From: a virus
Virus record (IMG/VR): IMGVR_UViG_3300004369_000103
Location: 1 to 28,960 of that record
DNA length: 28,960 nt
Strand: one strand, 5' to 3'
In this document: one piece after another, positions 1 through 28,960 of the stretch
Position numbering within the stretch: position 1 is the stretch's first letter
How the letters are laid out: each line of letters starts with the position of its first letter
The notes under the pieces: model-generated
Told to the model about the DNA's origin: nothing
The model's database searches: none
What the model saw: only the letters and a program-made list of their open reading frames with translations
Translations under genes and position numbers: made by a program

Positions 1-99
1 GGCGTGAGTCGGTTGCGCTTGGTGTTGCGGCTGACGTCTACTTTGCGAAGGTACGCGAACTTCAGGAAGGCGTCCTCGACGCGGTATCGGTTGGGCGTC
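1..99. repeat. 99-bp terminal overlap, left copy
   Basis: Bases 1-99 are identical to bases 28862-28960. An exact repeat of this length at the two ends of an assembled contig is most simply an assembler overlap on a circular or circularly permuted molecule. A true short terminal repeat is possible but less likely, because the repeat lies inside an open reading frame that continues smoothly across the join. Confidence 0.95.
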
Positions 100-443
100 A
101 GCGCTTCGCACCTCTTGTGCATGGCAATCGTAAAATCTACGAGTTTGGCCGTGACGCCGCGTTCCGAATCGAAAAGGCGCAGGACGGTTCTACGGTTTAT
201 GCGGTGTTGGCTGTTGACGGTGAGGACGGGGTTCCGCGTCTGGTGGAGGATGGTTGGCTCTGGGTAGAACCGCTGCGCTTCCTCGAGGGTCGGTCCGAAG
301 AACGGTTTTGTTTGCAGGAGGCACCAGCTGGCTATGCCGTAGCTGCCTAGGCGCTCGTGGCCTACGTTCATCTGGCTGGCTCTGTGGATGGCGGCTATCC
401 ATCCTGTTCCGCTTCGCGGCGGTGCCACGATGATGGGGTTCAA
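1..443 (-). CDS. Sulfotransferase-like P-loop protein, N-terminal part (gene split by contig ends)
   Basis: On the circular molecule the gene runs 443 to 1, then 28861 to 28762, giving 180 residues. Residues 4-15 read IIVAPPRSGTGW, the form of the 5'-phosphosulfate-binding loop of PAPS-dependent sulfotransferases. Residues 69-78 read TRNPVLTVNS, the form of the 3'-phosphate-binding motif (RNP followed by Ser). The family transfers sulfate from PAPS to sugars, proteins or small molecules; the substrate here is unknown. The protein is short for a sulfotransferase (usually 250 or more residues), so it may be minimal or degenerate. The likely start is a TTG at 443-441 that overlaps the TerL stop (TTGA); a later GTG at 428 would remove the first strand. 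It lies between TerL and portal in one operon. The family call is by motif only. Confidence 0.62.
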   Translation of the reverse strand, partial: MNPIIVAPPRSGTGWIAAIHRASQMNVGHERLGSYGIASWCLLQTKPFFGPTLEEAQRFYPEPTILHQTRNPVLTVNSQHRINRRTVLRLFDSERGVTAKLVDFTIAMHKRCEALTPNRYRVEDAFLKFAYLRKVDVSRNTKRNRLT

Positions 444-1996
444 AGCGCCAGGATTTCGAGGGTGGCTCCTTCTTCGCGGTCTTTGAGCATCTCTCCGAAC
501 GCCATCACGCTGGCTACTACGCCGTCGACCATCTGTCCTCGCGCATTGCGGTTTTTCGTGATTTTGATGTTGTCGGCTGGGTCTCTCGTGATGATGGTGC
601 ATCCGATTTGCCACCGCAGGCATTGGTTCCCGTCGTGGACGATTTGTCTCGCCACGTAGGCCATTTCCATCTGCTTGGTCGGGTAGCTCATCTCGTAGTA
701 GCCCTGTCCGAATGGCTGCATGTTCACGCCCGCGTCCAAAAGTTCGGGGACTATGTAGGTGCTGTATTTGCGGTCGAAGGCGACGCTGCGGATGTCGTAT
801 CGCGTGTGCTGGTCCTCTATGTAATCGCGGACGGCGGCGAAGTCGGTCACGTTGCCTGGGGTGATGGTGATGTCTCCTTGCTCGGCGTAGGCGAGGTAGT
901 CGACCCCTTCGGCTAGTTTCTTGTTGTCGGCTGTTTCTTGATTGCACCACTGGTGGACCTTGACGTAAAACCGTTCGGGGCTTTCCACCCAGACCATCGC
1001 GAAGGCAGTCAGGTCTCTGGTGGCGGCTAGGTCTAGTCCTCCGTAGGCGGGGAGGGTGGCGAGGTGCTCGTCATTTGGCCATGGACCGCGGCACCGCATC
1101 CACTCCTCGTCGGTAATCCATGCCTCCTCGCTCGTCGTCCAGACGTTTAGGTTCAGGCGTTTGAACGTGTTTACGTGGCTGGGGCTTTGCTTGGCTTTGA
1201 TGAGTTGGTCCCTGAAGTAGTCGGCTTGGCAGATGGTTCCGTATCCTGGGTTGGCCTTCCTCCATGTCGCTTCCTCGGTCCAGTCGTCGTCGGGGTCGGC
1301 GGCGTAGACGACGGGTAGGTAGCTGGGGTCGTCCACCGTTCCGTTTCTTACGGCTAGTGCGTACTCGTGCTGCTCCCAGCAGATGCTGTTTCGGTCGTGG
1401 CCTGCGGTGGTCAGGGCTATGATGATGGGTTCAAGGCGGGCGCCGACGCTGGTGGTCAGGACGTCCCAGAGTTCGCGGTTGCAAACGTGGAGCTCATCGA
1501 AAATGACGCCGCTGCAATTGAAACCGTGCTTGGTGCTGGCTTCCGCGCTGATGCTCTTGTAGAATCCGCCGCGGTACTTGATGGCGTACTGGGTTTGCTT
1601 GCACGCCTTGCTCAAGGTTCGGCTCTGTCGGACCATCCCGATTGCCGTGTCAAAAACGATGCGGGCCTGGGCTGCGTCGCCTGCTGCACTGATGATTTCT
1701 GGGCCGCGTTCCTCTAGGCCTGTTAGCAGGTACAGCGCTATCGCGGCGGTGAGGGAGCTCTTGCCGTTTTTGCGTGGAATCTCCACGTAGCAGGTTCGGT
1801 ATTTGCGGCGACCGTCGGCGCGCTTCCAACCGAAAAGGGGGCGGATGATGTCGTCCTTCTGCCATGGCTCCAGCAGGAACCGTCCCGTGTGCCCTTTGAC
1901 GTGCGAGCAGTAGGTCTCAATGAATCGGACGGCGTGGTCGGCGGCGGCTGCGTCGAAGTAGTCCCCGTCCCGTAGGTTACAGGGCGATGAAGTCAT
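440..1996 (-). CDS. terL: Terminase large subunit (TerL)
   Basis: This is the 518-residue packaging motor, which drives DNA into the prohead with ATP and cuts the concatemer. PRKNGKS at residues 74-80 is the Walker A-like loop. GVIFDELH at 163-170 is Walker B plus the catalytic carboxylate. GGLDLAATRDLTA at 319-331 opens the RNase H-like nuclease domain with Asp322, and a DGVVASVMA segment near the C-terminus supplies a late acidic residue. Length and motif spacing fit the Terminase_1 (YmfN-like) family. The ATG at 1996 overlaps the end of the P27-type TerS gene by 20 nt, and the TGA at 442-440 overlaps the start of the sulfotransferase-like gene, so the block is one operon. Confidence 0.95.
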   Translation of the reverse strand: MTSSPCNLRDGDYFDAAAADHAVRFIETYCSHVKGHTGRFLLEPWQKDDIIRPLFGWKRADGRRKYRTCYVEIPRKNGKSSLTAAIALYLLTGLEERGPEIISAAGDAAQARIVFDTAIGMVRQSRTLSKACKQTQYAIKYRGGFYKSISAEASTKHGFNCSGVIFDELHVCNRELWDVLTTSVGARLEPIIIALTTAGHDRNSICWEQHEYALAVRNGTVDDPSYLPVVYAADPDDDWTEEATWRKANPGYGTICQADYFRDQLIKAKQSPSHVNTFKRLNLNVWTTSEEAWITDEEWMRCRGPWPNDEHLATLPAYGGLDLAATRDLTAFAMVWVESPERFYVKVHQWCNQETADNKKLAEGVDYLAYAEQGDITITPGNVTDFAAVRDYIEDQHTRYDIRSVAFDRKYSTYIVPELLDAGVNMQPFGQGYYEMSYPTKQMEMAYVARQIVHDGNQCLRWQIGCTIITRDPADNIKITKNRNARGQMVDGVVASVMAFGEMLKDREEGATLEILAL

Positions 1997-2288
1997 CGGC
2001 GTGTTCTGTTCCTTGCCCGCGTTGGGTCATTTTGTCGACCAGGACGCAGAGGCGTTGTCGCGCTTCCTGGAGCTGCTGGTATTCTGGCCGAGCGCGCGAG
2101 TAGGTGTCGCTCTTGCCGCGCACCAGGTAGGTCGGTCCGTGTTGGTTGATGAACCGCTGGAGCTTGCCTAGTTCAACCTCGACGCAGGCCATCATGCGGA
2201 GCAGGGTCTTGTCTCCTGCGTCCAATTCTCGCACCTCGCTCCATTCCTGCATCAAACCTTGGAACCGTTCGAATTGCTCGGGGTCCAT
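1977..2288 (-). CDS. terS: Terminase small subunit, P27 family
   Basis: The 103-residue product contains LLRMMACVEVELGKLQRFI, HGPTYLVRGKSDTY and RARPEYQQLQEARQRLCVL. These are the helical, GPTY and PEY..L....RL blocks of P27-family small terminases, which form the ring that recognises phage DNA and loads TerL. The first ATG is at 2288, but the same frame is open upstream with P27-like basic residues (for example KSNPTQAFTANIASHPRR). The true start may therefore be a non-ATG codon close to the HNH stop at 2408, such as the CTG overlapping it. TerL follows with a 20-nt overlap. The family call is good; the start is uncertain. Confidence 0.85.
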   Translation of the reverse strand: MDPEQFERFQGLMQEWSEVRELDAGDKTLLRMMACVEVELGKLQRFINQHGPTYLVRGKSDTYSRARPEYQQLQEARQRLCVLVDKMTQRGQGTEHADDFIAL

Positions 2289-2407
2289 CCACGCCTCCGT
2301 CGCTGGGGTCCCTTTACTTTTGACCCTCCTCGGATGAGAGGCGATGTTGGCGGTGAAGGCTTGAGTTGGGTTTGATTTTGTGACCCCCCTATCCCCTTTT
2401 TCGTTCT

Positions 2408-2677
2408 TCAGTCCTCCTTCGCTCGTTTGGTGTTGTGGCAGCTCGCGCACATTGGTTGGTGATTGTCTGCTCGCCAGAAGAGGTCGGGTCTCTGGCGTGC
2501 TGGTGTGATGTGGTCCACGACGGTCGCGGGTCTCTCGCAGTGGATGCAGACGGGGTTCACGGACAGGAAACGCCGACGGTAGTTGCGCCAGCGTTGCGTG
2601 TGGTAGTTCGTCTCTATGTCTTTGGACGGCTGGGTCACCCATGTTGCTGGTCTTTGTCTGGTTGGGATGGTGGGCAT
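2408..2677 (-). CDS. HNH endonuclease
   Basis: The 89-residue protein carries a complete small HNH domain. It has C44xxC47 as the first zinc knuckle, VVDHI with catalytic D55-H56, N72 in the middle helix, and C77xxC80-H81 followed by NTKR. HNH proteins encoded next to terminase genes are known in several phages to act with the terminase in DNA packaging (the HK97 gp74 type). Its place directly before P27-TerS and TerL fits this role. The ATG at 2677 lies 43 nt inside the end of the upstream methyltransferase-like gene, so the two are probably co-translated. Confidence 0.88.
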   Translation of the reverse strand: MPTIPTRQRPATWVTQPSKDIETNYHTQRWRNYRRRFLSVNPVCIHCERPATVVDHITPARQRPDLFWRADNHQPMCASCHNTKRAKED

Positions 2678-3150
2678 GGGGTGGGGTGGGGGTGTGTGCA
2701 GACGTGTGTGGTCCGTCTGCCTTGGCTGTGGATGATTTGCTGGACCTCGCCTTGCATCATCTTGGCGACGTAGTTGCGGTGGCTGTCGTCGTAGACCACG
2801 GTTGCTCCTGGTTTGATGAACTGCTGGATGCGGTGGGCGTTCTCGCGCAGCCTGCCTGGCGGGCCGTCGATGACCACGATTTCGGCCAGCTGGACGCGGC
2901 GTTGCAGCTTCTTGGTGAGCATGTAGAACCCGTTGTCTAGCGGGGCGTAGATTGTCTGGATGCCTTTGCGCGTCAGCCAGTCGTACCACCTGTAGTCGTG
3001 TTCAACGGTGAACCCGTAGAACGCGGCGTGCAGGTCTAGGCTTCCCGCCCCGCCTCCGAACTCGAGGAACGTGGCCTCGGGTCCGTGGGTCATCTTCAGG
3101 TAGTCGAGCACTTTGCGGTCCATCCTCCACTGGTCGTTATTCGCGTTCAC
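2635..3150 (-). CDS. SAM-dependent methyltransferase-like protein
   Basis: The 171-residue product starts at a GTG at 3150; an ATG at residue 10 (3123) is an alternative. FLEFGGGAGS at residues 28-37 has the form of the glycine-rich SAM loop (motif I) after a first beta strand. IVVIDGPPG at 91-99 and VVYDDSHR at 118-125 match later strands of a Rossmann-fold class I methyltransferase. The DGPPG and DD.HR pair recalls small-molecule or glycan O-methyltransferases more than DNA methyltransferases, and there is no DPPY motif. The C-terminus after residue 145 is His/Pro-rich and overlaps the HNH gene. The substrate is unknown. It sits in the packaging operon, not beside the DNA methyltransferase. 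Confidence 0.55.
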   Translation of the reverse strand: MNANNDQWRMDRKVLDYLKMTHGPEATFLEFGGGAGSLDLHAAFYGFTVEHDYRWYDWLTRKGIQTIYAPLDNGFYMLTKKLQRRVQLAEIVVIDGPPGRLRENAHRIQQFIKPGATVVYDDSHRNYVAKMMQGEVQQIIHSQGRRTTHVCTHPHPTPCPPSQPDKDQQHG

Positions 3151-3283
3151 GGTATCCTGGTTTGCCTGTCAATTCCCACAGCGCGAACTTGGCCTTCCGT
3201 GCGACCGTGTCATTTCCTTGCGCGAGCGCGATGTGCCTTAATCGCCGCAACCGTTGGATGGTCTGGAGGGTGGCTGGCTTCAT
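3137..3283 (-). CDS. Small basic protein (48 aa), unknown
   Basis: This short frame begins at the ATG at 3283 inside the 3' end of the second NinG-like gene. It ends in a TAA at 3139-3137, inside the start of the methyltransferase-like gene, so it bridges the two without a gap. The product is basic and predicted helical (for example RLRRLRHIALAQGNDTVARK) and contains LWELTGKPGY. No family is recognised. Without it, about 60 nt between the neighbouring genes would be unoccupied in a tightly packed operon, which mildly supports it. A chance frame cannot be excluded. Confidence 0.45.
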   Translation of the reverse strand: MKPATLQTIQRLRRLRHIALAQGNDTVARKAKFALWELTGKPGYRERE

Positions 3284-3692
3284 AGCGCGCATCGACCGTT
3301 GCGACCAACCGTGCATTCCGCTGGGCCAGAAATCGTGCCCGTTCACGGAGTCGGTCTTTGTCCAGTTTGGTGCTTCGCTTGGCTCGGTGGAGAATGTCGT
3401 CGGCAAGTCCTGGCCGCACCTCGTTGAGCTTGGTTCCGTAGATGTACTGCTGTCCTTGGTGGTACAAATTGCAGGCTCGGCATTGGGGTCTGGTATTCTC
3501 TTGGCTCCAACGGGTGGCCATGTGCCTCCTAGACGCAAAATGTCCGCAGTGGAGATTCCTAGGATGGTCAGCTCGTCCGCACGTCCAGCACCGCGCTTCT
3601 CCGCGTAGGTCGGCTGCGCTGTATCGCACGTAGACGCTCCACTCCCTGTCGAGCTCTGCGACGGCGATTTGGAGTGGTGTTTTTTTGGGCAT
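3210..3692 (-). CDS. NinG/Rap-like recombination nuclease, second copy
   Basis: The 160-residue protein has the zinc and HNH-like core of lambda NinG (Rap): C35xxC38, HCGH with C49 and H51, MATRW, then C71xxC74-N75. NinG-type proteins cleave branched DNA at recombination junctions. The core matches the first copy at 6112-6504 in motif order and spacing, but the flanks differ: here a long basic C-terminal tail (residues 90-160) follows the core. The ATG at 3692 lies 13 nt after the stop of the TerS-like gene. Its place in the packaging operon suggests a role on concatemers before packaging, which is inference. Confidence 0.8.
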   Translation of the reverse strand: MPKKTPLQIAVAELDREWSVYVRYSAADLRGEARCWTCGRADHPRNLHCGHFASRRHMATRWSQENTRPQCRACNLYHQGQQYIYGTKLNEVRPGLADDILHRAKRSTKLDKDRLRERARFLAQRNARLVATVDARYEASHPPDHPTVAAIKAHRARARK

Positions 3693-3705
3693 CCTCCTGG
3701 TGTTG

Positions 3706-4035
3706 TCATCTCCATTCGATTTGTGGGTTGTCTGCTTGTGTCACCTCTTGCCTCTCCACGAATCCTCGGTGCTTCCCCTTTGTTTTCAGGTAGAACAAAA
3801 TCGACGCGGTGTCCTCGTCCTGGATGCGCTTGAGCAGTTTGCCCTCTACGAAGTCTAGGGCTACCTCTTGGATTTCGTCGCACGCCTCTGCGAAGTCGGA
3901 ATCGATGAGGCGCCATTCGTAGTAGGTGCTTCGGTGGATTCCTACGGCCTTCGCGGTCTGGGTCACGATTCCGAGGTTCTTTTCAAGTGCCTGTAGGAAG
4001 GCCTTTTTTCTCGTGTCGGTTTTGTCGGATTTCAT
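3706..4035 (-). CDS. HTH protein resembling phBC6A51-type terminase small subunit
   Basis: The 109-residue protein has an N-terminal helix-turn-helix (residues 12-45, with VTQTAKAVGIHRSTYYEWR as the two helices). It continues with DSDFAEACDEIQEVALDFVE and a segment reading SILFYLKTKGKHRGF. This combination is typical of the DNA-binding phBC6A51-like family, usually annotated as terminase small subunit. Because a P27-type TerS lies directly before TerL, this protein may be a second packaging-recognition factor or may have been repurposed. Its ATG overlaps the PLD-like gene stop (ATGA). Confidence 0.75.
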   Translation of the reverse strand: MKSDKTDTRKKAFLQALEKNLGIVTQTAKAVGIHRSTYYEWRLIDSDFAEACDEIQEVALDFVEGKLLKRIQDEDTASILFYLKTKGKHRGFVERQEVTQADNPQIEWR

Positions 4036-4865
4036 CCTTTAGAACGGTGCCGCCGTTTGATTCGGGTTGTTGTTTTTGGGTCGTTGACCTCGTCGTCCGC
4101 TGCCTGGGGTCCGTCCTGGACCGCGGCTTGCGTTGTAGCTTGCATATTTGCCTGAACCGCTTGCCATAATTTCTTGTGTCTGATTGGTTTTTGAATGACT
4201 GCGTACTCGGCTAGAATCGCGTTGTGGAAGTCCAGGTAAAACTCGAAAAGCTCGGGGTTCTCCTCGATGCAGGTTTGCTCTAGGCACCCGCTGCTTCGGA
4301 GGTTGGCGCTTCCGTGCATCACGATTTTTTTGCCGCCGTACGTCTCAAAGATAGCGATTTTGGTGTGGCTGCCTGCGACCCCTAGTTGGAAGCGGTCCTC
4401 GTGGTCTAGTTCGTGGAGCATGTAGGGCACTAGGTTCTTGCGCTCGTGGGCGTAGAAGTAGTCGCTGACGATGAGGTCTAGCTTGTCCACCCATCCGTCG
4501 TGGAGCAAATTGGCGAAGCTGTCTATGTTGTTTTGGCTCATGGAGAGGGTGCTCACGCTCATGTGCTTGACTCGTGCGTTTCTCTCTTTGAGCAGGGCCT
4601 CGATGAAATCGCCGAACTCGAAGCTGCCCGCGGTTATCATGTGGCTGCGTGTGCCGTCGCCGATGTCGATGTAATTGGCCGCGCGGATGGCGTGGCTGTA
4701 CTTGACGTGCTTCTCTTTGATGCCCTTGAACGGTGGCGGGTTGTGGTAGCGGTCGCGGTTCTCGTTGATGAAATCGTTTTCGAAGTCTAGGCCTCCAAGG
4801 TCTAGGTCTAGGTCGAATTGGAATCCGTAGTCGGGTGTGGCGTCGTTGTCTGTTTCGTTGTTCAT
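4032..4865 (-). CDS. Phospholipase-D-like (PLDc) protein
   Basis: The 277-residue product starts at the ATG at 4865, overlapping the methyltransferase stop by ATGA. After an acidic N-terminus (residues 1-40), a compact domain reads MITAGSFEFGDFIEALL (76-92), then SHTKIAIFE (166-174), with H167 and K169 as the HxK of a PLD active site. GSANLRSSGCLEQ (185-197) is the conserved strand-loop after it. Only one HxK is present, so an active enzyme would need to dimerise, as single-motif bacterial nucleases of this superfamily do. The canonical Asp of HKD is not at its usual spacing. Likely roles are DNA processing or a scaffold partner of the upstream ParB-methyltransferase. Confidence 0.7.
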   Translation of the reverse strand: MNNETDNDATPDYGFQFDLDLDLGGLDFENDFINENRDRYHNPPPFKGIKEKHVKYSHAIRAANYIDIGDGTRSHMITAGSFEFGDFIEALLKERNARVKHMSVSTLSMSQNNIDSFANLLHDGWVDKLDLIVSDYFYAHERKNLVPYMLHELDHEDRFQLGVAGSHTKIAIFETYGGKKIVMHGSANLRSSGCLEQTCIEENPELFEFYLDFHNAILAEYAVIQKPIRHKKLWQAVQANMQATTQAAVQDGPQAADDEVNDPKTTTRIKRRHRSKG

Positions 4866-6115
4866 AGCACGGGGGTGTGTTCGATTTTGGTTATCTCGAT
4901 TGTGGGGTCTAGCTCCTGCATGCGGTCTAGGATGACTTGGCAGTACTGGGGGTCTAGCTCCACTCCGAAGCATCGGCGGTTTAGCTGGTGGGCTGCGACC
5001 ATGGTGCTCCCGCTGCCAAGGAAACCGTCGAGCACGATTTGGTCCTCGAGGGTGCTGTTCTGGATGAGGTGGCCCATCAGGGTGACGGGTTTCATGGTCG
5101 GGTGTTCCTTCGAACTGCTCGGCTTGTCGTGATGGATGACGGTGCTGTGTGCCTTGAACATTTGCTCCAGGAGCGCGGTCATCTCTTTCTTGTTCAGCTT
5201 GGTCAGGTCGATTGGTTCGTCGAGGATGGTCGTTGGGAGCGTGCGGTCCTCGGTGAAGTAGTGCGCGGCGCCTGGCTTCCATCCGTAGAGGCATGGCTCG
5301 TGTTGCCATTGGTAGTCCTGCCTTCCTAGCACCAAGCTGTTCTTGACCCAGATGAGTGTTTGCTTGTGGCTGACGTTGGCGGCGGCCATGGCTTTGCGGA
5401 AGTTCAATCCTTCGCTGTCGGCGTGCCAAATGTACCACGCTCCTCCTAGTTTGACCCGTTCGTTCATGGCTGTGAAGCTGTCGGTGAGAAACGCTAGGAA
5501 GGCGGCGTTTCCCATTTTGTCATTCTCGATTTTTTTGCCGTTGCTTCCTGTGTAGTCCACGTTGTACGGCGGGTCGGTCACCACCGCATCCGCCCATTCA
5601 TCGGGGAGGAGTGTTTCGAAGGTTCGGGCGTCGGTGCTGTCTCCGCAGATGAGTCTGTGTGGTCCAATCAGGAAACGGTCGCCGCGGCTGATGTTGGTGT
5701 GGATGACGTCTGGCAGTTCGTAGTTGTCCTCCTCGACGGGTTCCTTGTCTTGTTTGTAGTCGGGTATGTCGACACCCCATGCTTCGAGTTCGGTTGCGTC
5801 GAAGTCGTTTGCGAGGATGTCCCAGTCCCATTCGCCGTAGCTGGCGTTGTCTTTGATGATGAATCGCCGCTGCTTTACCTCGTCCCAGTTGGCGGTGTAA
5901 ACGGGGACCAGCTCCATTTCCGCTTCGCGCGCTGCCTTGAGCCGCATGTTGCCTCCCAGCACCATCCCGTTGGGGTCGGTGACGATGGGTCGCGCCTCTA
6001 GCATCTCGGGGTCCTCTTTCAAGCTCTCGACCAGCAGTCGGAACTTGCGGTTCTTGATGACGCGGGGGTTGTTGGGGTTGAGCTTGAGTTCGCTCGGCTT
6101 GCGGTATTCTATCAT
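4862..6115 (-). CDS. ParB-like nuclease domain fused to N6-adenine DNA methyltransferase
   Basis: The 417-residue protein has an N-terminal ParB-like domain (residues 1-80, LNPNNPR, then PIVTDPNGMVLGGNMRLKAA). A methyltransferase domain follows. Its catalytic TDPPYNVDY is at 180-188, and the SAM-binding DGFLGSGSTMVAA is at 363-375, followed by CFGVELDPQYC. DPPY before FxGxG is the beta-class order, which methylates adenine N6 in DNA. This fusion is common in phages and protects phage DNA from host restriction or marks it. The ATG at 6115 overlaps the NinG stop by ATGA, and the PLD-like gene is coupled downstream. No cognate restriction nuclease is present. Confidence 0.93.
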   Translation of the reverse strand: MIEYRKPSELKLNPNNPRVIKNRKFRLLVESLKEDPEMLEARPIVTDPNGMVLGGNMRLKAAREAEMELVPVYTANWDEVKQRRFIIKDNASYGEWDWDILANDFDATELEAWGVDIPDYKQDKEPVEEDNYELPDVIHTNISRGDRFLIGPHRLICGDSTDARTFETLLPDEWADAVVTDPPYNVDYTGSNGKKIENDKMGNAAFLAFLTDSFTAMNERVKLGGAWYIWHADSEGLNFRKAMAAANVSHKQTLIWVKNSLVLGRQDYQWQHEPCLYGWKPGAAHYFTEDRTLPTTILDEPIDLTKLNKKEMTALLEQMFKAHSTVIHHDKPSSSKEHPTMKPVTLMGHLIQNSTLEDQIVLDGFLGSGSTMVAAHQLNRRCFGVELDPQYCQVILDRMQELDPTIEITKIEHTPVL

Positions 6116-6504
6116 GGGGTGAGCTCCTTGGCGCGGTTGGCTATGTCGAGTATCTCGTCGGTGTCAAATTTGACGATTTGGTTGCCTAGGGCGACCAAGC
6201 TGTCGGCGGCTCCTGGTCCGTATCGGGCATCGATGGCTTCTGCGAATTTGGCCGACCGACCGCAGTGGTGGCGATTGCAAGTGCGGCACTGGGGGGCGAG
6301 GTTCATGGCGTTCCACCGCGTGGCCATCTTGAGGCGTGGGACGAAGTGGCCGCAGTCCATCATTTTCCACGGTTGTCTTGTGCCGCACGTGATGCATTCC
6401 GCTCGGCCTGTGTGGTCCGCGGCGGCTGAACGGATGAGCGTACTGACGGCGCGGTCTGCTTTTTGGATTGCTTTCGCCCGTGATTGCGGTGTTTCTCTAT
6501 CCAT
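6112..6504 (-). CDS. ninG: NinG/Rap-like recombination nuclease, first copy
   Basis: The 130-residue product from the ATG at 6504 carries C37xxC40, MDCGHF with C51 and H53, KMATRWN (60-66), then C73xxC76-N77 and CGRS. This is the NinG core that binds zinc and resolves recombination intermediates. An upstream in-frame TTG at 6531 is a weaker start. The gene overlaps the small membrane-protein gene by 145 nt in another frame and is coupled to the methyltransferase downstream by ATGA. Its position just after replication genes is typical of NinG. Confidence 0.87.
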   Translation of the reverse strand: MDRETPQSRAKAIQKADRAVSTLIRSAAADHTGRAECITCGTRQPWKMMDCGHFVPRLKMATRWNAMNLAPQCRTCNRHHCGRSAKFAEAIDARYGPGAADSLVALGNQIVKFDTDEILDIANRAKELTP

Positions 6505-6611
6505 TGTCTTTCGCGTTCCTTGTGTTTCCAAATTTCAAGCAGAAACCAGGAAAATGCAAAAAGGCCCGCGACGCTGATTGCCAGGATGCTTATTGCGGCT
6601 GGTTCACTCAT
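6360..6611 (-). CDS. Small single-pass membrane protein (83 aa)
   Basis: Residues 5-26 form one hydrophobic segment (AAISILAISVAGLFAFSWFL). A basic, charged tail rich in Arg, Lys and Gln follows, so the topology is probably N-out with a cytoplasmic tail. The ATG at 6611 lies in an ATGAGTGA overlap with the preceding gene's stop, which supports translation. The last 145 nt overlap NinG in a different frame, so the low-complexity tail may be tolerated and not selected. No family is recognised. A role at the host membrane is inference. Confidence 0.6.
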   Translation of the reverse strand: MSEPAAISILAISVAGLFAFSWFLLEIWKHKERERQWIEKHRNHGRKQSKKQTAPSVRSSVQPPRTTQAERNASRAAQDNRGK

Positions 6612-7227
6612 GGCCTTGCTTGTGCTTGCCTGGTATGTAGAATGGGTTGTTCTTCTTCATCACGTCTGCCATGGTTTGGGGTTCGTACTTGATTTTGCTT
6701 GGGTCGTGGCGGACGTCGTCCAGTCCGTATCGGGTGTGCTTGCGCTCAAGGTAGGCGCTCCTGTCGAGTTCTGTTTTGCTCAGGCATTCGGTGAACTCCT
6801 GAATTTTCAACCGTTCGTAGAATTTCCCGAATCGGCCCGTCATCATGCCGTCGCAGGTCATCCGCAATTCCTCGAGGGTCAGGGTGGGGTAGTTCCGCAG
6901 GATGGTCTCGACGGTGAGGATGATTCCTTCCTCGTCCAGGGTCTTTTTGGCGTCTACGAAGTTGACCGTTTTCTGGACCATGGCTATCATGGCTAGTCGC
7001 GTCATCTCGGGTCGGCGGCGCAGGGCCGTCTGGATGTTGGTGCCTTGGTCGAAGGCCTCGGCTGGGGTCAGCTCAAAGAGTCCCGCTTTCGACGTACGCT
7101 CTATACTTGTCAGTGTCTTTTGGACCAGCCGCTCCTCCCGTTGCGCGAGTTCGGTCGAGTGGGAAGAGGCCCTTCCATCCTTTGGCGATGGTTTGTCTGA
7201 TGATGGCGATTGCGGTTTGTTCGTCAT
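6604..7227 (-). CDS. DUF6633-like conserved phage protein
   Basis: The 207-residue protein has a Pro/Ser-rich N-terminus (residues 1-25) and a helical core. The core contains TILRNYPTLTLEELRMTCDG and GRFGKFYERLKIQEFTECL, then LDRSAYLERKHTRYG. The pattern YP.LTLEE followed by G.(F/Y)GK.Y.RL resembles DUF6633-type proteins found beside replication genes in Bacteroidota phages; their function is unknown to me. The ATG at 7227 gives a 155-nt overlap with the upstream HTH gene. No alternative ATG occurs before residue 75, so either the overlap is real or a non-ATG start is used. Confidence 0.6.
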   Translation of the reverse strand: MTNKPQSPSSDKPSPKDGRASSHSTELAQREERLVQKTLTSIERTSKAGLFELTPAEAFDQGTNIQTALRRRPEMTRLAMIAMVQKTVNFVDAKKTLDEEGIILTVETILRNYPTLTLEELRMTCDGMMTGRFGKFYERLKIQEFTECLSKTELDRSAYLERKHTRYGLDDVRHDPSKIKYEPQTMADVMKKNNPFYIPGKHKQGHE

Positions 7228-7765
7228 GGTTGCTCATTTTGAGGAGGTCGTCGATGGCGACCTGTTGCTGGAAGTGGTTTGCGTATTTGAATCTGTGCGC
7301 GGCGCGTCGGTAGTCGAGGTACTCGGTCCATGCTCCTTTGAAGTTCTCCCCCCATGGCAGTATTAACTCATGGGTTTTCTCTACGGTGTTCCTCTTTGTT
7401 TTACTAGTGGTCCTTTTTGGCCTGGCAGGCGGGTCCTTTTGGTCGGTCTGTTGGTTCGTTGTGGTCTGGCTGTCGGACCATTTTGGTCTGTCTGCTGGGT
7501 CTAATGTGGACCGCATGCTTCGGCGACGTCCGTCGAAGTTGGTCCTCTCTATGTAGCCCAGTTCGGTCAGGTGCTTGATGGCTCTCTTGACGGTGGTCGG
7601 GCTGCATCCCAAAAAGGCGGCGATGGTCTCGTTGGCTTTGAAGTAGTCCGCTTCGCGGCTGGTGAACGAGTCCACCTCGGCCAGCAGAACCTTCTCGGTT
7701 GCTGTGAGGCGCTCGTCCAACCAGACCGCTGCGGGTATCCAAATCCCAGCAAATTTTCGGGTCAC
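7073..7765 (-). CDS. Winged-HTH replication protein (HTH_36/DnaD-like arrangement)
   Basis: The 230-residue protein starts with GTG at 7765 (GTGA overlap with the Cro-like gene stop). Residues 12-85 form a winged helix: LDERLTATEKVLLAEVDSF, then NETIAAFLGCSPTTVKRAIK as the recognition region, and LGYIERTNFDGRRR as the wing. This resembles the HTH_36 domain of phage replication initiators. A Gln/Thr/Lys-rich linker (about 95-130) precedes a helical C-terminal domain ending AIIRQTIAKGWKGLFP, as in DnaD or lambda O-like proteins. It probably binds the origin and recruits host helicase, since no phage helicase or polymerase was seen. The last 155 nt are shared with the next gene. Confidence 0.75.
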   Translation of the reverse strand: MTRKFAGIWIPAAVWLDERLTATEKVLLAEVDSFTSREADYFKANETIAAFLGCSPTTVKRAIKHLTELGYIERTNFDGRRRSMRSTLDPADRPKWSDSQTTTNQQTDQKDPPARPKRTTSKTKRNTVEKTHELILPWGENFKGAWTEYLDYRRAAHRFKYANHFQQQVAIDDLLKMSNHDEQTAIAIIRQTIAKGWKGLFPLDRTRATGGAAGPKDTDKYRAYVESGTL

Positions 7766-7986
7766 AGGATTTGCTGTTCGCGCCGCATGACGGCTTCGAC
7801 CACTTCGGCGTAGTCAATGTCGGCGAGTTCGGTCAATTCGGGCAGGTACTTCAGCATGTTCCGTGGGCAGGTCCCGACCCAATCTGTTACGGTGCTCGTG
7901 CTCACCCGTAGGTGGCGGGCAAGGTCTTGGTAGTTGCCGAAGTGCTGGTAGATGAATCCTTTGAGGGGGTTGGCTTGGGTCATCAT
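7762..7986 (-). CDS. Cro/C1-like helix-turn-helix protein (74 aa)
   Basis: Residues 18-40 (NYQDLARHLRVSTSTVTDW) have the spacing of a lambda-repressor-type helix-turn-helix. The rest is short and helical. The start is one of two tandem ATGs at 7986 and 7983; the first overlaps the upstream stop by ATGA. As the only compact regulator-like protein in the genome, it is a candidate for controlling the repeated promoters upstream, which is inference. No partner repressor or divergent operator was seen, so a temperate switch is not supported. Confidence 0.7.
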   Translation of the reverse strand: MMTQANPLKGFIYQHFGNYQDLARHLRVSTSTVTDWVGTCPRNMLKYLPELTELADIDYAEVVEAVMRREQQIL

Positions 7987-8387
7987 GCTTGTTGTTTTAG
8001 TTCGTGGACTAGTTCGTTGCGGGCTTCAATCAATCGGCGGCTGCGGTGCAGGAGGGTGTCCATGTCGTAGGCGGCTCCTGCCATCGATTGGCTTGCCACC
8101 TGGATTGCCCAGCTCGCTTCTATGTACGGCGTGCGGTCCTCGCGCGATTTGGTCGGTGCGGCGTTGCCGTAGCCAGGCTTGTCGAAACGGAAACGGTGCC
8201 CGTAGTCCGTTTTCTCGACCACCTCTACTTCGACCTCATCGCCCTCTTTCCAGCGGTCTGGGGTTCTTGCGTTGACGGTGCCCTTGCGACCGTCGGAGAG
8301 CTCAATGTTCAGCGTGTGCATCTGGTCACCGCGCTTCGTTTGCCAGCTCTCTTTGTAGCTGGCGCTTGTGATTGTGGCTGTTGCCAT
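7983..8387 (-). CDS. Putative OB-fold single-strand-binding-like protein
   Basis: The 134-residue product begins at the ATG at 8387, after an A/C-rich leader with no Shine-Dalgarno. Residues 1-70 contain alternating strands with a glycine turn and WKEGDEVEVEVVEKTDYG, which looks like a small OB-type barrel. The remainder is helical and ends LIEARNELVHELKQQA. Proteins of this shape often sit next to RecE-like nucleases and are thought to bind ssDNA. The gene is directly downstream of the RecE-like gene (11-nt gap). The assignment rests on architecture and context, with no diagnostic motif. Confidence 0.45.
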   Translation of the reverse strand: MATATITSASYKESWQTKRGDQMHTLNIELSDGRKGTVNARTPDRWKEGDEVEVEVVEKTDYGHRFRFDKPGYGNAAPTKSREDRTPYIEASWAIQVASQSMAGAAYDMDTLLHRSRRLIEARNELVHELKQQA

Positions 8388-8398
8388 GGGTTTGGGGT

Positions 8399-9127
8399 TT
8401 ATGCCCATCGGGGCAGGTTTAGTTCTTGGACTTCGTTGCTGTAGCTCTGGGGCCTTCCGTCCCATGCTTTCCATTCCCGCACCAAACGGTGGAGGTTGTC
8501 TTTGGCTCTTTCGAAGGCGTCGGTCGTCTGTCGAAAAACCGTGACGTTGTGTGGTGGGGTGGTCTCGACGGTGATGAAGTAGAATGCGTCGGCACTCCAA
8601 ATCTCGCGGTAGGCGGCGGCTTGCTCGTGATACATCAGGTTGAACGCCTGCCGTTGAAATTGGCCAGGGCTGGCGTCGGCTGTGGTTTTGAGGTCGGCAA
8701 TCCACCCAGGTCCTACGGCGTCGGCGATGCCTGTGTAGGGCACTCCTTCGATTGCTGTTTGGCGCTTCTGCTCCACCGCTATGGCTTCGGCGAGGAGTGG
8801 TCCCGCGGTAGGGTGCTCCTGGACGGCTCGTCGGCATGCGTCGACGATGCGGTGTTGCTCCTGGTTCAGAACGGTCTTGCCTGCGCTGGCAATGTTGAAG
8901 GTCTCCCAGGCGGCTTTGCCCGCTTTGGTCCTTCGGTCGATTTTGGGGATGACGCTGTATCGGTCATGCCACTCGTCGGGTTCGAGGATGGCGCAGTGGA
9001 CCGCGCTCCCGAGCTCCATTGCTGGCGTCGGCTCCACCTCTCGGTTCACGTACTGGATGTAGTGGTTCGGGCTTTTTGCAAACGCTTTCAGTGCGCTGGT
9101 GGACAGGTATTCTCGCTTGTGGTTCAT
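8399..9127 (-). CDS. RecE/exodeoxyribonuclease VIII-like PD-(D/E)XK nuclease
   Basis: The 242-residue protein starts at the ATG at 9127, overlapping the upstream stop by ATGA. It shows the PDDEXK-like exodeoxyribonuclease VIII pattern. YLSTSALKAFAKSP (7-20) and LGSAVHCAILEP (39-50) are in the N-terminal part. The catalytic strand is GIADAVGPGWIADLKTTADAS (131-151 region) with D136, D145 and K147, followed by FNLMYHEQAAAY (162-173) with the conserved Gln. Such enzymes degrade one strand from double-strand ends to start annealing-type recombination. The usual partner, a RecT-like annealase, was not found; the OB-like protein downstream may replace it. Confidence 0.85.
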   Translation of the reverse strand: MNHKREYLSTSALKAFAKSPNHYIQYVNREVEPTPAMELGSAVHCAILEPDEWHDRYSVIPKIDRRTKAGKAAWETFNIASAGKTVLNQEQHRIVDACRRAVQEHPTAGPLLAEAIAVEQKRQTAIEGVPYTGIADAVGPGWIADLKTTADASPGQFQRQAFNLMYHEQAAAYREIWSADAFYFITVETTPPHNVTVFRQTTDAFERAKDNLHRLVREWKAWDGRPQSYSNEVQELNLPRWA

Positions 9128-9387
9128 GTGAGCGTGATTTCGATTCGTCTGTCCTCGGGTCCTGGAATGGTTAGCGTGATGAATCCGTGCGCTGTTGAAA
9201 CGGTCAGGTCTTTGTCGAGGATGCCTGCGATTTGTGCCATCTTGCACGCCAGGCTGCTGTCGTAGCGCAGCATGTAGGAGGCGTGGTATTGGGCAATGGT
9301 CACGGTCGTGGCTTCGCGGATGACTCGGTGGAGTTCGTGCTCCTCGAGCTTGGCTTCAATTGCTGCCAGGGCTTGGGCGTTCTGCAT
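9124..9387 (-). CDS. Conserved hypothetical protein (87 aa)
   Basis: The product is an N-terminal helix (MQNAQALAAIEAKLEEHELH) followed by a strand-rich end (FITLTIPGPEDRRIEITLT). No family is recognised. The ATG at 9387 follows an A-rich stretch and is preferred over a TTG at 9435. It overlaps the preceding gene by 32 nt and is coupled to the RecE-like gene by ATGA, so it may be part of the same recombination unit. Confidence 0.6.
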   Translation of the reverse strand: MQNAQALAAIEAKLEEHELHRVIREATTVTIAQYHASYMLRYDSSLACKMAQIAGILDKDLTVSTAHGFITLTIPGPEDRRIEITLT

Positions 9388-9547
9388 CTTGTTGTAATTG
9401 GCGTAGGACTCTTTCGATTGCGAAGAGAAGGTCAACGAAGGCCATCTCTGTGTCTTGGCTCATCTGCCTGGTCTGGAACATCGCGTCTAGGTCGCGTGCC
9501 ATTTGGCCGAGCAGGGCGTCCAGGGCTTGTTTTGGGTTGTCGGGCAT
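9356..9547 (-). CDS. Small helical protein (63 aa), unknown
   Basis: The product is predicted to be almost entirely amphipathic helix (for example MAFVDLLFAIERVLRQLQQD), which suggests a coiled coil or a helical hairpin. It follows the preceding gene by 10 nt in the same transcript. No family is recognised. Confidence 0.6.
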   Translation of the reverse strand: MPDNPKQALDALLGQMARDLDAMFQTRQMSQDTEMAFVDLLFAIERVLRQLQQDAERPSPGSN

Positions 9548-9557
9548 GGTTGCTGGT

Positions 9558-9797
9558 TTAGGCTTGGAGGGTCGTGAGCGCTACGTAGAGCTTGCGGTCG
9601 CGGCGGTTGCGGAGTTCCTGGCGTTGTTCGGCTGTGAAAAATCCGCCGCGGATGCGGTGGCTTTCGTCCATCCAAGCGTTGCAGGCCTTGCGGGCCTCAT
9701 GTGCTTCTGGGCGGTTGACACCTTCGCCCGTCCATGAGTAGTAGCGGGCGAGCTCGTCCTTGAGGGCTTTTTCGTAGGGGGTGAGGGGAGTGGTCAT
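9558..9797 (-). CDS. Small charged protein (79 aa), unknown; first gene of cassette e
   Basis: The product begins MTTPLTPYEKALKDELARYY and is rich in Arg, Glu and Lys, with a central AHEARKACNAWMDESHRIRGG segment. No family is recognised. It is the first gene after the promoter at 9826-9856 and is preceded by an A-rich leader (GAAACAAACAAACAAAG). Because no strong terminator was seen below it, this promoter probably also drives the recombination, replication and packaging genes that follow. Confidence 0.65.
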   Translation of the reverse strand: MTTPLTPYEKALKDELARYYSWTGEGVNRPEAHEARKACNAWMDESHRIRGGFFTAEQRQELRNRRDRKLYVALTTLQA

Positions 9798-9825
9798 GGT
9801 CTCTTTGTTTGTTTGTTTCTTGGTA

Positions 9826-9856
9826 CTAATTTAAGGCGACTTCCCTTTGCACGCAA
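9826..9856 (-). promoter_or_regulatory. Promoter e (Bacteroidota-type, TTG-N20-TAAATTAG)
   Basis: Reading on the minus strand, TTG at 9856-9854 is followed after 20 nt by TAAATTAG at 9833-9826, close to the TTTG/TAnnTTTG consensus of Bacteroidota sigma factors. The leader contains GAAACAAACAAAC and the ATG is at 9797. It is one of five nearly identical modules. Confidence 0.8.
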
Positions 9857-9877
9857 GTGTTTTCCGAAGTTTTTTGC

Positions 9878-9906
9878 AAAAAAAACGCCCAGCATTTGGC
9901 CAGGCG
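9878..9906 (-). terminator. Rho-independent terminator after the 121-aa gene
   Basis: On the minus strand an 8-bp stem (CGCCTGGC with GCTGGGCG, two G-U pairs) closes a CAAAT loop and is followed by eight T. It lies between the stop at 9928 and promoter e, separating two transcription units. Confidence 0.85.
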
Positions 9907-9927
9907 TGTGGTGGGGGCGGCGGTTGC

Positions 9928-10293
9928 TCACATGAAGTTCAGGGCCTCGACCGCTTTGTAGTTTGAATGCCCAAGGGCGACGGTCATCTCGGCTACTTCT
10001 CTCATCTGTGCTCGCATGATGTCCTTCTCCAGGTACCAGGCTGCGAATCTGATTTGTTCTTCTTCGGCGTTGGCATCGTCTTTCCACATTGCGTGCTTGA
10101 CGTCGACCAGGCGGCGCTGGGCGTGCGCCCAATTTGTAACGAGGGCGTCGCGGTGTCGGTTGATGTCTTGGATGCTTGCGCTGTCGATGCAGCTTGTGAA
10201 CTCCTCCACGCGTGATTTGATGTATTCTCGAATCGGGGCGTGGGCGTTGGTTTGTCCCTCCTGGAGGGCGTCCATGATGCTGATTGGGTGCAT
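9928..10293 (-). CDS. Helical hypothetical protein (121 aa)
   Basis: The product is predicted mostly helical with alternating charge, for example QIRFAAWYLEKDIMRAQMRE. No zinc, catalytic or DNA-binding motif is visible. The ATG at 10293 follows the previous gene by 31 nt; Met7 is a possible later start. It is the second and last gene of cassette d and is closed by the terminator at 9878-9906. Its function is unknown; a role in host takeover is only suggested by its place in the early-type region. Confidence 0.6.
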   Translation of the reverse strand: MHPISIMDALQEGQTNAHAPIREYIKSRVEEFTSCIDSASIQDINRHRDALVTNWAHAQRRLVDVKHAMWKDDANAEEEQIRFAAWYLEKDIMRAQMREVAEMTVALGHSNYKAVEALNFM

Positions 10294-10324
10294 GGTTTGT
10301 GGGTTTTGGCCTGGCGGCGGGTTA

Positions 10325-10621
10325 TCACTTGATGGCTGTGCAGTTCAGGGTGACCTCCATGGCTGTGGCGGTCATCTCGATGAGGTGGGTCACCGCGTGG
10401 CGGGGCTGGATGTCTCCGTCGGCGTTCCAGAAGTCGGCGACCATGCAGAGGACTCGCTCGCTGTGCTTCTCGACCAGGCGGCGCTGCCAGGGTGCGAAGT
10501 CCGCGTTTGCCATGGCGAGGGTCCAGGCGTCCTGGATGTCGATGCTTGAGAAGCTGGGGTTGAGCGTGCGTGCTGCTTCGAGTGCTTCTTGGAAGGCGGG
10601 GGTGTTGCTGTTGAGGTTCAT
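10325..10621 (-). CDS. Hypothetical protein (98 aa); first gene of cassette d
   Basis: The protein begins MNLNSNTPAFQEALEAART and has a Trp- and Ala-rich middle (for example DIQDAWTLAMANADFAPWQ). It looks like a small soluble helical protein. No family is recognised. It is the first gene after promoter d, with the leader GAAACAAACAAACAAAC just before the ATG. Confidence 0.6.
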   Translation of the reverse strand: MNLNSNTPAFQEALEAARTLNPSFSSIDIQDAWTLAMANADFAPWQRRLVEKHSERVLCMVADFWNADGDIQPRHAVTHLIEMTATAMEVTLNCTAIK

Positions 10622-10649
10622 GGTGTGTTTGTTTGTTTGTTTCTTGGTA

Positions 10650-10680
10650 CTAATTTAAGGCATCTTCTCCTTGTACGCAA
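10650..10680 (-). promoter_or_regulatory. Promoter d (TTG-N20-TAAATTAG)
   Basis: On the minus strand, TTG at 10680-10678 and TAAATTAG at 10657-10650 are separated by 20 nt. The leader repeats the GAAACAAACAAAC motif. The ATG is at 10621. Confidence 0.8.
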
Positions 10681-10738
10681 GTGTTTTCCCTATTTTTTTC
10701 GTGTTTTTTTTTTGCGGTTTTGGCCAGGCGGCAGGCCC

Positions 10739-11227
10739 TCAAAAGTCGAGGGTCATCTGCGTGCCTGGTTGGTTGCTGCGGGTTGGCTCTGGGCGGTTGG
10801 GGGTGAGCTTGATGATGTAGTTGACTCGGCGGCGGCCCTGGAAGTTCTTTTTGTCTTTGCGGTCGATGCGGTAGCCGTTGTCGATGAGCTGTCCGTCCTT
10901 GACGCAGACCGCGTGGCGGTCGACCAGAATCATGTAGCGTCCTTGGGGGTGTGCGTCCACCCAGGCGGCGAGGGTTGGTCTCTTGCAGGTCTTGTGGTCG
11001 AAGCCGCTCTTGATGTCGCAGCTGTAGCCGTTGGCGTTCATGTTGTTTGGGTTGACCAGGGCGTAGGCTGGGGTGCCCTTGTAGGGTGCGTACTTGAGCT
11101 CTTTCTTGGCGAACTCCAGGCAGGTGGCGTAGGGCAGGTCGGTGGCGGCTTGGTAGGCGAGGACCGCGCAGTTTCCGATTCCGATGTTGCGTTCTGCGTC
11201 GTTGAGGATGAAGGCTGGGCTTGTCAT
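10739..11227 (-). CDS. Putative papain-like cysteine peptidase-fold protein
   Basis: The 162-residue protein has IGNCAVLAYQAATDLPY (residues 17-33), with Cys20 at the start of a helix. Further on GRYMILVDRHAVCVKDGQL (96-114) has His105 in a beta strand, followed by Asp111 and Asp116. A Cys at a helix start and a His in a later strand before an Asp or Asn is the arrangement of papain-like peptidases and related transglutaminase- or C39-type folds. Several phages carry such small proteins of unknown substrate. It is the only gene of cassette c, so it is expressed independently. A virion role is unlikely from context; attack on a host protein is inference. Catalysis is not proven. Confidence 0.5.
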   Translation of the reverse strand: MTSPAFILNDAERNIGIGNCAVLAYQAATDLPYATCLEFAKKELKYAPYKGTPAYALVNPNNMNANGYSCDIKSGFDHKTCKRPTLAAWVDAHPQGRYMILVDRHAVCVKDGQLIDNGYRIDRKDKKNFQGRRRVNYIIKLTPNRPEPTRSNQPGTQMTLDF

Positions 11228-11254
11228 GGTTTCCTTGTTTGTTTGTTTCTACTG

Positions 11255-11285
11255 CTAATTTAAGCAGGTAAACCCAAACACGCAA
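11255..11285 (-). promoter_or_regulatory. Promoter c (TTG-N20-TAAATTAG)
   Basis: On the minus strand, TTG at 11285-11283 and TAAATTAG at 11262-11255 are separated by 20 nt. A GAAACAAACAAAC leader follows and the ATG is at 11227. Confidence 0.8.
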
Positions 11286-11307
11286 GGGTTTTCCCAAAAA
11301 AATGACG

Positions 11308-11339
11308 AAAAAAGGGCGCCCGATTTTGGCCAGGCGCCC
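11308..11339 (-). terminator. Rho-independent terminator before promoter c
   Basis: On the minus strand GGGCGCC pairs perfectly with GGCGCCC across a 12-nt loop containing TGGCCAAAA, followed by six T. It ends the cassette that starts at 12424. Confidence 0.85.
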
Positions 11340-11362
11340 GCAGTGGGAGGGGGTCTCCCGTG

Positions 11363-11665
11363 TCACTCCTCGATTGGTCGGAGCGACTGGAGTTGTTTTC
11401 GCATCTCTGGTGTTTGGTGGAGCCATTGCGCGAGCAGGTCGTTGAGTGCTGCACCGTGATGGTCCACGTGTTGCTGGATGCGGTCGCGCTTGTCGGCTGC
11501 GTATCCTGCGTTGATGACGGCGTCCAGGCAGTAGCTGGTTCCTAGGGTGTAGGCGGCGTCGACCAAATTGCCGAGCTGGGTGAGGTCCATCGTGAACGTC
11601 GCCGCGGTGGGGTCTGGCTTGGGGCTTTGGTCGGTCAGCCCAAGTTCGAAGGCGTCTTTACTCAT
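11363..11665 (-). CDS. Hypothetical protein (100 aa)
   Basis: The N-terminus is polar and probably disordered (residues 1-25). The remainder is helical, with LTQLGNLVDAAYTLGTSY and DLLAQWLHQTPEMRKQLQSL. No family is recognised. The ATG at 11665 overlaps the end of the preceding gene by 8 nt. It is the last gene of cassette b, closed by the terminator at 11308-11339. Confidence 0.6.
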   Translation of the reverse strand: MSKDAFELGLTDQSPKPDPTAATFTMDLTQLGNLVDAAYTLGTSYCLDAVINAGYAADKRDRIQQHVDHHGAALNDLLAQWLHQTPEMRKQLQSLRPIEE

Positions 11666-11876
11666 GTTTGTAGAATGTGATGTTGAACGTGTCGGTCTCT
11701 CGGTTGGGGATGCAGTGGCACCATGTTCGAATGAATCCGCGGTGCGTTCGCAGGTGCTCCTCGAGCCAGTGCAGGGTCAGGGGTTCCTCGCTGGGCACTA
11801 GCTTGGATTGGGCTGCGTAAATCAGGAACGCCGAGCTCAACAGCGGCTCGCTTTCTCTTTGGTGGTAGATTTTCAT
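11658..11876 (-). CDS. Hypothetical protein (72 aa)
   Basis: The product is a small mixed alpha/beta protein, with LHWLEEHLRTHRGFIRTWCH in the middle and a strand-like end (DTFNITFYK). The ATG overlaps the preceding stop by ATGA, so the two genes are translationally coupled. No family is recognised. Confidence 0.6.
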   Translation of the reverse strand: MKIYHQRESEPLLSSAFLIYAAQSKLVPSEEPLTLHWLEEHLRTHRGFIRTWCHCIPNRETDTFNITFYKHE

Positions 11877-12217
11877 GGTTCGATGAATCCTGGTTCGCGA
11901 AGTTTGAGGTCGTGGGTTTTGGCCACGCGGAGGGCTGTCTGGAGTCCGCTGTATTCGTAGGGCATGTCTTGCTCGTCGTAGAAAAGGACGACCACCTGTG
12001 CTCCTGTCCGTGGGCTTTCGAAGGTTTTGGGCTGAAGGTCTAGGCCTTCTCGGATGGCTTGGTAGGCGTAGGACGTCGCTTGGTCAATCAGGCAGGAGGC
12101 CGTTGTTGTTGAGCAGCGCAGTGTCGTGGCGCATGCGGCGAAGTTGCCGTATCGGCGGTAGGGGCGGTATCCCAGTTCTGTTGCGGCGCGGTGTCCGAGG
12201 TAGAGTTCGAAGTGCAT
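11873..12217 (-). CDS. Hypothetical protein (114 aa)
   Basis: The protein has an Arg/Tyr-rich start (GYRPYRRYGNFAACATTLRC), several Cys residues without a clear zinc spacing, and a central VVVLFYDEQDMPYEYSG strand. It may be a small alpha/beta domain. No family is recognised. It lies 27 nt after the 59-aa gene, and its leader repeats a GAAACAAGCACAC variant of the common leader motif. Confidence 0.6.
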   Translation of the reverse strand: MHFELYLGHRAATELGYRPYRRYGNFAACATTLRCSTTTASCLIDQATSYAYQAIREGLDLQPKTFESPRTGAQVVVLFYDEQDMPYEYSGLQTALRVAKTHDLKLREPGFIEP

Positions 12218-12244
12218 GGTTGTGTGTGCTTGTTTCGTTTTGTT

Positions 12245-12424
12245 TTAGGCCTCGCGACGGGCGAGTTCCTTGCGCATGCGCTCGAGGTCGATGTGCTTTC
12301 TCAGTTGTGCAGGCGTGCGGCAAACAGGGACCGCTTCGACCCATCCTTGTGCGTAGCTGATTTCCTCGCGGAGCGTCTCGGTTGACCAGGTTGCGAAGGG
12401 GCGGAAGGTTGAGGGGAGTTTCAT
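12245..12424 (-). CDS. Small protein (59 aa); first gene of cassette b
   Basis: The 59-residue frame begins MKLPSTFRPFATWSTETLRE and ends with a basic helix (LRKHIDLERMRKELARREA). It stops at a TAA at 12247-12245. It lies directly behind promoter b and its A-rich leader, which is good evidence that it is translated. The C-terminal helix could be a coiled coil or nucleic-acid-binding. No family is recognised. Confidence 0.65.
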   Translation of the reverse strand: MKLPSTFRPFATWSTETLREEISYAQGWVEAVPVCRTPAQLRKHIDLERMRKELARREA

Positions 12425-12455
12425 GGTGTTTTGTTTGTTTGTTTGTTTCTTTCCT

Positions 12456-12486
12456 CTAATTTAAGGCGTTTCCTGCTTCCACGCAA
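12456..12486 (-). promoter_or_regulatory. Promoter b (TTG-N20-TAAATTAG)
   Basis: On the minus strand, TTG at 12486-12484 and TAAATTAG at 12463-12456 are separated by 20 nt. Four copies of the AAAC unit form the leader before the ATG at 12424. Confidence 0.8.
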
Positions 12487-12497
12487 GCAAAATCCGC

Positions 12498-12526
12498 AAA
12501 AAGATTGACTTTTTTTTGGCCAGTCA
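12498..12526 (-). terminator. Weak terminator-like hairpin before promoter b
   Basis: On the minus strand TGACT pairs with AGTCA across a loop containing GGCCAAAA, followed by ATCTTTTT. The stem is only 5 bp, so termination may be partial. It overlaps the stop of the 123-aa gene and keeps the TGGCCAAA core of the other hairpins. Confidence 0.5.
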
Positions 12527-12895
12527 GCGGTTGCGGAGCAGGTGTGGGGTCCAGTCGTGGGCGATGTGGGACAGGTCTCTTTGGTTGAGGATGCGTGTGG
12601 TCACCTCGTCGCGGTCGTCGGGGTCATCTATCACCACCACCAGGTGGTTGCCGAAGCTGTGGACGCCGTGGACGTTGCTCAAGCTGCGCAGGACGTCTAC
12701 GGCTTTCTGAACGGTGCCGCAGTACTTGCTCATGAAGTCCTCGTAGGCTGTCTCGGCTTGGTGTCGTTTCTCTTGCAGCTCGGTCAACCATTCGGGCGAT
12801 TCTTGGTTGCGGGTGGCGTCTGTTGCCGAGTTGACCTTCTGGCGTGCTTCGTGCATCGCCTTGCGGAGCTTGGTCCATTCCTTGTACTTGCTCAT
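12524..12895 (-). CDS. Coiled-coil hypothetical protein (123 aa)
   Basis: Residues 1-60 are charged and heptad-like (KYKEWTKLRKAMHEARQKV, then LTELQEKRHQAETAYEDF), which predicts a coiled coil. The C-terminal half contains strands and an acidic stretch (VVVIDDPDDRDEVTTRIL). No family is recognised. The short gap to the preceding gene holds GAAACAAACA, so the leader motif is used inside a cassette as well as after promoters and probably serves translation initiation. Confidence 0.6.
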   Translation of the reverse strand: MSKYKEWTKLRKAMHEARQKVNSATDATRNQESPEWLTELQEKRHQAETAYEDFMSKYCGTVQKAVDVLRSLSNVHGVHSFGNHLVVVIDDPDDRDEVTTRILNQRDLSHIAHDWTPHLLRNR

Positions 12896-12913
12896 GGTGC
12901 TGCTGTTTGTTTC

Positions 12914-13162
12914 TTATTTGTTTCCCTTTGGAGTCCACCACATTCCTGCCATCTTGAGGGCCTTCTCCCGTGGAGCGTCCTTGGCTTGTTGTTTCGTGTT
13001 GCATTTGCCTTCGCTTACAACCTCGCCTTCCTCGTTCCAGATGGTGTAGTACCAGCGTCCGTAAATCTGGAGGGCCTGTGAGGTCAGCTTGATGTCACCG
13101 AGGGTGGTTTCGTAGGCGTAGGCTCCTGCTTCGGCGTGGGTGGTTTTTTGCTTGAGGTTCAT
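12914..13162 (-). CDS. Small protein (82 aa); first gene of cassette a
   Basis: The product begins MNLKQKTTHAEAGAYAYETT and has a strand-rich middle (LQIYGRWYYTIWNEEGEVV), then a Lys-rich helix and a C-terminal WWTPKGNK. It is a small basic protein with several aromatic residues, possibly nucleic-acid- or protein-binding. No family is recognised. It is the first gene after promoter a. Confidence 0.62.
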   Translation of the reverse strand: MNLKQKTTHAEAGAYAYETTLGDIKLTSQALQIYGRWYYTIWNEEGEVVSEGKCNTKQQAKDAPREKALKMAGMWWTPKGNK

Positions 13163-13189
13163 GGTGTTTTGTTTGTTTGTTTCTTTCCT

Positions 13190-13220
13190 CTAATTTAAGG
13201 AGTGTTCTCCTTTCACGCAA
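13190..13220 (-). promoter_or_regulatory. Promoter a (TTG-N20-TAAATTAG)
   Basis: On the minus strand, TTG at 13220-13218 and TAAATTAG at 13197-13190 are separated by 20 nt. A GAAACAAACAAAC leader follows and the ATG is at 13162. It lies just downstream of the late-operon terminator, so it is the first promoter of the accessory region. Confidence 0.82.
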
Positions 13221-13242
13221 GCGTTTTCCCTATTTTTTTCCG

Positions 13243-13274
13243 AAAAAAAAACCCCCAGCTTTTGGCCAGGGGTT
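13243..13274 (-). terminator. Strong terminator of the tail/lysis operon
   Basis: On the minus strand AACCCCTGGC pairs with GCTGGGGGTT (one extra G or two wobble pairs depending on register) around a CAAAA loop, followed by nine T. It closes the transcript that begins near 24619. Confidence 0.88.
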
Positions 13275-13285
13275 CCGTGGATGGT

Positions 13286-13300
13286 GAAACAAACAAACGG
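13286..13300 (-). promoter_or_regulatory. Anti-leader sequence in the 3' UTR of the tail/lysis transcript
   Basis: On the minus strand the 3' UTR between the holin candidate and the terminator reads CCGTTTGTTTGTTTC. This is the exact complement of the GAAACAAACAAAC leader of the accessory genes. It may be a base-pairing site or only an inverted copy of the leader motif; function is inference. Confidence 0.4.
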
Positions 13301-13335
13301 ACCACGAGCCCGAATGCGTATGCAAGATACGAAGG

Positions 13336-13506
13336 TTAGTCCTTCCGCCGTCCGCGGCTCTTGCCGAGCACTACGGCTTGGACGATTCTCTTGAGGATGT
13401 CGACGAAGTTGTCGTCTTTTTCTGTTTCGGTCAGCGCGGTGACCGTTCCTGCTGCGCTCAAAATGGCGAGGGCTAGCACGCTCCAGTGTTCGATGAAAAA
13501 TTCCAT
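13336..13506 (-). CDS. Small membrane protein, holin candidate (56 aa)
   Basis: The product begins MEFFIEHWSVLALAILSAAG. Residues 9-26 form one membrane segment, followed by an acidic loop and a strongly basic C-terminus (LGKSRGRRKD). The size, single segment and basic tail suit a small holin or lysis accessory protein. The gene lies 10 nt after the M15 peptidase gene and is the last gene before the terminator. The ATG at 13506 is preferred because upstream extensions give only low-complexity residues that overlap the peptidase gene. Confidence 0.6.
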   Translation of the reverse strand: MEFFIEHWSVLALAILSAAGTVTALTETEKDDNFVDILKRIVQAVVLGKSRGRRKD

Positions 13507-13516
13507 GTATGGTGTT

Positions 13517-13900
13517 TTAGTAGACCCACGTGAGGTCCTCGGTTTTCTCTGTGTCGTTGTCGACGTGGATGAAGGTACGGCCAATTCCTACACGGTTCAG
13601 GCCCACGCTGAAAAGGCCCCGCAGGATGAGGTAGCGTTCGCGGCTGTTGTTGGTCTGGATGTCGGCGGCCAATCCTCGAAGGTGTGAGCTGTTTTTGGCG
13701 GTTGGGTATCCGCGCTTGGTCAGGTCGTCATGGTACTCCTGCGTTCTGAACCCGCTGGTGATGCGGTAGGGCACTCCGCTGGCGTGGCGTGCGCGGTCGA
13801 GTAGGTAGACGAATTCCTCATCCATTTCTCTGGCTCCGCTTCCTGGGTCGTCGGGGCTGTCGAACTCCGAAAGTCGGAAGTACTGCAGTGGTCGTTTCAT
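13517..13900 (-). CDS. Endolysin, peptidase M15 family
   Basis: The 127-residue protein has the M15 zinc peptidase core: ITSGFRTQEYHDDL (47-60), SSHLRGLAADIQ (71-82) with H73 and D80, and FIHVDND (110-116) with H112. These are the three metal ligands of the D-Ala-D-Ala carboxypeptidase-type fold (Peptidase_M15_3-like), which cuts peptidoglycan cross-links. No signal peptide is present, so it needs a holin to reach the wall. The ATG overlaps the upstream stop (ATGA). It is flanked by two small membrane proteins, forming a lysis cassette. Confidence 0.92.
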   Translation of the reverse strand: MKRPLQYFRLSEFDSPDDPGSGAREMDEEFVYLLDRARHASGVPYRITSGFRTQEYHDDLTKRGYPTAKNSSHLRGLAADIQTNNSRERYLILRGLFSVGLNRVGIGRTFIHVDNDTEKTEDLTWVY

Positions 13901-14112
13901 TCTATGTCGATGAGGCCTGCTTTGACCAGGGCTTTTTCGATTCGGTGTATGCTGTCTGCCAGGCGGGTTAGGGCGACGCTCACCGACTCCTCGTTCTTCT
14001 CAATCCTCGCGGTGCGTTCTTTGAGTCGCGCCAGGTCTGTCTGGAGCTTCGTGTAGGTTCCGATGAGACCACCCGCCAGCGTCAAAATTGCGGCGATTGT
14101 TGGTGTGTCCAT
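13897..14112 (-). CDS. Small membrane/coiled-coil protein, lysis-associated (71 aa)
   Basis: Residues 4-22 (PTIAAILTLAGGLIGTYTK) form one membrane segment. The remainder is a heptad-rich coiled coil (ARLKERTARIEKNEESVSVA and ADSIHRIEKALVKAGL). Small proteins with one membrane segment and a coiled coil are common beside phage endolysins and may act as holin, anti-holin or spanin-like partners. The ATG at 14112 is preferred to a TTG at 14157; it overlaps the 36-aa frame by 31 nt. The coupled downstream gene is the endolysin. Confidence 0.65.
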   Translation of the reverse strand: MDTPTIAAILTLAGGLIGTYTKLQTDLARLKERTARIEKNEESVSVALTRLADSIHRIEKALVKAGLIDIE

Positions 14113-14192
14113 GACAGCGAATTTACGGCGTCCTCGCTTGTGCTTGTGCTGGTCCAAATCTCACCGTTTTTGTCTATCCAGACGGTTGTCAT
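14082..14192 (-). CDS. Short protein after the tail-tip gene (36 aa)
   Basis: The frame begins MTTVWIDKNGEIWTSTSTSE, with an ATG that shares one base with the stop of the large tail gene (TGATG). The length is marginal, but the tight stop-start join and a plausible folded beginning (VWIDKNGEIW) suggest it is translated. No family is recognised. It could be a small tail-tip partner. Confidence 0.45.
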   Translation of the reverse strand: MTTVWIDKNGEIWTSTSTSEDAVNSLSWTHQQSPQF

Positions 14193-17100
14193 CAGATGGT
14201 GGCTATGGTTATTGTGGCGCCGTAGAGCAGCGTGGTCGTGCTTGCTGGGGCGACCTTGATGCAGATGCTTGTGTTCACGCCGCTGTTGACGTCGGTGATG
14301 TCGATGCTGCTGTTGAACGCTCCCGTGCCTTGGCTGGTGACGCTGCCGTCGGTGTGGTCGTAGTCGTAAACGGTGACGGCGCTGGCTGTGCTGGCGCTGG
14401 CGTAGACCTGTACGTGCGTCGCCTTGTATCCTGCTGGGATGCCCACCATGGCGTAGGCTTCGGTTGCGCTTGAGGGCATGACGATTCCGAGGGTTCCGCT
14501 GGTGTCGTCCTCGACCATGATGGGTGCTCTGTTGTAGTCGTCGTTCATGGTCCATTGGTGCGGCAGGACCTTGACGGCGGTCTCCCATCCCATCCACCCC
14601 TTTTGGGGTTTGGTCCAGCTGATGTTGCCGCTGCCGTCGGTCGTCAGGTTTTGGCCAGCGGTGCCGTCGGCGAGCTCGGAGAACTGTCCGTTGGAGTCGA
14701 TGAGCGCGACCACGTTTCCTGTCTGCGACGAACGGTGTCCAGCGTCGTTTGGGTTGATGGGGTCTAGTGCAGCGGTGGCGTTGCACAGGTATTGGTAAGT
14801 GGTCGGGCACGTGCCGCTTGGGTAGTTGCCTGCGAGGAGGTCGTGCATCTGTCCTAGCTCCATCGTTCGCGTGCCTCCTCCGTATGCGCCCTCGATGGTG
14901 ATGGTGTCGATTTTGTTGTTGGCGCCGAGCGTCAAGTTGCCCAGTTTGGTCTTGCCGTCGGCGTCGGTGAACTTCTTGGTGGTCGCGGCGTCTGTGACCT
15001 GGTCAGCGTTCAGCGGCGTCGCCCCAGATTTGACCGCGAAGGCCGCTATGCCTGTGCCGTCGCCGAGGATGTGGTTCAGTTTATTGGTGCGCTCGGTGAC
15101 CTGCAGTTTTGTGTAGCTTGATGTGTCGGCTACTGCGCCGAAGTTGATTACTTCGCCTTGTGTGCTTAGGTTGGTGATGTCCCCTGCGCCGTTGACGGTC
15201 ACCGCATCGGTCTTTGTTTGGATGGTGTCTAGGTCGGTGGTCTTGGTTACGGTGAGGAAGTTGACCTTGTTCAGCTGTGCTTGGGTGGCGAACTTATTTG
15301 TGGTGCTGACGGTGCTGACCTGGTCGGCGTTCAGTGGTGTGGCTGTGGCCTTGACGGTGAAGGCGGTAATTCCATCCGTGTCTGCGGCTATGTGTCCGAC
15401 CTTGGTTTTTGTGGTGTCTAGGTTGTGTTGGGTCGTGATGCTGATTAGGTCTGTCTTGTCCTCAATGTCACTAATGCTGCTCTGGTTCGTCGTGATTTGG
15501 TCTTTCTGTGTTTGGGTGATGAAGCTCCTGTTCGCGTCCGTTTCGATTTTGGTTGCACGGATGGATTCGTCGTCTAGCGCTATGTCGCTGAACGCGGTCC
15601 TCCCTGCGTTCAACGTGAGCAGGCTGACCTTGTCGTCGTGGGTGTTGAGGTTGACGTTTCTGGTGACGGTGATGTAGTCGGTTTTGGCCGTGATGGCGGC
15701 GTCTCCTGCCAGGCGCGCGAGGATTTCGGAGCCCAGTGCCACGTTGGTGTTGGTGATGGCAGTTTGGTTGGTTCCGATTTGGTCTCGCTGGGCGGATGTC
15801 ACAAATTTGTTCACGCTGGTCCCGTCGTTGAGGTCGTCGGGGTCTAGGGTGACGTCGCCTGTTTGGTTCTGAATGCTGGAGACGTATGGACCGTCTGGTT
15901 CTGGGGTTGGGTCTCCGCTGTCGGGAGTCCATGTGCCTCCTTCGTCTTTGGTGTGTCCGTCGTTGACGACTACGTCGGTGGTGTCGCGGACCAGCAGGTA
16001 TCCTTCAAACGTGTTCATCCGTTTGTGGATGTCAATCTCGACGCTGGTCGGTAGGTACTTGTCTCCTTCTGAATCCTCGAGCAGCTGGGTCGGGTTGAGG
16101 AGGTCTCCGTGCAGCTCTCCCGCGAGGCCTTTGCAGGTCTTGTTGTGGATGGCTTGTATTTCCTGCGTGCCCAGTTGGTTGACGCCGAGTGTGCCTGTGG
16201 TGTGCTGTGTGCATCTCCATCCGCTGCTTGGTTCGTATGTCGCTGGGCTTGTTGCTGTCTTGACCTTGAGGACGCCGCGGGCGCCGTTGCTTATCAGGTC
16301 GCCGAAGATGACCGTTCGTTGTTGGAGGTCGCCTCGGTTGCTGCTTGTGCCCTCGGCGCTCCAGACCACGGCGTCGCCTGCCGTGTTCGATTCTCCTTGT
16401 GTCTTGAGTTGGAATGGGTTACCTAGGTTGGCGGCTACTGGGTAGATTTGGTCTCCGAGGCTCCCGCCCAGGTCGCCGCTGCCGTTCTCCTCGAGCAGGG
16501 TCAGGTTGCCTAGGTGGTTGCAGTGGTAGAGCTTGGCTTCGATGCTCGCTCCCTCCAAATCCGACGGGATGCCTGTGGTGTCGTCCTCCCATCCCATGAT
16601 GAATCCTGGGCCTGTCCCTATCAAACGGTTGTAAATGGGTGAGACCACCTCCACGTATCCTACGCTCGTGCTCCACGTGAAGTCGTCGTATTCGTGTGGC
16701 TTGTAGCTGTACTGGACGCCGTTGGTGGCGTTGAACCAGTAGGCGTTGTCTGTCGCAAAGGAGGCGGCTCGGTGGCAGTAGTGGTCTCCGACCTGTAGGG
16801 TGATGCGAACCAAAAACCGCCCCACGAATTTCTCGTTGGCGGTGCTCAGTCCGCTGAAGTTGTAACCCGTGGCGTAAAACCTGAAAAGCGCGGACAGTCG
16901 GAAGGCGTAACCGCTCGCGTAGTCGTTGTCCTGGTCTGTCAGCGTGGGGTGCTGTTTGAGCCTGTAGGCGGCTCCTAGGATGAGTGGGGCGTTTCCCCAG
17001 TAGAGCTGTTCTCGGATGGTCTGCCTGAATGGCTGCCAGTAGCTGGCACTGAAATCGGCCAGCGGACGGAGGTTGGTTCCCGTTGATGCGGTTTTGGTGA

Positions 17101-17926
17101 GCGTGCCTGAACCGCCGCCTCCACCGTACTTCTTTGTCTTGATGGTCCATGCGGTGTCGGCGTCCTGGTATCCTCCAAGCGGGAGCAGCCACCAAACTCC
17201 TGCGTATTGGCAGAGGCGGCTGTTGTAAACGGTGCAGATGCTCTCGACCACCTGTAGCGTGGTGACGGGTTCAATCAGGCCGTCGCTGTCTGGGACGTAA
17301 AACGTGGACCAATCCAGGCGCGTCGTGTCGAGGTGGTCGGTCACGCTGGCGTGGTCGTCCACGCTGTAGAAGTCGTTGGCGTAGCAGATGAAGTCGTCGC
17401 CGCTCCCGTAGAAGTATTGCGCTTGTCGCGTTTTCTTTAGGGCCGTCAGGAGGTTGCCCATGACCGTTTCGGCGGCTCCGCTGTAGTTGGTTCCGTCGTC
17501 GTCGTAGGGCAGCTCGGCTAGGTTGCCGATGTCGTCGGTCGCGGTGAGGGTGGTCGTGCGTGGGTAGTGCGATTCGGTGTAGGTCACCTGGTCCGCCATG
17601 ATGACGCCGCTCCACCAGAGGGTGGCCGTTGCTCCGTCTAATTTGTAGAGGCCTACGGTGTAGCGCCCTTCGGCGCTTGTGGCTATCCGTTCGAGCATGT
17701 CCATTTCTCCCGCGTCGCGGATGGCGATGCTGATGGAGAGCTCGCTCGTGACGACGGGTGACATTTTCTCTTTGGTCCCCGCGGACCAGCTGATGTTGCA
17801 CCCGCTGGCTAGCAGGACGTAGTTCTCTTGGACGCTGCCTCCGTAGTTGTTGTCGACGAAGTCGAGGCGCCAGTCCTGTCCTTTGTCGTCTCCAAATTCG
17901 CAGCGGTATCGTGTGGCGTATGGCAT
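14192..17926 (-). CDS. Tail-tip / receptor-binding protein (1244 aa)
   Basis: This very large structural protein lies directly after the tape measure, where central tail-tip and receptor-binding proteins are encoded. Residues 1-650 look globular, with YRCEFGDDKGQDWRLDF at the start, many aromatic residues, and a Gly-run linker (GGGGGS) near 270. From about 690 onward the sequence becomes Thr/Asp/Asn-rich with short repeated blocks (KTDLI, DLDT, TPLNADQV, TTNKF), typical of triple-stranded fibrous tail spikes. A duplicated module is visible near 848-885 and 955-990. The C-terminus is a strand-rich cap (STTTLLYGATITIATI). It probably determines host recognition. Confidence 0.8.
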   Translation of the reverse strand: MPYATRYRCEFGDDKGQDWRLDFVDNNYGGSVQENYVLLASGCNISWSAGTKEKMSPVVTSELSISIAIRDAGEMDMLERIATSAEGRYTVGLYKLDGATATLWWSGVIMADQVTYTESHYPRTTTLTATDDIGNLAELPYDDDGTNYSGAAETVMGNLLTALKKTRQAQYFYGSGDDFICYANDFYSVDDHASVTDHLDTTRLDWSTFYVPDSDGLIEPVTTLQVVESICTVYNSRLCQYAGVWWLLPLGGYQDADTAWTIKTKKYGGGGGSGTLTKTASTGTNLRPLADFSASYWQPFRQTIREQLYWGNAPLILGAAYRLKQHPTLTDQDNDYASGYAFRLSALFRFYATGYNFSGLSTANEKFVGRFLVRITLQVGDHYCHRAASFATDNAYWFNATNGVQYSYKPHEYDDFTWSTSVGYVEVVSPIYNRLIGTGPGFIMGWEDDTTGIPSDLEGASIEAKLYHCNHLGNLTLLEENGSGDLGGSLGDQIYPVAANLGNPFQLKTQGESNTAGDAVVWSAEGTSSNRGDLQQRTVIFGDLISNGARGVLKVKTATSPATYEPSSGWRCTQHTTGTLGVNQLGTQEIQAIHNKTCKGLAGELHGDLLNPTQLLEDSEGDKYLPTSVEIDIHKRMNTFEGYLLVRDTTDVVVNDGHTKDEGGTWTPDSGDPTPEPDGPYVSSIQNQTGDVTLDPDDLNDGTSVNKFVTSAQRDQIGTNQTAITNTNVALGSEILARLAGDAAITAKTDYITVTRNVNLNTHDDKVSLLTLNAGRTAFSDIALDDESIRATKIETDANRSFITQTQKDQITTNQSSISDIEDKTDLISITTQHNLDTTKTKVGHIAADTDGITAFTVKATATPLNADQVSTVSTTNKFATQAQLNKVNFLTVTKTTDLDTIQTKTDAVTVNGAGDITNLSTQGEVINFGAVADTSSYTKLQVTERTNKLNHILGDGTGIAAFAVKSGATPLNADQVTDAATTKKFTDADGKTKLGNLTLGANNKIDTITIEGAYGGGTRTMELGQMHDLLAGNYPSGTCPTTYQYLCNATAALDPINPNDAGHRSSQTGNVVALIDSNGQFSELADGTAGQNLTTDGSGNISWTKPQKGWMGWETAVKVLPHQWTMNDDYNRAPIMVEDDTSGTLGIVMPSSATEAYAMVGIPAGYKATHVQVYASASTASAVTVYDYDHTDGSVTSQGTGAFNSSIDITDVNSGVNTSICIKVAPASTTTLLYGATITIATI
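15000..15375 (-). repeat. Duplicated fibre module inside the tail-tip gene
   Basis: Two protein stretches about 108 residues apart share AF(T/A)VK, then TPLNADQV and T(N/K)KF, each followed by a short KTKLG- or LNKVNFLTV-type strand. The DNA of the two units is also similar near 15000-15040 and 15310-15350, which indicates an internal duplication that lengthened the fibre. Confidence 0.6.
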
Positions 17927-17929
17927 GGG

Positions 17930-20836
17930 TCAGAATCCTCTTGTGCGTGTTTTCTCGTATTGGTTGCGCTCGTTCGTGAGCAGGATGTCGCGGCCTCGAA
18001 TCTTGCCGAACACCTCGACGCGTTGCGTTCCTCCCTCGGCGCCGACCATCTTCATGAACTGTCCCATTTTTTCGAATGGGATGACGGCTTCTCGTCCGCT
18101 GGGGTTGTCGCCGAGCAGGGCGAGTGTTGGTCCTCCCGTCACCATCCCCCCTTCGGCGAAGGCAGGAATCTTGGAACTGAAGAGGGCCGTTACTCCTGCG
18201 GCGGCGGTTGCCGCGAGGGCTGGTCCGATGAATGCCGCGGCGGGTCCTGTTGCGCTGGCGGACTGGAATGCGTTTTTGATTGCTGTGGCGAGGGTCTCGG
18301 CGAGCAGTGCTCCGATGGTTTGCAGGGCTGCCGCTCTGATGGCGGCGCGGCTGGCTTCGGCGGCCTTCTCTGTAGCTTCGGCTTGGCTGATGCTGCCCTC
18401 CTCTACTTGCTGGGTCAGGTCACGGTGCGTGTCGGCTATGTGTTGGAACGCGCGGCCCATGTTTTGGCCGACGGTGCGGGCGGCGTCCTCTAGGTCGATG
18501 AATGCCTGGGTCGTCGTCGGTGAGTTCAGTTCGTCCAGGCGCCGCTTCAATTCCTGGATGGCTTCGGATGCTGGGTCGATGCCTAGCGCGATGAGGTCCT
18601 GGATGGCGCTCTGGATGGCCTGGATTTTAGTTCCTGTGACGTCGAAACTGTCGCCGAAAACCTGGCCCAAGTCAGAGGCCTGGCGCAGGCGGTCGTTCAG
18701 GGTATTCATCACCTGGGTCGTCGCGTCTACTTCTTCTGCGACGGTCGTGTGTGCCTGGGCTTGCGCGTAGAGGTCTTGGGCTATGTCGAGTTCGCCTAGG
18801 GTGGCAGCGCTGATGGCGGCGCGGGTGTATGCTTCTGCGAGGGCGTCGGCTCTTTCGGCTTCGTCACCCGTCAGCGCAAAGGTCCCAGCAATTTCTGCCT
18901 CCTCTTGCGACAATTGTAGCAGCACGTTTTGCAATTCCTCCTCCGCTTCGCTCATCCTGTAGTCGGGGGCCACGACCACGGTCGGTGTGATAACGGTCTC
19001 CTCTCCTCCGCCTGTGGGCGCTGTTTCACCTGTGCCGCCCGTGCTGATTGGGTCTGGAATTGGTTTGGGGTCTGGGACCGTGCTGGCTGCGACTAGCTCG
19101 TCGAGCAGGTAGTCCCGTTCTTCGACCACTCCTGCTAGCTCTGCGTTGGTTTGTCTCAGGACGTCAAAGAGTAGCGACCACTGTATGCTGATGGTGCCTG
19201 GCAGGAGGCCCTCTTTTTGTGTTTCTCGAAGTTGTTTGTTGATTTCTCTCTTTCGGGCTTCTATGTCGATGATTTCCTTTTCTAGCTCTACCAGGCGTTC
19301 CTCCTGTGCGCGGATTCGTGCTCTCTTGAGGAGTTCTTTGTTGTAGTTCTCAAGGGCGCGTTTGCCTTCAGCGGTCAGGATGTTTTCTTCGGTCAGGTTG
19401 CCTAGGTACTCGGGGCTGATGGCGTTCAATTTTTTGATGGCGTCGAGACGTGTTGCTCGCTGCACGTTCTCGCTGGTCGCAATCCTCACCAATTTTTCGA
19501 CTTCGACGCGTTCTTGCGCCGTCGCTTTGGCGGCCCGTTCTGCGATTTCGGCTTGCGCTTTTTGGACTCCTGTCAGTTTTTTTGTGTTGTCCCACAAGTT
19601 GTACACGGCGACGGCGACGGCGGCGATGGCGGTGGCGATGGCCACCCACGGGTTGGCTAAAAGGAAGCCGTAGAGGGCTTTTATTGCTGGTATCAACGCT
19701 CCGATTCCCGAGGTCAGGCTTCCCACCCCTATCAAAATGGGGCCGATGGCTGCGGCGACGGCGGCCATCGTGATGATGGTGTCTTGGGTTCCTTCGTCTA
19801 GCTCGGCGAACCGTGTTGCTAGGTCGCTGATGTATTCGACTACGCGGAGGATGGTTGGCGCGAGTTTTGTTCCTATCTCGATTTGGGCGCCCTCGATGGC
19901 GCTCTGCATCCTTGCCAGGGCACCCGCGGCAGTGTCGTTCATGATGTCCGCCATCCCTTTGGCGGCTCCATCGGCGTTGGTAAAGTCCTCGGTCAGGCTT
20001 TTGGTGACGTCGCCTGTTTTCGAAAGTACGAGGAGTGCTGTCTGGGCGCTGCGTCCTACCTCGTCTTTGGCGTCTGCTAGGTTGAGTCCTCCTTGGGCGA
20101 GGCGCTCTATCTCGTCTGCTACGTTAGCGCCTGTTCCGCCTAGCTGGGAGATGATTCTGCGGAGGGCGGTTCCTGCCTGGCTGCCTTTGATGCCGTTATT
20201 GGCCAGGGCGGCGAGCATGGCGGTTGTTTCCTCGATGCTGATTCCTGCCGCCTGCGCAACGGGGGCGACGTACTTCATGGACTCGCGGAAGCTCTCAAGG
20301 TCGAGGGCGCTTGCGCTGAAGCTGGCAGCCATGACATCGGTGACGTGGGCGGTGTCGGTTGCTGCTAGTCCAAACCCACGAACGGTCGCGCCAGCCACCT
20401 CGGCGGCGGAGGCCAGGTCGCTTCCTGTGGCTTGTGCCAGGTAGAGGGTTGCTTCCTGGGCGTCGAGGATTTGCTTGGTGCTGAAACCTAGGCGGGCGTA
20501 GGCTTCCTGTAGGTTGGCTACTTGTGATGCCGTGAACGTGGTAGTCCTTCCCAGCTCGAGGGCGCTGTCTCGTAGTTGTTTGAATTCCGACGAGCTGGCC
20601 TTGGCAACGGCTGCGACGCGGGCCATGCTGGCTTCGAATTCGGTAGCCACTCGGAAGCTGGAGACGCCGATGGCGGTGAGGGGGGCGGTGATGCCCAGGC
20701 TCATGCCGCGTCCGATTCCTTTTAGCTTCTTTCCTGTTTGTTGCAGGCGACGGCTCACTCCGCCGAGGGCCTTGTCTAGTTGTGTCGTGTCCGCGCCAAA
20801 AATGACGCGCAGTGCGGCGCTTGTTTTAGTTGCCAT
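17930..20836 (-). CDS. Tape measure protein (968 aa)
   Basis: The N-terminal third carries the TP901-type tape measure domain, with DTTQLDKALGGVSRRLQQTG near the start and FEASMARVAAVAKASSSEF, then ALRRIISQLGG. A hydrophobic stretch at about 355-415 contains two or more membrane-like segments (for example PWVAIATAIAAVAVAVYNLW). Long charged coiled-coil regions follow, a Pro/Gly linker lies near 590-630, and the C-terminal part has EGGMVTGGPTLALLGDNPSG, a motif common near tape-measure ends. The length would predict a tail of roughly 145 nm using the usual 1.5 Å per residue rule. The ATG overlaps the GT frame stop by 11 nt. Confidence 0.93.
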   Translation of the reverse strand: MATKTSAALRVIFGADTTQLDKALGGVSRRLQQTGKKLKGIGRGMSLGITAPLTAIGVSSFRVATEFEASMARVAAVAKASSSEFKQLRDSALELGRTTTFTASQVANLQEAYARLGFSTKQILDAQEATLYLAQATGSDLASAAEVAGATVRGFGLAATDTAHVTDVMAASFSASALDLESFRESMKYVAPVAQAAGISIEETTAMLAALANNGIKGSQAGTALRRIISQLGGTGANVADEIERLAQGGLNLADAKDEVGRSAQTALLVLSKTGDVTKSLTEDFTNADGAAKGMADIMNDTAAGALARMQSAIEGAQIEIGTKLAPTILRVVEYISDLATRFAELDEGTQDTIITMAAVAAAIGPILIGVGSLTSGIGALIPAIKALYGFLLANPWVAIATAIAAVAVAVYNLWDNTKKLTGVQKAQAEIAERAAKATAQERVEVEKLVRIATSENVQRATRLDAIKKLNAISPEYLGNLTEENILTAEGKRALENYNKELLKRARIRAQEERLVELEKEIIDIEARKREINKQLRETQKEGLLPGTISIQWSLLFDVLRQTNAELAGVVEERDYLLDELVAASTVPDPKPIPDPISTGGTGETAPTGGGEETVITPTVVVAPDYRMSEAEEELQNVLLQLSQEEAEIAGTFALTGDEAERADALAEAYTRAAISAATLGELDIAQDLYAQAQAHTTVAEEVDATTQVMNTLNDRLRQASDLGQVFGDSFDVTGTKIQAIQSAIQDLIALGIDPASEAIQELKRRLDELNSPTTTQAFIDLEDAARTVGQNMGRAFQHIADTHRDLTQQVEEGSISQAEATEKAAEASRAAIRAAALQTIGALLAETLATAIKNAFQSASATGPAAAFIGPALAATAAAGVTALFSSKIPAFAEGGMVTGGPTLALLGDNPSGREAVIPFEKMGQFMKMVGAEGGTQRVEVFGKIRGRDILLTNERNQYEKTRTRGF

Positions 20837-21161
20837 TGTGAAGTGTTTTTCCCATTTGGAGGAATTTGTTTACCACCTCTGGGTCCTTCAGGTCGGGCGC
20901 CTCGTCTCGTGCCGTGATTGTGTCGTATGGGTAGAAGTCCTCCCATCCGCGTGGCTTGCCCTTGCCGCGGTTGACGTTGTAGGTCAATGAGAGCAGGTGT
21001 GCCGTGTGGGTCCATGCGAGCTTGTCTTGTTGCTCGGCGTGGTCCATCATCCTGGCTACCTCGCCTAACGTGCAAACCCAAAAGTCGGAGGGGTGGATGC
21101 CGAATCGAAGTGCTCTAGCGTAGAACACCTCAAGGGTTAACGGCTCCGCGTCACCCTCTTT
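20826..21161 (-). CDS. Tail assembly chaperone T part, made by -1 frameshift
   Basis: This frame has no good start. Read from the slip site it continues the upstream G protein as KEGDAEPLTLEVFYARALR, then GIHPSDFWVCTLGEVARMM, the classic T-domain pattern in which PLT..E.FYARALR is followed by HPSDFW..T. The slip gives a 222-residue GT fusion. An isolated GTG at 21128 would remove the conserved PLTLE part, which argues for the fusion. GT links the tape measure to the tail tube protein during assembly and is absent from finished virions. Confidence 0.85.
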   Translation of the reverse strand, partial: KEGDAEPLTLEVFYARALRFGIHPSDFWVCTLGEVARMMDHAEQQDKLAWTHTAHLLSLTYNVNRGKGKPRGWEDFYPYDTITARDEAPDLKDPEVVNKFLQMGKTLHNGN

Positions 21162-21493
21162 TTTTTTGTCTTTTGGCCATCGTCAATGTTGAGGGCCTGC
21201 GCGATGTTCTCGGCAAGTGCGGCGTAATCGCTGGAACCCAGAAGGACGCGGAACCGACCCTCGTCTAGGGTCGGCTCCTTTCCTTCGAGTAGGTAGTGTG
21301 TACGAACTCCCGCCCATGTCAAATCTGGCAGTGCTTCCAGTGGCTGCTCCTGGAGGAGCTTGTCTAGGTCTGTCAGCTTGTGCTTGCCTTCGCGGCACCA
21401 AAGGCCGAGGGCGTGCATGTTGAGCAGGCATGGCACCGTTGTGCCGTCTGGGAGCTCTACTTCAAATTGTCCACGGAGGGGGTTTGTCATCAA
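21137..21493 (-). CDS. Tail assembly chaperone G
   Basis: The 118-residue protein begins MMTNPLRGQFEVELPDGTTV and has LLNMHALGLWCREGKHKL, a pattern usual for siphovirus G-type chaperones that coat the tape measure. It ends QKTKKKRVTRSR, and the Lys codons form the slip site. It lies directly after the major tail gene (ATGA overlap) and before the tape measure, the standard order. Confidence 0.85.
   Translation of the reverse strand: MMTNPLRGQFEVELPDGTTVPCLLNMHALGLWCREGKHKLTDLDKLLQEQPLEALPDLTWAGVRTHYLLEGKEPTLDEGRFRVLLGSSDYAALAENIAQALNIDDGQKTKKKRVTRSR
21158..21167 (-). promoter_or_regulatory. Programmed -1 ribosomal frameshift site
   Basis: On the minus strand nine A precede G, read in the G frame as ACA AAA AAA AAG. 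A slip of one base back after the second AAA gives AAA GAG GGT and enters the T frame, which stays open to 20826. The position at the 3' end of G and the conserved T-domain sequence immediately after the slip fit the lambda G/GT mechanism. Confidence 0.85.
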
Positions 21494-22005
21494 TCGTCGT
21501 TGTTGTTGAACGTCAGGTCACCTGTGTCCACGTATTTTTTGTAGACGAGGCCGTCTCCCTCAAAGGTAACGCTATAAGTCGCTACCTCGTTCAATCCAGC
21601 GCTTTCTTCGTAGCTGGTGATGTAGGCGTCGCCGTAGTAGATGGTGTCTCCTGTGACGCCTGTGCTCCATCCGACGCGGACTTTGGTTTTGTTGTCCCAA
21701 ATGTCGAAGAGGTCATCGGCTCCTGTGACGCTTGCTGCGAGTCCGTACTCGACGAGGCCTTCGGTGCTGATGCTCCAGGTGATGCCGCCTGTGAGGATTT
21801 CGCGCGCGCCGTCGTTGTCTTTCGTCGTCGCTTCGATGAGCTCGCGGGTGCCTGTGAAGGTTCCGCTTGTGGCGCATGCGACGAGTGCGAAGGTGTCTCC
21901 TTCTGCGCTGGTGTCACCGTAGGTGCCTCCTGTGACGGTGCTTCCTCCTGTGGTGTCGACCCAGACGCCGATGGCGTTACTTCTGATTTTTCCTGTTGTT
22001 GCCAT
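21490..22005 (-). CDS. Major tail (tube) protein
   Basis: The 171-residue protein begins MATTGKIRSNAIGVWVDTTG and is Gly/Thr-rich and strand-rich. It ends in EVATYSVTFEGDGLVYKKY, the usual last strands of TP901-1/lambda V-type tube proteins. Its position between the tail terminator block and the G chaperone confirms the role. Its first 415 nt are overlapped by the C-terminal extension of the glycosyltransferase-like gene in another frame. The upstream bases include ATTTGAACCAT, also found before the capsid gene. Confidence 0.88.
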   Translation of the reverse strand: MATTGKIRSNAIGVWVDTTGGSTVTGGTYGDTSAEGDTFALVACATSGTFTGTRELIEATTKDNDGAREILTGGITWSISTEGLVEYGLAASVTGADDLFDIWDNKTKVRVGWSTGVTGDTIYYGDAYITSYEESAGLNEVATYSVTFEGDGLVYKKYVDTGDLTFNNNDD

Positions 22006-22700
22006 GATGGTTCAAATTGTTGGTGTTCGGGGAATTTTCCCACCAAAGGTACGACAGGGTACTTTTGTGGTTTCGCTGCGAAGCTGTGATAGTTGTGGAG
22101 GTTCTCGTCGCTCTTGTAGTCGAGGATGAGTGGGGTCGCGTTGGCGATGCGGCAAACCGTTTGGATGCGTTTCATCCTGGTGTGGTAGTCGGCGTCTATG
22201 TTCTTCTCCTTGCGGTGGTTGTAAAGGCACCCGTATCGGCGGTAGGCCAGTTCGACGTGGCGGCGGTGGGTCATGCGTCCGACGTTGGAGAGGCCACCCC
22301 TGAACGCGCGGGTCTCGCCTGATTTCCATTCGACCAGGTAGAAGTCCGAGTGCGCTAGGTAGGTCTCTCCCTTGTTGATTTTCTCGACGACGCGTTCGAC
22401 CCAGCTTTCCTCGAGGATGTTGTCGCTGGCGTACTCCATGAACCATTCCCAGTCGGGGTTCTTTCGGATGTGCTTGGCGGCGGCTTCGAATTTGGTGCCT
22501 AGGGGGTTGTTGTCGACGCGGACGGTGTCGTATCCGTACTCGCGTGCGAGCTCCTCATCGCCGTCGTTGCTCACGGCGACGGTGACGAAACTGTCGAAGC
22601 CGTGTTCTTGAAATTGGCCACGGACGCGTTCAAGGGCAGTCCATGCGATGCGTTGCTGGTTGCGGCGTCGGTAGCTGGTGGCGTGGATGGCGATTCTCAT
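21591..22700 (-). CDS. Glycosyltransferase-like protein (GT-A type) with long overlapping tail
   Basis: The 369-residue frame starts at the ATG at 22700 (ATGA overlap with the tail terminator gene). Residues 1-225 resemble a small GT-A/GT2-like enzyme: MRIAIHATSYRRR at the first strand, VAVSNDGDEELAREYGYDTV (41-60) as the nucleotide-binding part, WFMEYASDN (86-94) with an acidic D-N site like DxD, and GGLSNVGRMTHRRHVE (135-150). Residues 232-369 lie wholly or mostly over the major tail gene in another frame and are Ser/Pro/Ala/Thr/Lys-rich without predicted fold. The tail may be unselected read-through. Placement inside the tail operon suggests sugar addition to virion proteins, which is inference. 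Confidence 0.6.
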   Translation of the reverse strand: MRIAIHATSYRRRNQQRIAWTALERVRGQFQEHGFDSFVTVAVSNDGDEELAREYGYDTVRVDNNPLGTKFEAAAKHIRKNPDWEWFMEYASDNILEESWVERVVEKINKGETYLAHSDFYLVEWKSGETRAFRGGLSNVGRMTHRRHVELAYRRYGCLYNHRKEKNIDADYHTRMKRIQTVCRIANATPLILDYKSDENLHNYHSFAAKPQKYPVVPLVGKFPEHQQFEPSWQQQEKSEVTPSASGSTPQEEAPSQEAPTVTPAQKETPSHSSHAPQAEPSQAPASSSKRRRKTTTARAKSSQAASPGASAPKASSSTDSQQASQEPMTSSTFGTTKPKSASDGAQASQETPSTTATPTSPATKKALD

Positions 22701-23077
22701 TCTCTTTCGAAGTGTATGTCGTAGCGCTGTGTCACGCTGAAGAAGTCGGTTGCGGTGAAGATGTCGGTTGCTTGGTTCACGAACCTGCCAAAAAGGACGG
22801 GGCCGATGGTCTGCCATCCGTCGAGCTGGGCGCGAACCAGAACGGCGGCGTCCCATGCTGACTTGGGGTTGGTGTGGATGACGGTCACTTCGACGGTGTG
22901 GACCTCCTGCGTGCTCTCGGCGTCGTGGGTGTCAATTGGGTCTGTGCCTGTCAGCTGGACCACGATTGCTGGGACGGTGCTCTGCTGCAAACGGTACAGC
23001 GGGTAGATGTCTCCTGGGTCCACGATGGCTGTGAGTCCTGCGCTGTCTTGGAGGCGGTCGATGACGTAATTTATCAT
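22697..23077 (-). CDS. Tail terminator/completion protein (DUF3168-like)
   Basis: The 126-residue protein has a helix start (MINYVIDRLQDSAGLTAIV), then IYPLYRLQQSTVPAIVVQL, a strand segment with VTVIHTNPKSAWDAAVLVRA, and QRYDIHFERE at the end. This is the alpha/beta pattern of DUF3168/gpU-type proteins that cap the tail tube. Position after the gp10-like protein and before the tube protein agrees. Both ends overlap neighbours by ATGA-type joins. Confidence 0.78.
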   Translation of the reverse strand: MINYVIDRLQDSAGLTAIVDPGDIYPLYRLQQSTVPAIVVQLTGTDPIDTHDAESTQEVHTVEVTVIHTNPKSAWDAAVLVRAQLDGWQTIGPVLFGRFVNQATDIFTATDFFSVTQRYDIHFERE

Positions 23078-23736
23078 TTCAGTCCGTGCTTTTTCGCTTC
23101 TTGTTCGATGCGGTTTTTCGCGTGTGTCGTGAAGGTACGGTAGACGGGCGCTCCGTCCGATGCCACGGCTCTGTCAAAGTAGGAGCCGTGCTCGATTCCT
23201 GGGTGGGCTATCATCTTGATGGGGTGCAGACCTTTGGGTCCTGAAACCAGGAAGTAGCGACCGCTGGTGGCACTGATTTGTGTGCTTGTGCTGCGTCCTT
23301 GCGAGTCGACGTCTTTGATGCGGTTTCTTCCTGACTGGGCCTCGCGGGTTCGGCGGCCTGCGCGACGATTTCCTGCCTTGGTTCCCATGGTGACCAGGTG
23401 GTTGATTTTGAACCAGTTGGTCTCGGTCTTGGAGCTGTAGAACTCGCGCTCTCTCGTAGTGGGGATGGCTCTGTCGGCAAATTGCACCACGACGTATGGT
23501 CGCAGCTTCTTTGCGTATTTGCCTGTCACCGTTTGGACGGTGGTGCGCTTGAGCGACTTGGTGTTGAGTTCGGATTTGGCCAGGGAGTAGACGCGGTCCT
23601 TGATGGGCTTCATGGCATCCTTCTGTGCCTTGATGATGGCTCGTTTGCCTGTTGCGTAGTTCAGGCGCTTGAGTGCTTTCTGAAGCATGCGCTCTGATGC
23701 CCTGTCTAGGTCGACGTCTATTTTGATTTTGCTCAT
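23074..23736 (-). CDS. HK97 gp10-like head-tail connector protein
   Basis: The 220-residue product starts at the ATG at 23736, overlapping the previous stop by ATGA. It has basic helices early (RMLQKALKRLNYATGKRAI) and ends with ISATSGRYFLVSGPKGLHPI plus a PVYRTFTTHAKNRIEQEAKK helix, as in HK97 gp10 family neck proteins. A central Arg-rich stretch (RRAGRRTREAQSGRNR) is longer than usual. Its place between the head-tail joining protein and tail terminator is the standard one. Confidence 0.8.
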   Translation of the reverse strand: MSKIKIDVDLDRASERMLQKALKRLNYATGKRAIIKAQKDAMKPIKDRVYSLAKSELNTKSLKRTTVQTVTGKYAKKLRPYVVVQFADRAIPTTREREFYSSKTETNWFKINHLVTMGTKAGNRRAGRRTREAQSGRNRIKDVDSQGRSTSTQISATSGRYFLVSGPKGLHPIKMIAHPGIEHGSYFDRAVASDGAPVYRTFTTHAKNRIEQEAKKHGLK

Positions 23737-24056
23737 TCGTGATTGTCTCTTTCCTCGGTTATGAGCTGGAGTCCCTCCTGCCTGCCTAGTTCCTTCACGC
23801 CTGTGATGTAGTAGTAGCTGCCCTTCGCGCTGATGCGGTGGGTCGTGTCTATGTCGTTGCGCCAGCGGATGGTCCAAACGGTGCGGTTCACGTTGACTTG
23901 TTGCTGGAGCTCGTTGACGGTGACGCTGGTTCTGTCCTGTTTCGAAGCCCAAACGGTCGCCATGGTCGCCCATTGCACGCGTGGGTGGTTCCAATCGTCG
24001 CGGCTGGTTTGCTGCTCCTGGATGATGATGCGGCGGTCTAGTTGTCCTGCGTTCAT
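23733..24056 (-). CDS. Head-tail joining (stopper) protein
   Basis: The 107-residue protein begins MNAGQLDRRIIIQEQQTS and contains VQWATMATVWASKQDRTS and YYYITGVKELGRQEGLQLI. These are the main features of the Phage_H_T_join (gp16/SPP1-like) family, which closes the head after packaging. It is coupled to both neighbours by ATGA-type overlaps. Confidence 0.85.
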   Translation of the reverse strand: MNAGQLDRRIIIQEQQTSRDDWNHPRVQWATMATVWASKQDRTSVTVNELQQQVNVNRTVWTIRWRNDIDTTHRISAKGSYYYITGVKELGRQEGLQLITEERDNHE

Positions 24057-24619
24057 TCGACTCGGTGTGGGTTGCAGAGCGCCAGAACGGTGAAGGGCAC
24101 TTCGCGTGGGGTGGCTCCAATGGTCACGGCGGTGCGGTTGTCGTAGAAGTGGCTCACCAAAATTCGGACGGCCTGTTTGAGTGGTCCTGGAATGTCGACG
24201 GGTTTGTATCCGAATTTGCCCGTAATGCGGACGCGGTGGTATTCCTCGTCGTGCAGGTCTGGTGGGTTGTCAAACTTGATGCGGGCCTTGGTGCTGTCGG
24301 TGTCCACGAAGTATTTGGCCGAGGCGAGGCTGCTCCATGTCCCGCTGTAGTTGGTTGCTTTGTAATCCACGGCGGTGATGGTGACGGGGCCAACGGGGAG
24401 GCGGTAGGCGTAGAAGCTGTCCAGGTAGGCGTAGTAGTCGACTTGCGGTAGCTTCGTGTTGCAGTGGTCCTCCACCCAGCTGCATGCCACCTCTCGTAGC
24501 GCCTCTATCAGGTCGTCGTCTGCGGTGGTGTCGACTCGCAGGAATTCGCGCAGGTCGGCTGTGGTCACCACCAGTGTTCGGTCTGGGGAGCTGGTCTCCT
24601 TGATTGTTGCGTGTGCCAT
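24053..24619 (-). CDS. Head-tail connector, gp6/gp15-like adaptor
   Basis: The 188-residue protein has VTTADLREFLRVDTTADDDL and IEALREVACSWVEDHCNTKL, the helical start of gp6-type adaptors that bind the portal. A strand-rich insert (VDYYAYLDSFYAYRLPVGPV) and ISGKFGY-like ITGKFGYKP precede the last helix, PLKQAVRILVSHFYDNRTAV. It is the first gene of the tail operon. A TATTTTTG element at 24631-24624 sits four bases before the ATG, which suggests a leaderless transcript, but no clear -33 box was seen. Confidence 0.85.
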   Translation of the reverse strand: MAHATIKETSSPDRTLVVTTADLREFLRVDTTADDDLIEALREVACSWVEDHCNTKLPQVDYYAYLDSFYAYRLPVGPVTITAVDYKATNYSGTWSSLASAKYFVDTDSTKARIKFDNPPDLHDEEYHRVRITGKFGYKPVDIPGPLKQAVRILVSHFYDNRTAVTIGATPREVPFTVLALCNPHRVE

Positions 24620-24623
24620 GCTT

Positions 24624-24631
24624 CAAAAATA
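24624..24631 (-). promoter_or_regulatory. Possible -7 element (TATTTTTG) before the tail operon
   Basis: This is a perfect TAnnTTTG match on the minus strand with four bases to the ATG at 24619, the same geometry as the plus-strand leaderless promoters. No TTG is found about 20 nt upstream, so it is a weak or activator-dependent promoter at best. Confidence 0.4.
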
Positions 24632-24648
24632 GTCCACTTTTTTCCTGT

Positions 24649-24714
24649 TTTTTTTTCGGTTTTCCCTTGACTTTTGGGGTTTTCTATGTATCTTAGTGTC
24701 ATGAAACAAACAAA
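24649..24714 (+). repeat. Promoter-start repeat, copy 1
   Basis: A unit of about 65 bp (T-run, TCGG, TTTCCCTTGACTTTT, TTTTCTATGTATCTTAG, then ATGAAACAAACAA) is repeated before the second plus-strand gene with only a few changes. The repeat covers the promoter and the first codons, so a duplication of a whole gene cassette is likely. Confidence 0.85.
24667..24696 (+). promoter_or_regulatory. Plus-strand promoter 1 (TTG-N19-TATCTTAG)
   Basis: TTG at 24667-24669 and TATCTTAG at 24689-24696 are 19 nt apart. The ATG at 24701 follows after only TGTC, so transcription should begin at or next to the start codon. The 60-bp surroundings are repeated almost exactly before the second gene. Confidence 0.78.
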
Positions 24715-24934
24715 CACACCCCTCGCTCCTGCTCTCGCCATCATCGCTGATGCCGTTGCAAAACTCCAAACCCTGGAAGCCAACCTCGAAGAGGTCATCT
24801 GGTCTGATGATACGGACATCTGTGATGCCCACGTGGCGCTCAAGCAGCGCAACGCGATTAAGCGTTCTGAACTCATCGAGTCCTTGCAGGAACTCGTCGC
24901 CAAGCACGAAGCGTCTGATTTCCTTCACTTGTAA
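24701..24934 (+). CDS. Small helical protein 1, leaderless, opposite strand (77 aa)
   Basis: The product begins MKQTNTPLAPALAIIADAVA and continues with a charged coiled coil (KRSELIESLQELVAKHEAS). The ATG at 24701 is chosen because the promoter ends four bases before it; frames opening upstream would put the promoter inside the gene. It resembles the next gene in its first residues (MKQT) and in an RNAI...ELIE segment, so the two are probably paralogues. With its neighbour it is transcribed against the rest of the genome, which suggests independent, probably early, expression. No family is recognised. Confidence 0.72.
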   Translation: MKQTNTPLAPALAIIADAVAKLQTLEANLEEVIWSDDTDICDAHVALKQRNAIKRSELIESLQELVAKHEASDFLHL

Positions 24935-24998
24935 TTTTTTCGGTTTTTCCCTTGACTTTTTGTGTTTTCTATGTATCTTAGTGTCATGAAACAAACAA
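24935..24998 (+). repeat. Promoter-start repeat, copy 2
   Basis: This is the second copy of the unit at 24649-24714. It differs by single bases in the spacer (TTTTTGTG for TTTTGGGG) and ends at the shared ATGAAACAAACAA. Confidence 0.85.
24952..24981 (+). promoter_or_regulatory. Plus-strand promoter 2 (TTG-N19-TATCTTAG)
   Basis: TTG at 24952-24954 and TATCTTAG at 24974-24981 are 19 nt apart, followed by TGTC and the ATG at 24986. It is a near copy of promoter 1, including the preceding T-run and TCGG. Confidence 0.78.
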
Positions 24999-25162
24999 GC
25001 ACACTCCTCCGCAAGGAAGCCCGCCTCGAAGCCCAGCACGCTGAAGCCCTCCGCAAGTTGCAAGGCTCAACCACCGCCTTCCAGGTTCGTCTCTACAACC
25101 GTCGCGCCGTCGACCTCATGATGGAACTGATTGAGGTTCGCGCTCTCATTCGCTCTTTGTAA
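24986..25162 (+). CDS. Small helical protein 2, leaderless, opposite strand (58 aa)
   Basis: The product begins MKQTSTLLRKEARLEAQHAE, then FQVRLYNRRAVDLMMELIEV, and is predicted as two basic helices. Comparison with the first protein aligns LYNRRAV..MMELIE with LKQRNAI.RSELIE, so they are likely diverged copies. The ATG at 24986 follows promoter 2 by four bases. It may be a small DNA- or protein-binding inhibitor, but nothing in the sequence proves this. Confidence 0.7.
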   Translation: MKQTSTLLRKEARLEAQHAEALRKLQGSTTAFQVRLYNRRAVDLMMELIEVRALIRSL

Positions 25163-25176
25163 CCCTTCTGATTTTC

Positions 25177-25240
25177 AAGGGGGCGCAGTTGGTGCGTACG
25201 CCTTCGGGCGGCAGTCGTGTTCGAGTCCCGACCCCCCTTC
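25177..25240 (+). other. tRNA-like remnant or structured RNA
   Basis: AAGGGGG at 25177-25183 can pair with CCCCCTT at 25233-25239. Between them are CGCAGTTGGTGCG (a D-arm-like hairpin with GG), GCCTTCGGGCGGC (an anticodon-like hairpin containing TTCGGGC), and GTTCGAGTCCC (a typical T-loop). The element is only about 62 nt and lacks a full anticodon stem and variable loop, so it is not a working canonical tRNA. It lies after the last plus-strand stop and before the terminator. Confidence 0.4.
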
Positions 25241-25298
25241 AACCGCACGCGTTGCCGACCGTGTGTTTGTTTCCTTGTTTCCTTGTCGGCAGCAAAAA

Positions 25299-25330
25299 GG
25301 GGACCCGCGTTTGGGTCCCCTTCCTCTTTT
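25299..25330. terminator. Bidirectional terminator between capsid gene and plus-strand genes
   Basis: A perfect 8-bp stem (GGGGACCC with GGGTCCCC, loop GCGTTT) spans 25299-25320. On the plus strand TTCCTCTTTT follows; on the minus strand the hairpin is followed by five T (25298-25294). It can stop the capsid transcript coming from the right and the small-gene transcript coming from the left. Confidence 0.85.
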
Positions 25331-25352
25331 AACCTGTTATCATCTACGAACC

Positions 25353-27257
25353 TTACGCTGATGCGAGGTCTCCACAAATGCTGAAGGCGCCAGGTTGGCG
25401 GACTGCGACGTCGTAGAAACGGTTGCAGTGCAGCTTCACCTGACCCGTGCTTGCGGCGGTGTATGGGTCCACCAGGATGTCGATTCCCGAGAAGTAGGCA
25501 ATGATGAGGCCTTGGCGGAAGTTGCCGAAGATTTGCTGGCCGACCGTTCCTGCGGTCTCGTCGGCGACGTGCTTGGTGGCGTAGAAGTTGTAGCCGTTGA
25601 GGCGTCCTCCTTCGACCAATGCTGAAACCGATTGCACAAGGGCGAGGCTTTTGGCCAGTCGGTACGCTGTGGGGCTGCAAACGTAGACCGAACCGTTGAG
25701 CGCTCCGCCTGCCGCGAGGACTGCTGCCTCTTGTGCGATGGCTACGGTCGCTGCGTAGGTTGTGTCGCCTGCGCCTGACGTTGATTGGTCATCGACGTTG
25801 CCGTCGGCGAGAATCTCGGCAAATCCTTTCAGGTCGATGTGCTCGGTGAGTGCTGCGCGGATGTCGGCTGCAATGACCTGGTCGACTTGCTGGCCTCCTT
25901 GGATGAGGAGTTGCTTGGAGTACGTCGTGCTCGCCGTTGCGCGCGTTGGGTTGAGGTTGACCTCGTCCATCTCGATGCTGGCTCCCGCTTCGGTTGAAAT
26001 TTCACCCTTGTTGGTTGCCAAGGCTGGGGAACTGATGCGTGGGAACTTCAGGTTTCCTGTTGCTTGGATGGTCGTCGCTCCGAGGCTCTCGATGAATGAT
26101 GGCTCGCGGAGTGCGGCGATTGCTCCTGGGACGTCGGTGCCCACGAAGCCAGTACCATCGGCGGCGGTGCCTCCTGCCTTTGCTCCGTCAGCGGTGAAGT
26201 TGTCCTCCGCTGAACGGAAGAATGCCATTTGCGGGATGGCGACGCTGCCCGTTGGGGAGAGTCCCATGTGGCGCATTTCGCGGTGTGCCTCCGTCGTCCA
26301 TTCTGCTTCGGCTCCTTCGAGGGGCTGGTTGCGGCGGGCCTGGTCAAGGGCGCGGCTCAAAGAGAAGCGGTGGTTGATGCTCGCAATCTCTTTCATCTCG
26401 CTGGTGCCGCTGATGCCCGTGTAGGCTTGGCGGGCGACCATCTCTTGTTCGCGCGTCTTGTGCTTAATCTTGACGTCGGTCTGCTGGATGAGCTCGTCCA
26501 AACGGTCGGCGCGTTCTTGCTCGGCCTCGGTCATTGCGCGGCCTTCCTGGTCGGCACGCTGACCAAGCTCTACGAATTCCTCGTAGTAGGCTGCGCGTTG
26601 CCCTTTCAAATCGTTGATGTTCATTTTGGGGTTGGGTTTGGCTACAAATGTAGGGGATTTCTGTTGGGGTGTTTCACGCTCCTCTGGGGTCTCTGGCTCG
26701 GGGATTTCCTCGAGCACCGCCTCCTCGATTTTGGCCGAGAAGGCGTCGCGTGCCTGGACGGTCGTCGTGGGGTAGGCGGGGTATGTCACGACGGAGGCAT
26801 CGAACAGCTGTTTCACTTTGGTCACCGTTCGCAGGTTCTGCTCGGCGTCTACTTCGTCCTCTGCAATCGTGAAGGCGAAGCTCATGCTGTTGATGTCGCC
26901 GCGCTTGACCGCTGCGTAGACGTCTCGGCTCTGTTGGGTGTCGTTCAGTTCGGCTCGTGTCCACAGCCCTCCTTCGCGGACCTCGAGCTTGAGTGTTCCG
27001 TTGCTGGTGCGGGCCATCGGCATGCCTTTGTGGTTGAGCAGGTATCGGACGTCGTCGTCTAGACGGTCGTCGAACGCGCCGCGGGCGATGCGCTCTTTGA
27101 AGAATCCGAGGTCTGTCACCGTGTCGAAGTTGGCGGCGTATCCTTCGAGGACCATTTTGCCATCCTCGCTTGCTGCGCGCAGTTCCATGGTGCGCGTCTC
27201 CACCTCGGCTCCGTATTTGTCGCGGAGTTCAGTGGCTGTGAGTGGTGTGCTTTCCAT
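25353..27257 (-). CDS. Fused HK97-type prohead protease and major capsid protein (634 aa)
   Basis: Residues 22-175 are a U35-type prohead protease: EGYAANFDTVTD, LLNHKGMPMARTSNGTLKL (with H76), RDVYAAVKRGDINSMSFAF (with S124) and ASVVTYPAYPTTTVQAR. After a Glu/Pro-rich linker (180-211), residues 212-290 form the scaffold-like delta domain (MNINDLKGQRAAYYEEFVEL and a coiled coil). The HK97 capsid fold fills the rest, with SIMDEV-like SIEMDEVNLNPTRATA and a final QPGAFSICGDLASA. Fusion of the two functions occurs in some phages. An internal ATG at 26624 (residue 212) would give capsid alone. TACATTTG lies four bases before the first ATG. Confidence 0.93.
   Translation of the reverse strand: MESTPLTATELRDKYGAEVETRTMELRAASEDGKMVLEGYAANFDTVTDLGFFKERIARGAFDDRLDDDVRYLLNHKGMPMARTSNGTLKLEVREGGLWTRAELNDTQQSRDVYAAVKRGDINSMSFAFTIAEDEVDAEQNLRTVTKVKQLFDASVVTYPAYPTTTVQARDAFSAKIEEAVLEEIPEPETPEERETPQQKSPTFVAKPNPKMNINDLKGQRAAYYEEFVELGQRADQEGRAMTEAEQERADRLDELIQQTDVKIKHKTREQEMVARQAYTGISGTSEMKEIASINHRFSLSRALDQARRNQPLEGAEAEWTTEAHREMRHMGLSPTGSVAIPQMAFFRSAEDNFTADGAKAGGTAADGTGFVGTDVPGAIAALREPSFIESLGATTIQATGNLKFPRISSPALATNKGEISTEAGASIEMDEVNLNPTRATASTTYSKQLLIQGGQQVDQVIAADIRAALTEHIDLKGFAEILADGNVDDQSTSGAGDTTYAATVAIAQEAAVLAAGGALNGSVYVCSPTAYRLAKSLALVQSVSALVEGGRLNGYNFYATKHVADETAGTVGQQIFGNFRQGLIIAYFSGIDILVDPYTAASTGQVKLHCNRFYDVAVRQPGAFSICGDLASA
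26622..26652 (-). promoter_or_regulatory. Possible internal promoter element and start for the capsid domain
   Basis: On the minus strand TACATTTG (26652-26645), a TAnnTTTG match, is followed by an A/C-rich stretch (AGCCAAACCCAACCCCAAA) and an in-frame ATG at 26624, exactly at the protease/scaffold boundary. The same TACATTTG occurs before the whole gene. No -33 TTG was seen, so promoter activity is uncertain. Confidence 0.4.
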
Positions 27258-27261
27258 GGTT

Positions 27262-27269
27262 CAAATGTA
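27262..27269 (-). promoter_or_regulatory. Possible -7 element (TACATTTG) before the protease-capsid gene
   Basis: This TAnnTTTG match stands four bases (AACC) before the ATG at 27257, the same distance as in the plus-strand leaderless promoters. A -33 box is not evident. Confidence 0.4.
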
Positions 27270-27282
27270 CGGCGGTCCTTTT

Positions 27283-27588
27283 TTATCCTTCGGAGTCGAT
27301 TTCTCTGACCTTGGCAGCCGCCCACCGTTTGGCGGCGAGTCCTCCCCAGAGCAGGTAGCTGATGGTCCCGCAGGCGGTTTTGTCTTTCGGGTCGTAGTAG
27401 GTTTCGGCTCTCTGGAGGTAGGCGTGCATCCGCTTGACGCGGGCCTTGGAAAGTGGGCGGCGTCCGACCAGGATGCGCGCGGTCTCCTTTCCGACGGCTG
27501 TAGCGCATTTGCCTCCTTGCCTCTGATTGAGCATCTGCCCTGTCTTGGCGTTGTTGCTCATGGCTTGTGGGTAATCACTGAACGCCAT
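27283..27588 (-). CDS. Conserved small phage protein (TISYLLWGG motif), unknown function
   Basis: The 101-residue protein contains QMLNQRQGGKCATAVGKETA, then ARVKRMHAYLQRAETYYDP and GTISYLLWGGLAAKRWAAAK. This pattern (KCAT.VGK, RAE.YYDP, GTISYLLWGG..A..W) recurs in small proteins encoded near structural genes of Bacteroidota phages as far as I recall; no function is known to me. The ATG at 27588 overlaps the portal stop region by 14 nt, and the capsid gene follows after 25 nt. It could help head assembly or simply travel with the block. Confidence 0.72.
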   Translation of the reverse strand: MAFSDYPQAMSNNAKTGQMLNQRQGGKCATAVGKETARILVGRRPLSKARVKRMHAYLQRAETYYDPKDKTACGTISYLLWGGLAAKRWAAAKVREIDSEG

Positions 27589-28765
27589 CCTGCTCTCCTG
27601 AAATCTTACGGCTGTACTCGGGGAACTGGTCCAGGCTGACCTGGTTCAATTGGACCATGTGGGCGTCTCCTCCCGTGACGGGGTTCATGTCCTCCTTGGC
27701 GCGGACCTCGTTGATGCTCATGGCGCCTAGACGGACCATGCCTTCGTAGTAGTTGACGCGGGCGTCCATGTCTCCTCGGGCCATGCTATTGAGGTCAAAC
27801 CGTGCGTAGGTTTGTGGGCGCTCGCGGGCCTGGATGAGTTTTCGGTTGATTTCGTGTTCTAGCTTCTTTGCCCACGGCGCGATGGTGTGCCTGGAGAACA
27901 TGAGGTTTTGCTGTTCCACGTTGTTGTACGTGGTCTGGCTCTCTAGCTGGATGAGCGCTGGTGGCACGCCAAAAATTCGAGCCACTTCTTCGGCTTGGAA
28001 CTTGCGGACTCCTAGGAACTGTGCCTCGTCGGGTGTGATGGTGATGCGCTGGTACTTCAATCCGTGGGGCACCAGTTTGGTGGTTGCGCTGCCTTGCTCG
28101 CGCCAGCTTGAGCGGATGCTCTGCATCTGTTCTGCTCGAAGTGTTTGGTCGGTGGTGAGGATTCCTGTCGCTTGGCCTTCATCGAAGTACTGGGCACCGA
28201 ACCGTTGCGCGCTCTGGGCGAGTCCTAAATTTTCGCGGTGGAGGCGGATGGGGCTTTTGCGCTGGATGTTGTACAAGCAGAGCATGTTCTCTGGGTAGAC
28301 GATTCTCCCGCTCACCTTGAAGGCCACCCCTGCGGGCACCTCGATTTCTTCTACTTTGTCGGTGGGGACGACGGTCATCTCGGTTGCGTATCCTCGGTCG
28401 TCTCTCTCAATCACGGCGTGGCCTCGTCCGTGCAGGACGGCGTAGCTCACGAGCGTCTCCCAAAATTCGGGCGCCGTTTGGTAGTCGTTGGGGCTGTTGC
28501 GGACGAGGTCGTAGGCGGGGTGGTTGACCGCTGGTTGTTTGGTCCCGTTGCTTTCCAGGAGGACTTGCAGGTCGAGGGTTGAAACGGTCGAGGCGATTCG
28601 GTAAACGCACGCGTAGACGGCGCTGATGGCCATCGCATTCTTTTCGTTGACGTAGGCTCCGCTCGTGGTCATCGCGGTGATGCCGAGTTCGTTGGCGAGG
28701 GTGGTGCTGTCGTATTTGCCCACGCGGTATCTGAAGAGTTGGGCGAGGCGGTCTCGAATCGTCAT
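27575..28765 (-). CDS. Portal protein, HK97 family
   Basis: The 396-residue protein has the HK97 portal pattern: AISAVYACVYRIASTVSTL near the start, NHPAYDLVRNSPNDYQTAPE, then FWETLVSYAVLHGRGHAVIE, and later FQAEEVARIFGVPPALIQLE and a C-terminal IHEVR-like SINEVRAKEDMNPVTGGD. The dodecameric ring at one head vertex is the DNA channel and binds TerL and the connector. The ATG at 28765 overlaps the sulfotransferase-like gene stop by ATGA. The usual portal-protease-capsid order is kept, with one small gene between. Confidence 0.94.
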   Translation of the reverse strand: MTIRDRLAQLFRYRVGKYDSTTLANELGITAMTTSGAYVNEKNAMAISAVYACVYRIASTVSTLDLQVLLESNGTKQPAVNHPAYDLVRNSPNDYQTAPEFWETLVSYAVLHGRGHAVIERDDRGYATEMTVVPTDKVEEIEVPAGVAFKVSGRIVYPENMLCLYNIQRKSPIRLHRENLGLAQSAQRFGAQYFDEGQATGILTTDQTLRAEQMQSIRSSWREQGSATTKLVPHGLKYQRITITPDEAQFLGVRKFQAEEVARIFGVPPALIQLESQTTYNNVEQQNLMFSRHTIAPWAKKLEHEINRKLIQARERPQTYARFDLNSMARGDMDARVNYYEGMVRLGAMSINEVRAKEDMNPVTGGDAHMVQLNQVSLDQFPEYSRKISGEQDGVQ

Positions 28766-28960
28766 TTGATGTGTTTTGTCATTTCTGCTTCGGTGTATCC
28801 GTAGCGCGCGCCAAGTTCAAGCAGTGCCTCGATTCGGTTGTCTGGCACCTCGGACCATCTGGGCGTGAGTCGGTTGCGCTTGGTGTTGCGGCTGACGTCT
28901 ACTTTGCGAAGGTACGCGAACTTCAGGAAGGCGTCCTCGACGCGGTATCGGTTGGGCGTC
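28762..28960 (-). CDS. Sulfotransferase-like protein, C-terminal part (continues from position 443..1)
   Basis: This is the 3' end of the gene described at 1-443. Bases 28862-28960 repeat bases 1-99, so only 28762-28861 are new sequence. The frame enters open at the window edge and ends in the TGA at 28764-28762, which overlaps the portal ATG (ATGA). The C-terminal residues are charged and helical (for example PRWSEVPDNRIEALLELG) with no recognisable motif. The short overlap with portal indicates translational coupling. In a linear annotation the gene would be missed or called as two fragments. Confidence 0.6.
   Translation of the reverse strand, partial: TPNRYRVEDAFLKFAYLRKVDVSRNTKRNRLTPRWSEVPDNRIEALLELGARYGYTEAEMTKHIK
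28862..28960. repeat. 99-bp terminal overlap, right copy
   Basis: This is the second copy of bases 1-99. Removing it gives a circular unit of 28,861 bp in which the sulfotransferase-like gene is intact. Confidence 0.95.

Follow-up and report, generated by a model that had tools for sequence, protein, structure and literature searches.

A putative glycosyltransferase gene that runs into the major tail protein gene of an environmental tailed phage, and its possible role in virion decoration

The occurrence of genes for three group-transfer enzymes among the virion genes of a small tailed phage raises the question of whether these enzymes act on the virion itself. The window, by which we mean the whole stretch of 28,960 nucleotides that was analysed, is a tailed-phage record in which the minus strand carries nearly all of the virion genes, and it belongs to a family of uncultured environmental tailed phages with genomes of 25–32 kb. 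A first-pass annotation had proposed that a glycosyltransferase (GT)-like protein of the tail operon, a sulfotransferase (ST)-like protein encoded between TerL and the portal and a methyltransferase (MTase)-like protein encoded among the packaging genes together decorate the virion. Here, each gene, its surroundings and its distribution among related phages are considered in turn.

A glycosyltransferase-like gene of the tail operon

The GT ORF (21591–22700, minus strand) begins with an ATG at 22700 that overlaps the stop codon of the tail terminator gene (ATGA; 22697–23077, minus strand, 126 amino acids; Pfam Tail_completion_gp17, E = 5e-7). No stop codon precedes the gene for the major tail (tube) protein (MTP; 21490–22005, minus strand; Pfam Phage_tail_2, E = 6e-13; PHROG major tail protein, E = 9e-27), and the ORF continues for 137 codons into the +1 frame of this gene. 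The enzyme portion is confined to 22008–22700 (231 amino acids), and the last 137 residues, which with the stop codon occupy 21591–22007 and are rich in Pro, Ser, Thr and Ala, lie out of frame over the MTP gene. In G004/L171 (7597–10062), G017, G021, G024 and G031 the tail terminator has a long C-terminal extension (255–821 amino acids in total), which is absent in the window.

The AF2 model of the GT domain (the first 231 residues), based on an input alignment of 17 members, has a pLDDT of 93.4. Foldseek matched this model to SpsA with an E value of 3e-9 and a TM score of 0.68, and VIA-align matched it to Leptospira 6p61 (Z = 18.6) and to SpsA (Z = 18.2). The residues R12, K70, F71, E89, D93, N94, N139, R142, D169, D194 and K196 are invariant across the 17 members; the position of the DXD motif is occupied by xSDN, in which the second Asp (D93) is the invariant one and the first is replaced by Ala, Gly or Cys, and D169 is a candidate for the catalytic Asp base. 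The Pfam PF00535 scores of the window GT (17.8 bits) and of L138 (21.1 bits) lie below the cut-off of 23.3 bits. A profile search of genome contigs, based on the GT alignment, yielded no relative, and sequence searches of the PDB with the GT, the MTase and the ST-like protein gave nothing useful. From the model we infer that the ORF encodes a phage GT-A glycosyltransferase of a conserved tail-operon family, which is presumably catalytic.

A search with an MTP alignment yielded 80 viral contigs, which together with the window, and with L002 counted once, give 81 loci. An iterated HMM placed a GT directly upstream of the MTP gene in 63 of them; the same MTP without a GT is present in the other 18, and the tail can therefore do without the enzyme. 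Across all of the searches, a match in L085 was discarded as spurious. In 58 of the 63 loci the GT stop codon is found at the start of MTP or no more than about nine codons into it, and the GT frame runs much further in five genomes: 137 codons in the window, 96 in L002, 87 in L083, 139 in L086 and 166 in L164, in which it spans the entire MTP gene. The GT is a conserved core gene of the tail operon, and its translation is coupled to that of the tail terminator and of MTP. The first-pass annotation was thus right to place a GT-like gene inside the tail operon: the ORF is real, overlaps the tail terminator and shares its location with 62 homologues, its out-of-frame portion over MTP had gone unremarked, and structure prediction, which had been suggested as a check, gave a GT-A fold by AF2, Foldseek and VIA.

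The out-of-frame extension over the major tail protein gene

The stop-free length of the overlap is by itself mildly unusual (p = 0.01–0.10), and the +1 frame of MTP is partly open without being used in many controls (28–94 codons). Because this openness is weakly unusual, substitution patterns were used as the test, and chance openness was rejected as the full account of the overlap. Fusion of GT to MTP by −1 frameshifting was also rejected, since no convincing slippery heptamer was found and MTP has its own ATG.

Between L002 and L083, nine of 47 four-fold degenerate sites differ in the overlap versus 20 of 35 in the rest of MTP, with corresponding divergences of 0.56 in the upstream GT domain, 0.58 in the terminator and 0.47–0.53 in other genes (overlap versus all other regions, p = 1e-5). 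Recombination was rejected as the source of this low divergence, as the flanking parts of GT and MTP are normally diverged. All ten pairs of the five genomes, which are not independent pairs, show lower divergence in the shared overlap than in the rest, and the window/L086 pair gives p = 0.10 on its own. In 1890 control pairs of MTPs without an overlap the first and second parts diverge to the same extent (0.52 versus 0.53), which rules out a general constraint on the 5' part of MTP.

The composition of the overlap points in the same direction. T occupies the third position in 13 of 545 MTP codons within the overlap, compared with 25 of 205 in the rest of MTP and 392 of 6415 in other genes of the same genomes (p = 4e-7 and 1e-4), and the higher values in these other genes argue against genome-wide composition as the cause. 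A T at this position is the second base of a GT codon, where it mostly gives a hydrophobic residue or forms part of a stop codon. Hydrophobic residues make up 1–5% of the GT tails versus a mean of 18% in the homologous, unused frame of other MTPs. These statistics represent five genomes and perhaps two or three lineages; the MTP tree permits a single clade of overlap genomes (p-AU = 0.28), the GT tree argues against one (p-AU = 0.02), and L164 forms a long branch. Since synonymous divergence and third-position T are lowered only within the overlap, dual coding is supported, and on these substitution tests in five genomes we favour a GT tail that is translated and selected.

The synonymous constraint might instead reflect an RNA element or a signal for the translation of MTP. 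RNA structure could fix third positions, and MTP is presumably highly expressed; however, MTPs without an overlap show no such constraint, the extent of the constraint follows that of the overlap, and the loss specifically concerns third-position T, which is hydrophobic or stop-forming in the GT frame. This alternative to a coding GT tail is therefore considered to be unlikely.

Methyltransferase-like and sulfotransferase-like genes of the packaging region

The MTase ORF (2635–3150, minus strand) has a GTG start, overlaps its neighbours and encodes a class I SAM-methyltransferase-like protein with the motif I LEFGGGAGS. It is flanked by a small gene and by an HNH endonuclease-like gene (2408–2677, minus strand; colinear in G006, G032, G021, G014, G016 and G031), upstream of the genes for a small terminase-like protein (1977–2340, minus strand; assigned from its position and a homologue in L002) and TerL (440–1996, minus strand; Pfam TerL_ATPase/TerL_nuclease). 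Homologues of the window MTase occupy the same slot in G006 (41% identity) and G032 (29%), and ExGxG, DGP and DD, corresponding to motif I and an acidic loop, are conserved in four members. With Pfam PF13578 (cut-off 26.3 bits) the window MTase gives no hit and the G006 homologue scores 20.3 bits; the AF2 model of the window MTase from its single sequence has a pLDDT of 44. This small genome also encodes two NinG-like/HNH-type proteins (3210–3692 and 6112–6531) in addition to the HNH gene at 2408–2677, and a PLD-like protein (4035–4850; PF13091, E = 0.04) flanked by homeodomain-like and ParB/DNA-methyltransferase genes.

Domains of the MTase family occur joined to two distinct GTs in viral contigs. 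One fusion, in L084/L193/L194, is with the Mnn9-like GT that is also seen in UOF80513.1 of podovirus MW202691 (28% identity to the window MTase, E = 4e-6), which is encoded in the interval from the coat protein to the tail accessory factor; there the two domains form a single protein, whereas the window encodes its MTase as a protein of its own and has a GT of a different family. The other fusion, in L197, is with a DDD-type GT, for which Pfam support is weak. Among the GT-bearing relatives, Methyltransf_24 MTases of subfamilies other than that of the window MTase are found between the portal and MCP (G004, G008, G014, G019, G020 and G026) or in the slot upstream of HNH–TerS–TerL (G011, G017 and G021), and a second GT2 (Pfam E = 3e-9) occupies the same slot in G004, G011, G014, G016, G017, G020, G021 and G026. 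An MTase and/or a GT2 is present in this slot in 11 of the 11 GT-bearing genomes in which it is covered, with the slots of G004, G017 and G026 read across the contig ends on the assumption of circularity; because these genomes are related, they stand for fewer independent events, of about four types. The colinear slot is empty in G031, the one GT-less genome examined there.

The ST-like ORF crosses the contig junction. An exact repeat of 99 bp at the two ends (1–99 = 28862–28960), which may be a short terminal repeat or may stem from overlap in the assembly of a circular genome, closes the record to 28,861 bp, and the frame of the ORF holds with or without this repeat, as 99 is a multiple of three. 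The ORF starts with a TTG at 443 inside the TerL stop codon (N-terminal part, 1–443, minus strand), continues across the junction (C-terminal part, 28762–28861, minus strand) and ends at about 28762 over the ATG of the portal gene (27575–28765, minus strand; Pfam Phage_portal, E = 2e-83). The 180-residue product carries PAPS-type motifs, PRSGTGW for the 5'-PSB (PRSGT) and RNPVLTVNS for the 3'-PB (R-x-P-x5-S), and matches Pfam Sulfotransfer_3 (PF13469) with E values of 0.008–0.019 (15.7–16.8 bits, against a cut-off of 27). In the adjoining head region, a prohead protease (S78) and an HK97-type major capsid protein share one fused ORF at 25353–27257, with matches of similar length recurring among relatives, and in G033 (L183) about 3 kb from MCP to the head–tail connector (5077–8339) lack a clear gene on the virion strand.

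The positions given to these two genes in the first-pass annotation, an MTase-like gene coupled by overlap among the packaging genes and an ST-like gene overlapping both TerL and the portal, agree with the present analysis, in which the former ORF has several homologues and the latter contains both PAPS-type motifs. The expectation that the three genes co-occur across related phages did not hold: the ST-like gene was found in none of 40 relatives and in none of the viral contigs, and the MTases of the relatives are of different subfamilies. A single conserved module of three enzymes was accordingly rejected. A search of phage records with the ST-like protein returned nothing beyond one marginal partial match, TerL and portal are almost adjacent in L002 and G006, and nothing relevant was found in the literature on phage sulfotransferases alongside virion genes. 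By sequence comparison, the ST-like gene is a private insertion in the window genome, and a role for its product in sugar tailoring is a guess.

Possible targets and comparison with known systems

The proposal of a three-enzyme virion-decoration system survives in part. The GT-A fold, the core position of the GT in the tail operon, the fusions of the MTase family to GTs and the sugar enzymes in the packaging and head operons of relatives are in its favour, whereas the absence of the ST-like gene from the 40 relatives is against it. The explanation that we regard as modestly probable is glycosylation of a virion protein by the tail-operon GT with lineage-specific tailoring, combined with a selected overprinted tail in five genomes. 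The GT would take a sugar from a host nucleotide-sugar and attach it to a virion protein that is produced when and where the GT itself is, the prime candidate for the acceptor being the tail tube protein MTP, and lineage-specific enzymes would then tailor the sugar; in the window these would be the MTase and possibly the ST-like protein. By the use of another frame of the MTP gene, the GT of the window and those of four relatives would have gained a long, hydrophilic and disordered C-terminal tail, and the substitution tests indicate that selection keeps this frame open, hydrophilic and slow-changing. Speculatively, the tail may keep the enzyme near the nascent tail protein or may just solubilize it.

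Alternatively, the enzymes may modify host surface glycans late in infection, for receptor masking or superinfection exclusion, rather than the virion. GT2-type enzymes, O-methyltransferases and sulfotransferases often act on surface polysaccharides, and the wall/capsule enzymes TarP, TarS and WrtF are among the Foldseek neighbours of the GT. We nevertheless hold this target to be unlikely, as no flippase and no partner resembling GtrA/GtrB was seen, the GT is fixed between the tail terminator and MTP over 63 loci and its frame is shared with MTP in five genomes, which would be odd for an enzyme of host glycans. There is a still smaller chance that the GT is non-catalytic, with a structural or chaperone role in tail assembly, and that the loss of a stop codon produced the overlap, which persists as a frozen accident. 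The fixed place next to MTP, the replacement of the first Asp of DXD and the partial openness of the unused +1 frame would be compatible with this, but the polar residues D93, N94, E89 and D169 are invariant, the GT is missing from 18 of the 81 loci and is associated with other sugar enzymes, and neutral read-through would not depress synonymous divergence or third-position T in the overlap only. Modification of phage DNA (glycosylated or hypermodified bases), suggested by DNA glucosylation as the best-known role of phage GTs and by a ParB-like/DNA methyltransferase protein encoded at 4862–6115, is very improbable, since the GT gene forms part of the late tail operon, the neighbours of the GT by fold are SpsA-like GTs for proteins or polysaccharides, the GT fusions of the MTase homologues are encoded next to coat and tail genes, and an unsystematic look at the window ORFs noticed no hydroxymethylase or nucleotide-pool gene.

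In conclusion, virion-protein glycosylation with lineage-specific tailoring is the reading that we prefer. More tentatively, and short of calling it probable, we suggest that a disordered GT tail of 87–166 residues under selection inside the MTP gene and an exchangeable tailoring slot by the terminase genes form a modular virion-decoration system, in which one stretch of DNA encodes both the enzyme and its likely substrate. What looks new, as far as our searches show, is the GT family together with its MTP-overprinted tail and the exchangeable slot. In this phage family, which has a conserved candidate enzyme next to the tail-tube gene as well as swappable MTases and a second GT, the role of virion sugars outside animals becomes testable.

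The GT shares its GT-A fold and GT2-like character with SpsA from Bacillus subtilis (1qg8 and 1h7l) and with Leptospira 6p61, and differs from them in its low identity (11–13%), a score below the Pfam Glycos_transf_2 cut-off, an altered DXD, an extra C-terminal motif FPEL and the overprinted tail. Like known same-strand overlaps of viruses, the GT tail is a C-terminal extension in an alternative frame that follows the trend of overprinted sequences to be Ser/Pro-rich and depleted in the base T (PMC6195259). Overlaps in DNA viruses are usually short, with a median of 15.6 nt and an interquartile range of 8.5–61 (PMC8903798), whereas the GT/MTP overlap covers about 264–417 nt and, in one genome, a whole gene. 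Among double-stranded DNA phages it is unusual for an enzyme gene to overlap a major structural gene over such a length, and the pair would offer a clean case in which to study overprinting. To our knowledge, glycosylation of the phage virion has been shown in few mycobacteriophages only. In Che8, Corndog and Myrna, phage-encoded GTs glycosylate capsid and tail tube proteins, as described in passages of PMC12363180 and PMC11256854 that cite Freeman et al. (2023). The window GT, for which tblastn matched none of the 50,697 records in the INPHARED phage set, differs from these systems in its location, immediately ahead of the MTP gene and partly within it, in the MTases or second GT that other virion operons carry, and in that glycosylation is here putative; it resembles them in being a phage-encoded GT, linked in this family to structural genes at 63 of 81 MTP loci.
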